Assembly: GCF_001426745.1 (NCBI RefSeq)
Contig: NZ_LMFI01000001.1
Coordinates: 1-64,000, forward strand
Length of the DNA: 64,000 nt
Reading direction: 5' to 3'
Origin: Nocardioides sp. Root140
Lineage (GTDB): Bacteria > Actinomycetota > Actinomycetes > Propionibacteriales > Nocardioidaceae
In this document: in pieces, positions 1 to 64,000 of the stretch
How the letters are laid out: each line of letters begins with the position of its first letter
How positions within the stretch are numbered: position 1 is the first letter of the stretch
The notes under the pieces: generated by a model
What the model was told of the DNA's origin: nothing
What the model saw: only the letters and a program-made list of their open reading frames with translations
Databases searched by the model: none
Made by a program: the position numbers and the translations under genes

Positions 1-52
1 ACTGGGTTCAACCGGTGGTAGCAACAACTGGGTTCAACCGGTGGTAGCAACA
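1..52. repeat. 26-bp perfect tandem duplication of the IS30 left end
   Basis: Bases 1-26 are repeated exactly at 27-52. Each copy contains the left terminal inverted repeat of the IS30 element that follows (TTCAACCGGTGGTAGCAACA). A doubled terminus is what IS30-family tandem (IS-IS junction) chemistry or insertion next to an existing end could leave. The window edge prevents seeing what lies further left. Confidence 0.85.
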
Positions 53-1472
53 CCAGCTTGGTGGAGCAATCGTAGGTGCTCGTCGAGGGCCTCTGCTGGG
101 GTCTTCCATCCGAGGCTCTTCCTGGGTCTGCTGTTGAGTGCAGCTTCGACCGCTTGTGTCTCCTCGTTGCTCCATCGCGAGATGTCGGTGCCCTTGGGGA
201 AGTACTGGCGCAGCAGACCGTTGTGGTTCTCGTTGGTGCCGCGCTGCCAAGGGCTCTGCGGGTCGGCGAAGTAGACCGCGATCCCGGTCTCGATCTTGAA
301 CTGCGCGTGCTGGGAGAGCTCCTTGCCGCGGTCCCAGGTCAGCGTGCGTCGCAGTTGCTCGGGCAAGGTCGTCATGGTCTCGACGAGGGCCTCCTTCATG
401 GCCACCGCGCCGTAACCACCCAACGGTGGCCCGTTCTTCGTTGGCGCCACCATCCCGTAACCCTCAGCGCGAGGAAGGTGGACCAGCATCGTGTACCTCG
501 TGCTCCGCTCGACCAGGGTCCCGATCGCGGAGCGGTTCAACCCGATGATCAGATCTCCCTCCCAGTGCCCCGGGACTGCACGGTCCTCGACCTCGGCAGG
601 TCGCTGACTGATCACGACATCGGCGGTGACATGGCCGCCGGGTCTGTTGCGGGTACGTGCCCTGGGCTCACGCAATGCCCGACCGGTGCGCAGACATGCA
701 ACGAGTTCGCGCTTGAGGGCGCCACGGCTCTCGATGAAGAGCGCCTGGTAGATCGTCTCGTGGCTACAGCGCATGGACTCATCATCGGGGAAGTCGATAG
801 GAAGTCGGTTCGAGATCTGCTCCGGGCTCCAGGCCTTGCTCCAGCGGCGGTCCTGACGGTGCGGCTTTCTGCGCCCCTTCCACGGTGCGACATCGGGCCC
901 GAGGATCTCCGCGCCGTCGGGTCCGCGGAGCACGCCGGCGAGCTTGTCCTGGACGTAGCCCTGCAGTCGCAGGTCAGCCAACAGCTTCGCAACCTTGGGA
1001 CGCCGGGCGGCCATCTGGGCCTTCCACTGCGCCACCGATGCGCGATACTCCAGCTTCCCGCTGCGAGTGGCGGCGTTGCGGCGCAGCTCGCGCGAGATCG
1101 TCGAAGGATGTCGACCGAGGCGCCTGGCGGTCTCACGGACCCCAAGGCCCTGCGCCTTCAAGATCGCGATCTCTTCCCTTTCAGGAAACGACAGGTACCG
1201 GCCCGACGGCGGGGCAAGACTCAGGGGTGGCATGCCGCCACCGTGGCGGAACCATCGGGAGCCGACTGGTCCTGACACGCCCACAGCGGCGGCGGCGTCC
1301 TCGCTGCTCATGCCCTCCGCGATCCGCCGCCAGAACTCCTGCTCGACCTGCCGGGGCGGTTGAGGACGACCCGGGGACCGCATCGCTGGCCGGACCGCAC
1401 GATCTGACGCCTGCTGACGACGACCCATCAAACACCTCCGTGATCATGAGGTGTTGCGACGACCGGTTGAAT
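33..1472 (-). mobile_element. IS30-family insertion sequence, intact copy
   Basis: The element is about 1.44 kb. The left terminus TTCAACCGGTGGTAGCAACACC (33-54) matches the reverse complement of the right terminus ending at 1472 (GGTGTTGCGACGACCGGTTGAA) with a few mismatches. A single transposase gene fills the interior on the minus strand, and its stop codon lies inside the left repeat. The element is homologous to a second, broken copy at 21948-23384. Confidence 0.88.
34..1431 (-). CDS. IS30-family transposase
   Basis: This 465-residue protein is a DDE transposase that mobilises the surrounding IS30 element. The N-terminal part carries an HTH region with the IS30-type stretch LGRHPSTISRELRRN. 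The catalytic core has the acidic residues in EGDLIIG, in TWDRGKEL and in the GTNENHNGLLRQYFP segment, so the DDE triad appears complete. The reading frame is unbroken, unlike the homologue at 21948-23384, where a one-base deletion disrupts the same NENHNG region. The start at 1431 gives the usual length for this family, although internal Met residues could serve instead. The element may therefore still be active. Confidence 0.9.
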   Translation of the reverse strand: MMGRRQQASDRAVRPAMRSPGRPQPPRQVEQEFWRRIAEGMSSEDAAAAVGVSGPVGSRWFRHGGGMPPLSLAPPSGRYLSFPEREEIAILKAQGLGVRETARRLGRHPSTISRELRRNAATRSGKLEYRASVAQWKAQMAARRPKVAKLLADLRLQGYVQDKLAGVLRGPDGAEILGPDVAPWKGRRKPHRQDRRWSKAWSPEQISNRLPIDFPDDESMRCSHETIYQALFIESRGALKRELVACLRTGRALREPRARTRNRPGGHVTADVVISQRPAEVEDRAVPGHWEGDLIIGLNRSAIGTLVERSTRYTMLVHLPRAEGYGMVAPTKNGPPLGGYGAVAMKEALVETMTTLPEQLRRTLTWDRGKELSQHAQFKIETGIAVYFADPQSPWQRGTNENHNGLLRQYFPKGTDISRWSNEETQAVEAALNSRPRKSLGWKTPAEALDEHLRLLHQAGVATTG

Positions 1473-1482
1473 TCGCCCTGAA

Positions 1483-1757
1483 ATGCCGCCACCGTGGCGG
1501 AACCATCAATGCCGCCACCGTGGCGGAACCATCGGGAGCCGACTGGTCCTGACACGCCCACAGCGGCGGCGGCGTCCTCGCTGCTCATGCCCTCCGCGAT
1601 CCGCCGCCAGAACTCCTGCTCGACCTGCCGGGGCGGTGGAGGACGACCCGGGGACCGCATCGCTGGCCGGACCGCACGATCTGACGCCTGCTGACGACGA
1701 CCCATCAAACACCTCCGTGATCATGAGGTGTTGCGACGACCGGTTGAATTCGCCCTG
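1483..1757 (-). mobile_element. Truncated second copy of the IS30 right end
   Basis: About 250 bp (1509-1757) repeats the right end and transposase N-terminus of the IS30 copy on its left almost base for base; one difference is ggttgagg versus ggtggagg. It ends in the same terminus, GACCGGTTGAATTCGCCCTG. A 26-bp segment (1483-1508) is itself repeated at 1509-1534. The intact element therefore appears to have landed in or beside an older copy of itself, leaving this stump, which carries only the first ~80 codons of a transposase. Confidence 0.85.
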
Positions 1758-1785
1758 GATCCCCGCGTCCTTGTGAGGAAATTCA

Positions 1786-2025
1786 GTGAGCAGAACTGGG
1801 ATGCGGTTCATGGAGGTCGCGGCCGCGACCGCGATCGAACGGCTTCTCGCAGAGCGGCTCGCGGTCAAGGACGTCATGCATCTGACCGGGCTCGACCAGG
1901 CGACGGTGCGTCGGCTGCGTCAAATCGAGACCGACGACGACGAGCCCGGGACCGAGTTTGTCACCAGCGGCGGAGTCGATACCACCGCCGAGGGTGCCGA
2001 CGCCGAGGTGGCGTCATGGCGAGCC
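1786..2025 (+). other. Unrecognised short reading frame, possibly HTH-containing remnant
   Basis: The frame starting at 1786 encodes a helical stretch with a plausible helix-turn-helix (VKDVMHLTGLDQATVRRL, about residues 27-44). After about residue 75 it turns into low-complexity Arg-rich sequence while a different frame takes on methylase-like sequence. I do not recognise a family. It lies directly downstream of IS30 debris and could be a truncated or frameshifted gene. Confidence 0.3.
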
Positions 2026-2209
2026 CGTCGACGGCAACGATCCATACAAGCGGCTCAAGACGGCCCTCAAGACCGATATCGACCGGGATGCCGGGGCCAC
2101 GCTCGACGCCACCGACTCGCGCCCCTTCTCCAAGCCGGCTACGGGCAAGGTCGCGGCCAAGGTCATCAACGATCACGGCGACGAGGTAATGAAGCTTGAA
2201 GTGGAGTGA
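2026..2209 (+). pseudogene. C-terminal fragment of a site-specific DNA methyltransferase
   Basis: Frame 2 encodes about 60 residues resembling the C-terminal tail of actinobacterial adenine-specific DNA methyltransferases of the type III Mod kind. Recognisable pieces are DPYKRLKTALKTDID, SRPFSKPATGKVAAKV and INDHGDEVMK, ending at a stop at 2207-2209. No catalytic DPPY or FxGxG motif is present, and the upstream sequence switches frame and is IS-derived. It is the stump of a gene cut by transposition. The family call rests on remembered similarity of the tail and is moderate. Confidence 0.5.
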
Positions 2210-2393
2210 TTGCAGCAGACGCATGCCACCCATCCCGGCACCTCCCGAGACAGCCTGCGCCAGCTGCACCGTCCTGCCCCACGCGATCACGAGGGCGGCG
2301 ACCGTGCCGAGCTCCGGACTTGACCGGTGGCAAAGCCCATCCCGCGACATAGGGACCCAGCCCGCTTGTCCGGTGACGCTCGTGCGTGACGGC

Positions 2394-2999
2394 TCAGTGG
2401 TTCACATCCACAACGAGCTGCGGTCTCATCGACGCGCCCGTGTCATCGGCGAACTCGTCGGTGATGCGGTCGACAAGCGGCTGCAGGAAAAGGCGTCCGA
2501 GCTGCCGCACCATGATGGTGACGACCTGCTCGCCGACGGTGTGCTTCGTCGAGGCGACGCCGGCCTCCCGCAGATCGTCGACCTGCTGGGCGGAGAGCTG
2601 GCTGAGCCGGCTGACCAAGTCGACTCGCCCTGCGCTCCCATCGAGGATAGCCCGCCGCAGGTAGTCGACGATCGCTTGGTTGGCCGAGAGCATGGCGGCC
2701 ACAGCACGGTCGCGTGCCGCCGTGACCTGGCCGGGCGGGCAAGGGCCGAGCGGGACGGACGCGATCGTCTGGGCGAACTGCTCGACGATCGCGAGTTCGA
2801 CGGCTTCGCGCAGTGCCTCCTTCGTCCCGTAGTGGTGGACGACTAGACCGACCGTCACGCCCGCCGCGGCCGCGACCGCGCGTAGCGAGGTGGCCTCGGC
2901 GCCATTCGCCGCGAAGAGATCCAGTGCGGCGTTCCGGATCCGCGCCTTCGCCGTGAGGTCGTCCGCGCGTAGAGCCGCACTGGGCTGTCGTCGCGTCAT
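2394..2999 (-). CDS. TetR-family transcriptional regulator
   Basis: This 201-residue protein has a TetR DNA-binding domain at about residues 18-65, with the recognition-helix region LRAVAAAAGVTVGLVVHHYGTKEAL. A long helical C-terminal ligand-binding domain follows. The start at 2999 leaves a short basic leader. It is divergent from the CoA-transferase/ligase operon starting at 3120. The 120-bp gap holds a pair of direct repeats and an inverted repeat that are good operator candidates. By analogy with other TetR genes beside beta-oxidation operons, it probably represses the operon until an acyl-CoA intermediate binds. This is inference; no ligand can be named. Confidence 0.88.
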   Translation of the reverse strand: MTRRQPSAALRADDLTAKARIRNAALDLFAANGAEATSLRAVAAAAGVTVGLVVHHYGTKEALREAVELAIVEQFAQTIASVPLGPCPPGQVTAARDRAVAAMLSANQAIVDYLRRAILDGSAGRVDLVSRLSQLSAQQVDDLREAGVASTKHTVGEQVVTIMVRQLGRLFLQPLVDRITDEFADDTGASMRPQLVVDVNH

Positions 3000-3035
3000 G
3001 TCTCCTCATCCTTCTCGGTCTGCGTTCTCGGATCG

Positions 3036-3091
3036 GCACGAACGTACTAGTTACCTATTGCACGAACGTACCAGTTGCTATACAACTGTAC
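3036..3091. promoter_or_regulatory. Divergent promoter/operator region of the first beta-oxidation operon
   Basis: Two 19-bp near-identical direct repeats (GCACGAACGTACYAGTTRC) lie at 3036-3054 and 3060-3078, 24 bp apart. The second overlaps an inverted repeat, CAGTTG-CTATA-CAACTG (3072-3088). A plausible -35 (TTGCAC, 3058-3063) and -10 (TATACA, 3079-3084) fall within the repeats, so a bound TetR protein would block transcription. A Shine-Dalgarno AAAGGAG (3107-3113) precedes the GTG start at 3120. Confidence 0.6.
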
Positions 3092-3119
3092 AAACAGGCA
3101 GCGGCCAAAGGAGCAGTAA

Positions 3120-3998
3120 GTGTCGAGAACGCCAGACGCGACCGCAGTCGCGGGCGTCGGGGTCGTTTCCCTGGCCGTGAACCTCCCCGGACCCTTGGCG
3201 GTCGCCCGCCTTGCCTCGATGGGGGCGTCAGCGACCAAGGTCGAGCCGCCCTCCGGAGACCCGCTCCAAGCGGTCGCACCGAGCTGGTACGAGGAGCTCG
3301 CCGCCGGTCAGGAGGTCGTCACGCTCGACCTCAAGAGCCCAGCCGGCCGATCAGCGCTGGAGACGCGGCTCGCGGTTGCCGATGTGCTGCTGACCGCGAT
3401 GCGACCCTCGGCTCTCACGCGGCTTGGGCTTGTGGATAGCGTCGAGCGGCATGGTCTCGTCCTGGTCGAGGTCGTCGGCTACGACGGAGAACGATCGGAC
3501 GAGGCCGGGCATGACCTGACGTACCAGGCCGTCCAGGGCACGCTCATGCCGCCAACCATGCCCCTCGTGCCGTTTGTCGACGTGCTCGGAGCAGAGCGAG
3601 CGGTGACCGCGACACTCGCCGGGCTGCGGCGACGGACGTCAAGGAAGACGGCCGTACGCGAGCGGGTCGTGCTCGACGATGTGGCCTTCCACGCATCGGC
3701 CGCGGTGCGCCACGGCCTGACGCGTCCCGGTGACGTCCTAGGAGGGGGCCTGCCCACCTACAGCATCTACGCGACAGCCGACGGGCACGTCGCCGTCGGC
3801 GCGATCGAACCGCACTTCGCCCGCCGTCTCGCCGACGCAGTCGGGCGCACGCGTGAGGAACTGATCGCCCGCTTCGGCACCGAGTCCAGCGCCCACTGGG
3901 AGTCGCTGGGCCGTTCGCTCGACATCCCCCTCGTTGCCGTCCAAGACCCGCGTGCCGCTGTTCCTGACCCGCCCGTCCCTTTCCACAACCTCGGCTGA
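3120..3998 (+). CDS. CaiB/BaiF-family (class III) CoA transferase
   Basis: The 292-residue protein belongs to the family that moves CoA between carboxylic acids, or in the AMACR branch epimerises 2-methylacyl-CoAs. Typical features are the N-terminal Rossmann-like region with VEPPSGDPL (about 41-49), the LDLKSPAGR block (69-77), and Asp154 in FVDVLGAERA at the position of the catalytic Asp. At 292 residues it is shorter than the common 380-430, and part of the central region seems reduced. The GTG start is chosen because AAAGGAG sits 6 bases upstream. It is the first gene of an operon of ligase, hydratase, thiolase, SDR and dehydrogenase genes. A racemase/epimerase role is an alternative. Confidence 0.8.
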   Translation: MSRTPDATAVAGVGVVSLAVNLPGPLAVARLASMGASATKVEPPSGDPLQAVAPSWYEELAAGQEVVTLDLKSPAGRSALETRLAVADVLLTAMRPSALTRLGLVDSVERHGLVLVEVVGYDGERSDEAGHDLTYQAVQGTLMPPTMPLVPFVDVLGAERAVTATLAGLRRRTSRKTAVRERVVLDDVAFHASAAVRHGLTRPGDVLGGGLPTYSIYATADGHVAVGAIEPHFARRLADAVGRTREELIARFGTESSAHWESLGRSLDIPLVAVQDPRAAVPDPPVPFHNLG

Positions 3999-4023
3999 TC
4001 CCCACCCCAACTAGGAGTCTCCC

Positions 4024-5550
4024 GTGCCCAGCCTCGCCCAAGTCCTCGCCCGGACTGCCAGTCGTGTTCCCCAACGGATCGCCGTCGAGTTCGGTTCGGG
4101 TTCGATGACGTACGCCGAACTCGACGCCAGCGTCAACCAGCTCGCGCGTGAGCTGACCGACCGGGGCCTGGCCAAGGGCGACCGTCTACTCCTGCTCTCG
4201 GGCAACAGCGGCGCCTTCGTCGTCGCGCTCTACGCCGGACTCCGTCTGGGCGCCATCGTCGTGCCCGTCAACCCGCGGTCGGCGCCGCCCGAGATCGACC
4301 ACTTCGTCACCGACTCGGGCGCCAGTCTGCTGCTCTTCGGTCCAGAGGTCGTCGAGAACATCCAGGGGCTGGCAGGCGGCGGGGGGCGCGCAGGTAGCAT
4401 CCCCGCGCTCGCGCTGGGTCGCGCAACGGGTTTCGACGACGTGCTCGCAGCCGCGGCCGTCCAGTCCGCTGAGCCGATCGACGTCGAGGTCGCGGAGGAC
4501 GACGACGCGCTCATCATCTACACTTCGGGCACGACCGGTCGCCCCAAGGGTGCCCTCTTCGACCAGCACCGCATCCTGTGGGTCGGCATCAACACGGCGA
4601 TTGGTTTAGGACTTCATGAGGGGGAGCGGATGTTGCACGTTGCTCCCCTGTATCACTCAGCGGCCCTCAACATGCTTCTGATCGGCGGGATGATGTATGG
4701 CGCGACGCACGTCATCCTGCCCCGCTTCGACCCGGAAACGGTGCTCGAGATGCTCGAACGCGAGCGGATCACCCAGTTCTTCGGCGTCCCGACGATGTAC
4801 ACGTTCCTGCTGCGCACCCCGTCGATCGCGACACGCGACCTGTCGAGCCTGCGTGTCTGCTTGTACGGCGCTGCTCCGATGCCGGCGACGACGGCTGAGG
4901 CGCTCGTGGCGGCGCTGCCGGGCGCGTCGATCATCCAGGCATGCGGCCAGACCGAGGGCGGGCCGGGGGGCATCCTCCTGCAGCATGACGAGGTGCTCGC
5001 GCGACCGAGCGCGAGCGGTCGCAGCGCCATCGCCAACACCGAGGTGCACATCGTCGACCTCGACGGCAACGACGTGGCGCCCGGCGGGGTCGGCGAGATG
5101 ATCATGCGCGGCGAGACGATGATGAAGGGCTACTGGGGCAACCCCGAAGCGACGGCGGAGACCGTCCGAGACGGCTGGGTGCACACCGGCGACATCGCCA
5201 GCATCGACGAGGACGGATACATCACGCTGGTCGACCGGCTCAAGGACATGATCATCACCGGTGGCCGCAACGTCTATTCGGTCGAGGTCGAGAGCGCCCT
5301 GGCCGGTCACCCAGCGGTCGGGGACATCGCCATCGTCTCGCGACCGAACGAGGAGTACGGCGAGAGCGTCGTGGCCGTCGTGACCCCACGGGACGGTGCG
5401 ACGCTCACCTTCGAGCAACTGCGCGAGTACGGCCAGCAGTGCCTCAGCAGCTACAAACTGCCCCGCGAGCTCATCATCATCGACGAGATTCCCCGCAACG
5501 CCTCCGGCAAGCTCCTCAAGCACCAGATCCGGGCGAAACTGAATGCCTGA
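4024..5550 (+). CDS. AMP-forming acyl-CoA synthetase (FadD-type)
   Basis: This 508-residue adenylate-forming ligase activates a carboxylic acid to its CoA thioester using ATP. The P-loop motif IIYTSGTTGRPKGAL is at about residues 163-177, followed by the YGAAPMP and GQTEGG segments. The motif GYWGNPEAT and the hinge region DRLKDMIITGGRNVYSVEVE come next, and the C-terminal catalytic Lys lies in NASGKLLKHQ near residue 498. The start is GTG. The stop overlaps the next gene (5543) by 8 bases, indicating translational coupling. The acyl substrate cannot be read from the sequence; operon context suggests a medium or cyclic acid handled by the beta-oxidation genes downstream. Confidence 0.9.
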   Translation: MPSLAQVLARTASRVPQRIAVEFGSGSMTYAELDASVNQLARELTDRGLAKGDRLLLLSGNSGAFVVALYAGLRLGAIVVPVNPRSAPPEIDHFVTDSGASLLLFGPEVVENIQGLAGGGGRAGSIPALALGRATGFDDVLAAAAVQSAEPIDVEVAEDDDALIIYTSGTTGRPKGALFDQHRILWVGINTAIGLGLHEGERMLHVAPLYHSAALNMLLIGGMMYGATHVILPRFDPETVLEMLERERITQFFGVPTMYTFLLRTPSIATRDLSSLRVCLYGAAPMPATTAEALVAALPGASIIQACGQTEGGPGGILLQHDEVLARPSASGRSAIANTEVHIVDLDGNDVAPGGVGEMIMRGETMMKGYWGNPEATAETVRDGWVHTGDIASIDEDGYITLVDRLKDMIITGGRNVYSVEVESALAGHPAVGDIAIVSRPNEEYGESVVAVVTPRDGATLTFEQLREYGQQCLSSYKLPRELIIIDEIPRNASGKLLKHQIRAKLNA

Positions 5551-6358
5551 CACCCCGAGCGACCTGGGCAGTGGGTCCACCGCCAGGGCGCCGACGGCGC
5601 CGTCGACCCTGCGCCTCACCGTGGACGGACCCGTCGCCACGGTCGAGCTGACCCGGCCTGAGCGCCGCAACGCGCTGAGCCCTCACTCGGCGCAGGATCT
5701 GCTCACAGCTTTGGCCGACGTCGCGCGGGACGACGACGTTCGTGTCGTGGTGCTCACCGGCGCGGGGGGCAACTTCTGCGCCGGCGCCGACCTCATCGAC
5801 CTCGACCCCGGCCGACTTGGCGAGGCCATGGTCGAGTTCAACAAGATCGTTCCTGTCCTGCGCAACTTGCCGCAGCCGGTCATCGCCAAGGTCCGTGGCG
5901 CCGCGGTCGGCGCCGGCTGCAACCTGGCCCTCGCCTGCGACTTCGTCGTCGCCGACGAGACGGCGCGGTTCACCCAGAACTTCGCCCGGCTCGGCCTGTC
6001 CATCGACCTCGGTGGCAGCTGGGTCCTGCCCCGGCTCGTCGGACTGCGGCAGGCGCGCGAGTTGGCCCTCCTCGGGGACGACCTCGACGGGCCCACCGCT
6101 GCTCAGGTCGGACTCATCGCACGCTGCGTGCCATCGGAGGAGCTCGATGACGCGGTCACCGCCCTGGCCCGACGCCTGGCCGGCTCCTCCCGCCCTGCCC
6201 AGGCACGCACCAAGCACCTCCTCGACGCCACGTGGACCGCGGCCCTCACCGAAGCGCTGGCCCGCGAAGCCGAAGCCCAGGTCGCCAACGTGTCGACGCC
6301 CGAGTTCCACCAAGCCCTGAACGCCTTCCGCACCCGCCACCAAGGAGCCCAACCATGA
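5543..6358 (+). CDS. Enoyl-CoA hydratase/isomerase family protein
   Basis: This 271-residue crotonase-fold protein has the oxyanion-hole segment GAGGNFCAGADLIDL and the GAAVGAGCNLALACD helix. The two Glu residues used by true enoyl-CoA hydratases are not both present: the first position is Asn (GAGCN), and the second region reads LSIDLGGSWVLPRLVG. That pattern is typical of the PaaG/PaaB-like isomerase or epoxyacyl-CoA isomerase branch. An isomerase or a specialised hydratase is therefore more likely than the bulk hydratase, which may be the gene at 9986. It overlaps the preceding ligase by 8 bases and the following thiolase by ATGA. Confidence 0.82.
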   Translation: MPDTPSDLGSGSTARAPTAPSTLRLTVDGPVATVELTRPERRNALSPHSAQDLLTALADVARDDDVRVVVLTGAGGNFCAGADLIDLDPGRLGEAMVEFNKIVPVLRNLPQPVIAKVRGAAVGAGCNLALACDFVVADETARFTQNFARLGLSIDLGGSWVLPRLVGLRQARELALLGDDLDGPTAAQVGLIARCVPSEELDDAVTALARRLAGSSRPAQARTKHLLDATWTAALTEALAREAEAQVANVSTPEFHQALNAFRTRHQGAQP

Positions 6359-7530
6359 CCCGTGAAGCAGTCATCGTCGACGCCGTCCGCACACCGGTCG
6401 GCAAGCGTGGCGGCCAGCTGCGCGACTGGCACCCCGTCGACCTGCTCGCGCACACCCTCGCCCACCTCGCCGAGCGCACCGGCCTCGACCCAGACCGACT
6501 CTCCGACGTCATCGTCGGCTGCGCCCTCCAGCGCGGTGAGCAGAGCGGCAACGTCGCCCGCAACGCCCTGCTCGGTGCGGGCCTGCCCACCGCCGTGCCC
6601 GGCACGACCCTCGACCGACAGTGCGGGTCCGGCCAACAGGCGGTCCACTTCGCGGCCCAAGCGATCAAGTCCGGCGAGTACGACTTCGCCATCGGCGCCG
6701 GCGTCGAGTCCATGAGCCGGGTCGACCTCGGTCCGCTCTTCGTCCCCGGCGGCGCCCAGGGCGACTGGTACGGCGAACGGGCCCTGGCGCGCTTTGACGG
6801 CAACCTGCCCGCCCAAGGACCATCAGTCGAGCTCGTCGCCACGAAGTGGGGTTTCACCCGTGAGCAGCTCGACACCTTCAGCGTCCAGAGCCACCGCCGC
6901 GCCGCCGCAGCGACCGACGCCGGGCACTTCGCCTCCGCGCTCGTGCCCCTCGACGGCGCGGCCAAAGACGGCTCCACCGCCCCGATGACCCGGGACGAGG
7001 GGATCCGGCTCGACATCGCCCCCGCGCGGGTCGCCGCCCTGCAGCCGGTGTTCTCCCCGGACGGCGTCATCACCGCCGGCAACGCCTCGCAGATGAGCGA
7101 CGGAGCGGCCGCCCTCCTGGTCGCCGAACGCGCCGCCGCTGAGGCGGCCGGACTGCGACCGCGGGCCAGGGTCGTCTCCATGGCCGTCGCCGCGGACGAC
7201 CCGGTGCTTCAATTCACGGCCATCATCCCAGCCAGTCAGAAGGCCCTGGACAAGGCCGGCCTCACCGTCGGCGACATCGACCTCGTCGAGGTCAACGAGG
7301 CATTCTCGCCGGTCCCGCTGCTGTGGTGCGAGGAGTTCGGCTACCCGGAGGACCAGCTCAACGTCAACGGCGGATCCATCGCCATCGGCCACCCGCTCGG
7401 CTCGACCGGCGCGCGCCTGCTGACCCAGCTCGTCAACGAGCTCGAGCGCCGCGAGGCCCGCTACGGCCTGCTCACCATCTGCGAGGGCGGCGGCATGGCC
7501 AACGCCACGATCATCGAACGCATCGCCTGA
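6355..7530 (+). CDS. Acetyl-CoA acyltransferase (degradative thiolase)
   Basis: The 391-residue thiolase cleaves 3-ketoacyl-CoA with CoA. All three catalytic elements are visible: the nucleophilic Cys90 in [11 protein letters not shown], the His in [15 protein letters not shown] near residue 345, and the second Cys in [13 protein letters not shown] near the C-terminus. The start at 6355 is chosen because its ATG overlaps the stop of the hydratase (ATGA) and begins the standard thiolase N-terminus [20 protein letters not shown]. An upstream in-frame extension would be non-homologous. It acts in the last step of the spiral encoded by this operon. Confidence 0.92.
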
Positions 7531-7541
7531 GGAGCAACAAC

Positions 7542-8285
7542 ATGGAGATCAGCAACCACACCTTCCTCGTCACCGGAGGCGCATCCGGGCTCGGAGGCGC
7601 GACCACCGCCGCCCTACTCGAGCGAGGCGCGCACGTCGTCGTCGCCGACCGCGCCGGGACAGCGCCCGCCGGCGCCGTCTTCGTCGAGACCGACGTCACC
7701 GACGCCGGCGCGGTGGCCCACGCGGTCGAAGTCGCCAGCCACCAGCCGGGACCGCTCTGCGGGGTGGTCAACTGCGCCGGAATCGGCGTCGCCCAAAAGG
7801 TGCTCGGCAGGTCCGGGCCGCACCAACTCGAGGACTTTATGAAGGTCCTCGATGTGAACCTCGCCGGTACGTTCAACGTGATCAGGCTCGCCGCCGCCGC
7901 GATGAGCGACGCCGAGCCTGGCCCGAGCGGCGAGCGTGGTGTGATCATCAACACCGCCTCGGCCGCCGCCTTCGACGGCCAGATCGGCCAAGCCGCCTAC
8001 TCGGCCTCCAAGGGCGGAGTCGTCGCCATGACGCTCCCGATCGCCCGCGAGCTTGCGCGGTACGGGATCCGGGTGGCAACCATCGCGCCGGGGCTGTTCC
8101 TCACCCCCATGATGGGCGTGCTGCCTGAAGCCGCCAGGGAGTCGCTTGGCCAGCAGGTGCCCTTCCCGGCGCGGCTCGGCGACCCGTCCGAGTACGCCGC
8201 CCTCGCAATCCACATCATCGAAAACCAGATGGTCAACGGCGAGGTGATCCGTCTCGACGGAGCCCTGCGCATGGCCGCCCGCTGA
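7542..8285 (+). CDS. SDR 3-hydroxyacyl-CoA dehydrogenase, HSD17B10-like
   Basis: The 247-residue short-chain dehydrogenase has a cofactor motif TGGASGLG (about 11-18), an NAG-equivalent NCAG, and the active-site Ser followed by YSASK (Tyr153, Lys157). The C-terminal half closely follows the type II 3-hydroxyacyl-CoA dehydrogenase pattern, with [56 protein letters not shown] and [10 protein letters not shown]. It most likely oxidises an alpha-methyl-branched or cyclic 3-hydroxyacyl-CoA with NAD+. The start at 7542 follows GAGGAG 11 bases after the thiolase stop. A paralogue with the same neighbours is at 18848. Confidence 0.9.
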
Positions 8286-8298
8286 ACAGGAGACCGTC

Positions 8299-9993
8299 AT
8301 GACTTCCCCCTTCACCACCCGCCCCCTCGTCACCGGCTACCCGTCGACCATGGGGGACGACGTCCAGCTGAACACGACCACGCTCATCCTGCACGCCGCA
8401 CGCACGCATCCCGAGCGCGAGATCGTCTATCGCACCCCGGAAGGGGGCTGGGACCGCTACACCTACGCGGCGGCATACGAGCGCGTGATCCGGGGCGCAA
8501 ACGCGCTGCGCGCTCTTGGCGTCCAGCCCGGGGACCGTGTCGGCGTCCTCGACTGGAACAGCCGCCGCCACTACGAGCTCTACTGGGCCATCCCGGGCCT
8601 TGCCGCCGTGTTGGTCCAGCTCAACCTCCGCCTCGGGCCAGAGGACCTGTCATTCGTGATCGACGACAGCGGCACGTCGGTCATCTGCATCGACGAGACG
8701 CTCCTGCCGGTCGCCGAGGCCGTTGCCCACCTGCTGCCCGGAGTGCGTGCATGGGTCGTGATGACCGACAAGCCGCTCTCACAGGTCGAGACCAGCCTGC
8801 CCAACCTGCACCACTACGAGGACCTCGTCGCCGCGGCCAGCCCGCACCTGGTCTGGCCGGAGATCGACGAGCGCTCCGCGTACAGCGCGTGCTACACGAC
8901 CGGCACGACCGGGCGACCCAAGGGCGTCTACTACTCCCATCGGGCGATCTACCTGCACTCGTACGGCATCGCCACGAACATCGGGATGGTCCTCGACGAC
9001 TGCACCATGCTCATCACTCCGATGTTCCACGGCCAGGCGTGGGGCCTTCCCCAGGCAGCGACGCTGATGGCCAACAAAATCGTCCTACCCGGCCGCTATA
9101 TGGCCGAGGACACCAAACCGCTGACCGACGCGATCATCGCCGAAGGCGTCACCGTCACCAACGGCGCACCTGCAATCTTCCTGCCGATGTTGCATTACAT
9201 CGAGAGCCTCGACGAGAAGCCGGACCTGTCCCGGCTGCGGATGATGTCTGGAGCCACCGAGCCGCCGCTGACGATGATGCGCGGCTTCCGAGACCTGACC
9301 GGCGCCGAGATCGTCCACGCCTACGGCGCGACCGAGACCACCCCGCTCGTGACGATGAACCGCTACAAGCCGAGCGTGCGCGAACGCCTGAGCGAGAACG
9401 AGCTCTTCGAGCTCAAGCGCAAACAGGGCCTGCCCGTCACGGGCGTCGACGTCCGGCTCATCGACGGCACCGGCAACGACGTCGCATGGGATGGCGTCAC
9501 CCAGGGGGAGATCTGCATGCGAGGCCCGTGGGTCACCAGGACCTACCACAACATGCCAGAGGACGACCGAGCCGGCCGGTTCCACGACGGCTACTGGCGA
9601 AGCGGCGACGTCGGGACGATCGACGCGGATGGGTACCTGAAGGTGACCGACCGGGTCAAGGACGTCATCAAGAGCGGCGGTGAATGGATCTCCTCGATCG
9701 ACATGGAGAACCTGCTCCTCAGCCACCCGGCTATCGCCGAAGCCGCGGTCGTGGGACTGGCACACCCGAAGTGGCAGGAGCGGCCCTTCGTCCTCATCGT
9801 CCCCAAGCCCGGGCAGGAGATCACCCTCGAGCAGGTCCGCAGCCACCTGTCTAGCGCATTCGCCGCGTGGCAGCTGCCCGATGCCATCGAGATCGTCGCC
9901 GAGATCCCCCGTACGAGCGTCGGCAAGTTCGACAAGAAGCAGATCCGCTCGGCATACGCCGCCGCCTACGAGGGTGAGCAGGCCGATGCCTGA
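8299..9993 (+). CDS. AMP-forming acyl-CoA synthetase (medium-chain/AlkK type)
   Basis: The 564-residue ligase has its P-loop in CYTTGTTGRPKGVYYSH (about residues 196-212). The MFHGQAWGLP segment is typical of the AlkK/medium-chain group. Further downstream are AYGATETTP, the YWRSGDVGTID block, the hinge DRVKDVIKSGGEWISS and the C-terminal Lys in TSVGKFDKKQIR near residue 540. It is the second ligase in the operon and differs clearly from the one at 4024, so the two may activate different substrates, for example the starting acid and a ring-cleavage or shortened acid. The stop overlaps the next hydratase gene by 8 bases. Confidence 0.9.
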   Translation: MTSPFTTRPLVTGYPSTMGDDVQLNTTTLILHAARTHPEREIVYRTPEGGWDRYTYAAAYERVIRGANALRALGVQPGDRVGVLDWNSRRHYELYWAIPGLAAVLVQLNLRLGPEDLSFVIDDSGTSVICIDETLLPVAEAVAHLLPGVRAWVVMTDKPLSQVETSLPNLHHYEDLVAAASPHLVWPEIDERSAYSACYTTGTTGRPKGVYYSHRAIYLHSYGIATNIGMVLDDCTMLITPMFHGQAWGLPQAATLMANKIVLPGRYMAEDTKPLTDAIIAEGVTVTNGAPAIFLPMLHYIESLDEKPDLSRLRMMSGATEPPLTMMRGFRDLTGAEIVHAYGATETTPLVTMNRYKPSVRERLSENELFELKRKQGLPVTGVDVRLIDGTGNDVAWDGVTQGEICMRGPWVTRTYHNMPEDDRAGRFHDGYWRSGDVGTIDADGYLKVTDRVKDVIKSGGEWISSIDMENLLLSHPAIAEAAVVGLAHPKWQERPFVLIVPKPGQEITLEQVRSHLSSAFAAWQLPDAIEIVAEIPRTSVGKFDKKQIRSAYAAAYEGEQADA

Positions 9994-10762
9994 GCAGCTC
10001 GTGTCCGCCGAAGCCCACGGTACGACCCTGGTTCTCACCCTTGACCGGCCCGCCGCCCTCAACGCGTTGAGCCGCACACTCGTCGACCACCTCGCTGACC
10101 GCCTCGAGGAGGCCGCCGTCGACAACGCCGTCCGCGCGGTTGTCGTGTCCGGATCGGACAAGGCATTCTGCGCTGGCGCGGACATCGGCGAGATCCCCGG
10201 CATGGTCAACGCCTCCCCGCTCGACGCGTTTCCGTTCGACCGGCTCTTCGAGACCGTGGCCTCCCTGCCCGTCCCGACGATCGCCGCGGTCCGCGGCCTC
10301 GCCTTCGGCGGCGGCTGCGAGCTCGTCCTCGCCTGCGACACCGCCGTCGCAGGGCGCTCGGCCCGCTTCGCCGTCCCCGAGGTCAAACTCGGGGTGATCC
10401 CCGGCGCCGGCGGCACCCAGCGCCTGGTCCACGCCATCGGCAAGGCCAAGGCCATGCGGATGCTCCTCACCGGCGCGCCAGTCGACGCCGAATGGGCCTA
10501 CACGGCAGGCCTCGTCGCCGACCTCGTCGACGACGGCCAGGTACTCGACCGCGCGCTCGAGCTCGCCGCCCAGATCGCCGCCAACGCTCCCCGAGCCGTG
10601 GCGTATGCCGCTGACTCGGCCCGGCGGGTCCACGACCTGCCGCTTCAACAAGGACTCGCCCACGAGCGGCGCAACTTCCTCCTCGCGCTCGGCACGTCCG
10701 ACGCTGAGGAAGGGATCAGCGCTTTCACCGACCGACGCACGCCCGCCTTCACCGGCAGATAA
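9986..10762 (+). CDS. Enoyl-CoA hydratase
   Basis: The 258-residue crotonase has both catalytic Glu residues of a genuine hydratase: Glu112 in FGGGCELVLACD and Glu132 in VPEVKLGVIPGAGGTQRL. The SDKAFCAGADIGEI segment provides the oxyanion hole. It would add water across the 2,3-double bond formed by the acyl-CoA dehydrogenase encoded next. The start at 9986 (ATGCCTGAG) overlaps the ligase stop by 8 bases, an arrangement also seen at 5543, and begins the family N-terminus. It is part of the 3120-11933 operon. Confidence 0.92.
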   Translation: MPEQLVSAEAHGTTLVLTLDRPAALNALSRTLVDHLADRLEEAAVDNAVRAVVVSGSDKAFCAGADIGEIPGMVNASPLDAFPFDRLFETVASLPVPTIAAVRGLAFGGGCELVLACDTAVAGRSARFAVPEVKLGVIPGAGGTQRLVHAIGKAKAMRMLLTGAPVDAEWAYTAGLVADLVDDGQVLDRALELAAQIAANAPRAVAYAADSARRVHDLPLQQGLAHERRNFLLALGTSDAEEGISAFTDRRTPAFTGR

Positions 10763-10772
10763 GGACGACCCG

Positions 10773-11933
10773 ATGATCCTGGACGACTACCGGTCACCCT
10801 GGCTGACCGAGGAACTCGACGACCTGCAGCAGCTCACCCGCACCTTCCTCGACAAGGAGGTCGTGCCGAACCAAGCCCGGTGGGCCGAGCAGCACATGGT
10901 CGACCGCGACTTCTGGCGCGCGGCCGGACGCGCCGGTCTGCTGTGTATCAGCATCCCCGAGGAGTACGGCGGCGGCGGCGCCACTTTCGCACACGAAGCG
11001 ATCATCGCGGCCGAGCAGGCCCACGTCGCCGACGACGCCTGGGCCAACAGCGTGCACAGCACCATCGTCGCCCACTACGTCAACGCCTTCGGCACGCAGG
11101 AGCAGAAGCTGCGCTGGCTACCCGGCATGGCCTCCGGTGAACTCGTCGCTGCGATCGCAATGACCGAACCGACCACTGGCTCGGACCTGCAACGGGTCCG
11201 CACCCGCGCCGTACGCGACGGCGACGGCTACGGCTACATCATCAACGGCTCCAAGACATTCATCTCCAACGGAACCCACTGCGACGTGCTCATCATCGTG
11301 GCCCGCACCAGCGACGAGCCCGGCGGCCGAGGCCTGTCCCTCATCGTCGCCGAGACGCAGGACCTGCCGGGCTTCGAGCGCGGCCGGGTGCTCGAGAAGA
11401 TCGGCATGCACGGCCAGGACACCCGAGAGCTGGCGTTCGTGGACATGCGCGTGCCTGCCGTCAATCTCCTCGGGGGCGTCGAGGGCCGCGCCTTCCAGCA
11501 GCTCATGGAGCAGCTGCCCCAGGAACGGCTCATCATCGCCGTCACGGCGGCAGCCGCGGCTGAGACGGCTGTAAGGCACGCGATCGCCTACGCGAAAGAG
11601 CGAGAGGCCTTCGGGGAGACGCTCCTGTCGTTCCAGAACACCCGATTCGTCCTTGCCGAGTGCGCTGCTGACGCCCTCGCCGCGCGCACCCTCGTCGACA
11701 GCTGCATCACCCGGCACGTCGCCGGCGAACTGGACGCGGCCGGTGCCTCCCTCGCGAAGTTCTGGTGCACCGACATACAGAACAAGGTGGTCGATCGCTG
11801 CCTGCAGGTCTTCGGCGGCTACGGCTACATGATGGAATACCCGATCGCCCGGATGTTCGCCGCCGCCCGCGTCCAGAAGATCTACGGGGGAACGAACGAG
11901 ATCATGAAGGAACTGGTGGCCAGAGCCCTATGA
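10773..11933 (+). CDS. Acyl-CoA dehydrogenase, LCAD-like
   Basis: The 386-residue FAD enzyme introduces the alpha,beta-double bond. It lacks the Glu of the YEGT motif (here IYGGTNEIMKEL) but has LMEQLPQERL, where the Glu matches the catalytic base of the long-chain acyl-CoA dehydrogenase subgroup. Other family landmarks are MTEPTTGSDLQ, the flavin-site run ending in FISNGTHCD, and FGGYGYMMEYPIARMFAAAR. The start at 10773 follows AAGGACG ten bases after the hydratase stop. A C-terminal electron partner is not encoded here, so ETF must come from elsewhere. Confidence 0.92.
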   Translation: MILDDYRSPWLTEELDDLQQLTRTFLDKEVVPNQARWAEQHMVDRDFWRAAGRAGLLCISIPEEYGGGGATFAHEAIIAAEQAHVADDAWANSVHSTIVAHYVNAFGTQEQKLRWLPGMASGELVAAIAMTEPTTGSDLQRVRTRAVRDGDGYGYIINGSKTFISNGTHCDVLIIVARTSDEPGGRGLSLIVAETQDLPGFERGRVLEKIGMHGQDTRELAFVDMRVPAVNLLGGVEGRAFQQLMEQLPQERLIIAVTAAAAAETAVRHAIAYAKEREAFGETLLSFQNTRFVLAECAADALAARTLVDSCITRHVAGELDAAGASLAKFWCTDIQNKVVDRCLQVFGGYGYMMEYPIARMFAAARVQKIYGGTNEIMKELVARAL

Positions 11934-12312
11934 CGTGCTCCGACGTTGAGACAACGCACCCGTGCTCCTGCCCGCTGAGGACATGCCCGTCGGGCAAGAC
12001 ATCGACTGCGGCCCCTATCAGGTCACGGAGAACGAGGTCGTCGAGTTCGCCTCGGCCCGGGCCCCGCAGTACGTCCACGTCGATCGCGATCTCGCCGCGC
12101 ACACCGACGTCCGCGCACTGGATCGCCAGCGGTCTGCACACGGCCCGGATCATCCAAAGGGTTCGCAGCGACCGGCGTGTACCAGCGGCACGGCCTCGTC
12201 GCGGGCGAGGACATCCACGACATACGCTTCCTTCGCCGCAGCGCGCCGGTGACGTGGTGACGTGCTCGATCGTCGTCCAGCCCGTCGTGACGGTTCGGAC
12301 GGGGTCCATGAC
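11930..12312 (+). pseudogene. MaoC-like dehydratase, broken by several frameshifts
   Basis: Pieces of one MaoC-family hot-dog protein appear in three frames in the correct order. VGQDIDCGPYQVTENEVVEFA lies in frame 1 (from about 11962), IASGLHTARIIQR in frame 2 (near 12123), and FAATGVYQRHGLVAGEDI with DIRFLRRSAPVTW in the third frame (12163-12240). A short RAGDVVTCSIVVQ tail follows in frame 2. IASGLHT is the family landmark also seen in the intact MaoC protein at 14627-15187. Its ATG overlaps the dehydrogenase stop (ATGA), so it was once translationally coupled. At least two indels separate the segments. Unless these are sequencing errors, the gene is dead. Confidence 0.75.
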
Positions 12313-13404
12313 ATGACGACGCCAACGACACCGACCCACCGGGCGATCTCGGCCGACTCCGGCACGCACTGGACCGCGGAGGGCGCGTGGCAGGTCGCTG
12401 AGGGCATCCACCGAATCCCGCTGCCGCTGCCGATGGACGGCCTGCGGGCGGTCAACGTCTACGTCATCGACACCGATTCCGGCCCCATCCTCGTCGACGG
12501 CGGCTGGGCGATTCCCGAGGCCCGCGAACTGCTGGACCGCTGCCTGCGCTCGCTCGGCTACGGCTTCGGCGACATCGATCGGTTCCTCGTCACCCACATT
12601 CACCGCGACCACTTCACGATGGCCTCGGTTCTCGGCCGGGAGTACGGCGCCGAGGTCATACTCGGCGAGCCGGAGCGGCCCGCGCTGGAGCTGCTGCTCA
12701 CTCCCGACACCAAGCGCAACCCGTTCCACGACGTCCTGGTCACCGCCGGAGCGCGTGACGTCGCCGAGGCCTGGGTTGAGGCCGGCCCAGGCGAGATGCC
12801 GGACTTGTCGATCTGGGCGCTCCCGGACAACTGGCTCGAGGGAGACCTCACGGTCGACCTGGGCACGCGGGTGCTGGACGCCGTACACACGCCCGGCCAC
12901 ACTCCCGGCCACTACGTGTTCGCCGAACAGGCGGCCGGGCTGCTCTTCGCCGGCGACCACGTGCTGCCGACGATCACACCGTCGATCGGTCTCACCGTGC
13001 CGCCCGCTGATGAGCCGCTCAGGGACTTCCTCACCTCGCTGGCCAAGGTACGCGCCTTGCCCGACCTCCAGCTCCTGCCTGCCCACGGGCCGATCGCGCC
13101 GTCGACCCACGCACGGGTAGACGAGCTGCTCATACACCACGAGCAGCGGCTCGAGCTCAGCCTCGCTGCCCTCGCCCGTGGTCCGTCGACCGCGAAGGGC
13201 GTCGCGACCCACCTCGGCTGGACCCGCCACGAGCACCCGTGGGACCAGCTCGACATCTTCAACCAAGGCATGGCCGCGATGGAGACTAAGGCCCACCTCG
13301 ACCTCCTCGTCGCCCGCGGCCAGGCCACCGCCACCCCAACCTCCGGCGGGGTCGTCTACACCGTCAGCCCTCGCCGACCAGTTTCCATGGGCTTCCCCTC
13401 GTAG
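12313..13404 (+). CDS. MBL-fold metallo-hydrolase
   Basis: The 363-residue metallo-beta-lactamase fold protein has the zinc motif HIHRDH (residues 95-100), HTPGHTPGHYVF, a GDHVLP Asp and the late LLPAHGP His. The last 80 residues form a winged-helix-like extension common in LACTB2-type hydrolases. It probably hydrolyses a thioester or other ester linked to the pathway, but the substrate is unknown. The start at 12313 is preferred because it begins the homologous part; the upstream frame would run back into the MaoC pseudogene. A related MBL protein sits in the B12-mutase operon (51090). Confidence 0.82.
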   Translation: MTTPTTPTHRAISADSGTHWTAEGAWQVAEGIHRIPLPLPMDGLRAVNVYVIDTDSGPILVDGGWAIPEARELLDRCLRSLGYGFGDIDRFLVTHIHRDHFTMASVLGREYGAEVILGEPERPALELLLTPDTKRNPFHDVLVTAGARDVAEAWVEAGPGEMPDLSIWALPDNWLEGDLTVDLGTRVLDAVHTPGHTPGHYVFAEQAAGLLFAGDHVLPTITPSIGLTVPPADEPLRDFLTSLAKVRALPDLQLLPAHGPIAPSTHARVDELLIHHEQRLELSLAALARGPSTAKGVATHLGWTRHEHPWDQLDIFNQGMAAMETKAHLDLLVARGQATATPTSGGVVYTVSPRRPVSMGFPS

Positions 13405-13432
13405 CGTGGAGCATCGCCACAAACGATGAGCC

Positions 13433-14080
13433 ATGGCCAGGTACCGAAGTTCGACGAACTTCGAGCAGGGCGCGGTCCGGCTGGTGCTCGGAACCAGGAA
13501 ACCGATCGCGCAGGTGGCCCGGGAGTTGGGGATCATCGAGGGACGTTGGGGACCTGGGTGGCCAAGGCCCAGCCGGGGAGGTCACGCGAGAACGCGCCGT
13601 TGAGCGAGTCCGAGCGCGCGGAGATGCAGCGCCTGCGCAGGGAGATCATCGATCTTCGGCCAGCGTGATGTGCCCAAGCGCTTGGTGGCCCACTGGGTGC
13701 ACGAGGCGATGTGCTGGTATCCGTGGCCGGATCTATCGCCGCCCAGAGGGCGAACCACGGCGTGCTGCCGTCGGCGACTACGCGTCGGGCGTTTCTCGGC
13801 GTTCGCAGGGAAGGTTCTACGAGTGGCGCGACGGCGACCGTTCGGCGCAGGAGAGAACACCGTCGCGGCGATGATGCCCGAGCTCGGGCTGGCCGCCGGG
13901 CGTCGGCGGACCACTCGTCAGCGTCGGAATCGGTGGCGGGCACCAAACCTGGAGCGGTCGGGACTTCGGCACCGATCGGCTCAACCACAAGAGGTACGGC
14001 GACGGCACGGAGATCCCCACCGACCTGGGCAAGCTCTACCCGTCCGGGCACAGCTGGCTCAGGCACCGTCTTGGTCGATT
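13433..14080 (+). pseudogene. IS3-family transposase (orfA and orfB) remnant
   Basis: From 13433 the sequence encodes an orfA-like start, RSSTNFEQGAVRLVLGTRKP, then IAQVARELGII. A frame change leads to GTLGTWVAKAQ and APLSESERAEMQRLRREI. Further on, scattered orfB pieces are seen: KRLVAHWVHEAMCW-like sequence, GLAAGRRRTTRQRRNRWRAPNL and GDGTEIPTDLGKLY. There are many frameshifts and no intact ORF. It separates the first and second beta-oxidation blocks and abuts the 3' end of the TetR gene on the other strand. Confidence 0.75.
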
Positions 14081-14658
14081 GCCGGAAGGGGACCCGACAG
14101 CATCACCAGCACTTGGTGCGCCAGGTCCTCGGGCGTGGTCGATCCCAGTGGGTCGTACCACCGGAAAAGGCTGGTGAGCATGGTCAGGGTTAGGTTTGCC
14201 AGGACCGTGCCATCCGCTTTCGGCTCGAGTCTCTCGCTCTTGCGGTAATCATCCAGGAGCTCGGCGAAATCGCGGGTAACGGTGTGGGACCAGGATCGGA
14301 AGGACTGGAGCGCCAGCTCCGACAACTCCGGTTGCTCACCCCAGACAGTGGCGTAGAAGACGCGTTTGCTGGACGCTGACTCGATGTGGAGCTTGACGAC
14401 CGCCCGAATCTTCTCGCGGGGCGAGAGGTTGCTGGTGAGCAGGTCCTGCAACTTCTCGCTGAGCTCCTCCGTGACGTGCGCCACCATCTGGTCCAGGAGC
14501 CACAGCTTGCTCTCGATGTACTTGTAGATCGTCGGACGGGAGATCCCGGCCTCGAGGCAGATGTCGTCGATGGTCGAGCTTCGGTAGCCCTTGGTCTGGA
14601 ACACGCGAGCGGCGGCTTCAATGATGTCAGCCGTGGTCGTCGCCCGTTGCCTGGCCAC
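14059..14658 (-). CDS. TetR-family transcriptional regulator
   Basis: The 199-residue protein has a TetR HTH at about residues 8-54 (ADIIEAAARVFQTKGYRSST, then ICLEAGISRPTIYKYIESK) and a helical ligand domain. The GTG start at 14658 is chosen because GGAGGG lies just upstream and it begins directly before the HTH; a longer in-frame start at 14838 would extend through the MaoC gene. It overlaps the 3' end of the upstream MaoC gene by about 30 bases, so the two are co-transcribed. It is the natural candidate to bind the inverted repeat TAACT-GATG-AGTTA in the divergent promoter at 15215-15255. Confidence 0.88.
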   Translation of the reverse strand: MARQRATTTADIIEAAARVFQTKGYRSSTIDDICLEAGISRPTIYKYIESKLWLLDQMVAHVTEELSEKLQDLLTSNLSPREKIRAVVKLHIESASSKRVFYATVWGEQPELSELALQSFRSWSHTVTRDFAELLDDYRKSERLEPKADGTVLANLTLTMLTSLFRWYDPLGSTTPEDLAHQVLVMLSGPLPAIDQDGA

Positions 14659-15187
14659 ACGTGCTCCCTCCGGATCCGGACGGCTGCAGGCTACTCCACC
14701 GGTGTCTCGAGGCCCGTGCGGTGCTGACATAGCTCTCGAGGCGCAGAGTGAGGACCGTCTTGCCGTGCTGATTCTCCAGGCGGCCCTCCACCTCGAGTTT
14801 CGCCATGCCGTTGCGCGGGGGACAGGCGCCGTTGACACGGACCCAGCCGGTCAGGACGTCCCCAGGGAAGACCGGCCGCGGCAGCACCATCTCGCGGATC
14901 GCACGTCCCGCCACGACGGCCCAGGAGGAGTACGCCGCGTCGACGGCGAGCCGCTGGAACACTGCAAAAGTGTGGAGCCCGCTGGCGATCACACCGCCGA
15001 AAGGACCCCCGTCGCCGACGTGGATTGGAAGCGGGTCCCACCGCTGCGCGAAGGCGCGGATCTCCGACTCGGTCATGGTGACGGGGCCGAGCGAACTCAG
15101 TACGCCGACCCGCGCGGCGAGGTCTTCGGCGTACAGCAGACCGTCCTGGATCGGAGCTGGACCTGCACTGCTCATCGACGTGGGCAC
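14627..15187 (-). CDS. MaoC-like (R)-specific hydratase/dehydratase
   Basis: The 186-residue hot-dog-fold protein has the MaoC signature region: FAQRWDPLPIHV followed by GGVIASGLHTFAVFQRL, and later PVFPGDVLTGWVRV. MaoC proteins hydrate enoyl-CoAs; here the catalytic Asp-His dyad would be Asp in RWDPLPIH and the nearby His. The last ~30 residues are low-complexity and overlap the start of the TetR gene. The start could be 15187 or the Met four codons later (15175). It is divergent from the ligase operon at 15276 and shares its control region. It might stand in for the broken MaoC gene at 11930-12312. Confidence 0.85.
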   Translation of the reverse strand: MPTSMSSAGPAPIQDGLLYAEDLAARVGVLSSLGPVTMTESEIRAFAQRWDPLPIHVGDGGPFGGVIASGLHTFAVFQRLAVDAAYSSWAVVAGRAIREMVLPRPVFPGDVLTGWVRVNGACPPRNGMAKLEVEGRLENQHGKTVLTLRLESYVSTARASRHRWSSLQPSGSGGSTCGQATGDDHG

Positions 15188-15214
15188 CTTTCTCGAACGA
15201 GGTCGTGCTCGACC

Positions 15215-15255
15215 TTGACGTACGTGAAGACTTGCCTAGACTAACTGATGAGTTA
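15215..15255 (+). promoter_or_regulatory. Promoter and operator of the second beta-oxidation operon
   Basis: A -35 hexamer TTGACG (15215-15220) and a -10 TAGACT (15237-15242) are separated by 16 bases. The inverted repeat TAACT-GATG-AGTTA (15242-15255) overlaps and follows the -10, a classic repressor position. The likely repressor is the TetR protein encoded divergently at 14059-14658. The ligase ATG is 21 bases downstream with GGAAGG as ribosome-binding site. Confidence 0.65.
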
Positions 15256-15275
15256 ATCCGGCGGAAGGCGTCAAC

Positions 15276-16865
15276 ATGGCTCACTCAGCCCCCACCATCC
15301 CGGCCGCCTCGCGCGGAGCGACGTATAGCGACCTCATCGTCGAGGCGTTTGAGCGCTTCGCGGACAACGAGGCGTTCGTGCTCGGCGAACAGCGCATGAC
15401 GTTCGCCGAAGCGGCCGACTCCATGAGCCGCATACAGCAGCTGCTCGTCGACCGCGGAATTTCCCATGGGTCTGGCGTGGGGGCGCTCAGTGTCAACCTC
15501 CCCGAGGTCTGGCTGACCCAGGCGGCGACCTACCTCATCGGCGGCCACTACACCGGCCTCCACCCGATGGGGTCCGTCGAGGATCACGTCTGGATCTGCG
15601 ACGACGCCGAGATCGAGGTCCTCATCGTCCATCCGACATTCGCGGAGGTGGGAGCCGCTGTCGCCGAACGCTCCAAGACGGTGAAGCACCTGCTCGTGTT
15701 CGGTGAGTCCGACGCTGGGCAGGACCTGTTCGAGCTGATCGAGGGCTACGACCCGAAGCCGCTCGAGCCGGGCCCGGCCGGCCAGGAGGACCTCGCCTGG
15801 CTGCAGTACACGGGCGGGACCACCGGCACGCCGAAGGGCGTCATGCTCTCGCACCGAGCGATGGCCGAGCAGTGCAAGGCGGTGCTGACGAGCTGGCAAC
15901 TCCCCGCCAAGCCCCGCTACCTGGTCGCACCGCCGATCACGCATGCCGGGGTGCTGCCGCTCTTCCCAACCCTGGCCCGCGGCGGCACGGTCATCTTGCT
16001 TCAAGGCTTCGAGCCGAAGTCCTTCGTGCAGGCGATTGAGAAGGAGCAGGCCAACTGCACCTTCGCGGTGCCGACAATGATCAACGCCCTGCTCGACCAC
16101 ACCACATCGGAGGACGCGGACCTGAGCTCGCTCGAGACCTTCGTTTATGGCGCAGCACCGATTTCGCCCTCCCGGCTCACCCAGGCCCTGAACCGGTTCG
16201 GGCAGAAGTTCGTCCAGTGCTATGGTCAGACTGAGTGCGTCGGCGTTACGACGAGCCTCCTACGTGAGGAGCACGACCCGGTTGGGCGTCCGGACCTGCT
16301 CAGTTCGTGCGGGCGTCCGGTCATCGGCACCACGGTGACGATCGTCGACGAAGCCGACCAGCCGGTCCCTGATGGGATTCCCGGTGAGCTCTGTGTCCGC
16401 TCGCCAGTCATCATGTCCGGCTACTGGAACCGGCCCGACTTGACCGAGGAGACTCTGCGCAATGGGTGGCTGCATACCGGGGACATGGCGATGCGTGACG
16501 AGCAGGGCTATCTCCACATCGTGGACCGCAAGAAGGACATGGTGATCTCAGGCGGGTTCAACGTCTATCCGAAGGAAGTCGAGGACGTGATCGCGGCGCA
16601 TCCCGACGTCGCCGCGGTGGCGGTCGTAGGCATGCCGGACGACAAGTGGGGCGAGGCGGTCACCGCGTTCATTGTCCTCCACGAGGGAGCCGCCATCGAC
16701 AAGGCCGTGCTCAAGCGGCTCGTGCGCGACGCGAAGGGCGCGCACCAGGCGCCTAAGGAGATCCACCTCGTCGACGCGCTGCCCGCCACCCTCGTCGGGA
16801 AGATCGACAAGAAGCGTCTGCGCGCCATGGGTGCAGAGATCGGCGCCGAGGGTGGGGATCGATGA
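15276..16865 (+). CDS. AMP-forming acyl-CoA synthetase (FadD-type)
   Basis: The 529-residue ligase has its P-loop in LQYTGGTTGTPKGVMLSH (about residues 175-192). YGAAPISP, CYGQTECVGV, the GWLHTGDMAMRDEQGY block, the hinge DRKKDMVISGGFNVYPKEVE and the C-terminal Lys in LVGKIDKKRLRAM near residue 507 follow. It opens an operon (15276-21219) that repeats the logic of the first block: ligase, hydratase, dehydrogenase, SDR, thiolase. The stop overlaps the next start by ATGA. Its substrate is unknown. Confidence 0.9.
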   Translation: MAHSAPTIPAASRGATYSDLIVEAFERFADNEAFVLGEQRMTFAEAADSMSRIQQLLVDRGISHGSGVGALSVNLPEVWLTQAATYLIGGHYTGLHPMGSVEDHVWICDDAEIEVLIVHPTFAEVGAAVAERSKTVKHLLVFGESDAGQDLFELIEGYDPKPLEPGPAGQEDLAWLQYTGGTTGTPKGVMLSHRAMAEQCKAVLTSWQLPAKPRYLVAPPITHAGVLPLFPTLARGGTVILLQGFEPKSFVQAIEKEQANCTFAVPTMINALLDHTTSEDADLSSLETFVYGAAPISPSRLTQALNRFGQKFVQCYGQTECVGVTTSLLREEHDPVGRPDLLSSCGRPVIGTTVTIVDEADQPVPDGIPGELCVRSPVIMSGYWNRPDLTEETLRNGWLHTGDMAMRDEQGYLHIVDRKKDMVISGGFNVYPKEVEDVIAAHPDVAAVAVVGMPDDKWGEAVTAFIVLHEGAAIDKAVLKRLVRDAKGAHQAPKEIHLVDALPATLVGKIDKKRLRAMGAEIGAEGGDR

Positions 16866-17677
16866 GCGCAGTGACGCAAGCCGCCGTCACTCGTATCGAC
16901 AAGGGCCCCGTGGCCTGGTTGTCGCTCAACCGGGCCGAAGCGATGAACGCCCTTAGCGAGCGCGTGCTCGATGCACTTGCCGCCCATCTGGCTGACATCG
17001 AGGACGAGCGGGACGTGCGTGTCGTGGTCGTCACGGCGACGGGCCGTGCCTTCTGCGCCGGCGCAGATCTCAAGGAGGTGCTGGGCCCAGACGGCAAGGT
17101 GGATCCCGTTCGACTGCTCGCCTTCGAGAAGGGGGCGGCCGAGACCTTCGCCATGCTCGCCTCGCTGCCGAAGCCAGTCATCGCTGCGCTGAACGGGATC
17201 ACGATGGCGGGTGGACTGGAGCTTGCGCTGCACTGCGATCTAGTCGTCGCCTCGGCCGACGCGCGCCTCGGCGACGGCCACATCAACTACGGCCTCCTCC
17301 CCGGCGCCGGCGGCGCAGCCCGGCTGCCACGGGTGGTCGGCCCCACCCGCGCCAAGTACCTCGCCTTCACCGGTGAGCTGGTCACTGCGAAGGAGGCGCA
17401 GGCGATGGGCCTGGTCAACGAGGTCGTCCCGGCCGACCAGCTTGTGACGCGAGCCGAAGAGCTTGCCACGACGATCGCGCGGCGCAGCCCGAGCGCGTTG
17501 CGCCTGTTCAAGCAGGCGATCGACGACGGCCTCGACCAGCCGCTCGCCAGCGCCTTGCGGCTCGAGCGACTCGTCACCGCCGAGCACCTGCACAGCGGTG
17601 ACGTCGACGAGGGGCTCAGAGCCTTCGCCGAGAAGCGTGCGCCGCTGTTCAAGACGACGTCGGGAGGCACCAGATGA
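16862..17677 (+). CDS. Enoyl-CoA hydratase/isomerase family protein
   Basis: The 271-residue crotonase has TGRAFCAGADLKEV as the oxyanion-hole region and ITMAGGLELALHCD, which keeps the first catalytic Glu. The second region reads GHINYGLLPGAGGAARLPR, where the second Glu of textbook hydratases is replaced. This one-Glu pattern is found in several specialised hydratases. It overlaps the upstream ligase (ATGA) and the downstream dehydrogenase (ATGA), so the three are tightly coupled. Confidence 0.87.
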   Translation: MSAVTQAAVTRIDKGPVAWLSLNRAEAMNALSERVLDALAAHLADIEDERDVRVVVVTATGRAFCAGADLKEVLGPDGKVDPVRLLAFEKGAAETFAMLASLPKPVIAALNGITMAGGLELALHCDLVVASADARLGDGHINYGLLPGAGGAARLPRVVGPTRAKYLAFTGELVTAKEAQAMGLVNEVVPADQLVTRAEELATTIARRSPSALRLFKQAIDDGLDQPLASALRLERLVTAEHLHSGDVDEGLRAFAEKRAPLFKTTSGGTR

Positions 17678-18810
17678 CGGACCATGACGAGCTCGCTGAC
17701 TTCCGCGACAGCGTTCGCGCGTTTGCGCGCAAATCCTTCCTCGAGGGGTATCTCGAGCGCGCTCAGGGTGCCCCCTACCCGCGAGATACCCTTATGGACC
17801 TCGGAAGGAATGGGTTACTCGGCCTTTGCGTCCCCGAGGAGCAGGGAGGTCAGGGATCGGACCTGCAAGCCCTCGGCATCGCCTGCGAAGAAGTCAGCTA
17901 CGCCGACGCTGCCTGCGGCTACCAGGTGTTCGCCAACAACGTCACGGCCGACCTGCTGGTCAAGTCCGCTTCGGAAGAGGCAGTCCGCCGCTGGCTCGGA
18001 CCGGTGATCGCAGGGGAAGCAGTCTGTGCCATCGCACTCACCGAGCCCGCGTCCGGGTCCGACGCCCAGGCGCTGAGCGCCAAGGCCGTTCCCGTGGACG
18101 GCGGCTGGGAGCTGTCGGGTGAGAAGACCTCGATCACCCAGGGGCCCGATGCAGACCTCGCGATCATCGTCGCGCGTCAGACCGACACGGGACGCATCAG
18201 TGCGTTCGTCGTGCCCATGGACTCACCCGGCCTGTCCGGCCAGCGCTTCGCCGACCCTGGATTCCGGCCGGTCGGCCGCGGTTCGATCGCCATGGAGGGT
18301 GTCTTCGTTCCGCACTCGCACCAACTCGGTCAGGGCGGCGAGGGGTTCGCAATGATCATGAACGAGTTCGACCTGACGCGCACCCTCATCGCGTTCATGG
18401 TAGTCGGCATCGCCCAGCGGGCCATCGACCTGACCATCGAGCACATCAAGACCCGCACGAGCTTCGGCAAGCCGCTGAGCCACTACCAGGGCGTGACCTT
18501 CCCGATCGCCGAACACCTGACGTACCTCACTGCCATCCGAGCCCTGGCCACGTCCACGCTCGAGGCACGCAGCAACGCAAGGCCGCACACCGTCGAGGCG
18601 GCAATGCTCAAGTGGTGGGCACCCCAGGTCGGCTTCCAGGCGGTGCAGGACTGCATCGTGCTCCACGGCCATGTCGGCTGGTCGGAGGAGATGCCGCTGC
18701 AGGCATTGCTGCGCGACGTGTCCGGCTTCCAAATCGGTGACGGCACGCCACAGATCCAGAAGCTCATCATCGCCCGGTCCGCCATCGGCCGCGAGGTCAT
18801 GGGCCGCTGA
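17674..18810 (+). CDS. Acyl-CoA dehydrogenase with Asp in the catalytic-Glu position
   Basis: The 378-residue FAD enzyme has the family landmarks ALTEPASGSDAQ, SGEKTSITQGPDADL and RTSFGKPLSHYQGVTFPIAEH. In the C-terminal motif that normally reads YEGTxQIQ it has IGDGTPQIQKLIIAR, so Asp replaces the usual Glu. Asp as base is known in some cyclic acyl-CoA dehydrogenases. Together with an adjacent hydratase and SDR, this hints at an alicyclic carboxyl-CoA substrate, which is inference. It overlaps the hydratase gene by ATGA. Confidence 0.88.
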   Translation: MTDHDELADFRDSVRAFARKSFLEGYLERAQGAPYPRDTLMDLGRNGLLGLCVPEEQGGQGSDLQALGIACEEVSYADAACGYQVFANNVTADLLVKSASEEAVRRWLGPVIAGEAVCAIALTEPASGSDAQALSAKAVPVDGGWELSGEKTSITQGPDADLAIIVARQTDTGRISAFVVPMDSPGLSGQRFADPGFRPVGRGSIAMEGVFVPHSHQLGQGGEGFAMIMNEFDLTRTLIAFMVVGIAQRAIDLTIEHIKTRTSFGKPLSHYQGVTFPIAEHLTYLTAIRALATSTLEARSNARPHTVEAAMLKWWAPQVGFQAVQDCIVLHGHVGWSEEMPLQALLRDVSGFQIGDGTPQIQKLIIARSAIGREVMGR

Positions 18811-18847
18811 ACCGGCACCGAGAACCACAACGCTCCCAGGAGAAGCC

Positions 18848-19618
18848 GTGAAGATAGAGAACGCCGTAGCCATCGTGACCGGTGGCGCCTCCGGCCTAGG
18901 TGAGGCCACCGCCCGCCGCCTGCTCGAGCTCGGAGCCCGGGCAGTCGCCGCGTTCGACCTCAACGACGAACGCGGAGCCGCCCTCCGCGCCGAGCTGGGG
19001 GAGCGCTACCGCTACCTTGAGGTCGACGTCAGCCAGCTCGACCAGGTCGAGATGGCCGTGGCGGCCGTCGAGTCCGAGCACAGTGCCGTCCAGGTCGTGG
19101 TGAACGCCGCCGCCGTCGCCGCCCCCGCCAAGCTCCTGTCCAGCCGCGGACCGCTGCCTATGGAGGTCTTCGACAAGGGGATCAAGGTGAACCTCTACGG
19201 CCCGATCCATGTGATGCGCAGCGTGGCCCCCGGCATGGCGGCCAGCGAGCCTACCGCCGGCGGGGAACGTGGTGTCATCATCAACGTCGCGTCCGGCGCG
19301 GCGTGGGAGGGCCAGATCGGGCAGATTGCCTACAGCGCCTCCAAAGCCGCCCTCGTCGGCCTGACGATGCCGCTGTTCCGTGAGCTCGCCCAGCACGGAA
19401 TCCGTGTCATGACGGTAGCGCCCGGTGCCTTCGACACGCCGATCTACGACCAGGTCCCTCCCGCCCTGAAGGCGGAGCTCGCCGCCCAGTCGCTCTTCCC
19501 ACGGCGCATGGGCGAGCCCGCGGAGTTCGCGATGTTGATCGAAGAGATCGTCCGAAACCCTATGCACAACGGCCGTTCGATCCGGCTGGACGCCGGGATG
19601 ATCCTCCCGCCGAGCTGA
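18848..19618 (+). CDS. SDR 3-hydroxyacyl-CoA dehydrogenase, HSD17B10-like
   Basis: The 256-residue short-chain dehydrogenase has [12 protein letters not shown] (about 11-22), an NAA-type motif, and YSASK near residues 161-165. The segment [20 protein letters not shown] and the terminal [10 protein letters not shown] follow the HSD10 pattern. It is paralogous to the SDR at 7542. The GTG start at 18848 is chosen because CAGGAGAAGCC precedes it and it begins right before the cofactor motif; upstream frame sequence belongs to the dehydrogenase gene. Confidence 0.88.
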
Positions 19619-19661
19619 CCCGTCCTCCCATGGACCGCGACCTAGAACCAGGAGCATCGAC

Positions 19662-20081
19662 GTGACCAACCCCGTTCCCCTGCGCGAAGGACTCTTCCGC
19701 GAGACAGCGGCAGGCCCGACCCTGCTCGCGAGCTGCTGCACCGCGTGCGGCCACACGTCGTATCCGCCCGCTCCTCGCTGCCTCGACTGCGGCAGGGAAG
19801 CGCAGGAGCCCGTGGAACTCGGCTCAGACGGCGAGCTGCTCTGCGCGACCGTCGTGCACATGGGCAACCACCGCTACCCACCTGGCTACACCGTCGGCTA
19901 CGTGACCATGCCCCACGGCGTGAGGGTCTTCGCCCAACTCGCGATCTCCGCCGGCGAGGACCTTCCGGCGCCCGGCACACCGATGACGCTCGAGATCGTG
20001 CCGATGTGGCGTGAGCAGGAGCAGGACGTGCTCGCCTACCGCTTCGTCCCTGCGCCCGGAAAGGAATCCGCCCATGCGTGA
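19662..20081 (+). CDS. Zn-ribbon/OB-fold (DUF35) protein
   Basis: The 139-residue protein has an N-terminal rubredoxin-like zinc ribbon, Cys26-x2-Cys29 and Cys40-x2-Cys43 (CTACGH ... RCLDCG), followed by an OB-fold domain. DUF35 proteins are obligate partners of SCP2-type thiolases or aldolases, as in steroid side-chain degradation. The next gene, overlapping by 8 bases, encodes exactly such a thiolase. The pair probably forms a heteromeric thiolase or retro-aldolase. Start GTG with GGAGC upstream. Confidence 0.88.
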   Translation: MTNPVPLREGLFRETAAGPTLLASCCTACGHTSYPPAPRCLDCGREAQEPVELGSDGELLCATVVHMGNHRYPPGYTVGYVTMPHGVRVFAQLAISAGEDLPAPGTPMTLEIVPMWREQEQDVLAYRFVPAPGKESAHA

Positions 20082-21219
20082 GGTCTTCGTCCTCGGAGTG
20101 GGACAGAGTGACTTCGGCAAAATGCCCGAGCGCAGCATCGCCGACCTGGGAGGCCAGGCCGCCCGCGCCGCGATCGCCGACGCAGGCATCAACTCCGCCC
20201 AGATACAGGCCGTCTTCTCCTCCCGGGTCTACGACGCCATGATCACCAGCCAGACCATCATGAAGGACCTCGGCGTCACCCGCGTCGAGATGGTCAACGT
20301 CGAGAACGCGTGCGCGGGTGGATCGACAGCGATCCGCAGCCTCTACAAGGACATCGCCGCCGGCTTCGTCGACCTCGGCATCGCCATCGGTGTCGAGTCG
20401 ATGACCACGAGTCCGATCGCCGGGAAGCTGATCCCGCCGGACAGGGACGACCTCGACGGTCAGCTCGGACTCAGCATGCCCGTACTGTTCGCGCTTCAGG
20501 CGCAACGTCTCATGGCGACCCACGGCGCGACACCTGAGGACTTCGCCCAGGTGTCGGTCAAGGCGCATGACTTCGGTGCCCTGAACCCGCGAGCGCAGTA
20601 CCAGAAGCGCTTCACCGTCGAAGAAGTACTGGCCTCCCGGATGATCGCCGACCCCATCACGCTGCTCCAGTGCTGCCCCAACACCGACGGGGCTGCCGCC
20701 GTGGTCATGGCGTCCGCCGACGTGGCGAAGAAGTACGCCGAAGCACCGGTCCGCGTCGCTGGATCAGCGCTGATCTCGGGCGACTACGATTTCCGGCGCT
20801 CCGACATCACGACCCTCGAGCTCGGTGCGCGGGCGGCGGCCCTCGCCTACGAGCAGGCCGGTGTGGCGCCCTCCGACGTGGACGTCGTCGAGTTGCACGA
20901 CGCCTTCGCGAGCGAAGAGATCGTCCACTACGAGGACCTGGGGCTGTGCGCGCGCGGTGATGGCGTGGGTCTGCTGCGCTCCGGCGCCACCTCGTTAGGC
21001 GGGCGCATCCCCGTGAACCCGAGCGGTGGGCTGCTGTCCCTCGGCCACCCGCTGGCCGCATCCGGCGTCCGGGTCATCTGCGACATCACCGACCAGCTGC
21101 GCGGGCGCAGCGGAGCCAGCCAGGTACCTGGCGCCAAGGTCGGCCTTGCCCAGATGCTGGGTGGCGTCGCCACCGGGCTGGACGCGGCAGCCGGCAGCGT
21201 CCACATCCTGACGGTCTAG
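20074..21219 (+). CDS. SCP2/lipid-transfer-type thiolase
   Basis: The 381-residue thiolase-fold protein has the Cys in VENACAGGSTAIRSL, HDAFASEEI and the C-terminal SGGLLSLGHPLAASGVR. No second-Cys motif occurs at the C-terminus (QMLGGVATG instead), as usual for SCP2-thiolases and Ltp-type aldolases. The start at 20074 is set by the overlap with the DUF35 gene and the family N-terminus MREVFVLGVGQSDFGKM. It could be a 3-ketoacyl-CoA thiolase or a retro-aldol lyase acting on a branched 3-hydroxyacyl-CoA; context does not decide. It is the last gene of the 15276 operon. Confidence 0.88.
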   Translation: MREVFVLGVGQSDFGKMPERSIADLGGQAARAAIADAGINSAQIQAVFSSRVYDAMITSQTIMKDLGVTRVEMVNVENACAGGSTAIRSLYKDIAAGFVDLGIAIGVESMTTSPIAGKLIPPDRDDLDGQLGLSMPVLFALQAQRLMATHGATPEDFAQVSVKAHDFGALNPRAQYQKRFTVEEVLASRMIADPITLLQCCPNTDGAAAVVMASADVAKKYAEAPVRVAGSALISGDYDFRRSDITTLELGARAAALAYEQAGVAPSDVDVVELHDAFASEEIVHYEDLGLCARGDGVGLLRSGATSLGGRIPVNPSGGLLSLGHPLAASGVRVICDITDQLRGRSGASQVPGAKVGLAQMLGGVATGLDAAAGSVHILTV

Positions 21220-21567
21220 CAGGTTGGAACGTAGTTCGCGAGTTGGAAGTCGTGTTATCTGCTCGATGCGTCTCGGCGGACGGTCGTGGGGATCCCTGTC
21301 GTGTGGGCACGACGACCGGGAGGCCGCCGGGTGCTCGGTCGGCTAGCTGTGTGTCCTTCCCAGTTCTCGATGCATGGCTCAACTCAACTGAACACTGGCT
21401 GGTGCACCCCGGGGGACTGCCCCCGGTTTGATTGACACCCAATCATTGTCCCGTTCAGGTTCACACAGGGCGCAGCCAGCCGCAGGCCGCCGGTACCGTG
21501 ACAGGCACGGATGGCCTGCTGGGTACCCCTCGTCCCCCGACGTCGTCCCCCGATTGTTCTCGACTGT
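21220..21567. other. Intergenic stretch with a GC hairpin, no gene seen
   Basis: No supported coding region is present. A perfect hairpin CCGGGGG-ACTG-CCCCCGG (21409-21426) followed by TTTG could terminate the 15276-21219 operon, although it lies 190 bases past the last stop. The remainder leads into the IS3 left end. Confidence 0.45.
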
Positions 21568-21599
21568 GGGAGTGAATCGCCCCGGGTTTCGTGGAGGCT

Positions 21600-21947
21600 C
21601 GATTACTTGGATCCAGTCCCGGTCGGGACGAGTTCTTGAGGGTAGTGCTCCGGGGGTGATGCTGGCCCAGTGGTTGCCTTCGAACTCGGCGGGCGGGACA
21701 AGTCCGAGCTCGCCGTGCAGGCGCCTGTGGTTGAACCAGTCGACGTATTCGGCGACCGCGATCTCGACGTCGCCGACGTCTTCCAGCCGCCCTTCGGCCG
21801 CATGACCGGGTTGCGGATGCACTCGGTCTTGAACAGCGAGTTGAGCGCCTCTGCCATCGCGTGTCGTAAGAATCGCCCCGCGATCCGACCGACGCGACGG
21901 CCTCTGCTTCCGCGAGTCGCTCGGTGTAGCGAATCGCTCGAACCAGG
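21600..21947 (-). pseudogene. IS3 orfB transposase, 3' part cut off by IS30
   Basis: Downstream of the IS30 insertion the minus strand resumes the orfB C-terminal core. IRYTERLAEAEAVASVGSRG leads to DSYD, then a frame change gives AMAEALNSLFKTECIRNP and, in a third frame, YVDWFNHRRLHGELGLVPPA. The DDE-domain end WFNxxRxHxxLGxxxP is recognisable. The part on the other side of IS30 ends in [10 protein letters not shown], so the two halves join in order. Frameshifts show decay beyond the simple interruption. Confidence 0.8.
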
Positions 21948-23953
<2,006 letters not shown>

Positions 23954-24023
23954 GGCACAGATCGGCTCGACCCCGACCTCGCGCCATCGACCACGTCGTG
24001 GCGATGAGCCTCGATGTAGGCAA

Positions 24024-24344
24024 CTACCTGTTCGTGGGGCGGTCGAGCTCCGCCGCGAAGAAAGCCGAAGCCGTCCTCAGAATGTGGTTGGTCCGACGCA
24101 ACTCGCGATTCTCCCGCTCGAGCTCGGCCAACCGATGCCCGTCGCTGGTCGTGGTGCCGGGCCGGACACCACCGTCGGCCTCGGCCTGCCGGACCCAGTT
24201 GCGCAACGTCTCGGGGTGCATGCCGAGTTGCTCGGCCACACGATTGATCGCACCGACCTTGGTCTCGGGATCTTGCCGGAGCTCGACGGCCATCCTCGTG
24301 GCCCGCTCACGCAGCTCGTCGGGGTCCTTCCTGGGTGCTGCCAT
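24024..24344 (-). CDS. IS3-family transposase orfA
   Basis: About 106 residues from the Met at 24344 (MAAPRKDPDELRERATRMAV). An HTH (VGAINRVAEQLGMHPETLRN) is followed by a leucine-zipper-like helix (LAELERENRELRRTNHILRT) that links to orfB in active elements. It is intact in itself, but its partner orfB is broken. The start at 24344 is preferred to the longer frame from 24398 because the latter runs into the terminal repeat. Confidence 0.85.
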   Translation of the reverse strand: MAAPRKDPDELRERATRMAVELRQDPETKVGAINRVAEQLGMHPETLRNWVRQAEADGGVRPGTTTSDGHRLAELERENRELRRTNHILRTASAFFAAELDRPTNR

Positions 24345-24551
24345 GACTCTCATCCTCCATGGATTGAGAGAGCCTCCATCAGACCCAGGGCTATTCACCC
24401 CCGACCTTGAAGACGGGTTGTGCAGTGCAGCGGGTGCCGCTAGGCAGCTGGGTTTGACTACTCAAGACCCAGGTGATGACCGAACGCCGTCGGTCGCCAA
24501 CCGAGCACCGCAAGCACGGCGCGTCACTCCGCAACTGGCCTATCCCGGGGA

Positions 24552-25202
24552 CTGCTGTCGAAGGACCCGCAGTTCGTCGACAAGGTCAAGGACGTCGTCG
24601 GGCTCTACCTCGCCCCACCTGAACGGGCCGTGGTGCTGTGCGTCGATGAGAAGTCCCAGATCCAGGCGCTGGACCGGACCGCACCGATCTTGCCGATGTT
24701 GCCGGGGACCCCGCAGCGCGCCACCCATGACTACACCCGCCACGGCACCTCCAGCCTCTACGCCGCACTCGACATCACCACCGGCAAGGTCATCGGCCAG
24801 CTGCACGCCCGGCACCGGGCGATCGAGTTCAAGAAGTTCCTGACCACGATCGACAAGGAGGTTCCCGACGACCTCGCAGTGCACCTGGTGATGGACAACG
24901 TCTCGACCCACAAGACCCCCGTGATCCAGCGCTGGCTGGTCGCCCATCCGCGCTTCGTGGTGCACTTCACCCCGACTTCGAGCTCGTGGCTCAACCTGGT
25001 CGAGCGCTGGTTCTCCGAGCTGACCACCAAGAAGCTCCAGCGCGGCGCGCACACGAGCGTCCGCGCCCTCAACAACGACATCCGCGGCTGGATCAAGACC
25101 TGGAACGAGAACCCCAGGCCCTACGTCTGGACCAAGACGGCCGACCAGATCCTCGACTCCATAGCCCGCTACTGCACGCGAATCAACGACTCAGGACACT
25201 AG
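24552..25202 (+). pseudogene. IS630-family transposase, 5'-truncated
   Basis: About 215 residues of the catalytic half remain: LSKDPQFVDKVKDVVGLYLA, then VVLCVDEKSQIQALDRTAP, HLVMDNVSTHKTPVI and SSSWLNLVERWFSEL. These carry the DDE residues of the IS630/ISL-type family. The N-terminal DNA-binding half is missing, and the sequence before 24552 is unrelated. It lies directly next to the IS3 right end, so truncation by that insertion is likely. Confidence 0.82.
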
Positions 25203-25205
25203 GCG

Positions 25206-25412
25206 ATGTCACGCACCGCGTTGACGACGTGGCGTCACTCACGGTCCGCACCGCGACGACTCGGCCTGCTCGCTTCCAGCTGCGGTAGGTCCGCGGCGAT
25301 CTGGCAGCCCTGCTCGCGCAGGGCCCGGCAGATCGACTCGACCGCGTGGCCCTGGCTTCTCATCGTGTCAATGAAGCCCATGATCAGCGGTTGCGGGTTC
25401 TTGATGTGAGGC
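25206..25412 (-). pseudogene. IS3-type orfB N-terminal fragment
   Basis: On the minus strand the segment reads MGFIDTMRSQGHAVESICRA, LREQGCQIAA and (after a frame change) KASRPSRR and HVVNAVRDIA. This is the usual N-terminal arrangement of an IS3 orfB (EPICR..L.EHGCQIA..TY). No more of the element is visible on either side. Confidence 0.55.
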
Positions 25413-25804
25413 ACTACAGGTCCCAGTCCGCGCGGATCAGGCGCGATGCCGCCGCGCGTACACCCGAGGCGTTGTTCTACAAGATGACGAAGTCGTCGTG
25501 CTGCTCAACTGTGAAGTCGGTCCAGCGTTGCACCCCGGGCTGGTCGCCCAGGTTTGGCGGCTGCGCCGAGAGCATCTCACCGCCGCGCGCGCATGAGCTC
25601 GATGGTCCGTTCGGCGAGTTCCGCCTTCGGGTCGCAGTCCGCGGTCTTGGCGTCAGCGGCCGAAGGTGCCGCACCCTCGTCGTCCCATGTCGCCCAACGT
25701 GCCGGTGTTTGAGGGCCAGATTGCCCTCGAGTCTTCCTGCGATGAGGTCCAGCTGTTGGAGTGGCGTGGTTCCTAACAGCGCGACCTGAGAGCCGGCGTT
25801 GCCG
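25413..25804. other. Intergenic stretch, likely decayed DNA
   Basis: About 390 bases between IS debris and the DUF5519 gene. Reading frames on both strands are Arg/Pro-rich shadows without recognisable motifs. Nothing supportable is seen. Confidence 0.4.
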
Positions 25805-26326
25805 TCAGTGCCCGCGCTCGTTCCCGGTGGTGATCGGAGGTTCTGCACCGATTGCGTAGGCGTAGGATGCCCGTACGAGGCCAGCGGCGATGTCCGCCTC
25901 GTATGCATCGCGTGGGGCGTAGACCATGACCGCCCCCGGCGAGATGATCCCGAGGCGGGCGATCGGGTGCTGCTCGGCCCAGCCAGCCTCGATCGCAGCC
26001 TCGGCGGTCGGAGGCGGCAGGACCAGGTGTAGGGATTGATCGGGGGATGGGTGGAGGTGGGCGAACTCGGTGCCGATCATGAACGCATCCGGTGGCCCTT
26101 GGGCCGGGCCTTGAGGCAGGGTGAGCGCCTGCGCACCGGGGACGGAGATCATCGAGCCCGCCCAGACCACCCCCGGCAGGGTGCCGATCTGCCCGATCAG
26201 GCGCTCCCGTGGTTGGTCATCGCGGGGCTGCTGGTCGAGCTGGGTGTGTGGGTTCGTCGGGGTCGTCGAGGGCCGCGGGCCAGGGCGCTGGGGCATGGGA
26301 ACAGGGACAGGGACGGCTTTGCTCAT
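25805..26326 (-). CDS. Luciferase-like domain (DUF5519) protein
   Basis: The 173-residue protein has a proline-rich N-terminus (about 1-35) and then a domain with MISVPGAQALTLP, FMIGTEFAHLHPSPDQSLHL and GIISPGAVMVYAPRD, the pattern of the small DUF5519 luciferase-domain family. Despite the name the biochemical role is unknown. Its ATG overlaps the DoxX stop (ATGA at 26323-26326), so the two are co-transcribed. The HxlR regulator encoded divergently probably controls both. Confidence 0.75.
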   Translation of the reverse strand: MSKAVPVPVPMPQRPGPRPSTTPTNPHTQLDQQPRDDQPRERLIGQIGTLPGVVWAGSMISVPGAQALTLPQGPAQGPPDAFMIGTEFAHLHPSPDQSLHLVLPPPTAEAAIEAGWAEQHPIARLGIISPGAVMVYAPRDAYEADIAAGLVRASYAYAIGAEPPITTGNERGH

Positions 26327-26742
26327 GACAGGGTGAATAGCGGTCCGACGAGGACGAGGCCGAGATCGTCACCGAGGTAGGCGAAGGCCGCGAACATCAC
26401 GAGTGCCGCACCGGCCAGCGAGAGGTCTTTGAGGAACTGGGTCTGTTCCATGACCTTGGCTCCGGGGTCGGTCTCGGCCCAGAAGCCGTGCATGATGAAG
26501 GCGGTGGGTAGCAGGAAGGCCGCGAGCAACAGGGCCCCGACGTCGGGCCAGATCCCCAGGGCCACCATGAGTGCGCCGGCCAGGAGCTGCAGGCCGGTCA
26601 GGACGACCATGACGGGCGCGGCGGGCACTCCCTTACCGGCGGCGTATCCGGCCATCATCTCCCTCTGTGCGAGGTGTCCGTAGCCTGATCCGAGGAAGAG
26701 TAGGGCGAAGAGCACCCTCCCGATGAGTACCAGAACATCCAC
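26323..26742 (-). CDS. DoxX-family membrane protein
   Basis: The 139-residue protein has four predicted hydrophobic segments (about 3-21, 45-66, 72-90, 112-134) and the N-terminal pattern LIGRVLFALLFLGSGYGHLA typical of DoxX. These are integral membrane proteins often linked to redox or thiol stress and quinone handling; the function here is not established. It is first in a two-gene unit and divergent from an HxlR regulator. Confidence 0.85.
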   Translation of the reverse strand: MDVLVLIGRVLFALLFLGSGYGHLAQREMMAGYAAGKGVPAAPVMVVLTGLQLLAGALMVALGIWPDVGALLLAAFLLPTAFIMHGFWAETDPGAKVMEQTQFLKDLSLAGAALVMFAAFAYLGDDLGLVLVGPLFTLS

Positions 26743-26761
26743 GCTTCCTCCTACGATCGAT

Positions 26762-26778
26762 ACTTACTATGAGTAAGT
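26762..26778. promoter_or_regulatory. Inverted-repeat operator between doxX and HxlR gene
   Basis: ACTTACT-ATG-AGTAAGT is a perfect 7-bp inverted repeat with a 3-base centre, 20 bases upstream of the doxX start. HxlR proteins bind such short AT-containing palindromes in divergent promoters, so this is the likely autoregulatory site. Confidence 0.65.
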
Positions 26779-26841
26779 GGTTGAGTTATAGCAGTAGCCT
26801 GACCGCAGGTCAATCAAGCTTGATGCAGAGGTGGGGTCGAG

Positions 26842-27189
26842 GTGGCGGACGGGCTGATCGGTCCGGTGGACAATGACTGCGGACGCTACTGCCCTCAGTT
26901 CCACCAGACGGTGGAACTGCTGGGCCGGCGTTGGAACGGTGTCATCCTCCACGCGCTGATGACCCACGCTGAGCGCTTCGGTGAGATCCACGCCGCGATC
27001 CCTGGAATTTCCGACCGCCTGCTGACCGAGCGGCTGCGAGAGCTGGAACGCGAAGGACTCCTCTCGCGGATCTGCCCAGGCACCTCAAGTGCCCCGCGAT
27101 ACCTGCTGACGCCCAAGGGAAGGGCGCTGGGACCGGTCATCGACGCGATATCGGCCTGGGCGGCGGACTGGAACCCGGTTGCTGAGTGA
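26842..27189 (+). CDS. HxlR-family winged-helix regulator
   Basis: The 115-residue protein has the HxlR pattern: an N-terminal Cys pair (DCGRYCPQFHQTVELLG), then RWNGVILHAL, RFGEIHAAIPGISDRLLTER, LRELEREGLLSR and YLLTPKGRAL. HxlR proteins often respond to reactive aldehydes, quinones or disulfide stress, and the Cys pair near the N-terminus fits redox sensing. It is divergent from doxX. Start GTG at 26842. Confidence 0.88.
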   Translation: MADGLIGPVDNDCGRYCPQFHQTVELLGRRWNGVILHALMTHAERFGEIHAAIPGISDRLLTERLRELEREGLLSRICPGTSSAPRYLLTPKGRALGPVIDAISAWAADWNPVAE

Positions 27190-28429
27190 AGGGCATCCCG
27201 GTGACCGCATATCGACGATGCGGGTCCGACGGCCCGCATTCATCGTGGCCACTGCCCTGCTGGGTTGCGCGTCGTGCCGGCGGCAAGAGTGACCACGGCT
27301 GCATCGTCGGGACGCCTCGCCGTGACATGTGGTAGAACGCCGGACGTCGCGAAACCAGGGCTCGACTGTCCCGTGGTGTCGGTGGGAATCCTCGTCCAGA
27401 ATGAAGAAGGCGGCCCCTGCTCAAACGAGCGCATCAGACTGGCCGTCGGTGCTTGTGCTGTTCAGTGTGCCCCTCTTGGGTGCTGCGCTTCGAGTAGTGG
27501 GGATGGTCGAGGTCGACCGAACGGCCGACCGTGACGCCATCGGACAAAGTGGCTGCGCGGGGACTGCCGGTCTGGTCTTTCCTGAGGCCCTACGTACCGA
27601 GATGTGGACGGCGGGGGAGTGGCTTGAAGGATGCTCCATCGGTGACGACACGTCGGAGCGCTTGAACACATAACTGCAGGTCAACATGCAGTGGTTTTTG
27701 TCACTGCGGTCAACATCGGCAGTCACACCACAGCAGGCTCCTATGCACCTAAGGAACACTGGCAGATCGCAGCGATCACTTCGAGCAAACTTTTTGCGGC
27801 GTTGTAGTTCACGGCGACTGCGCACCCTCGAGGGCTGCTTCACGGAGGGCACACGGCCTGATGATCGTGCAGCTGACCCGCGAGCGTTGTCGCACGTCAG
27901 CGTGCAGTGGGTTTGTGAATCGCGGTCAATGGGAGGTACGCCGAGTGCTCGAACCCAAACGGTGGGGCACACCAAGATTGGTTGGACCGGCTCGGAGGAG
28001 CCATTCGACGTTGCAGTCTCCTTTTGCAACCTTGGCGGGGGAGAACATTGGAGACACAAAGCGGTTCCTATTCACCTATGTCGGGCAAGGGTTCGGAGCG
28101 ATCAAGTCGAGGCGAGGAATCCCAATCGCCTCGTTTTGATCGCTGCGGCACCCCTTTGCGGGGCGGGTTGCCATGACGCGCGAGCCGGCTCGGTTGAGTG
28201 GCCCAACTTGGCCCGTCACCTGAGAGTGCAACAGACTCGCCGGAGCGATCAACCTCGTTAAGAATTTTGGTGGGGACGGACAGATCGCCGACTATTCGCG
28301 GCATACCAACCTGACAGGCGCGTCGAACGACACGCCCGAGGCTCCGGGTCGACCAGAAGCCCTCAGCGCCGCCGATCATCCTGGCTAGGCCGCACCTGCC
28401 TCAGACACCCTTGCGCACGGGCCTCAATA
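27190..28429. other. 1.2-kb gene-poor stretch with an imperfect repeat pair
   Basis: No convincing gene is seen; the frames are short or Ser/Arg-rich with poor codon bias, and base composition is less GC-rich than the flanks. A 37-base motif occurs twice as diverged direct repeats (27680-27716 and 27896-27932, sharing GTCARCRTGCAGTGG and GCGGTCAA). The region could be remnant DNA. Confidence 0.4.
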
Positions 28430-29788
28430 TCATCGGGCCACCATTGCGGGGCGTCGGTCATCGACGCGCTTGGCCTTCGACATGGACCGCTCGAGTGTCT
28501 CCGGCTTCAGGACCTCGACTGCGAAGCTGATGTTCGTGTCGTTTTTCAACCGCGCCTGGACCGCCTCCGTGAGTTCGCGCTTGAAGGCATCGAGGTCGCT
28601 GGGTTCGAGAGTGGGGTCGTACTCGACGCGCACTGTTGCCCGGTCCATCGTGTCTGGACGGTCGAGGACGATCACGAACTCGACGCCTGTTCCGGGCACG
28701 GTGAGCAGGGAGCGCTGTACCTGGCTCGGGTAGACGTTCGCGCCGCGGATGATGAGCATGTCGTCGAGGCGTCCGTAGACACCGTTGGGCAGTCGGGGAT
28801 AGGTCCGTCCGCACGGGCATGGTTCATAGGTCATGTGGGACTCGTCGCCGGACGCGAACCGGATCATCGGCTGGGACTCGCGGTGAAGATGCGTGTAGAC
28901 CACGCCGCCGCTGGTTCCCTCCGGGGCACCGACGTGCGTGTCGGCCTTGTCCACGATCTCGGTCCACACCTGATCCTGCAGAACATGTACGCCGCGACCC
29001 TCCTGGCACTCGGCGTTGGTCGCGAAAGGCGTCATCTCAGAGGTCGTGGCAAGGTCCCGTACCGTCATGCCCCAGCCCTTTTCGAGCACCTCTCGGGTGC
29101 CCGGGATGGCGGCTCCTGGTTCGCCGATGAAAATGCCCAGGCGCAGCGGGGACGCTGCCGTGTCATAGCCCAGCGAGCGGGCACGCTCCAGCATGTGCAA
29201 GGCGTACGTCGGCGTACAGATCAACACCGTGGAGCCGACCCGGTACATCAGCTCGAGCTGACGCTCCGTTTCGCCGGCGCCGATCGGAAACGTGGTGGCC
29301 CCGATCCGCTCGCAGCCGAGCAGCGAGCCCCAACCGCCGATGAACATGCCGAACACGGTGGAGAGCTGCACCTTGTCGTCGGGGCGGATCCCCGCGGTGT
29401 AGAAGCCCTGCGCCATCACGTCGGCGACGTGCTCCCAGTCTCTGTGTGAGATGCCGTAGAGCGTGGGTGCGCCGGTGGTTCCGGACGAGCCGTGGATGCG
29501 GGCGATCTTCGACTCGAGTACGCCGAGATAGCTCCCGAACGGCGGGTTCGCGGCCTGGTCGGCGCGCAACATGGACTTGGTGATGACCGGGACCAGCCTG
29601 GTGAAATCCTCAAGAGTGTGGACCTGGTCGGGGTGGAATCCATGCGCGTCGTAGTGCTCGCGATAGAACGGCACTTCGTCGTACACCCGGTGCAGCTGGG
29701 CCTGCAGCAGGGCGAGCACCTCGTCCTCCCGTGCGGCCCGCGTACGGGTTTCCTTCGGCTCGTCCCAATAGGCGCGATGGGGGGTCAT
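28430..29788 (-). CDS. Phenylacetate-CoA ligase-type (PaaK) acyl-CoA ligase
   Basis: The 452-residue protein belongs to the PaaK branch of AMP-forming CoA ligases. The N-terminus has VPFYREHYDAHGFHPDQV, the P-loop is intact (IHGSSGTTGAPTLYG near residue 100), and the C-terminal region has YGRLDDMLIIRGANVYPSQV with CPCGRTYPRL before it. The start at 29788 (MTPHRAYWD) is used because it begins the homologous part and has AAAGGTGG upstream; an upstream in-frame extension is not PaaK-like. It is divergent from an MHS transporter across a strong 15-bp inverted repeat. It probably activates an aryl-acetic or related acid brought in by that transporter. Confidence 0.88.
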   Translation of the reverse strand: MTPHRAYWDEPKETRTRAAREDEVLALLQAQLHRVYDEVPFYREHYDAHGFHPDQVHTLEDFTRLVPVITKSMLRADQAANPPFGSYLGVLESKIARIHGSSGTTGAPTLYGISHRDWEHVADVMAQGFYTAGIRPDDKVQLSTVFGMFIGGWGSLLGCERIGATTFPIGAGETERQLELMYRVGSTVLICTPTYALHMLERARSLGYDTAASPLRLGIFIGEPGAAIPGTREVLEKGWGMTVRDLATTSEMTPFATNAECQEGRGVHVLQDQVWTEIVDKADTHVGAPEGTSGGVVYTHLHRESQPMIRFASGDESHMTYEPCPCGRTYPRLPNGVYGRLDDMLIIRGANVYPSQVQRSLLTVPGTGVEFVIVLDRPDTMDRATVRVEYDPTLEPSDLDAFKRELTEAVQARLKNDTNISFAVEVLKPETLERSMSKAKRVDDRRPAMVAR

Positions 29789-29845
29789 CTGAGACCACCT
29801 TTCTCCTCGAATATGGCCACAGCATGCGCCGGCTCGGCGTGAGGG

Positions 29846-29880
29846 GCTACCCCCGAAATGGGCCTCATTTCGGGGGTAGC
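29846..29880. promoter_or_regulatory. 15-bp perfect inverted repeat in divergent promoter
   Basis: GCTACCCCCGAAATG-GGCCT-CATTTCGGGGGTAGC lies between the PaaK-type ligase (start 29788, minus) and the transporter (start 29915, plus). Its position suggests an operator for both, though it could also form a leader hairpin. A related half-site (GCCACCCCCGAATTA, 37786-37800) lies in front of the amidohydrolase gene. Confidence 0.6.
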
Positions 29881-29914
29881 GAGTGAGCCACCTCACCACG
29901 AACACTGCACCGCT

Positions 29915-31249
29915 ATGTCCACAACCAAGAATGCCGAGCCATCCGCTCCGGCCCGTCCGGTGTCCATGCGTCGCATCGCCATGGCCAGCTGTGTCGGAAC
30001 AACCATCGAGTTCTACGACTTCTTCATCTACGGCACAGCGGCCGCGCTGGTCTTCCCGACCGTGTTCTTCCCATCGCTCGGGGCAACCGCCGGCACGGTT
30101 GCGTCTTTCGCGACGTTCGCCGTCGCCTTCGTGGCCCGGCCGGTCGGGGCGGTTGTCTTCGGCCACTTCGGTGACCGGATCGGCCGTAAGCGCACGTTGG
30201 TGTCCACGCTGCTAACGATGGGTGTCGCCACAGCGCTGATCGGCGTCCTGCCGAGCTCGTCGACCATCGGGATCCTGGCACCGATCGCGCTCGTCATGCT
30301 CCGGCTCGCCCAGGGCTTCGCCGTCGGCGGGGAATGGGCCGGTGCGACGCTGCTGACCGCCGAATACGCCCCCGAAGGGCGGCGCGGTCGGTACGGCGTG
30401 TTCCCCCAGCTTGGCCCCAGCATTGCCTTCGGTCTGTCGAGCGGCACGTTCCTGATCACGGGTCTCCTGCTGGGCGACACCGATGGCGCGTTCCTCAGTT
30501 ACGGCTGGCGGATTCCGTTCCTGTTGTCGATCCTCCTGGTGGGTCTGGGCCTGTGGGTGCGCCTCTCGATCGAGGAGACCCCGGCGTTCCGCGAGTCGCA
30601 GGCAAAACTGGACACCAGCCGCCACTCGCCGTTCCGCGAGGCCGTTCGCGCCCAGCCGCGGGAGATTCTCCTGGTAGCCGGCTCGCTTGCCATGTTGTTC
30701 GCCTTCTTCTACATGGGCACGGCCTACCTCACGGCGTACGGGACGAACCCCGACGGGGCCGCGCTGAGCCGGCCCACGGTACTCACCATCGGGCTCGGGG
30801 CGTCCGTGGTCTTCGGCCTCGCCACCGCCGCCTCGGGCATCCTCTCGGACCGCTTCGGGCGACGCCGCGTGATCGTGACGGCATGTGTGTTCGGTATCGC
30901 CTGGGGTCTGGCGCTCTTCCCGATCCTTGACACCGAATCGCCGCTGGCCTTTGCGCTCGGCGTCACGGTGTCGCTCGTGGTGTTCGCGGTCTCCTACGGA
31001 CCGGCCGCCGCGTTCTTGCCCGAGCTGTTCGAGACCCGTTACCGCTACACCGCGGCGGGCTTCAGCTATGGGCTGGCCGCGGTCCTGGGCGGAGCGATCC
31101 CTCCGTTGCTGGCGCCCGGCCTGGCTGCGGAGTACGGCAGTCGCTCGATCGGAGTGATGCTCGCCGTGATCAGCGCGATGTCCCTGGTGTGCACGCTGAT
31201 GCTGGTGGAGACGCGTGGTCGAGGTCTGCGTCAGGACTCGGCTGGCTGA
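29915..31249 (+). CDS. MFS transporter, metabolite:H+ symporter (MHS) family
   Basis: The 444-residue protein has 12 predicted membrane segments. The N-terminal MASCVGTTIEFYDFFIYG, the loop 2-3 motif GHFGDRIGRKRTLVS and the GGEWAGATLL region match the MHS subfamily (shikimate, proline/betaine, alpha-ketoglutarate and aromatic-acid symporters). It probably imports an organic acid with protons across the inner membrane. The start at 29915 removes a non-homologous 19-residue extension. It ends at a strong bidirectional terminator shared with the thioesterase gene. Confidence 0.9.
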   Translation: MSTTKNAEPSAPARPVSMRRIAMASCVGTTIEFYDFFIYGTAAALVFPTVFFPSLGATAGTVASFATFAVAFVARPVGAVVFGHFGDRIGRKRTLVSTLLTMGVATALIGVLPSSSTIGILAPIALVMLRLAQGFAVGGEWAGATLLTAEYAPEGRRGRYGVFPQLGPSIAFGLSSGTFLITGLLLGDTDGAFLSYGWRIPFLLSILLVGLGLWVRLSIEETPAFRESQAKLDTSRHSPFREAVRAQPREILLVAGSLAMLFAFFYMGTAYLTAYGTNPDGAALSRPTVLTIGLGASVVFGLATAASGILSDRFGRRRVIVTACVFGIAWGLALFPILDTESPLAFALGVTVSLVVFAVSYGPAAAFLPELFETRYRYTAAGFSYGLAAVLGGAIPPLLAPGLAAEYGSRSIGVMLAVISAMSLVCTLMLVETRGRGLRQDSAG

Positions 31250-31267
31250 GTCACCGGAATGACGTCA

Positions 31268-31304
31268 GCCCGGGACTTCGCAGTTCGTCTGCGGAGGCCC
31301 GGGT
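31268..31304. terminator. Bidirectional transcription terminator
   Basis: The stem CCCGGG-A-CTTCGCAG pairs with CTGCGGAG-G-CCCGGG around a TTCGT loop (one G-U pair), followed by TTCTT. It lies between the convergent transporter and thioesterase genes. Confidence 0.75.
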
Positions 31305-31322
31305 TCTTCCGTCCCCGTGGCT

Positions 31323-31727
31323 CTAGCGAGAGCGGCTGTGGGCGCGGAAGAGGGCGATGAGGGTGCCGTCGGCGCGGGTGACCGTGACGTCGAAGACTCC
31401 GTTGCGGCCGAAGCTGGCCTGCTCGTGGGCGGTTGCTCGCAACACGTCGCCGAGGTGCGCGGGTGCGACGAAGACGATGTCAGCCTTTGCGGCGACCGCC
31501 GGGCCATCGCTGTTGCAGGCGCAGGAGAACACGGTGTCGGCGAAGAGGAAGATCTGGCCGCCGTGGCAGGTTCCGTGCCCGTTGAGCATCGCCTCAGTCA
31601 CCACCATCTCCCCGTCGGCCGCACGGTTCCCGAAGCTGGTGATCACGATGCCGTCGCGGCGCGCGGTCGCGTCGGCGGCGAACATCGTCGCTGCGCCGGG
31701 GGCAGGCGGAAGGGTCGAGGTGCTCAT
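31323..31727 (-). CDS. paaI: PaaI-type hydroxyphenylacetyl-CoA thioesterase
   Basis: The 134-residue hot-dog thioesterase has the PaaI hallmark GHGTCHGGQIFLFADTVFS (about 50-68, with HGG and the catalytic Asp) and the GRNGVFDVTVTRADG strand. PaaI clears dead-end aryl-acyl-CoAs in the phenylacetate pathway. Here it may rescue CoA from blocked intermediates of the PaaK/mutase pathway. Its ATG at 31727 overlaps the stop of the upstream LuxR gene (ATGA), so the two are one transcription unit. No other paa ring-oxygenase genes are present. Confidence 0.88.
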   Translation of the reverse strand: MSTSTLPPAPGAATMFAADATARRDGIVITSFGNRAADGEMVVTEAMLNGHGTCHGGQIFLFADTVFSCACNSDGPAVAAKADIVFVAPAHLGDVLRATAHEQASFGRNGVFDVTVTRADGTLIALFRAHSRSR

Positions 31728-32563
31728 GGCAGGACTCCTGAGGATCGGGCCGCGGACACGGCGGCGTGACGGCTGCGGACACCGAACGCCCGGCGTAGTC
31801 CCCGGACCGCGGTGCGAACGGCGACGACGTCGAGCCCGAGGTCCTCGGCGATGTCGAGGTCGCTGCAACCTGCTGCGGCGAGCGCCAGGACCTCGCGCTC
31901 GCGTGAGGACAGCAGCGGCGGGCGTGCGGGTTCCAAGTCTCCGCGCATGACTGCCAGAAGCCTGACACAGGTGCGGCGGGCCTCGTCGTGGACCAGTGGG
32001 GCCGCCTCCCCGCTGAGGTCGGACAGCATCCCCTCGACCGTGGTGCACCACTGGACCCGGCCCGGACCCTGCGCAACCCGTGCGGAAACCGAGTCTGCCA
32101 CCGGTGCGGACGCGGCCTGCTCGAGGCTGTAACCGAGTTGGTGACTCAGGGCGACCAGTTCATTGATGGCACGGTCGCCGATCGCGACGGGCGCACGGAC
32201 CCCGCCATAGAGGACGGCCGATATGTCGCCGTGCACACGCACCGGTACGGCGACCATGCTGCGGAGCCCTTCGCGAGCCACCGCGGCGTCGTACTCGTGG
32301 GATATCGCGAGTGCGCTGGCGTAGTCGCGGACCGACACCGGGCGTCCGATGGTCACGGCCTTGCCGCCGAGCCCGACGTCAGGGGGAAGCGCGAGACCCT
32401 TCAGAGCCTCGCAGCGATTGCCGCGCAGGCGGCTGATGCGCAGCGCTCCCGACCGGACCCTGCCGGCGAACACAACCGGCAGGCCAGAAGTCGTCAGCGC
32501 CGCCGAGAGCGCCCGCTCAAGGGCGTCGCTCGCGTTCGAGCTCGTCTTCAGGACACTGGGCAT
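31724..32563 (-). CDS. GAF-LuxR transcriptional regulator
   Basis: The 279-residue protein has an N-terminal GAF-like sensor domain (about 10-165, with LGGKAVTIGRPVSVRDYASA and SMVAVPVRVHGDISAVLYGG). A C-terminal LuxR HTH follows (about 215-279: LLSSREREVLALAAAGCSDL then DIAEDLGLDVVAVRTAVRGL). This architecture is common for activators of aromatic-acid catabolism in actinobacteria. The start at 32563 (MPSVLK) is chosen for the GAGGTGG upstream. It is divergent from another LuxR-type gene, across an operator shared with the mutase operon. Confidence 0.87.
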   Translation of the reverse strand: MPSVLKTSSNASDALERALSAALTTSGLPVVFAGRVRSGALRISRLRGNRCEALKGLALPPDVGLGGKAVTIGRPVSVRDYASALAISHEYDAAVAREGLRSMVAVPVRVHGDISAVLYGGVRAPVAIGDRAINELVALSHQLGYSLEQAASAPVADSVSARVAQGPGRVQWCTTVEGMLSDLSGEAAPLVHDEARRTCVRLLAVMRGDLEPARPPLLSSREREVLALAAAGCSDLDIAEDLGLDVVAVRTAVRGLRRAFGVRSRHAAVSAARSSGVLP

Positions 32564-32604
32564 TCCGCCACCTCGTTTCTGAGCGATAATCCGGCGCATA
32601 AAAC

Positions 32605-32622
32605 GCGAGCGCTCGCTCGCAT
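32605..32622. promoter_or_regulatory. Operator, copy 1 of a shared 18-bp element
   Basis: The minus strand reads ATGCGAGCGAGCGCTCGC. It contains the palindrome GCGAGCGCTCGC and is identical in 17 of 18 positions to the element at 33776-33793 upstream of the mutase operon. It lies in the divergent promoter of the two LuxR-type genes. Confidence 0.75.
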
Positions 32623-32671
32623 GTTATCCTTGCGAGGGACCGGCGGCAAGTGGGAAGACGAGGACTGCTCA

Positions 32672-33022
32672 ATGAGGAGCCATGAACAGTTGACGGGCCG
32701 CGAGACCGAGGCCATCCGCGTCGCCTTCGCCGAGCTTCGCGCCCTCGCCGCCAGCGCCGATGGCATTGCCGAGCAGCAGGTGCTGCGCGACTGCTGCCGG
32801 CGCCTGATTGCCTCGCCTGCCGAGAGTGACCTGCTCTCCGAGCGGGAGGTCGACGTACTGGCGCACGTCGCAACCGGACTGCAGAACGGCGAGATTGCGG
32901 CGGCCCTGGGCGTCTCTGCAGAGACGGTCAAGAGCTACTTGCGCTCCGCCTTGGCCAAGCTCGGCGCGCACAGCCGCCTCCAATCGGTCGAGGTTGCGCG
33001 CCAGGCCGGCCTGCTTCCCTGA
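32672..33022 (+). CDS. Small LuxR-type HTH regulator
   Basis: This 116-residue protein is essentially a LuxR/NarL DNA-binding domain (residues 52-116: LLSEREVDVLAHVATGLQNG, then EIAAALGVSAETVKSYLRSA) behind a short helical N-terminal region with no receiver domain. The start at 32672 gives the shortest family-like protein; the frame is open far upstream but that part lies antisense to the GAF-LuxR gene. It may act as a partner or antagonist of the GAF-LuxR protein. Convergent with a TetR gene. Confidence 0.8.
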   Translation: MRSHEQLTGRETEAIRVAFAELRALAASADGIAEQQVLRDCCRRLIASPAESDLLSEREVDVLAHVATGLQNGEIAAALGVSAETVKSYLRSALAKLGAHSRLQSVEVARQAGLLP

Positions 33023-33035
33023 GCCTTCCCGAGCC

Positions 33036-33659
33036 TCAGACGGACAGTCGTGCCATCACCAGAGCGGTCTGTTCGTCGATGAGGTTGTCGACGGCGATGC
33101 GGTCTCGCAACGCCCATCCCTTCAGGGCGGGCAGGTGGCCGAGAAACACGATGTCCTGCGCGAGGACCTGCGTGTCGACGTCAGCGAAGGCGCCGCGTCG
33201 GATGCCTGCAGACAGAAGATCCGCGAAGACACCGACGATTCCGAGCTCCCGTTCCTGATAGCGGCGGTGCGCCTCCTCGGGGAGGTGGCGGTACTCGCGA
33301 TACATCAGCAGGATCTGCTTGCGGTTGCGCACGCATTCACGCAGATAGGTGTCGATCATCAGGCGAAGCTTCGCGGGCAGCTCGTGACGATTGTCGGTGG
33401 CGATCTCAGCAAGAGTCTCGCGCAATCCGCCGTAGATCGTCTCGCAGGCCATCACGAGCAGGTCGGGCTTGGAGCGGATGTAGCGGTAGAGGCCACCGAC
33501 GCTCATCTGGAGATCCTCGGCCAGCTCGTTGACCGAGACCCGGTCGAAACCGCGCTCCATGATGTGTCGGGTCGCCACCTCCTGCACCCGGGCCAATCGC
33601 TCCTCACGTGGGGGCTTCATCGGCAGGACACCCCGTCGCGTCGGGCGTCTGAGGGGCAT
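33036..33659 (-). CDS. TetR-family transcriptional regulator
   Basis: About 207 residues from the ATG at 33659, or 194 from 33620 (MKPPREERL). The HTH at the N-terminus reads RHIMERGFDRVSVNELAEDL followed by QMSVGGLYRYIRSKPDLL. It is followed by a helical C-terminal domain with QILLMYREYRHLPEE. It is divergent from the B12 mutase operon and sits between the two copies of the 18-bp operator (32605 and 33776), which makes it the likely repressor of both the LuxR pair and the mutase genes. This is inference from position. Confidence 0.87.
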   Translation of the reverse strand: MPLRRPTRRGVLPMKPPREERLARVQEVATRHIMERGFDRVSVNELAEDLQMSVGGLYRYIRSKPDLLVMACETIYGGLRETLAEIATDNRHELPAKLRLMIDTYLRECVRNRKQILLMYREYRHLPEEAHRRYQERELGIVGVFADLLSAGIRRGAFADVDTQVLAQDIVFLGHLPALKGWALRDRIAVDNLIDEQTALVMARLSV

Positions 33660-33775
33660 GCGTACGGCGCTCGGGGGCAGGTCACGGGCCCGAGCATATA
33701 GCCGCCGGGCGCGTCGTGACCAGCGCCATCCATGGGCGGCCTTGACGACGCCGACCGTTCCCACGCATACTCGGA

Positions 33776-33793
33776 ATGCGAGCGAGTGCTCGC
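33776..33793. promoter_or_regulatory. Operator, copy 2, upstream of the mutase operon
   Basis: ATGCGAGCGAGTGCTCGC, with arms GCGAGC-GAGT-GCTCGC, lies 32 bases before the GTG of the mutase small subunit and in the divergent region of the TetR gene. It matches the element at 32605-32622 in 17 of 18 positions. Confidence 0.75.
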
Positions 33794-33824
33794 ACGCATA
33801 TTGACCAAACGAAAGGCGGCACCG

Positions 33825-34253
33825 GTGGACACACCCATCAGGGTCCTGATCACGAAGATCGGACTGGACGGCCATGACCGCGGGAGTCGGATCATCGCCG
33901 CATACCTTCGTGACGCGGGGCATGAAGTCGTCTACACCCCGCCCTGGCAGACGATCAGCGGGGTCGTGCGCCTGGCGCTCCAGGAGGACGTCGAGGTGAT
34001 CGGGGTCTCGTCCCTGGCCACCGACCATCTGATCGTGCCCGACCTGTTGCGCGAGCTCGCCGAAGCCGGGCTCGATGACGTTGCCGTCGTGGTCGGAGGC
34101 ATCGTGCCCGACAGCGAGCACGCGATGCTGACCGACGCCGGAGTCGGCCGGATCTTCGGCCCGGGCTCCTCGCGTGACGAGATCGTCGATGCGGTCAACC
34201 AATTGGGTGCAGCCGTGCGGGATCGCCGCTCCAGAGCGGAGGTGCCGGCATGA
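33825..34253 (+). CDS. B12-binding small subunit of acyl-CoA mutase
   Basis: The 142-residue protein is a stand-alone cobalamin-binding domain. It contains DGHDRG (DxHxxG, about residues 15-20), whose His coordinates cobalt in base-off/His-on binding, then VSSLATDH (SxL) and VVGGIVPD (GG). Two-subunit mutases such as 2-hydroxyisobutyryl- and isobutyryl-CoA mutase use such separate subunits. The GTG start at 33825 begins the domain. It overlaps the large-subunit gene by ATGA, so both are made in equal amounts. Confidence 0.9.
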
Positions 34254-35911
34254 CCGCCGTGACCCCCAGCGCCGCCCGGGAACGCTGGGCCGCTGACTAC
34301 GCCAAGCAGGCCGACCTGGACCGCGTCGTACGCAACCGCTCCGGCATCGTGGTGGAACCGCTCTACACGCCCGACGACTGGGCGGGCGAGCGCTATCAGG
34401 CCGACCTCGGCTTCCCCGGCCAGGAGCCGTTCACGCGCGGGATCTATCCGTCGATGTATCGCGGCCGGACGTGGACCCAGCGCCAGCTCATCGGGCTCGG
34501 CACGCCGGCCGACTACAACGCGCGGGTCCGCCAGATCCTCGACCTAGGGGCCAGCGCGATCAGCCTCCTGCCGTGCAACTCCGGCTTCCGTGGTCTCGAT
34601 TGCGACGAGGTCCCGGCGCCGTTGCTGGGCACGTGCGGCACCGTCATCAACAACGTCGACCACATGGACAGGGCCTTGGACGGCGTCCCGCTCGGCTCGA
34701 TCTCCACGGCGATGAACGACCCGACACCCTTCACCCTGCTGGCGTTCGTGCTTGCGACGGCCCACCGTCGCGGCGTTGCCTTCGACCAGATCACGGGGAC
34801 GTCGAACCAGTCTGACTACATTTCGCACTTCGTTGCGAACCACATGTTCTACCGACTCTCCCAGCCGGGATCGCGCCGGGTCCTGGTCGACCACGTGGCC
34901 TACTGCCGTGAGCGAGTGCCCGGATGGAACCCCGTCTCGGTCGTCGGCCAACACATGCAGCAGGCCGGAGCGACCCCCGCCGAGACCATGGCGTTCACCC
35001 TGGCCACCGCCATCCAGTACGCCGAGGACTGCATGGCCCGTGGATTGCACCCCGACGCCATCCTGCCCCGCTTCACCTTCTTCTTCGACGTGTCGATCTC
35101 GTTCTTCGAAGAGGTCGCCAAGTTCCGGGCCGGCCGCCGAATCTGGGCCCGGATCACTCGTGACCGGCTGGGCGCGAAGGACCCGCGTTCGTGGCGGTTC
35201 AAGTTCCACGGCCAGACGTCGGGCGTTGACTTGACCGCCCAGCAGCCGTTGAACAACGTTGCCCGAGTGGCGACCCAGGCCATTGCCGGCATCTTCTCTG
35301 GACTGCAATCGATGCACACGGACGCCTACGACGAGGCGATCACCTGCCCCACCGAGGAGTCGGCGCGCATCGCCGTGGCTACGCAGAACATCCTGCGTGA
35401 AGAAGCACACTTGTGCGACGTCATCGACCCCCTCGGCGGCTCATATTACGTCGAACACCTCACGGACCAGATGGAGGAGGAGATCCTGCGCGTCATGGCG
35501 GTGATCGAGGAGGCCGGGGGGATGTACGCCGCCGTGGGCTCGGGTCTCGTGCAGGGCATGATCGGGCGCTCCGCACTCGCCGCACAGGAGCGGATCGATG
35601 CCGGCGTCGACCGGGTCATCGGGGTCAATTGCTACGAGTCGGAGGACGACAACGAGGAGCAGCCGCCGCCCTATCGGCCAGATCGGGAGTCGATGGAAGC
35701 CCACGTGGCGGCGTTCCGCGACTTCAAGCGGTCCCGCAGCGAGTCGGAGGTCCGTCGCGGCATCGACGGGCTGCGAGCTGCGGCCGAGGACGAGAGCAAG
35801 AACGTCTTCGCGAGTGTGGTGGATGCCGCGACCGCGGGCGTGACCCATGGTGAGATCGTGGCGACCCTGCGCGACGAACTCGGGTTCGGCAACCCGCTGA
35901 TCGTGGCATGA
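34250..35911 (+). CDS. B12-dependent acyl-CoA mutase large subunit, atypical
   Basis: The 553-residue protein follows the methylmalonyl-CoA mutase TIM-barrel fold ([20 protein letters not shown], then the catalytic-His segment [11 protein letters not shown] with His235). The substrate-defining positions differ from known types. In the RQxAG segment, where methylmalonyl-CoA mutase has Tyr, isobutyryl-CoA mutase Phe and 2-hydroxyisobutyryl-CoA mutase Ile, it has Leu80 (RQLIG). The GTIQND segment is GTSNQSDY (183-190). The position of the carboxylate-binding Arg207 appears to be Ala196. It therefore should not use methylmalonyl-CoA, and the substrate is unknown. Its operon adds a MeaB GTPase. 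Confidence 0.88.
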
Positions 35912-36798
35912 GCACGCTGGCTGCCGCCGTCGCCGCTGGCCACGAGGGAAACCTGGCCAGGGCACTGACGGTGCTCGAGAAGGGTGGCGTCGACGCAATC
36001 GCACTGCGTCGTACCCTGCTCGAGCACACGGGCCGGGCGATGGTGGTCGGTGTGACCGGCCCGCCCGGTGCCGGCAAGTCCTCACTGATCGGAGCATTGA
36101 TCGGTGCATTGCGCAACGAAGGCAAGCGGGTGGCAGTCCTGGCTGTCGACCCATCGAGCCCGCTCTCAGGTGGAGCGGTCCTCGGGGACCGGACCCGGAT
36201 GGGCGAGCACACCCTCGACCCCGGGGTCTTCATCAGGTCGGTCAGTTCGCGGGGCCAGTCGGGAGGCCTGTCCCGGGCCGTTCCGGCCCTCATCGATGCG
36301 CTCGACGCGGCGGGCTGGGATGTCGTCCTGCTCGAGACCGTCGGCAGCGGCCAGTCCGACGTGGACATCGCGGAGTACGCCGATGTGGCGGTCCTCGTGT
36401 CCGTTCCCGGCCTCGGAGACGACGTACAGGCGATCAAGGCCGGCATGCTCGAGGTCGCTGACATCCTCGTCGTCAACAAGTCGGATCTGCCGGGTGCGGC
36501 ACGGACGGCGCGTCAACTCGAGCAGATGCTGTCACTGCGATCGTCCGACAGCGTCCACCCACCCGTCATCCGCACCAGCGTGCCTGATGCCTCCGGCATC
36601 GATTCCCTGGTCAGCGAGTTGGGCCGGACGGCACGAGCTGGCGGCCGGTTGCGACGGTTGCGCAAGGAGATCGTCCGCGAAGCCGAATCGGCGTTCGCAC
36701 TGCGTTTGAGCAAGGACCTCGTCGACCGTGCCTGCAGGTCCGTGCTCGACGAAGGCCGGGAGATCAGCGTGGTCGCGCTCGAACTCGCCGCTCGTTGA
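35908..36798 (+). CDS. meaB: MeaB/ArgK-type G3E GTPase, mutase chaperone
   Basis: The 296-residue GTPase has Walker [10 protein letters not shown] (about 51-59), [34 protein letters not shown] and the base-specificity NKSD. MeaB proteins load and protect adenosylcobalamin on acyl-CoA mutases. It overlaps the mutase large-subunit gene by ATGA, so it is dedicated to that enzyme. A second, different MeaB accompanies the other mutase (50095). It ends convergently with the amidohydrolase gene. Confidence 0.92.
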
Positions 36799-36813
36799 GG
36801 TCCGCGCGCCTGT

Positions 36814-37782
36814 TCAGCTGTCGAGGCGGAGCAGGCGCGCGGGTGCGTCATGCAGGACCGAGCGCAGGAACGGGTCGCCGAGCCGGTCGTCGGCAGCGGC
36901 CCAGCCGGCGATCGCGCTGAGCTGCTCGCAATACGCGTACGGCAACTGCGGGAAGTCCGAGCCGAGCACGATCCGGTCCGCGACATCGACCAACCGCGCC
37001 GACCAGTCGGTCGGCAGCGGCGCATGGGACTCCGTGAACGCCGTGCCGACCATGGTCGTGTCCAGATGGACCCGCTCGTAGGCGGTGGCCAGCTTCAGCG
37101 CTTGGTCATAGTCCGGCATTCCCGCGTGGGCAAGGACGACCGTGAGGTCCGGATGGTCGTGGAGCACCTCGCCGAACACGTCGAGGCCGGTGTGTGCGCC
37201 GCGCAGTGGGCCGTGGCCACAATGCGTAACTACAGGAAGCCCGCTCGCCGCGAGCATCTCCCAGACCGGCTGCAGCACGGGCTCGCGTGGGTCGAAGGCC
37301 CCCACCTGGACGTGCACCTTCACGGCACGCGCGCCGGCAGCGACGGCTTCCGACAGATAGTCGAGGACGTCGTGCTCGGGAAACACCGTCGCCGTCACGA
37401 CCGCCTCCGGCGTGCCCGCCGCGAACTCCCGAACCCACTCGTTGAGCCATCGGGCCATCCCCGGCTTGTGGGGATAGACGAGGGGCGCGAACGCACGCAC
37501 ACCGATCCGCCTCAGGAAGTCCGCGCGTTCCGCTTGCTCCCACCGGTACCGAATCGGCCACCGCAGACCGTAGTTGGCCTCGGCGTCGTCGAAATAGGAC
37601 CAGACCTTGCGCATGACCTGGTCCGGCAGGAAGTGGACGTGGAGATCCACCAGCCCGGGCAGGCCAAGCTTAGCAAGGAAGCGCGGGATGTCGTCGTCGT
37701 CGATCGGTGGCTGGGTCGCGGCCTGTGGGCGAGGAACGGATGAGTGACTGGTCACCGCTCCACTCTGGCAGCGCTGGCGCAT
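36814..37782 (-). CDS. Amidohydrolase (metal-dependent, amidohydrolase_2 family)
   Basis: The 322-residue TIM-barrel protein has the metal-binding DLHVHF (about residues 46-51), VVTHCGHGP, VVLAHAGMPDY and VLGSDFPQ motifs in the right order. The family includes ACMSD-like decarboxylases and lactone or CoA-ester hydrolases. Here a decarboxylase or ring hydrolase for the mutase pathway is plausible but unproven. The start at 37782 has GGGGGTGG upstream; a GTG at 37755 would give 313 residues. A half-site similar to the 29846 palindrome overlaps the leader. Confidence 0.8.
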   Translation of the reverse strand: MRQRCQSGAVTSHSSVPRPQAATQPPIDDDDIPRFLAKLGLPGLVDLHVHFLPDQVMRKVWSYFDDAEANYGLRWPIRYRWEQAERADFLRRIGVRAFAPLVYPHKPGMARWLNEWVREFAAGTPEAVVTATVFPEHDVLDYLSEAVAAGARAVKVHVQVGAFDPREPVLQPVWEMLAASGLPVVTHCGHGPLRGAHTGLDVFGEVLHDHPDLTVVLAHAGMPDYDQALKLATAYERVHLDTTMVGTAFTESHAPLPTDWSARLVDVADRIVLGSDFPQLPYAYCEQLSAIAGWAAADDRLGDPFLRSVLHDAPARLLRLDS

Positions 37783-37801
37783 ACCGCCACCCCCGAATTA
37801 G

Positions 37802-38607
37802 TGCGAAGAGATGAAAACTGGGTTTCTGGCCAGCGGGCGACGCTATGCCAGCGCTCAGGACGAACTTGTAGCCTCCGTCTTTGAGGTTCGTAATGTGTGG
37901 GCGACAGGTGGCCCGATTCTTGGGATGCCCTGCTGGTGTTCTTGGTAGATCGCGGCGCTGGCTAACGCCACGGCGTCGCGAAAACCTACGCCACTCAGTG
38001 GGACGTCACCCGACCTACGGGTTGTGTGGGGGAGTCGGGCCTTCACGCAGCATCTCCGGCAGGTGCACGCGTAGCATCTCGTGGTCTGCCCAGGCGATCT
38101 GTCGGATCGTCAAGGGCACCGGCGATTCCTGCTCAACCCCACCTCGACTGACGCCCATTGAGTTCTGGCGAGTGAGTTAATGGTGCAACAGGTAAAGCGC
38201 GGGGTCGATGTGAGCGCCTCCGACTTGGTTGGCGACCTTTTCGACGAGGACCGAGCGACTGAACTCATTGCGGCATCCCGGATCACTGTTCGATTTCCCA
38301 GTCGCGCCGCGCGGCTTCGTTAGCCGCCGTGAGAGGGCGTGCACCTGTACCTGCCACGGAATCGGTGGCGCGATTCCGAAATCATTGAGCCGTGGGCTCC
38401 AACCGCCGTGGCTCCATGGCCCCATGTTTCCGAACTTCACGAGCTTGTGATCTGGCAGCGCATTCGCTTCAATACATCACCGCCAAGTGGAGTCCAGCAG
38501 AGTGGTGTACGACGAACCTGAGTGAGCGCGTGCCTCCAACGTAGGCGCGGCCACCGGGTAAATCCTTCGAGTGAACCTTCCAAAGCACTCTCGAATGGAG
38601 AACCACG
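37802..38607. other. Gene-poor stretch
   Basis: No supported gene is seen. Short minus-strand frames (for example near 37855-38046 and around 38110, reading IRQIAWADHEMLRVHLPEML) have some protein-like character but no family I recognise. The region could be decayed genes between two catabolic blocks. Confidence 0.4.
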
Positions 38608-38730
38608 ATGACCGCCGCTGTGCCCAGTATCGACCCTGCCCGCTTCCTGAACGAGCGCCACGAGGCTGCAGCAAAGCTGTCGTCTCAACCCCCAGCCCTG
38701 AGAATCAGGCACAGGAAACCACGCCCGGTT
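38608..38730 (+). pseudogene. Possible N-terminal stub of an IS256-type transposase
   Basis: After GGAGAACCACG, an ATG at 38608 begins MTAAVPSIDPARFLNERHEA. This resembles the first residues of Mutator/IS256 transposases (IDPxxFLxE). The similarity ends after about 20 residues and no catalytic region follows. It is a weak call based on a short match. Confidence 0.3.
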
Positions 38731-38740
38731 AGCCGATGGT

Positions 38741-40720
38741 TCACGCACGTCCGCACATTGGCGGTGTTGCGTCAATGTCGATAGCGGTGAGCAGTTGCAG
38801 CCGGACCGTGGATTCAGCCACCTCCTCGCCCGAGTAGCGCACCTCGGTCCGCAACTCGCAGCGGTCTTCACCGCCATAGAGGGCATCAATCAGGTCGCGA
38901 TAGCGCTCCTCGACGAAGCCGCGCCGAATTTTCCTCGTCCTGGTGAGTTCGTCGTCGTCAGCGTCCAACTCCTTGTGCAACAGGACGAAGCGATGGATCC
39001 GGGTCCGGTCGGGTACGTCGACGTTGACCCTGCGTACCTCGCTCAGGATCAGGCTGACAACTTCCGGCTTCTGGGTGAGGTCGGTGTAGGTCGTGTAACC
39101 CACGTGGTTTCGTTCCGCCCAGTGGCCCACGTTCGCGGCATCGATGCTGATCAGCGCGGAGACGAAGTCCCGCTCACGGCCGAAGATGACCACGTCACGG
39201 ATGTACTGGCTGAACTTGAGTCGATTCTCGAGGAACTGGGGAGAGAACTGAGTTTCGTCAGCGAGGCACATCAGGTCCTTGACTCGATCGATCACGGTCA
39301 ACTGGTTCGCAGGGTCGATGAAGCCCGCGTCACCAGTGCGCAACTGTCGCTGGGGCGTCAACGCAGCGGCCGTCGCCTCGGGGTCGCGGTAATAGCCGGC
39401 GAAGACGAAGTCGCCGCCAATGAAGATCTCGCCGCTGTCAGCGATCGTGACGTCGACGCCCGGCAGTGGCTCTCCCACCGTGTCCGAGCGCGCTCGTCCA
39501 TCGCGGTGGACGACTGCGATGCCAGCGCACTCCGTCTGGCCGTAGACCTGCTTCAGGTTCACACCCAACGCTTGGAAGAAGTCGAACACCTCCGGCCCCA
39601 TTGCCGCACCGCCGGTATAGGCCCTGCGCAGGCGCGTCAGGCCCATCGAGTTCTTCACCGATCGGAGCATCGTGTGCTCGGCAAGGAGTCGGGCCAGCCA
39701 CAGCATCGGCGGCACCTGTTTGCCAGCGGTACGCCGCGCAAGTGCGCGGTGGGCGATCCGCATCGCCCAGTGTGCGGTGACCCGTTTGAGCCAGGGAGCC
39801 TCCTCGACACCGACTTGATAGGTGGACAGGTTGTTCTCCCAGACCCGGGGCGGGGCGAACATTGCCCGGGGTCCGATCTCACGCAGGTCGTTGCTGACTG
39901 TCTCAGGCTCCTCGGGGAAGTTCACCACCAGGGGCACCAGCAGAGCGGTCGCCATCGTCATCATTTGCTCTCCGATCCACCCCATGGGGAGAAAGGAGAG
40001 GAAGTCGTCACCCGGCTTCAAGGGGTCGACGTCGTTGAGGCCCGTGGCCATGCTCATCAGATTGCCGTAGGTGAGCATCGTTCCCTTGGGTGCACCGGTG
40101 GTCCCGGAGGTGTAGAAGATTCCGGCCACGTCCTTGCCGTCTGCACTGGCGACGGTCCGGGCGAACCGTTCGGCACCTTCGAGGCCCTGCAGGCGACCGC
40201 GTTCCTTGACCTCCTCCATGCTCACCAGTCGTGGGTCGTCGTAGCTGTGCAGCCCCTTGGAGTCGTAGTAGACGATGTGCTTAACCGATGGAACTCCATC
40301 ACCCAGACCGAGGAGTTTGTCGACCTGCTCCTGATCCTGCAGGATCGCGATCTCGGGCTCTGCATGGTTGATGATGTGGCGGAACTCCTCACCCAAGGAG
40401 TCCTGATAGAGGCCAACGGACCATCCCTTCATGGCCTGTACGGCGAGGGCGGCGTAGGCCCATTCGGGGCGGTTGTCACCGACGATGGCGACTCGGTGTC
40501 CGGCCTCGAGGCCCAACTCGGTCAGCCCGAGTGCCAAGTCCCGGACGTGGTCCCGGTAGTCGGCCCAGCTGATCTGTTCCCAGAGCCCGAAGCGCTTCCA
40601 CCGCAGCGCGGTTCGCCGGTCGTAACGTTCGGCGTTCTCGACCAGCAGCTGCGGCATCGTCTGGCAGGATCCGAGCGTTGAGTGGTCCGCGAGCACCGGA
40701 TCGGCGGCCATGACCTTCAT
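38741..40720 (-). CDS. Long-chain-type AMP-forming acyl-CoA synthetase
   Basis: The 659-residue ligase is of the large FadD15/ACSL type. Its P-loop is FYTSGTTGAPKGTML near residues 199-213, followed by YTGGAAMGPEVFDFF and VYGQTECAGI. A shortened TGDAGFIDPANQL region and the hinge DRVKDLMCLADETQFSPQFL come next. The C-terminus has TRKIRRGFVEERY, typical of the group. The gene is the last of the importer operon but is separated from the binding-protein gene by a strong hairpin, so its expression may be reduced or independent. Confidence 0.9.
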   Translation of the reverse strand: MKVMAADPVLADHSTLGSCQTMPQLLVENAERYDRRTALRWKRFGLWEQISWADYRDHVRDLALGLTELGLEAGHRVAIVGDNRPEWAYAALAVQAMKGWSVGLYQDSLGEEFRHIINHAEPEIAILQDQEQVDKLLGLGDGVPSVKHIVYYDSKGLHSYDDPRLVSMEEVKERGRLQGLEGAERFARTVASADGKDVAGIFYTSGTTGAPKGTMLTYGNLMSMATGLNDVDPLKPGDDFLSFLPMGWIGEQMMTMATALLVPLVVNFPEEPETVSNDLREIGPRAMFAPPRVWENNLSTYQVGVEEAPWLKRVTAHWAMRIAHRALARRTAGKQVPPMLWLARLLAEHTMLRSVKNSMGLTRLRRAYTGGAAMGPEVFDFFQALGVNLKQVYGQTECAGIAVVHRDGRARSDTVGEPLPGVDVTIADSGEIFIGGDFVFAGYYRDPEATAAALTPQRQLRTGDAGFIDPANQLTVIDRVKDLMCLADETQFSPQFLENRLKFSQYIRDVVIFGRERDFVSALISIDAANVGHWAERNHVGYTTYTDLTQKPEVVSLILSEVRRVNVDVPDRTRIHRFVLLHKELDADDDELTRTRKIRRGFVEERYRDLIDALYGGEDRCELRTEVRYSGEEVAESTVRLQLLTAIDIDATPPMCGRA

Positions 40721-40745
40721 GTGAGTCCTCCTCTGTCAGGGTTGA

Positions 40746-40776
40746 GGGGGCGCTGGTGGTCGTCACCGGCGCCCCC
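40746..40776 (-). terminator. Hairpin between binding-protein and ligase genes
   Basis: A 13-bp stem (plus strand GGGGGCGCTGGTG pairing with CACCGGCGCCCCC, one G-U pair) with a GTCGT loop lies 20 bases past the binding-protein stop. There is no clear T-run, so it could be a weak terminator, an attenuator or an mRNA-stability element protecting the upstream transcript. Confidence 0.6.
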
Positions 40777-40796
40777 ACACGGCGCATCAAGAAATG

Positions 40797-41999
40797 TCAG
40801 TCCAGCGATTTCGGTGCTGTTGGCTCGGTCATCTTGACGAAGGCGCCGTCCTTGTACTCGAGGATCGAGGCGGAGTCACCGGGGAATGGTTGTTCGCGGC
40901 TCAAGGAGATCGGCGAATACAAGCCCTGAGTGTCCAGATCCTTGATCTGGTACCAAGCGTCCACCACCCCTTCAGGAGTGAGGTTGTCCGCCTCCGCTGC
41001 CTTCTTCAGTCCCTCGGCGTAGATGATCGCGTTGACGTAGCCGTAGATGAAGTAGGTCCCCACCTCGTGATCGGGCGCGTACTTCTTGGCCCGCTCGAGC
41101 ATCTGCTTCACACCCGGTACGTCGTCGGTCGGAGCGGCCCAGCTGGTTGGCCCGATGAACCCCTCGAAGTCCTCCGAATCACCTAGTGCGATGGTGGATG
41201 GTTGCACGGACGCTGCCACCAAGGAGCCGATCTTGACGTCCCATCCGAGGTCAGCGATCTTGGACATGATCGCGGCCGGTTCCACCTGTACGCCCGAGGT
41301 GAGGACCCACTCGACGTTCTTTCGACGGAGTGAAGCGACCTGGGCGGTGAAGTCGGTCGACCCGCGCTCGTAGCCTTCGGTGACCAGTTCGATCCCGTAG
41401 TGTTCGGCGGCCTTCTCGGCGCCGGAGAGGCCGTCGCGACCGAAGTCGTCGTCCTGGTAGATGACGCCGATCTTCTCGGGGTGGTAGTTCTCCTCGATGT
41501 AGTCGATCGTGATCGCGGCCTCCCACGAGTAGGGGATGCCGTTGATCAGGACGTAGTCGTTCTGCGGCTCGTAGAACGCCTTGGCCTGGGAGATCATGAT
41601 GTGCGGGCGTTTGTTGGCGATGATCTGGGGTGCCACTGAGACGCAACTCGGTGTGCCGAAGCACATGCCGCCGAAGATGTTGTCCTGCTTCACGAACCGC
41701 TGCCAGTTGGACAACGCGCGGGTCGGGTCGTAGCCGTGGTCGCGGCTGATCACCTCGACCTTGCGGCCGTCCACCCCACCGTTGTCATTGAGCCAGTCGA
41801 AGTAGACCTCGAAGCCTTTGGTGGCATCGATGCCCGTGCTGGCTGCCGGGCCGGACAGGTCCGCGTTCACTCCGAGGACGATCTTTTCATCGGTGACGCC
41901 GGGGACATCGCCGGATCCAGCGGCGCCACTGCAGGCACTGAGCGCCAAGATGGGCGCGGCCAGAGCGGCCACGATCTGCAAGAATTTGTTCTGCTTCAT
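40797..41999 (-). CDS. Branched-chain-amino-acid-type ABC substrate-binding lipoprotein
   Basis: The 400-residue protein has a lipoprotein signal peptide ending LALSAC (Cys23) and a type I periplasmic-binding fold of the LivK/Peripla_BP_6 family (VPGVTDEKIVLGVNADLSGP, LNDNGGVDGRKVEV, GVIYQDDDFGRDGL). It delivers the substrate to the LivHMGF transporter encoded by the next four genes upstream in transcription order. Many such systems in actinobacteria carry aromatic acids, amides or short acids rather than amino acids. The ligase neighbours suggest a carboxylic acid. Confidence 0.9.
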   Translation of the reverse strand: MKQNKFLQIVAALAAPILALSACSGAAGSGDVPGVTDEKIVLGVNADLSGPAASTGIDATKGFEVYFDWLNDNGGVDGRKVEVISRDHGYDPTRALSNWQRFVKQDNIFGGMCFGTPSCVSVAPQIIANKRPHIMISQAKAFYEPQNDYVLINGIPYSWEAAITIDYIEENYHPEKIGVIYQDDDFGRDGLSGAEKAAEHYGIELVTEGYERGSTDFTAQVASLRRKNVEWVLTSGVQVEPAAIMSKIADLGWDVKIGSLVAASVQPSTIALGDSEDFEGFIGPTSWAAPTDDVPGVKQMLERAKKYAPDHEVGTYFIYGYVNAIIYAEGLKKAAEADNLTPEGVVDAWYQIKDLDTQGLYSPISLSREQPFPGDSASILEYKDGAFVKMTEPTAPKSLD

Positions 42000-42080
42000 A
42001 GGTCTCGTCTTTCTCCAGTTCGTCCGATCACCCGAGCGGTCAGGCGTGCCACAGAGGGCTGTTCGTGGTCCTTGTCCCGG

Positions 42081-43121
42081 TCAGTCGGGAACCTGTCGAT
42101 ACGGCCAAGCTCGGAAGTAGTTCTTGGTGTCTCGCCACCTCCCCACGAATCCGTCCGGCTCGCGCACCAGAACGACGACGATGATGAATCCGAAGAGAGC
42201 GATCCTGAAGTCTTCGAAGTTTTCGTCGAGGAAGGTGAACCTGCCTTCGAGAGTTCCGCGGATGAGTTCGGGGAGGAAGGTCAGGAAGAGCGCACCTACG
42301 ATCGATCCGAGCACGGAACCGAGGCCGCCGATGATGATCATCGCGATGAACTCGACACTGAGCAGGAGGTTGAAGTGGGCTGGGTTGATGAATCCGATCA
42401 GGCTGGCGTAGAAGCCACCGGCGAGCCCCGCAATGGCTGAGGACAGCGCGAACGCGAGGATCTTGTAATGCGTCAGATTGACACCCATGATCGCGGCGGC
42501 GATGTCCCGGTCCCGGATGGCAGCGAACGCCCGGCCGGTCCCCCTGCGGATCAGGTTCTTTACCCCCATGGCGATCAGCGCCAGCACGATCACCAGTAGG
42601 AAGTACCACTGCTCGCTGGTGGTGATGATCAGTGGACCGATTGACGGTATCGGCACCAGGAGCCCATTGTCCCGACCGAGCAGGTCGCTGCGGCGGATCA
42701 CGAAATCGACGACGAAAGCGAAGCCCATCGTCACCAGGGCCAGGTACAGCCCCTTGAGTCGCAGAGCAGGGAGTGCGGCGACCGTGCCGAAGAGCGCGGC
42801 AGCGCCGGCGCCGGTCAGCACCGCGAGCAGAAACGGAAACGACCAGTGCACCGAGACCAGGGCCGTGGTGTAGGCGCCGATAGCCATGAAGGCGGCGTGA
42901 CCCAGCGAAACCAGACCGGTGTTCCCGATCAACAGATTGAGTCCGATCGCCGCGATCGCCGCGATCAACGCCTGGTTGACCAGGTAGATCTGGAACGGCG
43001 AGACCACCAGCGGCACGGCGAGTACTGCGACGCCGAGCACGATCATCCAGAACCGTGAGAACTTGCTGTCGTAGAGAGCGGCATCCTTGAGGTAGGAAAC
43101 CTTGTAGTAGGCAGTGCGCAT
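42081..43121 (-). CDS. livM: ABC transporter permease, LivM type
   Basis: The 346-residue membrane protein has about nine hydrophobic segments and the LivM landmark sequences GNTGLVSLGHAAFMAIGAYT, GLYLALVTMGFAF and IAGLAGGFYASLIGFI. LivM pairs with LivH as the membrane channel. It starts two bases after the LivH stop, consistent with coupled translation. The substrate is set by the binding protein at 40797. Confidence 0.9.
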   Translation of the reverse strand: MRTAYYKVSYLKDAALYDSKFSRFWMIVLGVAVLAVPLVVSPFQIYLVNQALIAAIAAIGLNLLIGNTGLVSLGHAAFMAIGAYTTALVSVHWSFPFLLAVLTGAGAAALFGTVAALPALRLKGLYLALVTMGFAFVVDFVIRRSDLLGRDNGLLVPIPSIGPLIITTSEQWYFLLVIVLALIAMGVKNLIRRGTGRAFAAIRDRDIAAAIMGVNLTHYKILAFALSSAIAGLAGGFYASLIGFINPAHFNLLLSVEFIAMIIIGGLGSVLGSIVGALFLTFLPELIRGTLEGRFTFLDENFEDFRIALFGFIIVVVLVREPDGFVGRWRDTKNYFRAWPYRQVPD

Positions 43122-43122
43122 G

Positions 43123-44001
43123 TCAGACCCTCTCGATGTCCTTGGAGCCGAATAGGCCGAAGGGGCGGACGAGCAGGACCACGATCAGGAGGATCCACGC
43201 CATCAACTCCCGGTAGGCTCCGCCCAGGTAGCCGCCGAACAGTGTCTCGGCGACGCCGAGGATCGCGCCGCCCACGACAGCGCCCCCGGTGGCGTCGAGT
43301 CCGCCGAGGACAGCAGCTGGGAATGCCCTCAGCGCCGTGTCGCCCACGTGGATGAACAGGAAGCCGAGCATTCCGAGGATGACCCCGGCGAGCGTGCCGA
43401 CGACACCGGCCAGCCCCCAGGCGAGGGCGGAGATCCGGTTGACGTTGATGCCCATCATCTGCGCGACGTCCTGATTGCTCGCCGTGGCTCGCATCGCGAT
43501 CCCCCATCGGGTGCGTTGGAAGAACACGAAGAACGCCAGGAACGTGAGCATGGTCATGGTGAGCGTCGCTATGTTCTCCGCCGACAGGGTGACGTCCACT
43601 CCGGGCAGGCGGACGGACTCACCGGAGAACGGGAACGTGATCCGCTGCTCGGAGTGACCGAAGGCCATGCCCGCTATCCCGCGCATGAGCCAGGCGAGCC
43701 CGATCGTGACGATGATGATCGAGAAGACGGGTTGCCCGAGCATCGGGCGTAGGACCAGCCGCTCGATGACGAACCCAAGGAAGAAGGACGCCACCAGGGT
43801 GACTCCGAGAGCGACGAAGAACGGCCAGCCGTGCGTGCTGCTCAGCGTGAAGGTGACGAATGCGCCGATCATCATCATGTCGCCCTGGGCGAAGTTCAGC
43901 ACTCGGGTGGCCTTGTAGACCACAACGAATCCAAGTGCGATTAGGGCATAGACCGAGCCGATGGCCAGACCGGAGATCGTGAGCTGGAGAAAGAAGCTCA
44001 T
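43123..44001 (-). CDS. livH: ABC transporter permease, LivH type
   Basis: The 292-residue protein has about eight membrane segments with the LivH pattern GLAIGSVYALIALGFVVVYK, LNFAQGDMMMIGAF and AAVLGGLDATGGAVVGGAIL. It forms the channel with LivM. Its ATG overlaps the stop of the LivG gene region (43998-44001), as in the rest of this closely packed operon. Confidence 0.9.
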   Translation of the reverse strand: MSFFLQLTISGLAIGSVYALIALGFVVVYKATRVLNFAQGDMMMIGAFVTFTLSSTHGWPFFVALGVTLVASFFLGFVIERLVLRPMLGQPVFSIIIVTIGLAWLMRGIAGMAFGHSEQRITFPFSGESVRLPGVDVTLSAENIATLTMTMLTFLAFFVFFQRTRWGIAMRATASNQDVAQMMGINVNRISALAWGLAGVVGTLAGVILGMLGFLFIHVGDTALRAFPAAVLGGLDATGGAVVGGAILGVAETLFGGYLGGAYRELMAWILLIVVLLVRPFGLFGSKDIERV

Positions 44002-44816
44002 TCCGGGTCACCGCCTTTGCCCAGGTAGACGCGGAGGACTTCGGGGTGCTGGGCAATCTCCCGCGGTGGCCCTTCGGCCACCTTTCGTCCGAAATCGATG
44101 ACCACCACTCGATCGGAGATGTCGACGACGACTCCCATGTGGTGCTCGATCAGCACCACGGTGGTGCCCAACTGCTCCTTGACGTCGAGGATGTAGCGGA
44201 CCATGTCCTCGGTCTCTTCCTGGTTCATGCCACCGACCGGCTCGTCGAGCAGCAGCACCGCCGGCTCCATGGCCAGGGCCCTCGCGAGCTCAACACGCTT
44301 TTGCAGGCCGTACGAGAGCTGCCCAACCGGCATCTGTCGATATTTCTCGATCTCGACGAAGTCGATGATCTCCTCGGCCACGCGTCGGTGCTCCAGTTCC
44401 TTGCGCAGTTGGCGTGGAGCGAAGTAGAGCGCATCGGCCCACCATTTGGGCCGCAGCGCGTGGTGCCGGCCGAGCATCACGTTCTCCAGGACTGTCAGGT
44501 GGCTGAACAGCTCGATGTTCTGGAAGACCCGGCCAATGCCGCGGCCGGCGATCTGGTGCGGCTTGAGCCTGGTGAGGTCCTGGCCGTCGAGGTAGATCCC
44601 TCCCTGCTGTGGCCGGTAGAAGCCGGAGATGCAGTTGAGGAGCGAGCTCTTTCCTGCCCCGTTCGGACCGATGATCGAGAGCAGTTCGCCCGGCTTCACA
44701 TCGAAGCTCACGCCGTCCAGGGCATGGACTCCGCCGAATCGCAGGGAGACGTCGCGAATTTCGAGTCCCTTCTGCTCTACGGCGCGGGTGCGATCTGTGA
44801 ACTGTGTTGTCGTCAT
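43998..44816 (-). CDS. livG: ABC transporter ATP-binding protein, LivG type
   Basis: The 272-residue ATPase has Walker A GPNGAGKSS (about 50-58), the signature LSYGLQKRVELARALA and Walker B VLLLDEPVGGMN. The C-terminal VAEGPPREIAQHPEVLRVYLG is the LivG-type ending. The start at 44816 (MTTTQF) is favoured over 44825. It overlaps livH by ATGA. Confidence 0.92.
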   Translation of the reverse strand: MTTTQFTDRTRAVEQKGLEIRDVSLRFGGVHALDGVSFDVKPGELLSIIGPNGAGKSSLLNCISGFYRPQQGGIYLDGQDLTRLKPHQIAGRGIGRVFQNIELFSHLTVLENVMLGRHHALRPKWWADALYFAPRQLRKELEHRRVAEEIIDFVEIEKYRQMPVGQLSYGLQKRVELARALAMEPAVLLLDEPVGGMNQEETEDMVRYILDVKEQLGTTVVLIEHHMGVVVDISDRVVVIDFGRKVAEGPPREIAQHPEVLRVYLGKGGDPE

Positions 44817-45658
44817 GACATCCACCGCTTCCGCCGGCGATAGTGTTTGATCGCGGCATAGTTCGTCGAGGACCCCTCGGAGGCCCCCAGGTAGAACTCC
44901 TTGATGTCCTGGTTCTCGGCGATTTCGCTCGATCTCCCATCCAGCACGATCCGGCCGTTTTCGAGCACGTAGCAGTAGTCGGACAGGTCGAGGGCGATCT
45001 GCGCGTTCTGCTCGACGAGCAGCACGGTGACCCGCTCCTGGCGGCTGACTTCGGTCACGATGCGGGTGATCTCGTCGACCATCACCGGAGCCAGGCCGAG
45101 AGAGGGTTCATCCAGGATCAGCAGGCGCGGGTCCAGCATCAGCCCCCGCCCGAGGGCGAGCATCTGCTGCTCACCACCGGAGAGGTAGCCCGCCTTGCCC
45201 TTCCACAGGGTGGTGAGCTTGGGGAAGTACTCCTGCACCATCTCCAGCCGTGACTCGACCTTGCGTCGGTCGGTTAGTGTGAACGCCGCGGCGCGGAGGT
45301 TCTCCTCGACGGTGAGGTCGCGAAAGACCTGCCGGCCCTCGGGAACATGGCAGATGCCACGTCGCACGATCTTGTCGGCTGCAAGATCGGTGATCGGGTC
45401 CCCGTCCAAGCAGATTGTTCCGTCGGTGACCTCGCCGTCCTGGGAGGTGAGCACGCTCGAGATCGCCCGAAGGATGGTCGTCTTGCCTGCACCGTTGGCC
45501 CCGAGCAGGGCGCACACGGTGCCTTCCTGCACCTCCATCGAGACGCCGCGGACGGCGAGCACGACCTGGTTGTAGGTGACCTCGAGGTTCTTCAGCTCCA
45601 GCAGGGGAGTGCGGACGGTGGCAGGAGCGGCGGTCGCGCCCACTTCGGTTTGGCTCAT
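44813..45658 (-). CDS. livF: ABC transporter ATP-binding protein, LivF type
   Basis: The 281-residue ATPase has Walker A GANGAGKTT, the LivF region RGICHVPEGRQVFRDLTVEE, the signature LSGGEQQMLALGRGL and Walker B LLILDEPSLGLAP. The last ~25 residues (GSSTNYAAIKHYRRRKRWMS) form an unusual basic tail beyond the family end. The start at 45658 overlaps the stop of the PaaK-like gene (ATGA). Confidence 0.92.
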   Translation of the reverse strand: MSQTEVGATAAPATVRTPLLELKNLEVTYNQVVLAVRGVSMEVQEGTVCALLGANGAGKTTILRAISSVLTSQDGEVTDGTICLDGDPITDLAADKIVRRGICHVPEGRQVFRDLTVEENLRAAAFTLTDRRKVESRLEMVQEYFPKLTTLWKGKAGYLSGGEQQMLALGRGLMLDPRLLILDEPSLGLAPVMVDEITRIVTEVSRQERVTVLLVEQNAQIALDLSDYCYVLENGRIVLDGRSSEIAENQDIKEFYLGASEGSSTNYAAIKHYRRRKRWMS

Positions 45659-46905
45659 TTGGCGCTGCCCACCGAGGCGATGTTCCGACGGGCGTCGCCC
45701 CGGAGGTCGTCGACGGTTGGCCCCTCGTCGATGGCAGGGACCAGTTCGACGTCGTTGAACGACAAGAGGGTTCCTTCCTTCAGGCTGCGCTTGACTGCCG
45801 CGATGTCGACATCGGTGGTGGTCGCGGCGACCTTCAGTGCGATCTGGTCGACCCCGTTGCTCTCGCGCAGGGTGATCCGGTATTGCCGGGGATCCAGGCC
45901 CTCGAAGCCGGCGAGGATGAACGCCACCTGGGAGGGGTAGAGCTTCACGCCCTTGACCTTGGTCATGTTGTCCGTGCGTCCGAAGACTCCTCGAGGCAGC
46001 ACGGTGGTCGCGCCGCACTCGCACTCGGTGGCCTCGACCACAGCCAGGTCCCCGGTGCGATAGCGCAGCAACGGCATCCCTTGCTTGTTGCGGTGAGTCA
46101 CCACGAGTTCGCCCGCGGTGCCATGGGGCACCGGGTCCAGGGTCTCGGAGTCGATCACCTCGACGACGCAGAAGTCCTCACGCAGGTGCATCCCGGTCTC
46201 GGCCCGGCACTCGGCGGCAACGGGGAAGCACTCGGAGACACCGTACGTGTCGACGGCACTCAGCAGCTCGCCGTCAAAGGCGTCCTTGAGTGCCTCCCGT
46301 CGACCCTCGATCGCCGTGAAGGGCTCCCCGGTCAGCACCATGCGGCGGATACCTCGCAGCCCGGCCTCGCCGAGCCGCTGGGCGAAACTGGGGTTGCTCA
46401 TCAGCACCGTGGGGTGGCCCCGGCGGGCCAGGTTGAGTTGTTGCTCGGTGGGCACCGCACCTGCTTGCAAAGAGCACGCCCCCAACTCGGCGAAGCCTTC
46501 GTCGAACAGTCGGGCGGCCACCAGAACGTGATAGGCGAGGGTGACCTGGACGACGTCGTCCGCCGTGATCCCGGCAGCCCGAGCGACTGCGGCCAGGGCA
46601 CGAGCACTCGCGGCCAGGTCCGATGGCGTGTGGAACTCCGGGAGGAGCCCGAGGCGGGCGCTCGGGGTGAAGTTCATCCGCACCACGCCGGGCACCCGGA
46701 AGCCGCCCCAAGCGGTGTCGTTCTCGAAGCAGTCCTCGAAGTCGGCACGGCTGAGCAAGGGCAGCTCCTGGAACTGCTCCCATGTCTCGACATGCGTCAG
46801 GTCGATCCCCGCAGTGAGCGCCCTCTGGGCGTAGAACGGCAGGTTTGAAATCCTGCGGAGCTGCCCGCGGATTTCGGCGTCCAAACGGCCTTCGTGCTGA
46901 CTCAT
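45655..46905 (-). CDS. PaaK-like AMP ligase family protein with degenerate P-loop
   Basis: The 416-residue protein aligns with phenylacetate-CoA ligases over its length: LPFYAQRALTAGIDLTHVET, TGEPFTAIEGRREAL, DTYGVSECFPVAAEC, LRYRTGDLAVVEATECECGA and FGRTDNMTKVKGVKLYPSQV. At the place of the Ser/Thr/Gly-rich ATP loop (SSGTTGxP) it has NFTPSARLGLLPEFHTPSDL (about 74-93), so the loop is missing. It may be catalytically altered or a non-ligase homologue. It heads the importer operon, and an operator of the CAACC-N8-GGTTG type lies 43 bases upstream. Confidence 0.82.
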   Translation of the reverse strand: MSQHEGRLDAEIRGQLRRISNLPFYAQRALTAGIDLTHVETWEQFQELPLLSRADFEDCFENDTAWGGFRVPGVVRMNFTPSARLGLLPEFHTPSDLAASARALAAVARAAGITADDVVQVTLAYHVLVAARLFDEGFAELGACSLQAGAVPTEQQLNLARRGHPTVLMSNPSFAQRLGEAGLRGIRRMVLTGEPFTAIEGRREALKDAFDGELLSAVDTYGVSECFPVAAECRAETGMHLREDFCVVEVIDSETLDPVPHGTAGELVVTHRNKQGMPLLRYRTGDLAVVEATECECGATTVLPRGVFGRTDNMTKVKGVKLYPSQVAFILAGFEGLDPRQYRITLRESNGVDQIALKVAATTTDVDIAAVKRSLKEGTLLSFNDVELVPAIDEGPTVDDLRGDARRNIASVGSAK

Positions 46906-46945
46906 GAGTCCTTCCCATTCCTCGTGCCGATCGACCAGTTATTCG

Positions 46946-46967
46946 CCCAACCGACTCATTGGTTGGG
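46946..46967. promoter_or_regulatory. Operator D (CAACC-N8-GGTTG) of the importer operon
   Basis: CCCAACC-GACTCATT-GGTTGGG is a perfect 7-bp inverted repeat upstream of the PaaK-like gene (start 46905). The core CAACC-N8-GGTTG recurs upstream of the carboxyltransferase, the mutase operon and the 62698 unit. Confidence 0.78.
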
Positions 46968-47129
46968 GATGTTACGTGCGTCACAAGATGGGTGTCAAGG
47001 GTCAACTTCGGGAGCTGTCGACGACCCCGACACGGAGTTGATGGGGTGCCCTTTTTGCAAAGTGGCATGACTGAAACCCCGCCGGTCGTGCAGACATTTT
47101 TCGACCGACAGGGTCCAGATTTGGACCGT

Positions 47130-48689
47130 TCAGCTCATGGCTTCGGCGAACTTCCCGTCGGTCGCCCAATCCCTGAGCACCGTCTTGCGGACCTTCCCCG
47201 AGACGTTCGTCGGGAGCTCGTCGATGAAGTGGATGCGCTTGGGCAACTTGAATCCGGCGATATGGGACCGGGTCTTGGCGATGATCTCCTCGGCACTGGT
47301 CGGCGAGTCTGCGGACGCCACCACGAAGGCCACCACGGCCTCGCCCCACTTCTCGTCAGGGACTCCGATGACCGAGACGCCTGTCAGTTCCGGGTTGGCT
47401 GCCATCAAGGCCATCTCGACCTCGAGGGAGTAGACGTTCATTCCGCCGCTCTTGATCATGTCCTTTTTGCGGTCCACGAAGTAGAGGCTGTTCCCGCGGA
47501 AGCAGGCGAGGTCCCCAGTGTGCAACCAGCCGCCGCGCAGCACCTGCTCGTTGACCTCGGGCCGCTTGTAGTAGCCCTTGAAGACGTTGGGTCCGCGGAT
47601 GACGAGCTCGCCTGCCTCGCCCTCCGGAACAGGGTTGTCGAATTCGTCGACGATCAGCACGTCGTTGTACCAGACCGGGAAGCCCAGGGTGTTCTCGTTG
47701 GCGAGCATCTCGCCGGAGAACTCGGTGACACTGGCCAGCGGTGCGGCCTCGGTCAGGCCATAGCCGAACAGGAGGCGGTCCACCTGGAGCCGATGCATCG
47801 TCTGGATCGACAGGTCGCGGGTGTACTTCGCCGCGGCCGTGAGCACCAGTTGGAGCGAGGTGAGGTCGTAGTCGTCCATGCCCTCGAAGGCCAGCAGTTG
47901 CTGGAGTGGCGTGACCAGGATGGTCGCCGCAGTCACCCGGTGCTTCTGGATCAACTGGCAGGCCTCCTCGGCATCCCACTGGCGCATGATCACCAAGGGC
48001 AGCCCGCGGATCAGGAAAGCAGAGGTCTGCATGTGCAAGCCACTGACATGGTTCATCGGCATCCCGACCAGGAGCGCGTCGTACGGCCGGGGGGCGGCGT
48101 ACGTCAGATAGCTGATCGCGTCCCAGCAGACGTTGCCGTGGGTCAACACCGCTCCCTTGGGGAGGCCGGTGGTGCCCGAGGTGTACATGATCAGAGCGTC
48201 GTCGCTGCTCCCCACCTCGGCGGTGGGCTCGGCAGTGGGTGCCTTCTGGGCCAGGTCCTCGTAGGAGAGTGCCCCTGGCAGCGTCGGCTCACCGTCGTAC
48301 ACGACGATCGTGATGTCGGGTAAGTCAGCCAGGGCCGGACGGACCACCTCCTGGAGTGACGCCTCGACGGCCAGCACCTTGGAGTCACCGTCGGTGACGA
48401 TGAAGGAGATCTCCTTGGGGGCGAGCCTCCAGTTGACAGTGCCGAAGACTGCGCCGATCTTGGCGGAGGCGTGGCACAGCTCGAGGTACTCGATCGAGTT
48501 CTTGCCGAGAATGGCGATGTGGTCGCCGAAGTCGATGCCCAGTTCAGTGAGCGCGTTGGCGGCCCGGTTCACCCGCTCGTTGTATTGGGAATAGGTGTAG
48601 GTCTTGCCTTCGTAGATGATGGCAGTCCGGTTTGGATACTGCTTGGCCGATCGCCGTACGACGTGGCCCATGGTGAGATTGTCGGTCAT
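47130..48689 (-). CDS. AMP-forming acyl-CoA synthetase
   Basis: The 519-residue ligase has its P-loop in LIMYTSGTTGLPKGAVLTHG (about 165-184). FGYGLTEAAPLASV, the GWLHTGDLACFRGNSLYF block, the hinge DRKKDMIKSGGMNVYSLEVE and the C-terminal Lys in NVSGKVRKTVLRDW near residue 504 follow. It is the last gene of the minus-strand unit that begins with the hydratase at 55995 and includes the mutase and biotin carboxylase, so it probably activates the acid fed into that pathway. Confidence 0.9.
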   Translation of the reverse strand: MTDNLTMGHVVRRSAKQYPNRTAIIYEGKTYTYSQYNERVNRAANALTELGIDFGDHIAILGKNSIEYLELCHASAKIGAVFGTVNWRLAPKEISFIVTDGDSKVLAVEASLQEVVRPALADLPDITIVVYDGEPTLPGALSYEDLAQKAPTAEPTAEVGSSDDALIMYTSGTTGLPKGAVLTHGNVCWDAISYLTYAAPRPYDALLVGMPMNHVSGLHMQTSAFLIRGLPLVIMRQWDAEEACQLIQKHRVTAATILVTPLQQLLAFEGMDDYDLTSLQLVLTAAAKYTRDLSIQTMHRLQVDRLLFGYGLTEAAPLASVTEFSGEMLANENTLGFPVWYNDVLIVDEFDNPVPEGEAGELVIRGPNVFKGYYKRPEVNEQVLRGGWLHTGDLACFRGNSLYFVDRKKDMIKSGGMNVYSLEVEMALMAANPELTGVSVIGVPDEKWGEAVVAFVVASADSPTSAEEIIAKTRSHIAGFKLPKRIHFIDELPTNVSGKVRKTVLRDWATDGKFAEAMS

Positions 48690-48730
48690 GATTGAGACGT
48701 CCTCTCAGTGAAGTTTCATGGGGCTGCGGA

Positions 48731-50098
48731 TCAGGGTTGCGCCGGACCGGCCCACGCAGGAGCCGCACTGGTCTCGACGAAATGGGTGTCGTAGTCGCCC
48801 AGCACGAACTGCTGGGAGTCGAGCAGATGTTGCAGGAACCCGAGATTGGTCTTGACTCCCTCGATCTGAAACTCGCCGGCGGCAACTCGGGCTCGGGCGA
48901 TGGCCTGGTCGCGGTCCGCCCCCCAGGTGCACAGCTTGGCGAGGAGAGAGTCATAGTGCGGGCTGACGGAGTTGCCGGCCCGATATCCGGAGTCGACGCG
49001 GACCCCCTCCCCTCGGGGCTCGATCCACCCGGTGATCTGTCCGGGGCTCGGCAGGAATGAGACCGGGTCTTCGGCGCAGATCCGCAACTCGATGGCATGG
49101 CCGGCGTGGGCGGGCGCGGAGTCGCAGGTCGGGGACTGGCCACCGGCGATGAGGAACTGCTGCTCGACCAGGTCGACTCCGGTGGTCAGTTCGGTGATCG
49201 CGTGCTCGACCTGCAACCGGGTGTTCATCTCCAGGAAGACGTAGTCCTGCTTGACCGGATCGACCAAGCACTCCACCGTACCTGCGTTGCGGTAGCCGAT
49301 CGCGCTGCCGGCCCGTCGCGCTCCCTCGAGCATGCGTTGCCGCAGATCGGGCGAGACTCCCGGTGACGGGGTCTCCTCGAGGATCTTCTGGTGCCGACGC
49401 TGCAGGGAGCAATCGCGTTCGCCGAGAGTGATCACCTCGCCCTCGTTGGTCACCAGGATCTGGATCTCTACGTGGCGGGCGTTGGCGATGAACCGCTCGA
49501 GAAGGATGTCGGGGGAGCCGAAGAAGCGCTCGGCCCTGCTCAGCGCCGTCGCGAAGCAGTCCTCGAGCTCGCTCGCGTCGTGCGCGACACCCATGCCTAT
49601 GCCGCCTCCGCCCGCGGACGCCTTGACCATCAAGGGGAAGCCGATCCGGTCCGCGTGGGCAACCGCGTCGGCCAAGGAGGTGGCCGGTGTCCCGGAGCCG
49701 GGCGCTACCGGGACACCGGCCGCGGCCATGATGTTGCGGGCGTTGACCTTGTCGCCCAGGGCTTCGATGGCTGAGGCATCAGGTCCGACCCAGGTCAGGC
49801 CGGCCTGCGCCACTGCGGCGGCGAAGGTGGGGTTCTCTGCCAGGAAGCCGTAACCGGGATGGATCGCCTGGGCGCCCGTCCGCTGTGCGGCCTCGAGGAC
49901 CTTTTCCATGTCCAGATAGCTCTGGCGTGCCGGTGCGGGTCCGATCAGCACGGCTTCGTCGGCCTCGGCCACGAACGGCATTTCCTGATCGGCGTCGCTG
50001 TGGACGGCGATGGTCCGGAGGCCCATCTTCTTGGCGGTTCGGATCACCCGGCTGGCGATTTCGCCTCGATTGGCGATCAACACGGACTCGAACATCAC
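48731..50098 (-). CDS. Biotin carboxylase subunit of acyl-CoA carboxylase
   Basis: The 455-residue protein is an ATP-grasp biotin carboxylase. The N-terminal FESVLIANRGEIASRVIRTA, the glycine-rich KASAGGGGIGMGVAHD, ERDCSLQRRHQKILEETPSP and FLEMNTRLQVEHAITE are all in place. It ends after the carboxylase domain and has no biotinyl domain, so it needs the separate carrier protein at 56159 and the carboxyltransferase at 58440. It overlaps the MeaB gene by ATGA. The acyl substrate is determined by the carboxyltransferase. Confidence 0.93.
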   Translation of the reverse strand: MMFESVLIANRGEIASRVIRTAKKMGLRTIAVHSDADQEMPFVAEADEAVLIGPAPARQSYLDMEKVLEAAQRTGAQAIHPGYGFLAENPTFAAAVAQAGLTWVGPDASAIEALGDKVNARNIMAAAGVPVAPGSGTPATSLADAVAHADRIGFPLMVKASAGGGGIGMGVAHDASELEDCFATALSRAERFFGSPDILLERFIANARHVEIQILVTNEGEVITLGERDCSLQRRHQKILEETPSPGVSPDLRQRMLEGARRAGSAIGYRNAGTVECLVDPVKQDYVFLEMNTRLQVEHAITELTTGVDLVEQQFLIAGGQSPTCDSAPAHAGHAIELRICAEDPVSFLPSPGQITGWIEPRGEGVRVDSGYRAGNSVSPHYDSLLAKLCTWGADRDQAIARARVAAGEFQIEGVKTNLGFLQHLLDSQQFVLGDYDTHFVETSAAPAWAGPAQP

Positions 50099-51075
50099 TC
50101 GACGCCTTCCGACAACCGGGGGCGAAGGCCCGCCTCGACGATGTCGAGGGCCAGGCCCTGGGGGTCGCGTCGGCGTCCCAGGAGGTCTTCCAGTGTTTGG
50201 GGCGGAAGGCCAGTCCCGCTGACACCGAGCAGGCGACGACGGGCGTGCTCGCCTACGAAGGCGGCCACCTCGCGTGTCAGGTTCTCCTGACGACGCTCGT
50301 CGAGCCGACCGGATTCGATCTGGCGTTCGCGGAATGCCTCGATGCCCTGCAACAGCTCGGGCACGCCGTCTCCCCGGTGTGCCGATGTCTGTATGACGTC
50401 CGCGTTCGCGCCCTTGCCCGATTGCTCGCGGAGCACCCGGCGAAGTTCCCGGGCCAGGCGTTCGGCCCCCTCCCGGTCCGCCTTGTTGACGACGAACTGG
50501 TCGGCAATCTCCATCAGCCCGGCCTTCATGGTTTGCACCACGTCACCCATGCCCGGCACCTCGACCACGACGGTGCAGTCGACCGCGCCCACAACGTCCA
50601 CCTCCGACTGCCCCACGCCGACCGTCTCGACCAGGATCCGGTCGAAGCCGGCCGCGTCGAGGAGACGTATCGCGCTCGGTGTGGCCAGCGCGAGCCCGCC
50701 GACGTGTCCGCGGTTGGCCATCGAGCGGACGAAGACGCCCTGGTCGGCGGCGAAGGACCGCATGCGCACCCGGTCACCCAGCAACGCGCCGCGGGTGAAG
50801 GGGCTCGACGGGTCGACCGCCAGGACGCCGACACTCAGGCCTTCGGCGCGGTAGTGCGCTACGAGCTGGTCCACCAGTGTGGACTTTCCGGCTCCTGGCG
50901 GGCCGGTGATCCCGATCGTGAAGGCCTTGCCCGTGTGCGGGAAGAGGGGGGTGTGCAACTCACTGGCACCTTGACCGTTCTCCACTAGGGTGATCGCCTG
51001 GGCGATGGCGCGGTGATTCCGCTCCAGCACTTCGCCGGCCAACCGGGAGGTTGGTCGTTCTGTCTGCATGGTCAT
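50095..51075 (-). CDS. meaB: MeaB/ArgK-type G3E GTPase, mutase chaperone
   Basis: The 326-residue GTPase has Walker [10 protein letters not shown] (about 58-66), [40 protein letters not shown] and NKAD. The start at 51075 (MTMQTERP) is favoured by GGAGGG upstream; an ATG at 51093 overlapping the MBL stop is possible. It serves the divergent mutase of the same operon and is distinct from the MeaB at 35908, as expected when each mutase needs its own chaperone. Confidence 0.9.
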   Translation of the reverse strand: MTMQTERPTSRLAGEVLERNHRAIAQAITLVENGQGASELHTPLFPHTGKAFTIGITGPPGAGKSTLVDQLVAHYRAEGLSVGVLAVDPSSPFTRGALLGDRVRMRSFAADQGVFVRSMANRGHVGGLALATPSAIRLLDAAGFDRILVETVGVGQSEVDVVGAVDCTVVVEVPGMGDVVQTMKAGLMEIADQFVVNKADREGAERLARELRRVLREQSGKGANADVIQTSAHRGDGVPELLQGIEAFRERQIESGRLDERRQENLTREVAAFVGEHARRRLLGVSGTGLPPQTLEDLLGRRRDPQGLALDIVEAGLRPRLSEGVE

Positions 51076-51089
51076 CTCGGTCCCTCCAT

Positions 51090-52085
51090 TCATCCCACGG
51101 CCGCGAACAGGTCCCCGTCGCGGCGCAGTGTTCCGTCCTCGATGCCCTCGAGGAGGTGGGTTCCCAGCACACTCGCGGCCCACGGGATGACCCCGTAGAC
51201 CCTCTGGTTGTAGATCTCCAGTTCCAGGTCGGCGAAGGAGCGCGGTCGTGCCGTCAGCTCCCGACGGATCAGGCTGGTCCTGTTCCGGATCCGGTCCGAG
51301 GTGATGGTTGTTGCCTCAGCCACCGAGTCCGCTCCGAAGAGTGCGTCCCCGTGGCCTCGTACGGCGATGTCGACCGGCAGGTCGGCAATCCGCGCTAGCC
51401 CTGCCAGATAGCCCGCGGTCCCGCCGCCGCCGGGGGCGTACCACGGAATCGCGGTGCCTTTGGCGGCGAGGACGTCGGAGCAGGCGAGGATCCCCAGTTC
51501 GGGCTCGAAGTAGGAGTACATGCCGTCCTCGTGCCCCGGTGTCGGGATCGCCTCCCACCGGGTTCGGCCGAGGTGGATCACGTCACCTGGCTCGACCACG
51601 GTGGTGGCCACCGGTGCTGCGGAGGTCCCGCAGTCGGTCTCGAAGTGCTCGACGATCTCCAGGTCCGCCCGCTCGGGAGCGAGATCCCGCAAGACTGTCG
51701 GGAAGATCAGTTCGGCCGTTGCGTGCGCATTGGCGACCAGCACACCCAGGCGGGATGGGCCGAGGACGCGTACCCGTTCCTCGAACAGCCCGATCCCACC
51801 GGCGTGGTCGAGGTGCGGATGGGTCACCAACACCGTGTGGACGGCGCGGATGTCGAGGCCCAGGCTGCTCAGTGCCTCGGCGACCCCGTCGCGTCCCTCC
51901 TCGGTGCCGAAGCCGCAATCGATGAGCGCGACTCCGACATCGTCCTGGATGACCACGATGTTTCCCGGAGCCGGCCAGAACGTGCTCCGGGCCTGCAGGA
52001 CGTGCACATGGTCGTGCAGCCGGGTCACCACAAAGCCCAGGTCAGTGGGGGCTGCACGGAATCGTCCCGCCGTCGGCTCGGGCAT
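51090..52085 (-). CDS. MBL-fold metallo-hydrolase
   Basis: The 331-residue protein has the zinc motif HPHLDH (residues 89-94), TPGHEDGMYSYF, CSDVLA and a late RGHGDALF. The architecture, including a C-terminal helical extension, resembles the MBL protein at 12313, so both may hydrolyse CoA thioesters or lactones. The start at 52085 (MPEPTAGRF) begins the homologous region; the frame upstream runs through the dehydrogenase gene. Confidence 0.82.
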   Translation of the reverse strand: MPEPTAGRFRAAPTDLGFVVTRLHDHVHVLQARSTFWPAPGNIVVIQDDVGVALIDCGFGTEEGRDGVAEALSSLGLDIRAVHTVLVTHPHLDHAGGIGLFEERVRVLGPSRLGVLVANAHATAELIFPTVLRDLAPERADLEIVEHFETDCGTSAAPVATTVVEPGDVIHLGRTRWEAIPTPGHEDGMYSYFEPELGILACSDVLAAKGTAIPWYAPGGGGTAGYLAGLARIADLPVDIAVRGHGDALFGADSVAEATTITSDRIRNRTSLIRRELTARPRSFADLELEIYNQRVYGVIPWAASVLGTHLLEGIEDGTLRRDGDLFAAVG

Positions 52086-52095
52086 CCCGCACACG

Positions 52096-53004
52096 TCACT
52101 TCTCCCGAGCAGCAGGGCGGTCAGCACCGAGGAATTCGTACCAGCCACCGCGGCTGGAGTGCTTGAATGTGGAGTCACCCAGGAAGCCCGCGGAGAACAC
52201 CTGGTGAGCCAGCGGCGGCACCGCGTAGCGGTCCCCGCACTTGTCGTGCAGGTACTCCTGCGCGTGGTACCACGCATCGAAACTCGCCGTGTCGTCGAGC
52301 AATTCGAAGACACCCATCGGCCAGCCAAGCCCAGTTTTGACCATCTCGTCGATTTCGGCCGGTCCGGCGATGCCGAGCTCGACCGAGCGGATCGCTTCGG
52401 CGATGAAGCTGTTGACGAACCTGGTCATGAAGAAGCCGGGGGCGTCCTTCACCTGCACCGGACGCTTACGGATGGTCGACAAGTAGTCGATCACAGCACC
52501 GGTCACTTCGGGAGCAGTCAAGGCACTCGGAGCGACCTCGACCAACGGCATCACGTTCGACGGATAGAACCAGTGCGTGCCCACCAATCTCGACGGATCG
52601 GGCAACGCCGAACTCAACTCGGCGATCATGATGCTGGAGGTGTTGGTGGCAACGATCGCGGTCGGCGGAGCGGCCTCAGCGGCCGACGCCAGCGCCTCGA
52701 GCTTGAGTTCCGGCACTTCGGGAATCGACTCGAATACTAGATCGGCGGAGCCGAGCCCGTCCGCATAGTCCGTTGTGCCCTCGAGCCGCGACATCGCTTC
52801 GCGGAGACCCTCCTCTGTAAGGCGACCGCGATCGACCGCCTTCCGGAGGCCGTAGGGCCCGTTCTCGACGGCGTCCAGGCCCTTCTCAACCGTGGCCTCA
52901 CGACGGGAGACGATGGTCACCCGGGCGTCGCTCCCGGTCAGGCAGGCCAGTGCGATGCCGTGGCCCATCAAGCCGGCACCGCCGAGGATCGAGATGTTCT
53001 TCAT
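52096..53004 (-). CDS. 3-Hydroxyacyl-CoA dehydrogenase
   Basis: The 302-residue NAD enzyme has the Rossmann motif LGGAGLMGHGIALACL (about 7-22), ATNTSSIMIAEL, the catalytic His144 in GTHWFYPSNVMPLVEV and the C-terminal helical domain with KDAPGFFMTRFVNSF. In place of GxGxxG the cofactor loop reads GGAGLMG. It would oxidise a 3-hydroxyacyl-CoA produced by the hydratase at 55222. The start at 53004 is set by the family N-terminus; the upstream frame lies inside the B12 subunit gene. Confidence 0.9.
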   Translation of the reverse strand: MKNISILGGAGLMGHGIALACLTGSDARVTIVSRREATVEKGLDAVENGPYGLRKAVDRGRLTEEGLREAMSRLEGTTDYADGLGSADLVFESIPEVPELKLEALASAAEAAPPTAIVATNTSSIMIAELSSALPDPSRLVGTHWFYPSNVMPLVEVAPSALTAPEVTGAVIDYLSTIRKRPVQVKDAPGFFMTRFVNSFIAEAIRSVELGIAGPAEIDEMVKTGLGWPMGVFELLDDTASFDAWYHAQEYLHDKCGDRYAVPPLAHQVFSAGFLGDSTFKHSSRGGWYEFLGADRPAAREK

Positions 53005-53014
53005 CGTGATCGCC

Positions 53015-53425
53015 TCAGTTCCGGGTTCCGGTGGCCACCCGCGCGTTTTCGCGGATATAGGATTTGATCTCGTCAGGGTCGCTGCCGGGTCCGAAGATCC
53101 GACCGACGCCTTCGGCCCGTAGTTTCTTGACATCGGACGACGAGATGATGCCGCCGCCCATGAGCAGCACGTCCTGTTGACCGCTCTCCTTGAGAGCCTG
53201 CGCGATCTCGATGAAGACGTGCATGTGGCCACCAGCGGAACTCGAGATGCCGATCACATCCACGTCCTCCTGGGTGGCGGCGCTGAGCACGTCCTCGGGG
53301 AGGAGGAAGTTCATGAAGACCACCTCGAACCCGCCGTCGCGCAGCACGCGCGCTAAGTAGCGGACGCCGCGGTCATGACTGTCGTGGGTGGGCTTGGCGA
53401 GCAGCACCCGGATGGGTTGTTCCAT
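53015..53425 (-). CDS. B12-binding small subunit of a divergent acyl-CoA mutase
   Basis: The 136-residue cobalamin-binding domain has DSHDRG (DxHxxG, about residues 14-19), which keeps the cobalt-ligating His, and LLMGGGIISSSD (GG). The SxL motif is changed to SSSAGGH (Leu to Ser). The divergence from the small subunit at 33825 parallels the divergence of the two large subunits. It lies just downstream of the large subunit in transcription order. Confidence 0.88.
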   Translation of the reverse strand: MEQPIRVLLAKPTHDSHDRGVRYLARVLRDGGFEVVFMNFLLPEDVLSAATQEDVDVIGISSSAGGHMHVFIEIAQALKESGQQDVLLMGGGIISSSDVKKLRAEGVGRIFGPGSDPDEIKSYIRENARVATGTRN

Positions 53426-53469
53426 CGTGACTCCTTTTGGATGTGATTGGTGAGCGGGGAAGCGATCGG

Positions 53470-55200
53470 TCAGAACTCATGGGGTGCGGCCCAGCCGAGG
53501 TGCTCCTTGAGCACCGCCATCATTTCGCCGGTGCTTGCCTCGGCGCGGGCTGCTTCGATGGATGCCTCCATCAGCCGGTCGCTGCCCAGATCGGCGACCT
53601 CGGCCTTGGCGAACTCGGCGGCCGCGACGTGCAGGCCTGCGATCGCCTTCTCGTAGCGGTCGTTGTCGCGAGTGGCCCGCAATTCTTGGATCCGCTCGAC
53701 GGCCAGTTGTTCCAGGGACGGGTCGACGGCGAAGACCTCGTGCTCCTGGTTCTCCTCGACCTTGTAGCAGTTGAGGCCGACGATGCGCCGCTCGCCGCTG
53801 TTGACCTGCTCGCGCCACTGCTCGGACGTGGCCTCGACCTCGGATCTGATCCAGCCGGACTGCTGCGCCGCGACGAATCCGCCCTGCTTCTCGACCTCGT
53901 CGGCGATCTCCATCGCTTTGCGGGCCAATTGATCGGTGAGCGCCTCGACGTAGTAGGAGCCGGCGAGCGGGTCGGAGACAGCTGTGACGTTGGTCTCCTC
54001 CTGGACGACCTGCTGCACTCGCAGGGCGAGGGTGTGCGCCTCGACCGAGGGGATGCCCAGGGCCTCGTCGTACGCGGAGACCTCCATGGCCTGGGTACCC
54101 GCTATCACCGCGCCCAAGGCGTGGATCGACGTGCGGATCAGGTTCACCAGCGGCTGTTGCGCGGTGAGCACGGCACCGGAGGTGTGCGAGTGGATCCGCA
54201 CATGCATTGAGCGCGGGTCACGGGCACCGAACTCGTCGTGCATCGTGGTGGCCCACATGCGCCGCATGGCGCGGACCTTCGAGATCTCCTCGAAGAAGTC
54301 GTTGGCCTGGGAGAACTGGAAGCCGAAGCGGGGCAGGAAGTCGTCGGCCTTCATGCCGGCGGCGATGCACGCGCGGGCGATCTCGCGCCCGACGGCGATC
54401 ATCAGCCCGGTCTCTTGGGCTGCGTTGCCTCCTGCCTCCTCGATGCCGTAGCCGAAGAAGTTCGTGGTGTTCCATTTCGGCATGTGCTTGGAGCAGTAGG
54501 AGATCAACTCGGTGGCCAGCTTCAATCCCTGGTCGGCCGGGAATGCGCTCATGCCGACGTACGCCGACTGGTGGTACCAGTTCATAGAGTTGCCGCGGAG
54601 CTCGTCAGGGCGGACGCCCATCTTCTCCCCGTAGGCGATGTACTGCGCGAGTGCCGGAATGGTCTGGTAGTAGGTGATGTGGACGACGTTGATCTTGCGC
54701 AGGTCCATACCGTCGAACAGGCGCTCCATGTCTCGGACGTTGTAGATGCCCATGCCTACCTGGCCGATGCGTCCGCGAGCTGCGGGGTGGTCCGGGTCGA
54801 GACCCTCGTGCGAGACCAGGTCGTAGACCAGGTTGTAGAACCGTTGGCCGAAGTAGCCGATCATGCCCTGCGACTCGAGATAGTCCATCCGCTCACGGGT
54901 CTGCTCCGCGAGGCCGTAGCCGATCACTGGCTGGTTGGCCCACGCCATCAGCTGGTGTTGGGCGGCCAGGTTGCCGCGGGTGAACGGGAACCCACCGGGG
55001 CGACCGATCTGCTCCTCGACGTCGATGCCGTCGAGGTCATGGGGGAAGTAGGCGCTCTTGAGCGGCAGCCCGGACTGTGACCGGGGGCTGGTCGCCTGCT
55101 TCGGGGCGGCGTCGCCGAAGCGTCCCACCATCTTGGCGTACTCGGTTGACCACTCATCTTCCATGCGCTGGGACTTGTCCCTGTCTTCTGCTGACGACAT
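53470..55200 (-). CDS. Highly divergent B12-dependent acyl-CoA mutase large subunit
   Basis: The 576-residue protein shows the mutase fold by its order of motifs (PFTRGN, LPRFGFQF then NDFFEEISKVRAMRRMWATT, RIHSHTSGAVLTAQQPLVNL, SDPLAGSYYVEALTDQ, RIVGLNCYKVEE). The active-site region is strongly altered. MYRxRxWTxRQYAGFG is replaced by QHQLMAWANQPVIGYGLAEQ (81-100), and GTIQND by GNSMNWYHQS (203-212). The segment GYHMQEAGA reads GYGIEEAGG, placing Gly252 where the catalytic His stands. It cannot be a methylmalonyl-CoA mutase. A new carbon-skeleton rearrangement, or a non-mutase function, must be considered. Operon partners are its B12 subunit, MeaB, HCDH, hydratase and biotin carboxylase. Confidence 0.87.
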   Translation of the reverse strand: MSSAEDRDKSQRMEDEWSTEYAKMVGRFGDAAPKQATSPRSQSGLPLKSAYFPHDLDGIDVEEQIGRPGGFPFTRGNLAAQHQLMAWANQPVIGYGLAEQTRERMDYLESQGMIGYFGQRFYNLVYDLVSHEGLDPDHPAARGRIGQVGMGIYNVRDMERLFDGMDLRKINVVHITYYQTIPALAQYIAYGEKMGVRPDELRGNSMNWYHQSAYVGMSAFPADQGLKLATELISYCSKHMPKWNTTNFFGYGIEEAGGNAAQETGLMIAVGREIARACIAAGMKADDFLPRFGFQFSQANDFFEEISKVRAMRRMWATTMHDEFGARDPRSMHVRIHSHTSGAVLTAQQPLVNLIRTSIHALGAVIAGTQAMEVSAYDEALGIPSVEAHTLALRVQQVVQEETNVTAVSDPLAGSYYVEALTDQLARKAMEIADEVEKQGGFVAAQQSGWIRSEVEATSEQWREQVNSGERRIVGLNCYKVEENQEHEVFAVDPSLEQLAVERIQELRATRDNDRYEKAIAGLHVAAAEFAKAEVADLGSDRLMEASIEAARAEASTGEMMAVLKEHLGWAAPHEF

Positions 55201-55221
55201 GTGAATCTCTCCTTGGGCGGT

Positions 55222-55995
55222 TCAGCGTGCGGCGGTGAGGAATGCGGCAATGCGTTCCTCGTGTTCGGGCGTCGACATCAGGCGGGCCTGGGCCTGGGCG
55301 GCACGGTCCATCGATGTCTCGAGGTCGTGCTGGTCGGCTCCACGCAGGGCGAGGAGGGACTCGGCCAAGACCGGGGCAGGGACGTTCTCGACGAGCTCGA
55401 GCACCACGTCGCAGGCCGTGTCCATGAGCTCCTCGTCGGGACCGACCACGCGGTCGACCAAGCCCAGCTCAAGGGCCTCGCCGGCGGGCAACTTGTGACC
55501 GCCCAAGAGGAATCGCAAGGCCTGGTGGCGGCCAATGCGGCGGGCCAGAAACCAGCTTCCCCCGAGGTCGGGAACCAGGCAGACCGTGGCGAACGCGGCG
55601 GTGAGCGAGGCCGTCGGGACGGCGACCCTGATGTCGCAGGCCAGCGCGAGGTCGACCCCTGCGCCCGCGGCGCTGCCGTTCAACGCGGCAACCACTGGGA
55701 TCGGACACGCCTGCAGGGTCTTGACCAGTTCTTGGGACCCGCGGTACTTCGCGACCCGGCTGGCGTGGTCGAGCTGACCCCACTCGGCGAGAGTGCTCAC
55801 GTCGCCCCCGGCGCAGAAGAGGCGCCCGGTGCCGGTCACCACGATGCCGCGGACCTCGGGATTCGACCCGGCCTGCTGGACCGCGGCGCTCAGGTCCGCA
55901 GTCACCTCGCCGTCCAAGGTGTTGCCGCGGGAGGGGCGGTTCAGTCGCAGTACTGCGATCGCGCCACGTCGTTCGATTTCCACGCTGGAATTCAC
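55222..55995 (-). CDS. Enoyl-CoA hydratase/isomerase family protein
   Basis: The 257-residue crotonase has GTGRLFCAGGDVSTLAEWG as oxyanion-hole region and GSAAGAGVDLALACD, with Asp where the first catalytic Glu would be. The next segment is LVPDLGGSWFLARRIG, the Asp-containing PaaG-like pattern. An isomerase or a specialised hydratase is therefore likely. It is the first gene of the unit 55995-47130, with two operator repeats immediately upstream. Confidence 0.87.
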   Translation of the reverse strand: MNSSVEIERRGAIAVLRLNRPSRGNTLDGEVTADLSAAVQQAGSNPEVRGIVVTGTGRLFCAGGDVSTLAEWGQLDHASRVAKYRGSQELVKTLQACPIPVVAALNGSAAGAGVDLALACDIRVAVPTASLTAAFATVCLVPDLGGSWFLARRIGRHQALRFLLGGHKLPAGEALELGLVDRVVGPDEELMDTACDVVLELVENVPAPVLAESLLALRGADQHDLETSMDRAAQAQARLMSTPEHEERIAAFLTAAR

Positions 55996-56010
55996 CGGTG
56001 CAACTCCTGT

Positions 56011-56052
56011 CTACCGACTCGTTGGTAAGAAAACCTACCGCTCGGATGGTTG
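56011..56052. promoter_or_regulatory. Operators C1 and C2 of the mutase/biotin-carboxylase operon
   Basis: CTACC-GACTCGTT-GGTAA (56011-56028) and CTACC-GCTCGGAT-GGTTG (56035-56052) are two sites of the CAACC-N8-GGTTG type, 24 bp apart, 16 and 40 bases upstream of the hydratase start. They match operators A, B and D. Confidence 0.75.
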
Positions 56053-56158
56053 TCGGTCAAGCCCCTTCGCGACCCGGATCTACAGCGCCGGAAATGCCGA
56101 AGCGCCGGGCCGACGAGATGTCGACCCGGCACTTCGGGGAAGGGTGGAGCTCAAGCGT

Positions 56159-56392
56159 TCAGTCGGTGGGAACCTCCATCACGACGAGCACGTCGCCCTC
56201 GGCGATGACCGAGTCCGCGGACGTGTTCACGGCGGTGACGGTGCCCGCCTTGGGGGCGATCACGGGGATCTCCATCTTCATGGACTCGAGGACGATCAGC
56301 TGATCGCCCTTGTTCACCTCGTCGCCAACAGAGACGAGGATCTTGTACACGTTTCCGGCCAACTCGGCCCGGACCTCCTGTTGTTTGCTCAT
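56159..56392 (-). CDS. Biotinyl carrier protein (BCCP)
   Basis: The 77-residue protein is a stand-alone biotinyl domain with the biotinylation motif ESMKMEI (Lys39) and the symmetrical GTVTAV turn. It carries carboxybiotin between the biotin carboxylase (48731) and the carboxyltransferase (58440). It overlaps the TetR gene by ATGA, so it belongs to the unit starting at 59960 together with the carboxyltransferase and thiolase. Confidence 0.93.
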   Translation of the reverse strand: MSKQQEVRAELAGNVYKILVSVGDEVNKGDQLIVLESMKMEIPVIAPKAGTVTAVNTSADSVIAEGDVLVVMEVPTD

Positions 56393-57156
56393 GGTGATTC
56401 TCCAGTCCTGATGCCGATCACGCCTTGGTCCAGGCGTTCTCTGGCGAAAGTGAGTTCTGATTCGAGTGAGTCAGCGCGTTCGCGGAGTTCACGCACGAGT
56501 GTGAAGCTCTCCGATAGTGCCGATTCGACCGAGTCGGCGCGCGGCCAGGCCGGCCGTGCAGGTGCGTCGCTGGCCAGCCAGCCGTGCTCCAGCAACTGGA
56601 CGAACTCGCCGATGATCTCTCTCTGGTCGTGCCGATCGGCGTCGTACCACGTGTACATCCAGTTGGTCATGCCCAGGAGGCCGAGCACCATGAACCGAGC
56701 CGATCCGGCACGCAGCAGGCCCTTTTGTTGGCCTTCCTCGACCACCTTGGTGAAGGCGTTCTCGTAGCTGTGCTTCATCTGTTTGATCGTTTCTTGCATG
56801 TCCTCGGGCAACTCCCACTCCTCCTGGAAGACCACGGAGAGCAGGCTGCGCTCGAGAGTGACGAACTCGATGTGTGAAGACACCATCCGTCGAAGCCGTT
56901 CGTCTGGTGGAAGATCCAGTTCGGAGATGGGGACGACCTTCTCCGCGATCCTGCCCAGGATTTGGTCGTAGATGGCGCGGAGCAGGGTGTTCTTGGTGTC
57001 GATGTAGTAGTACAGCGAGGCCTTCTTCACGTTCAAGGCGTCCGCGAGGTCGTCGAGGGTGGTTGCGCGGTACCCGCGCTCGGCAAAAAGTTCGCCGGCG
57101 ACCGCGACCAGACGTTCCATGGTGACCCGCTGTTGGCCGTTGGTTGCACGTTCCAT
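56389..57156 (-). CDS. TetR-family regulator, probable master repressor of the carboxylase/mutase regulon
   Basis: The 255-residue protein has a TetR HTH (VAGELFAERGYRATTLDDLA, then DALNVKKASLYYYIDTKNTL) and a long ligand domain. An unusual C-terminal heptad-rich helix (residues about 220-245, SVESALSESFTLVRELRERA then DSLESELTFARERL) looks like a coiled coil. The ATG at 57156 begins the domain. It is embedded between the thiolase and carrier genes of the unit headed by operator A, so it would be autoregulated. The CAACC-N8-GGTTG sites at four unit heads are its best candidates. Confidence 0.88.
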   Translation of the reverse strand: MERATNGQQRVTMERLVAVAGELFAERGYRATTLDDLADALNVKKASLYYYIDTKNTLLRAIYDQILGRIAEKVVPISELDLPPDERLRRMVSSHIEFVTLERSLLSVVFQEEWELPEDMQETIKQMKHSYENAFTKVVEEGQQKGLLRAGSARFMVLGLLGMTNWMYTWYDADRHDQREIIGEFVQLLEHGWLASDAPARPAWPRADSVESALSESFTLVRELRERADSLESELTFARERLDQGVIGIRTGESP

Positions 57157-57181
57157 GACACCTGCACCTTTCAGTTCGTGA

Positions 57182-58378
57182 TCACCCGCCGACTGATTCG
57201 AGAATGACCGCGGTCCCCAGGCCGCTGCCGGCGGGAACCGTCGCTGCGCCGCGGCGAAGGCCGCGTTGCCGGAGCGCGTGGGCAAGATGGATGACGATCC
57301 GGAGTCCCGACATGCCCACTGGGTGACCGAGCCCAATGCTACCGCCATCGAGATTCACCCGGTCGGTAGGCCAACCGCCGAGTCGTTCACAGGCGACGCC
57401 TTGGACGCCGAAGCCCTCGTTGCACTCGATCAGGTCGAGGTCGTCCAGACCGAGCTTGGCCCGCTCCAGCATGGTGTTCATCGCTACGACTGCCGAATAG
57501 CCCATCAGCTGCGGGTCGCATCCGACCAGGGAGCTGTGGGAAACGTCGAACTCGGCCAGCGGTTCGACCCCCAAGTCCTCGAGCGCCTCAGCTGAACAGA
57601 TCAGTGCCGCGGCCGCACCGTCGTTGATGCCCGACGCGTTGCCCGCGGTGATCACCCCACCGGGCCTGATGGGATCCATGTTCGCGAGTGTCTCGAAAGA
57701 GGCGTCGGCCCGGATGTGCTCGTCCTCGCTGACCTGTCGGACGCCCGCTCGGGTCGCGACGTCCACCGGAATGATCTCTCCGGCGAGACGGCCCGCTGCC
57801 TGGGCGGCTGCGGCCTTGTGGTGCGACTCGACCGCATAGGCGTCCATGTCCTCGCGGGTGATGTTGTCGATCTTCGCGTGGTTCTCGGCAACGTCGATCA
57901 TGTACCACGCCTCACCCCATTGGTGGGAACCGGCGAGCGTGCACTCCTTGAGCGCGTCGGTGAACTGTCCGTGCTTGAGGCGCAGACCCCAGCGGGCACC
58001 CTCGACGGTGAAGCCTGCACTGCTCATGGACTCGAACCCGAGTGCCAAGGCCACCTGTGAGTCACCGAGGGCAACGGCCTGTGCGGCCTTGATGAACGCC
58101 GCCATGCCCGAGGCGCACTGCATGGTGAGTGTGAATGCCGCTGTGGCATCGGGCAGCCCGATGCGTTTGCTGACGACCCTCGCGGCATTGGACTCGGTCA
58201 TGTTGTGTAGGACGGTGCCGCCGACTACGTGGTCGATCGCTTCGGCCGGGACACCGCTGCGGTTGATGAGCCCTTGCGCAGCGGCGGTCGCCAGATCAGT
58301 CGCCTTCAGGTCGCGGAAGCTTCCGCCGAACTTGGTGATCGGGGTTCTGGCGCCATCGATCAGGTAGACCTTGGTCAT
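57182..58378 (-). CDS. Thiolase lacking the second catalytic Cys
   Basis: The 398-residue thiolase keeps the nucleophile Cys88 (TMQCASGMAA), the NEGFGVQGVAC loop and the His of GGSIGLGHPVGMSG. The C-terminal motif that normally reads TLCIGGGQG is TVPAGSGLG, so the second Cys is replaced by Pro. In degradative thiolases that Cys is the base for acetyl/CoA exchange. The enzyme may be impaired in normal thiolysis or use another residue. It follows the carboxyltransferase in the 59960 unit. Confidence 0.88.
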   Translation of the reverse strand: MTKVYLIDGARTPITKFGGSFRDLKATDLATAAAQGLINRSGVPAEAIDHVVGGTVLHNMTESNAARVVSKRIGLPDATAAFTLTMQCASGMAAFIKAAQAVALGDSQVALALGFESMSSAGFTVEGARWGLRLKHGQFTDALKECTLAGSHQWGEAWYMIDVAENHAKIDNITREDMDAYAVESHHKAAAAQAAGRLAGEIIPVDVATRAGVRQVSEDEHIRADASFETLANMDPIRPGGVITAGNASGINDGAAAALICSAEALEDLGVEPLAEFDVSHSSLVGCDPQLMGYSAVVAMNTMLERAKLGLDDLDLIECNEGFGVQGVACERLGGWPTDRVNLDGGSIGLGHPVGMSGLRIVIHLAHALRQRGLRRGAATVPAGSGLGTAVILESVGG

Positions 58379-58439
58379 GATTTCTCCTTGCGTGGGTGAG
58401 GTGGGTTGGAGCGACTTGTCGTGAACGGAGGTGGAGTTG

Positions 58440-59960
58440 TCAGTGGAGTCCGAGGCCCAGGCCCTGCAGGGCCGCGGTCAATGCGGCCCGGGTCTGTTCG
58501 GGCTGGATAACGTCGTCGACGATGCCCGCGTCCACGGCCCGGAAGGGGTGGGTGACCTCGGCGCGGTATTGCGCGGCCAGGGCGGTGCGCACGGCGCGAG
58601 GGTCGTCGGCTGCTGCCAGCTCGCGACGGTTCAAGATGCCTACGGCTCCCTCCGGGCCCATCACGGCGATCTCCGACTGCGGCCATGCCCAGGTGAAGTC
58701 CGCCCCGAGGGAGCGTGAGCCCATCGCAATGTAGGCGCCGCCGTACGCCTTGCGCATGATGACGGTCAGGCGAGGGGCGTCGGCGTCCGCGTAAGCGTCG
58801 AGCATGTCGGCACCGTGCGTGATCACTGCTCTGCGCTCCTCGACCGCTCCGGGGATGAAGCCCGGGACGTCGACCCAGGTGGTGATGGGCACACCGAACC
58901 GGCCGCAGAAGCGAACGAACCGGGCCACCTTCTGGGCGGCCTTCGCGTCCAGAATTCCGCCGCGTCGCCGCGGCTGGGAGGCGACGATCCCGATCGGGAC
59001 GCCATTGAGTCGTGCGAATCCGGTGACCACGCTGGGCGAGAACTTGGCGGAGAGTTCGAAGGTCGTCCCTCCATCGACGATGCACGACAGGACGTGGCGT
59101 ACGTCGAAGGCAACGTGGCTCGCCGCCGGAATCAGGTCGGCCAGCTCCTGGACACTCCGCTCGGGCTCGCGGGGTGCCTGGAGGGGAAGCTCGCCGCCAC
59201 GCTGCTGCGGGAGGAAGGAGAGGAGGCCGATGACGGAGCGCAGCGCCTCCCGCTCGTCGGCCACCTCGAGGTGTGCGACTCCGCTATCGCGGGTGTGCAG
59301 GCCGGCTCCGCCGAGGTCTTCCGGGTCGACGTCCTCGCCGGTGGCTGCCTTGACCACCTCGGGTCCGGTCAGGAACAGACGGCCCTGGCCGCTGACCATG
59401 ATCGTCCAGTCGGTAAGGGCCGGCGAATAGGCTGCGGCTCCAGCGCAAGGGCCCATGATCACCGAGATCTGCGGAACCCGCTTCTTGGCACGGACGTTCT
59501 GGGCGAAGATCCGGCCGCACCCGTCGAGGGCCTCGATGCCTTCGTGGATCCTGGCGCCGCCCGAGTCGTTGATGTAGATGATCGGCATGCCGTTGTCGAT
59601 CGCGAAGCGCTGGAGGCGCACGACCTTGTCGGCAAAGACGGAGCCGATCGAACCCCCGGCGACCGCGAAGTCATGGCTCGCAATTGCGGTCGGGCGCCCG
59701 TGGATGAGCCCCCACCCGATGGCCACGCCGTCGGATGGCAGGGGAGTGGTCGCGCCCCGGGCCTCACTGCGATATCCGTTGCGCATCGCCATGATCTCGT
59801 TAAAGGCGCCGCTATCGCACAGGGCCACCGCCCGGTTCCGGGCAGAGAGGTCGCGCGGCTCCTTGATCGGCAGGGCGGCCAGCCGGTCGCGACGCTCCTG
59901 CATTGGTCCTTCGAGAAGTGTTCCCGCGAGGACGTCGGTCTCAATGTTGATGGTCATCAT
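58440..59960 (-). CDS. Acyl-CoA carboxylase carboxyltransferase (beta) subunit
   Basis: The 506-residue protein has both crotonase-like halves of PccB/AccD-type carboxyltransferases. The N-half has GGSIGSVFADKVVRLQRFAI, INDSGGARIHEGI and VIMGPCAGAAAYSPALTDW. The C-half has RRGGILDAKAAQKVARFVRF, WVDVPGFIPGAVEE and RKAYGGAYIAMGSRSLGAD. The residue after AYGGAY, Asp in propionyl-specific PccB and reported to govern acyl specificity, is Ile (about position 410). It takes carboxybiotin from the BCCP at 56159. ATG at 59960 or 59957. Operator A lies 25-42 bases upstream. Confidence 0.92.
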   Translation of the reverse strand: MMTINIETDVLAGTLLEGPMQERRDRLAALPIKEPRDLSARNRAVALCDSGAFNEIMAMRNGYRSEARGATTPLPSDGVAIGWGLIHGRPTAIASHDFAVAGGSIGSVFADKVVRLQRFAIDNGMPIIYINDSGGARIHEGIEALDGCGRIFAQNVRAKKRVPQISVIMGPCAGAAAYSPALTDWTIMVSGQGRLFLTGPEVVKAATGEDVDPEDLGGAGLHTRDSGVAHLEVADEREALRSVIGLLSFLPQQRGGELPLQAPREPERSVQELADLIPAASHVAFDVRHVLSCIVDGGTTFELSAKFSPSVVTGFARLNGVPIGIVASQPRRRGGILDAKAAQKVARFVRFCGRFGVPITTWVDVPGFIPGAVEERRAVITHGADMLDAYADADAPRLTVIMRKAYGGAYIAMGSRSLGADFTWAWPQSEIAVMGPEGAVGILNRRELAAADDPRAVRTALAAQYRAEVTHPFRAVDAGIVDDVIQPEQTRAALTAALQGLGLGLH

Positions 59961-59984
59961 GCTCCAATCTTCCCGTTGGTAGTT

Positions 59985-60002
59985 CAACCTAACAGACGGT
60001 TG
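59985..60002. promoter_or_regulatory. Operator A of the carboxyltransferase unit
   Basis: CAACC-TAACAGAC-GGTTG (plus strand). The surrounding ~45 bases, down to the ribosome-binding region, are nearly identical to the region at 62782-62826 in front of the carboxyltransferase pseudogene. Confidence 0.8.
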
Positions 60003-60419
60003 GCAGCCTGGACAAGGACTCTTTAGCGTCGGTCTCGTCCCGGCAGGGAGCTGCGCGGACGTGGCGGAGCGCTCGACAGACTCCGAGCGGGAGGCGATGG
60101 ACAAGACCGCCTGCGTCAACGCACGCGTGGGTTGGATGCTCGTGGTTGCGGCTGAAGTGCCCTGGCTCGAGACGATGGCTTGACCGGGACGGCAGTCAGT
60201 AGGCGTAGTGGGAATCGCCGGAGCAGTACTTCCGGGCTGTAATGCGAATGACTGGCTGGACGGTGCGCGCTCTAAAGGCCATGCTCGGCCAAGTTGTCCA
60301 ATCGCGTGACGGGTTGGACCTTCCCGATCACGGAGCCCCGTTCGTGTTCGTATTGGGGGTCGTGAAGGCAGAGCGGCTCGGCGTTGCTGATTCGGTGTTG
60401 TGGGATTCTTGAGGTCCGG
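60003..60419. other. Gene-poor stretch
   Basis: About 400 bases between the carboxyltransferase promoter and IS481 debris. No supported coding region, RNA or repeat is seen. Confidence 0.4.
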
Positions 60420-60700
60420 CCTTCAGTCAGGGGTGCGGTGGAAGGGTTCGATCTTGCCGTTGGTTTGCGGCGGTAGGGACGGATCCTCTTCGCGTGATGC
60501 CGAGTTCGGCGCAGGTGTCGCGCCAAAGCTGGGATGCCGAGCAGTGGCCGTTGACACTGAGCACCCGCTTCACGATGACGCCGCGTTCGGCGAACCAGCC
60601 AATGGCCTTGCGGTTGAGCACCGCGGCGGTCTCCATGCTCTCGTCGGCGTGGATCTAGGCGTAGGCGATGCGGGAGTGGTCATCATTGACCGGTCTGTAA
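60420..60700 (-). pseudogene. IS481-type transposase fragment
   Basis: Minus-strand pieces RPVNDDHSRIAYA-stop-IHADE, AAVLNRKAIGWFAERGVIVK and RVLSVNGHCSASQLWRDTCA continue as ELGITRRG and come from the catalytic core of an IS481/ISL-like integrase (DDHSRxAYxE ... GVxVxRVLSDNG). The Asp of SDNG is changed to Val and a stop codon interrupts, so it is dead. Confidence 0.65.
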
Positions 60701-60705
60701 GCAGA

Positions 60706-60908
60706 CTGTGCCGAGCATCCACAAAGACCATCACGTTGCCGGCGCAGACGATCAAGTCGAAGGTGCCGAGATCGGGGGCGAGGCCGACCATGTCGAGCAC
60801 TTCAAGCCGAACATCCGGGTGCTGCTCGTGTCCGGCCTCGATGAGCATCGGGTCGGCAGGCGCCCGGGCTCCAGGGGTCTGCCACTCAAATGCCTTGCCT
60901 ACTTCCAC
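60706..60908 (-). pseudogene. Class I SAM-dependent methyltransferase fragment
   Basis: EVLDMVGLAPDLGTFDLIVC and AGNVMVFVDA match the middle of a class I methyltransferase (motifs II-III). The SAM-binding GxGxG part and the C-terminus are missing; the fragment abuts the IS481 remnant, which probably truncated it. Confidence 0.5.
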
Positions 60909-61196
60909 ATACCTCGAGGTGGCTCTTTACGACCTCCCGGTCACCCAGGCGACCACGAGGCCGCAGAGTAGTTGGCGCCGAGCTGTCAGCCCCCACCCAA
61001 GCCTCACCGGAGCAACGGAGCAAGTCTGTGATCCAGTGCCCTCTGCCCTGACTCGGAGCAAGTCGTCGTCACTCGGCGCGCCTAGCGACCCGACCTCGGA
61101 CTGATGTCCCATGTTTATCGGTAGGCGATCGACCCTTTGATCAGCACAGCCTTCGAATGCAAGCGGGCGAAGATCGATGGTCTGCCGGGCGTTTAC

Positions 61197-62378
61197 TCAG
61201 ACAACGGCTTTCGCGCCGGACAGGAGGCGGCGGGCCATCACGATGCGCTGGACCTGGTTGGTGCCTTCGTAGATCTGGGTGATCTTGGCGTCGCGCATCA
61301 TGCGCTCGACCGGGTAGTCGCGGGTGTAGCCGTAGCCGCCGAGTACCTGGACGGCATCGGTGGTCACCTGCATGGCGACGTCGGAGGCGAAGCACTTGGC
61401 GGCGGCACCGAAGAATGTTAGGTCCTTGTCGTCGCGCTCGGAGCGGCCGGCGGCGGCGTAGGTCAGTTGGCGTGCGGCCTCGACCTTCATGCCCATGTCG
61501 GCCAGCAGGAACTGGAGGCCCTGGAAGTCGGCGATCGACTTGCCGAACTGCTGGCGCTCCTTGGCGTACCCGAGCGCGTAGTCGAGCGCGCCCTGGGCGA
61601 CACCTACCGCCTGCGCGGCGATCGTGATGCGGGTGTGGTCGAGGGTCTTCATCGCGATCTCGAAGCCCTGGCCCTCTTCGCCGATGATGCGGTCGGCGGG
61701 GATGCGCACGTTGTCGAAGTAGACCTCGGTGGTGGGCGAGCCCTTGATGCCGAGCTTCTTCTCCGGGGCACCGAACGAGACACCCTCGTCGGACTTCTCC
61801 ACGACGAAGGCGGAGATGCCCTTGGTGCGCTTGTCGGGGTCGGTCACCGCGAGGACTGTGTAGTACTCGGAGACGCCGGCGTTGGTGATCCACCGCTTTA
61901 CCCCGCTGAGGACGTAGAAGGCACCGTCGCTGGTGTCTTCGCTCACCGCCCGGGTTTTCATGCCACCGGCGTCCGAGCCGGCGTCCGGCTCGGAGAGGCA
62001 GTAGGAGAAGCCGCCCTCGCCGCGGGCCAGTTTGCCGAGGTACTTGGTCTTCAGCTCCTCGGAGCCGCCGATCTGCACCGGCAGCGACCCGAGCTTGTTC
62101 ACTACCGGGATCAGGGAGGACGACATGCACGCCCGGGCGACTTCCTCGATCACGATCACAGTGGCCAGTGGATCTGCTCCCGCGCCCCCGTACACCTCGG
62201 GCACGTGTGGAGCATGGAAATCCGAGGCCAGTAAGGCCTCCGCCGCCTCGTGGGGGTAGCGAGCCAACTCGTCCACCTCGGCAGCGAACGGCGCGATCTT
62301 CGCATCACACATGGCGCGCACCGTCTCCTTGAGGGACTGATGCTCCTCGGACAATGCGTAGGTTGGGCTGGTCTTCAC
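61197..62378 (-). CDS. Acyl-CoA dehydrogenase (short/branched-chain type)
   Basis: The 393-residue FAD enzyme has [18 protein letters not shown], the flavin-site [53 protein letters not shown] and the catalytic Glu in [10 protein letters not shown]. The GTG start at 62378 overlaps the stop of the small gene upstream (GTGA) and has AAGGGA as ribosome-binding site. It would create the double bond needed before carboxylation or hydration in the regulon's pathway. Confidence 0.92.
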
Positions 62379-62698
62379 GGTGTGTCCCTTCGCGACTTGC
62401 TTGGGTGGTGGGCGGGCGCCCGGCACCCGGCATCCGGCTCTCGTTGAACGGGAGGCCAGTGCCAGCCGGTTAACCGCATTACGGAACGGACGAATTCTTC
62501 GGGCGAATCGAAGGACTCGCGCCGGCGACCGGACCGGGTCTCGTAGACCTCTCCGAGCCAGGGTTCATCGGCCGCGAATACGACCTTCCATCGGCGCATT
62601 GGCCTGGGTCTCGATCCCGCCGCTTGAACCGAGGCGGTGTCGGTCGACGCCAGCTTCTGGATCAACGTCAACTGTTCGGTTCGCGAACCGGATGTCAT
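62375..62698 (-). CDS. Small conserved-looking protein of unknown function
   Basis: The 107-residue protein has a central part [20 protein letters not shown] then [19 protein letters not shown], and a Pro/Arg-rich tail. I do not recognise a family. It resembles in size the epsilon subunits of actinobacterial acyl-CoA carboxylases but lacks their typical start. It is translationally coupled to the acyl-CoA dehydrogenase (4-base overlap) and is first behind operator B, which suggests a real role in the pathway. Confidence 0.6.
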
Positions 62699-62783
62699 CG
62701 GCGTCCTTCTCTCCTCGGCCCCGCGGGCGATGTCCCGCCTTTGCGGGAGCCATTGGGAGCGTATGGAGTCTCGTGATTGATGT

Positions 62784-62801
62784 CAACCGTCTGGTAGGTT
62801 G
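62784..62801. promoter_or_regulatory. Operator B, divergent for 62698 unit and carboxyltransferase pseudogene
   Basis: CAACC-GTCTGGTA-GGTTG. The site lies 86 bases upstream of the 62698 start and also in the duplicated carboxyltransferase promoter reading rightward. Confidence 0.78.
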
Positions 62802-62814
62802 ATCTACCGACGGA

Positions 62815-63360
62815 AAGATTGGAGTCTGGGTGAGTGTCCGATCGCACCATCACCGACCACGCCGACGAGCAAGTGGGGGGCCCTTGAATATGCGCCACCA
62901 TCGGTGGGCCCAGCTCGAATTCAAGGACCCGCGGAAACTCGCTGTTCGGGGTCGAGCGGGTGCCCAGTGCGACGACGGCATCCATGAGCTCTTGGCTCTC
63001 CGAGAGGGACATGGAACCGCCGACGCCGCGCGAGCGCGGCTACAAGACGAGGGCGTGGCCGGCTGGGCTCACTTCCACAGTCGCCCGACCGCGATTGCTG
63101 GCCACGACTTCGGTGTCGCCAGCGGCTCTATCGGGGCAGTATTCGCTGACACGGTCGCGCGACCGCAGAAGTTGGCCATCGAGAGGCAGATGCCGATCGG
63201 TGACATCCGCTCGCGACGACGCGAAGATCGACCTGATCACTACGAGTTCCTCGGACCCGCCGCAAACGCCGCCGAAGGCAATCCAGATGCCCTTGAATGG
63301 AAAGGCGGTCTCTTCATGGCACTGTGCGAATTTCGGTGGCACGACCAAGAGGCCCCGTGA
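62815..63360 (+). pseudogene. Decayed second copy of the carboxyltransferase (N-terminal third)
   Basis: Reading rightward after a promoter copied from 59960-60003, the frame encodes DPRKLAVRGRAGAQCDDGIH then GWAHFHSRPTAIAGHDFG, VASGSIGAVFADTVARPQKL and AIERQMPIGDI. These match in order the carboxyltransferase at 58440 (EPRDLSARNRAVALCDSGAF, GWGLIHGRPTAIASHDFA, VAGGSIGSVFADKVVRLQRF, AIDNGMPIIYI). The IYINDSGGARIHEG oxyanion segment is lost, and only about 170 codons remain before bluB. It is a truncated, frame-damaged paralogue. Confidence 0.82.
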
Positions 63361-64000
63361 TTTGGAAACGGCCGATCCCTCTCATCGGTGACCGGACCTC
63401 GGCGGCCGAGCGTGCCGCCGAGGTCAGGGGCTGGGCGTTCCCGAGCACGTCCAAGGATGCGTTCTACGACCTCGTTGCCGCCCGCCGGGATATTCGCCGC
63501 TATCGTCCAGACCCGGTCGACTCCGAGACTCTCAACCGAGTTCTCGCTGCCGCCCACGCGGCCCCATCGGTGGGGCAAAGTCAGCCCTGGCGGTTCATCG
63601 TCGTCTCTGAGCCGGAGGCTCGGGAGCGGGCTGCTCGGATGGCCGACGAGCAGCGGCTTCGACAGGCGCGGCAATTGGAGCCAGATGCGGCGCGACGGCT
63701 GCTCGACTTGCAGCTCGAAGGCATCCGGGAGGCGCCGTTGGGGGTGGTCGTCGCCTGCGACAGACGTACGCCGTCCGGGGGAGTCCTCGGCAGGGCGACC
63801 TTCCCGGATGCGGATCTGTGGTCGTGTGCGTGCGCCATAGAGAACCTGTGGCTGGCCGCGCGGGCTGAGGGTCTGGGCGTCGGCTGGGTCACCCTGTTCG
63901 ACCCGCAGCAGTTGGAGGATCTCGTCGGCGTGCCTGACGGTGTGGTCACCCTCGGCTGGTTGTGTCTCGGCTGGCCCGACGAACGACCACCGGCTCCGGG
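63357..64000 (+). CDS. bluB: 5,6-Dimethylbenzimidazole synthase BluB, partial at window end
   Basis: The frame from the GTG at 63357, overlapping the stop of the pseudogene, encodes more than 214 residues and runs off the window. It has the BluB/nitroreductase pattern FYDLVAARRDIRRYRPDPV, AAHAAPSVGQSQPWRFIVVS, LEGIREAPLGVVVACDR, LWSCACAIENLWLAARAEGL and GVGWVTLFDPQQLEDLVGVP. BluB turns FMNH2 into the lower ligand of cobalamin. Proximity to B12-dependent mutases fits cofactor supply. The exact start is uncertain because no strong ribosome-binding site is seen. Confidence 0.85.
   Translation, partial: MIWKRPIPLIGDRTSAAERAAEVRGWAFPSTSKDAFYDLVAARRDIRRYRPDPVDSETLNRVLAAAHAAPSVGQSQPWRFIVVSEPEARERAARMADEQRLRQARQLEPDAARRLLDLQLEGIREAPLGVVVACDRRTPSGGVLGRATFPDADLWSCACAIENLWLAARAEGLGVGWVTLFDPQQLEDLVGVPDGVVTLGWLCLGWPDERPPAP

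Follow-up and report, generated by a model that had tools for sequence, protein, structure and literature searches.

The window, a stretch of 64,000 nucleotides of contig NZ_LMFI01000001.1 from Nocardioides sp. Root140, carries the following genes around a mutase gene at 53470-55200, all on the minus strand:

47130..48689, minus: AMP-forming acyl-CoA ligase (PF00501; 74% in the Nocardia australiensis locus L068 and 73% in locus L075), a candidate for activation of the substrate acid
48731..50098, minus: biotin carboxylase subunit, accessory (same place in N. australiensis L068)
50095..51075, minus: MeaB-type GTPase chaperone (start inferred, reading frame open to 51183; PF03308 2e-86, TIGR00750 above cut-off)
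51090..52085, minus: metallo-beta-lactamase-fold hydrolase (start inferred; PF00753), at the same place only in L068 and L075
52096..53004, minus: 3-hydroxyacyl-CoA dehydrogenase, 302 aa (PF02737/PF00725), a conserved mutase partner
53015..53425, minus: small B12-binding subunit, 136 aa, with intact DxHxxG (DSHDRG)
53470..55200, minus: mutase large (substrate-barrel) subunit, 576 aa (PF01642, alignment to solved mutases, AF2 model)
55222..55995, minus: enoyl-CoA hydratase/isomerase (ECH)-family protein, directly upstream of the mutase gene (PF00378 8.8e-49)
56389..57156, minus: TetR-family regulator (start inferred; PF00440 and PF17932 above cut-offs)
57182..58378, minus: thiolase, 398 aa, with a homologue near 17 of 21 mutases of the window subfamily
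58440..59960, minus: acyl-CoA carboxylase carboxyltransferase subunit, accessory (start inferred; PF01039 4.2e-148; common to L068 and L075)

No Rfam match to a cobalamin riboswitch was found at the gathering score within the window. The reading frame at 53470-55200 looks coding (GC by codon position 0.65/0.42/0.89), and its product matched PF01642 over residues 41-569 (E 1.5e-146, profile positions 2-512 of 512). The AF2 model (pLDDT 86.3, pTM 0.88; an earlier sequence-only reading of this locus had proposed structure prediction with cobalamin and the partner subunit) superposed on human methylmalonyl-CoA mutase (MCM; 2xiq) over 490 residues at 1.8 A with a VIA-align Z of 49.1; the window protein is thus a full-length acyl-CoA mutase with the MCM barrel fold. 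Comparison with the 85%-identical copy of N. australiensis gave a dN of 0.094 and a dS of 1.016, indicating strong purifying selection. A sequencing or annotation artefact was ruled out by these values, by the 576 open codons and by the 85% identity to an independent genome. The dedicated B12 subunit and MeaB named in the same reading were both confirmed, the former by DSHDRG and the latter by its clear PF03308 match from 50095 to about 51075. The motif His and Gly of the B12 subunit were present in 50 of 50 tblastn matches of the family loci described below (49 distinct, one duplicated). The mutase, whose partner subunit has this motif, is predicted to carry out an adenosylcobalamin (AdoCbl)-dependent carbon-skeleton rearrangement.

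In acyl-CoA mutases, His244 (MCM numbering) is seen as assisting the radical rearrangement and protecting the radical, and His244 and Gln197 of MCM contact the thioester carbonyl. Residue alignment to solved mutases, gap-free at the motif, placed Gly252 of the window protein at His244 (human MCM, SGYHMQEAG; 2-hydroxyisobutyryl-CoA mutase [HCM], SGYHISEAG; window, FGYGIEEAG), as the sequence-only reading had claimed; an alignment slip masking a His was excluded, the stretch being ungapped and bounded by Tyr243 and Glu247. The list of structural matches included 1e1c, titled 'METHYLMALONYL-COA MUTASE H244A Mutant'. The two segments reported as replaced were indeed so: YATMYAFRPWTIRQYAG of P. shermanii corresponds to LAAQHQLMAWANQPVIG, and GTIQND to GNSMNW. 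Moreover, 1) Met206 lies at MCM Gln197 (family alignment), 2) Val92 at MCM Tyr89 (HCM Ile90), 3) Val125 at HCM Asp117, 4) His339 at MCM Gln330, and 5) the segment of MCM Arg207 is without any Arg, the counterpart being Val215 by multiple alignment, whereas pairwise alignments gap differently, so that the exact counterpart is unsure. A six-residue insert, YFGQRF, was found directly ahead of the Ser114 strand. The claim that all known substrate-determining residues are lost proved too broad: several are replaced, but Tyr243, Glu247, Arg283, His328 and Glu370 are kept.

A search of 84,980 species genomes for two peptide patterns, GNSMNWY and W[AM][NQ]Q[PM]V[IF]G, revealed 53 related loci, 47 of them in metagenome-assembled genomes by record title; some genomes contributed two or more loci, and short contigs were frequent. 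The family spans phyla. One member, L037, was found independently of the patterns; among 394 genomes of the class, 32 others matched at 1e-112, and of the 29 loci read only L037 had the family features. The 58 related genomes gave, among the matches listed, none above 41% identity outside the genome itself. On plasmids, 418 records had a match, each below 60% identity, and query P0005 had no match at 1e-100; no match was found on viral contigs. All 19 loci from L008 to L026 have His at the motif. The open-access literature searched yielded no report of an acyl-CoA mutase lacking this His.

Residues were counted over the readable rows of 54 family rows, the window included; a frameshifted locus (L117, 13 in-frame stops) was left out of the protein alignments and kept in the DNA neighbourhood searches, and alignment A2 left out 12 of the 53 loci. 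Position 244 was other than His in 53/53 rows (47 Gly, 4 Asp, 1 Cys, 1 Glu), and Gln330 was replaced by His, Phe287 by Gln and Ser114 by Asn in 53/53 each; these four positions lie outside both search patterns. Gln197 was Met in 54/54 rows, the conservation of Met206, as of Asn204, Gln90 and Val92, being partly built in by the patterns. Retained in 53/53 rows each were Tyr243, Glu247, Arg283, His328, Glu370 and Asn236. Loss of the catalytic His, put forward as part of a pattern not known from the established mutase types, is therefore family-wide but not unique, since Gln, Asp or Asn occupies the position in five further sampled lineages.

It had also been considered that a His from another segment might take the same place. 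His339, on a different barrel strand, is a candidate. Examination of the mostly-His columns revealed that, beyond the universal His328, only His339 is common to both clades of the family (53/53), whereas His174 occurs in 41/41 rows of clade A and 0/12 of clade B; His339 is also the only family-wide His absent from MCM and HCM. It is the leading candidate to replace the contacts of His244 and Gln197. Purifying selection together with the family-wide gains of His339, Gln295 and Asn123 suggests that the site was rebuilt rather than decayed.

In the trees, clade A (the window subfamily; support 0.999) and clade B (1.0) joined with a support of 1.0, and HCM rows formed a separate clade (0.946 with 5 rows; 100 with 6 rows in a 57-row tree). 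By these sequence trees the family is a clade of its own outside the sampled MCM, IcmF and HCM rows, in line with the expectation that it would cluster inside no characterised clade that could be sampled; the trees were built without named references for RcmA, IaaG, ethylmalonyl-CoA mutase, non-fused isobutyryl-CoA mutase and (1-methylalkyl)succinyl-CoA mutase. The AU test did not reject the family plus L126, a plasmid mutase of Sphingobium sp. WTD-1, as sister to the HCM clade (p 0.40); a separate AU test kept only 3 of the 6 HCM-clade rows together and was uninformative. Loci L105, L115, L092, L089 and L083 were dropped from the trees, in the 57-row tree the family was reduced to 16 rows and 10 near-duplicates were omitted along with the MCM beta row, and two FastTree trees were rooted on the long-branch MCM beta chain, their supports being taken after re-rooting. 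The uncharacterised L126, which has a 63-64% relative in genome G589, grouped with the family in three trees (0.876, 0.999 and 99). Like the family, it has Asn at both MCM 114 and MCM 195, an insert of the GYF type and no His at 244, but it differs in having EHN at 242-244, Gln330 kept and another gene neighbourhood.

Compared with MCM (1req, 2xiq, and L001, an MCM alpha gene elsewhere in the same genome that scored above the equivalog cut-off), the window protein shares the fold and Tyr243, Glu247, Arg283, His328 and Glu370, whereas Tyr89, Gln197, Arg207, His244 and Gln330 are all changed and the B12 domain is on a separate chain; its NF006944 score was 384 bits against the MCM equivalog cut-off of 876. 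An MCM beta-type chain of the same genome, L006 (matched best by TIGR00642 among NCBIfam models, at 420 of 617 bits over a partial stretch), carries Ala where the His aligns and is gapped where the Gln does. IcmF, the fused isobutyryl/pivalyl-CoA mutase, combines the mutase with a GTPase and a B12 domain, and the aligned chain (4xc6) has 1,113 residues; the window protein resembles it in fold (Z up to 41.4) at 23-25% identity but has 576 aa, without the single-chain architecture, and scored 160 bits against the NF045497 cut-off of 1500. The IcmF-type gene of the same genome, L005 (1081 of 1500 bits over a partial stretch), keeps the His, unlike the window protein. IcmF acts on a non-carboxylated branched acyl-CoA (PMC10481361).

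Likeness to HcmAB of Aquincola/Methylibium (4r3u) extends to the separate B12 subunit, the MeaB partner and the same barrel (Z 46.1, 33% identity over 486 residues), and position 90 is hydrophobic in both (Ile90 in HCM, Val92 here). The Methylibium HCM locus also has a B12 subunit, a MeaB-type chaperone and a 3-hydroxyacyl-CoA dehydrogenase, as at 50095-55200 in the window. In contrast, HCM His245, Gln198 and Asp117 correspond to Gly252, Met206 and Val125, the six-residue insert is additional, and the window protein, which has none of Ile90, Asp117 and His245, is placed outside the HCM clade. Asp117 of HCM is the hydroxyl-binding residue; with Val125 in its place and Val92 in that of Ile90, any substrate hydroxyl must be held differently. 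RcmA reportedly has Val117, the position of Val125 in the window protein, and HCM D117V is reported to accept (R)-3-hydroxybutyryl- and pivalyl-CoA. Val at 117 together with His was found in 0 of 90 rows from loci L151-L240. Non-fused isobutyryl-CoA mutase and (1-methylalkyl)succinyl-CoA mutase are further mutase types. Benzylmalonyl-CoA mutase IaaGH is mentioned in PMC8360864, the reference list of which includes ethylmalonyl-CoA mutase. In PMC7176365, RcmAB of Kyrpidia tusciae is described as preferring (R)-3-hydroxybutyryl-CoA, and an RcmAB-like enzyme is placed in Desulfococcus biacutus.

Gene neighbourhoods were compared in those clade A loci that had 5 kb of sequence to either side (n=21), counting homologues within 6 kb. 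The dehydrogenase was present in 17/21, the thiolase in 17/21, the B12 subunit in 20/21 and MeaB in 12/21, leaving 4, 4 and 9 loci without dehydrogenase, thiolase and MeaB, respectively; the counts for control mutases, a narrow sample of 20 mostly of one actinobacterial type, were 0/20, 0/20, 0/20 and 1/20. The conserved set is thus mutase A, mutase B, 3-hydroxyacyl-CoA dehydrogenase and thiolase, often with MeaB and a regulator, the TetR-family gene cluster (two members checked) occurring in 12 clade A loci. Because the same partner genes are kept across several bacterial groups, the window mutase is probably a working enzyme. The thiolase gene is divergent in Alphaproteobacteria and Acidimicrobiia and co-directional in Burkholderiales and a Bacillota metagenome-assembled genome; the window thiolase retains the nucleophile Cys (MQCASG) and the GHP His, with the second catalytic Cys replaced (TVPAGSG). 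A ligase of the window type was near 9/21, and no substrate-specific ligase was conserved across loci; nine flanking genes scanned in L074, L081, L088 and L106 matched no acyl-CoA pathway family. An acyl-CoA dehydrogenase was near only 2/21 mutases, so that what the mutase forms seems to join the pathway at the 3-hydroxy stage directly. Clade B, with 8 loci counted, has the same active site but other neighbours (thiolase 1/8, dehydrogenase 3/8, acyl-CoA dehydrogenase 7/8, ECH 5/8), suggesting that the rearrangement may serve different pathways.

The reading that we prefer, at a probability of about 0.6 and drawn largely by analogy to HCM, is that an AdoCbl mutase with a rewired active site converts a branched, probably 2-hydroxylated acyl-CoA to a 3-hydroxyacyl-CoA for oxidation and thiolysis. 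The window protein would be the catalytic subunit of a two-subunit AdoCbl-dependent acyl-CoA mutase of an undescribed clade with a rebuilt active site. Homolysis of AdoCbl would initiate the 1,2-migration of the CoA-thioester group within a branched acyl-CoA, most likely a 2-hydroxy-2-alkyl-acyl-CoA, and other groups, His339 foremost, would make the thioester-carbonyl contacts of His244 and Gln197. The dehydrogenase would then oxidise the 3-hydroxyacyl-CoA product to a 3-oxoacyl-CoA, which the unusual thiolase would cleave. The enzyme may perform a new rearrangement, as the sequence-only reading suggested; the neighbouring genes agree at least as well with a logic like that of HCM. More tentatively, at slightly under even odds, the family may be a new AdoCbl mutase class in which a hydrogen-bonding set of Asn123, Tyr126, Asn204, Gln295 and His339 replaces His244 and Gln197, acting on a branched acyl-CoA outside the range of the characterised mutases and feeding a dehydrogenase dedicated to it and a thiolase in which the usual second catalytic Cys is missing.

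Should the enzyme instead be a divergent but ordinary HCM or (R)-specific RcmA, its active site would have drifted and it would interconvert 2-hydroxyisobutyryl-CoA and 3-hydroxybutyryl-CoA. The Val residues at HCM positions 90 and 117, the reported Val117 of RcmA with the substrate range of HCM D117V, and the HCM sisterhood allowed by the AU test (p 0.40) are consistent with this, as is the gene set, which resembles that of the Methylibium HCM locus and of an isobutylene cluster. The latter, on a plasmid of Mycolicibacterium ELW1, comprises a ligase, a two-subunit mutase, an auxiliary protein, a 3-hydroxybutyryl-CoA dehydrogenase and an acetyl-CoA C-acetyltransferase, as described in PMC13188929. 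However, sampled HCM or HCM-like rows keep the His and Gln197 in 7/7 and Asp117 in 6/7, the family falls outside HCM, itself a clade at 100, and the thiolases of the module are atypical; we regard an ordinary HCM as unlikely. Among five HCM or HCM-like plasmid loci, the dehydrogenase and the thiolase were each found in 1/5; the pair is therefore atypical for such loci, and the HCM analogy rests on two loci.

A rearrangement of a branched or cyclic acyl-CoA that bears no hydroxyl (a quaternary centre as in pivalyl-CoA, a ring contraction or expansion, or an isoprenoid acid), with the ECH-family protein hydrating downstream, would agree with the hydrophobic residues at the MCM Arg and Tyr substrate contacts and with the clade B neighbours. 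ECH-family genes also adjoin the mutase gene in the window, L068, L075 and L088 (relatives of the 55222-55995 protein being in the same cluster and place in these three loci, and about 9 kb from the mutase in L069) and follow the B12 subunit gene in L093, L095, L096 and L097, and the distant Sphingobium WTD-1 relative is clustered with carboxylase genes and a gene of the AtuA (acyclic terpene utilisation) family. In clade A, however, acyl-CoA dehydrogenase and ECH genes were near only 2/21 and 5/21 mutases, which places hydration or desaturation outside the conserved core and makes this route doubtful. A paralogue without catalysis or with a regulatory role, comparable to the beta chain of two-chain MCM, is very unlikely, for although the catalytic His and thioester-binding Gln are gone, L006 has Ala and a gap at these columns, and L001 and L005 lie elsewhere in the genome, the window protein is paired with a B12 subunit of its own, the motif of which is intact, its relatives usually have their own MeaB, a second mutase stretch occurs only in L104 among the fetched flanks, and purifying selection is accompanied by the gains of His339, Gln295 and Asn123.

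With His244 replaced across phyla and family-wide substitutions around it, the dependence of B12 mutase chemistry on His244 becomes directly testable, and the conserved pathway module in one subfamily adds to this. Study of the family may, in addition, uncover a class of substrates new to the degradation of branched acids and to engineered acyl-CoA mutases.

The fold and family of the following gene could be assigned from profile searches and a structural model.

53470-55200 (-): mutase A, the window mutase, 576 aa

A match to PF01642 (methylmalonyl-CoA mutase family) spanned residues 41-569 (1.5e-146), and the protein fell far under the NCBI equivalog cut-offs for methylmalonyl-CoA mutase (MCM; 384 vs 876 bits) and the fused isobutyryl/pivalyl-CoA mutase IcmF (160 vs 1500 bits). 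The nearest solved sequence was 2-hydroxyisobutyryl-CoA mutase (HCM) 4r3u (4.2e-97), human MCM being second. An AlphaFold2 model with 42 family sequences as input (pLDDT 86.3, pTM 0.88) superposed on MCM 2xiq over 490 residues (1.8 Å, Z 49.1). Superposition on HCM 4r3u covered 486 residues (Z 46.1), and that on IcmF reached Z 41.4 at most; judged by this model, the fold is without doubt that of an acyl-CoA mutase barrel.

The sequence-only reading had claimed that the family His is lacking, and the alignment bore this out, with Gly252 at MCM His244 and a residue other than His in all readable rows of the family. The replacements were as follows.

Residues of P. shermanii MCM and their counterparts in the window mutase, from the multiple alignment
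Arg82: Met85
Arg87: Gln90
Tyr89: Val92
Ser114: Asn123
Phe117: Tyr126
Thr195: Asn204
Gln197: Met206
His244: Gly252
Phe287: Gln295
Gln330: His339
Asn366: Ser375

Gln330, His244 and Gln197 are presumably substrate or adenosine contacts in MCM. Tyr243, Glu247, Arg283, His328, Glu370 and Asn236 were unchanged, and the Arg207 segment contained no Arg, the multiple alignment pairing Val215 there and pairwise alignments disagreeing. In HCM numbering, verified against the Methylibium protein (Ile90, Asp117, His245), positions 90 and 117 are Ile and Asp in that enzyme, whereas both are Val in the window mutase.

A search of 394 same-class genomes gave 32 other matches at 1e-112, and among 29 of these loci read, one (L037 in G228, ~40% identity) shared the window mutase features. 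The alignment of these two proteins was used to search an 84,980-species collection, in which 84 stretches fitted the patterns and 55 were confirmed, giving 53 loci. Going by the record titles, 47 of these loci are in MAGs, chiefly from Acidimicrobiia and other Actinobacteria, Alphaproteobacteria, Burkholderiales and Desulfobacterota, with one Bacillota and one Pyrinomonadaceae MAG. Identity to the window mutase was 85% in Nocardia australiensis, 73% in Microtetraspora and 68% in Streptomyces colonosanans. The family alignment (54 rows: the window mutase, P0005 and all of the 53 loci except the frameshifted L117) comprised clades A, including the window mutase, and B. Position 244 was Gly in 35, Asp in 4, Cys in 1 and Glu in 1 of the 41 readable clade A rows (42 in total) and Gly in 12/12 of clade B; His339 (window numbering) was invariant (41/41 and 12/12). 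Two search motifs contain some of the changed residues, so that the conservation counts for those partly follow from the search itself; positions 114, 244, 287 and 330 fall outside both.

In a tree of 76 sequences, support was 0.999 for clade A, 1.0 for clade B, 1.0 for A+B and 0.876 for A+B with the plasmid mutase of Sphingobium sp. WTD-1, and HCM with its nearest homologues (5 rows) formed a separate clade (0.946). Upon addition of 30 further mutases from ten host genomes, A+B received 0.928 and A+B with Sphingobium 0.999. With IQ-TREE under a mixture model (57 rows), support was 99 for clade A, 100 for clade B, 84 for the family and 99 for family plus Sphingobium. The sequence-only reading knew of no mutase type with this pattern; in agreement, the family lay apart from the HCM clade (100), the named references being MCM and HCM, with IcmF represented by an IcmF-type row of the own genome, a partial stretch scoring 1081 of the 1500 bits; a further row (L004) was labelled MeaA-like by eye only. 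Constraining family plus Sphingobium with six HCM-clade rows cost 3.57 log units (p-AU 0.40), so that the two may be sisters. His was retained in 45 of 51 non-family rows, the remaining six including an engineered H244A mutant; its absence in other sampled lineages (L163 Gln, L171 and L180 Asp, L173 and Sphingobium L126 Asn) indicates recurrent loss in the superfamily. At 1-9766 of L126, from the Sphingobium plasmid, the related His-less mutase was clustered with a member of the AtuA (acyclic-terpene-utilisation) family, genes for carboxylase subunits and a gene related to enoyl-CoA hydratase.

Six PF01642 genes were present in the host genome (C1 and C12): the window mutase, MCM alpha, MCM beta and IcmF types, one MeaA-like by eye, and P0003, which has its own MeaB (GTPase chaperone).

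34250-35911 (+): P0003, a second atypical mutase with motif VGQHMQQAG, His kept and Tyr243 and Glu247 both Gln
35908-36798 (+): MeaB belonging to P0003

P0003 grouped with L172 of another genome, outside the sampled characterised clades.

The minus-strand order around mutase A is carboxyltransferase, thiolase, TetR regulator, enoyl-CoA hydratase family (ECH), mutase A, mutase B (the small B12 subunit), 3-hydroxyacyl-CoA dehydrogenase, MBL hydrolase, MeaB, biotin carboxylase and acyl-CoA ligase; the Nocardia australiensis cluster is nearly identical, and the Burkholderiales order is MeaB-dehydrogenase-thiolase-mutase-B12. Of the 42 clade A loci, 21 had flanks of 5 kb or more on both sides; within 6 kb at these, we found the B12 subunit at 20, the dehydrogenase at 17, thiolase at 17, MeaB at 12, ligase at 9, ECH at 5, carboxyltransferase at 3 and acyl-CoA dehydrogenase at 2. 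The same count around 20 control mutases from related genomes, mostly of one actinobacterial type, gave MeaB at 1/20 and each of the other seven at 0/20. Five HCM or HCM-like plasmid loci had B12 (4), MeaB (4), ligase (3), dehydrogenase (1), thiolase (1) and ECH (1), and thus the complete module of mutase A, mutase B, dehydrogenase and thiolase is not general to HCM. The clade B neighbourhood differs from that of clade A, with B12 8/8, MeaB 7/8, acyl-CoA dehydrogenase 7/8 and ECH 5/8, whereas dehydrogenase was found at 3/8 and thiolase at 1/8. Among ten flanking genes scanned in L074, L078, L081, L088 and L106, one (PF00549 CoA-ligase, L078) was of a CoA-related family, the other nine being of unrelated families or without match. 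Elsewhere in the window, several genes of the following set have homologues adjoining the mutase in Burkholderiales L093, L095 and L096.

38741-46905 (-): branched-chain-type ABC transporter set with two AMP-binding ligase-like genes

The thiolase gene is oriented divergently in clade A loci of Alphaproteobacteria and Acidimicrobiia. The enzyme retained its nucleophilic Cys in all 28 clade A module copies read (window 57182-58378 (-) and 27 elsewhere). Typical thiolases carry a second catalytic Cys (TLCIGG in a solved relative), whereas these have Pro (21) or Gly (7) there, in motifs of the PAGSG or GGGGG/GAGGG type; the Gly-type enzymes (Burkholderiales, Bacillota MAG) share only ~35-40% identity with the window thiolase. 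The second Cys is retained in a single thiolase encoded close to a clade B mutase, that of L110. Its absence from the clade A modules may point to a substituted 3-oxoacyl-CoA.

The simplest reading that uses every conserved clade A part would follow HCM logic: the mutase would rearrange a branched acyl-CoA to a 3-hydroxyacyl-CoA, which would then be oxidised and thiolysed. According to PMC7888143, sulfate reducers growing on acetone rearrange 2-hydroxyisobutyryl-CoA and oxidise the product, a route also proposed there for ketones up to pentanones; PMC13188929 and PMC7176365 describe an isobutylene cluster and HcmAB with the (R)-3-hydroxybutyryl-CoA-preferring RcmAB, respectively. However, where HCM carries its hydroxyl-binding Asp the window mutase has Val, and the module is absent from clade B. 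Beyond the parts, conservation, selection and co-occurrence established here, we infer AdoCbl use, the reaction direction, a hydroxylated substrate and a role of His339. A description of such a rebuilt-site family was not found in the open-access literature searched. The window mutase belongs firmly to a rebuilt-site family within the acyl-CoA mutases and, as the sequence-only reading suggested, it may perform a new rearrangement.
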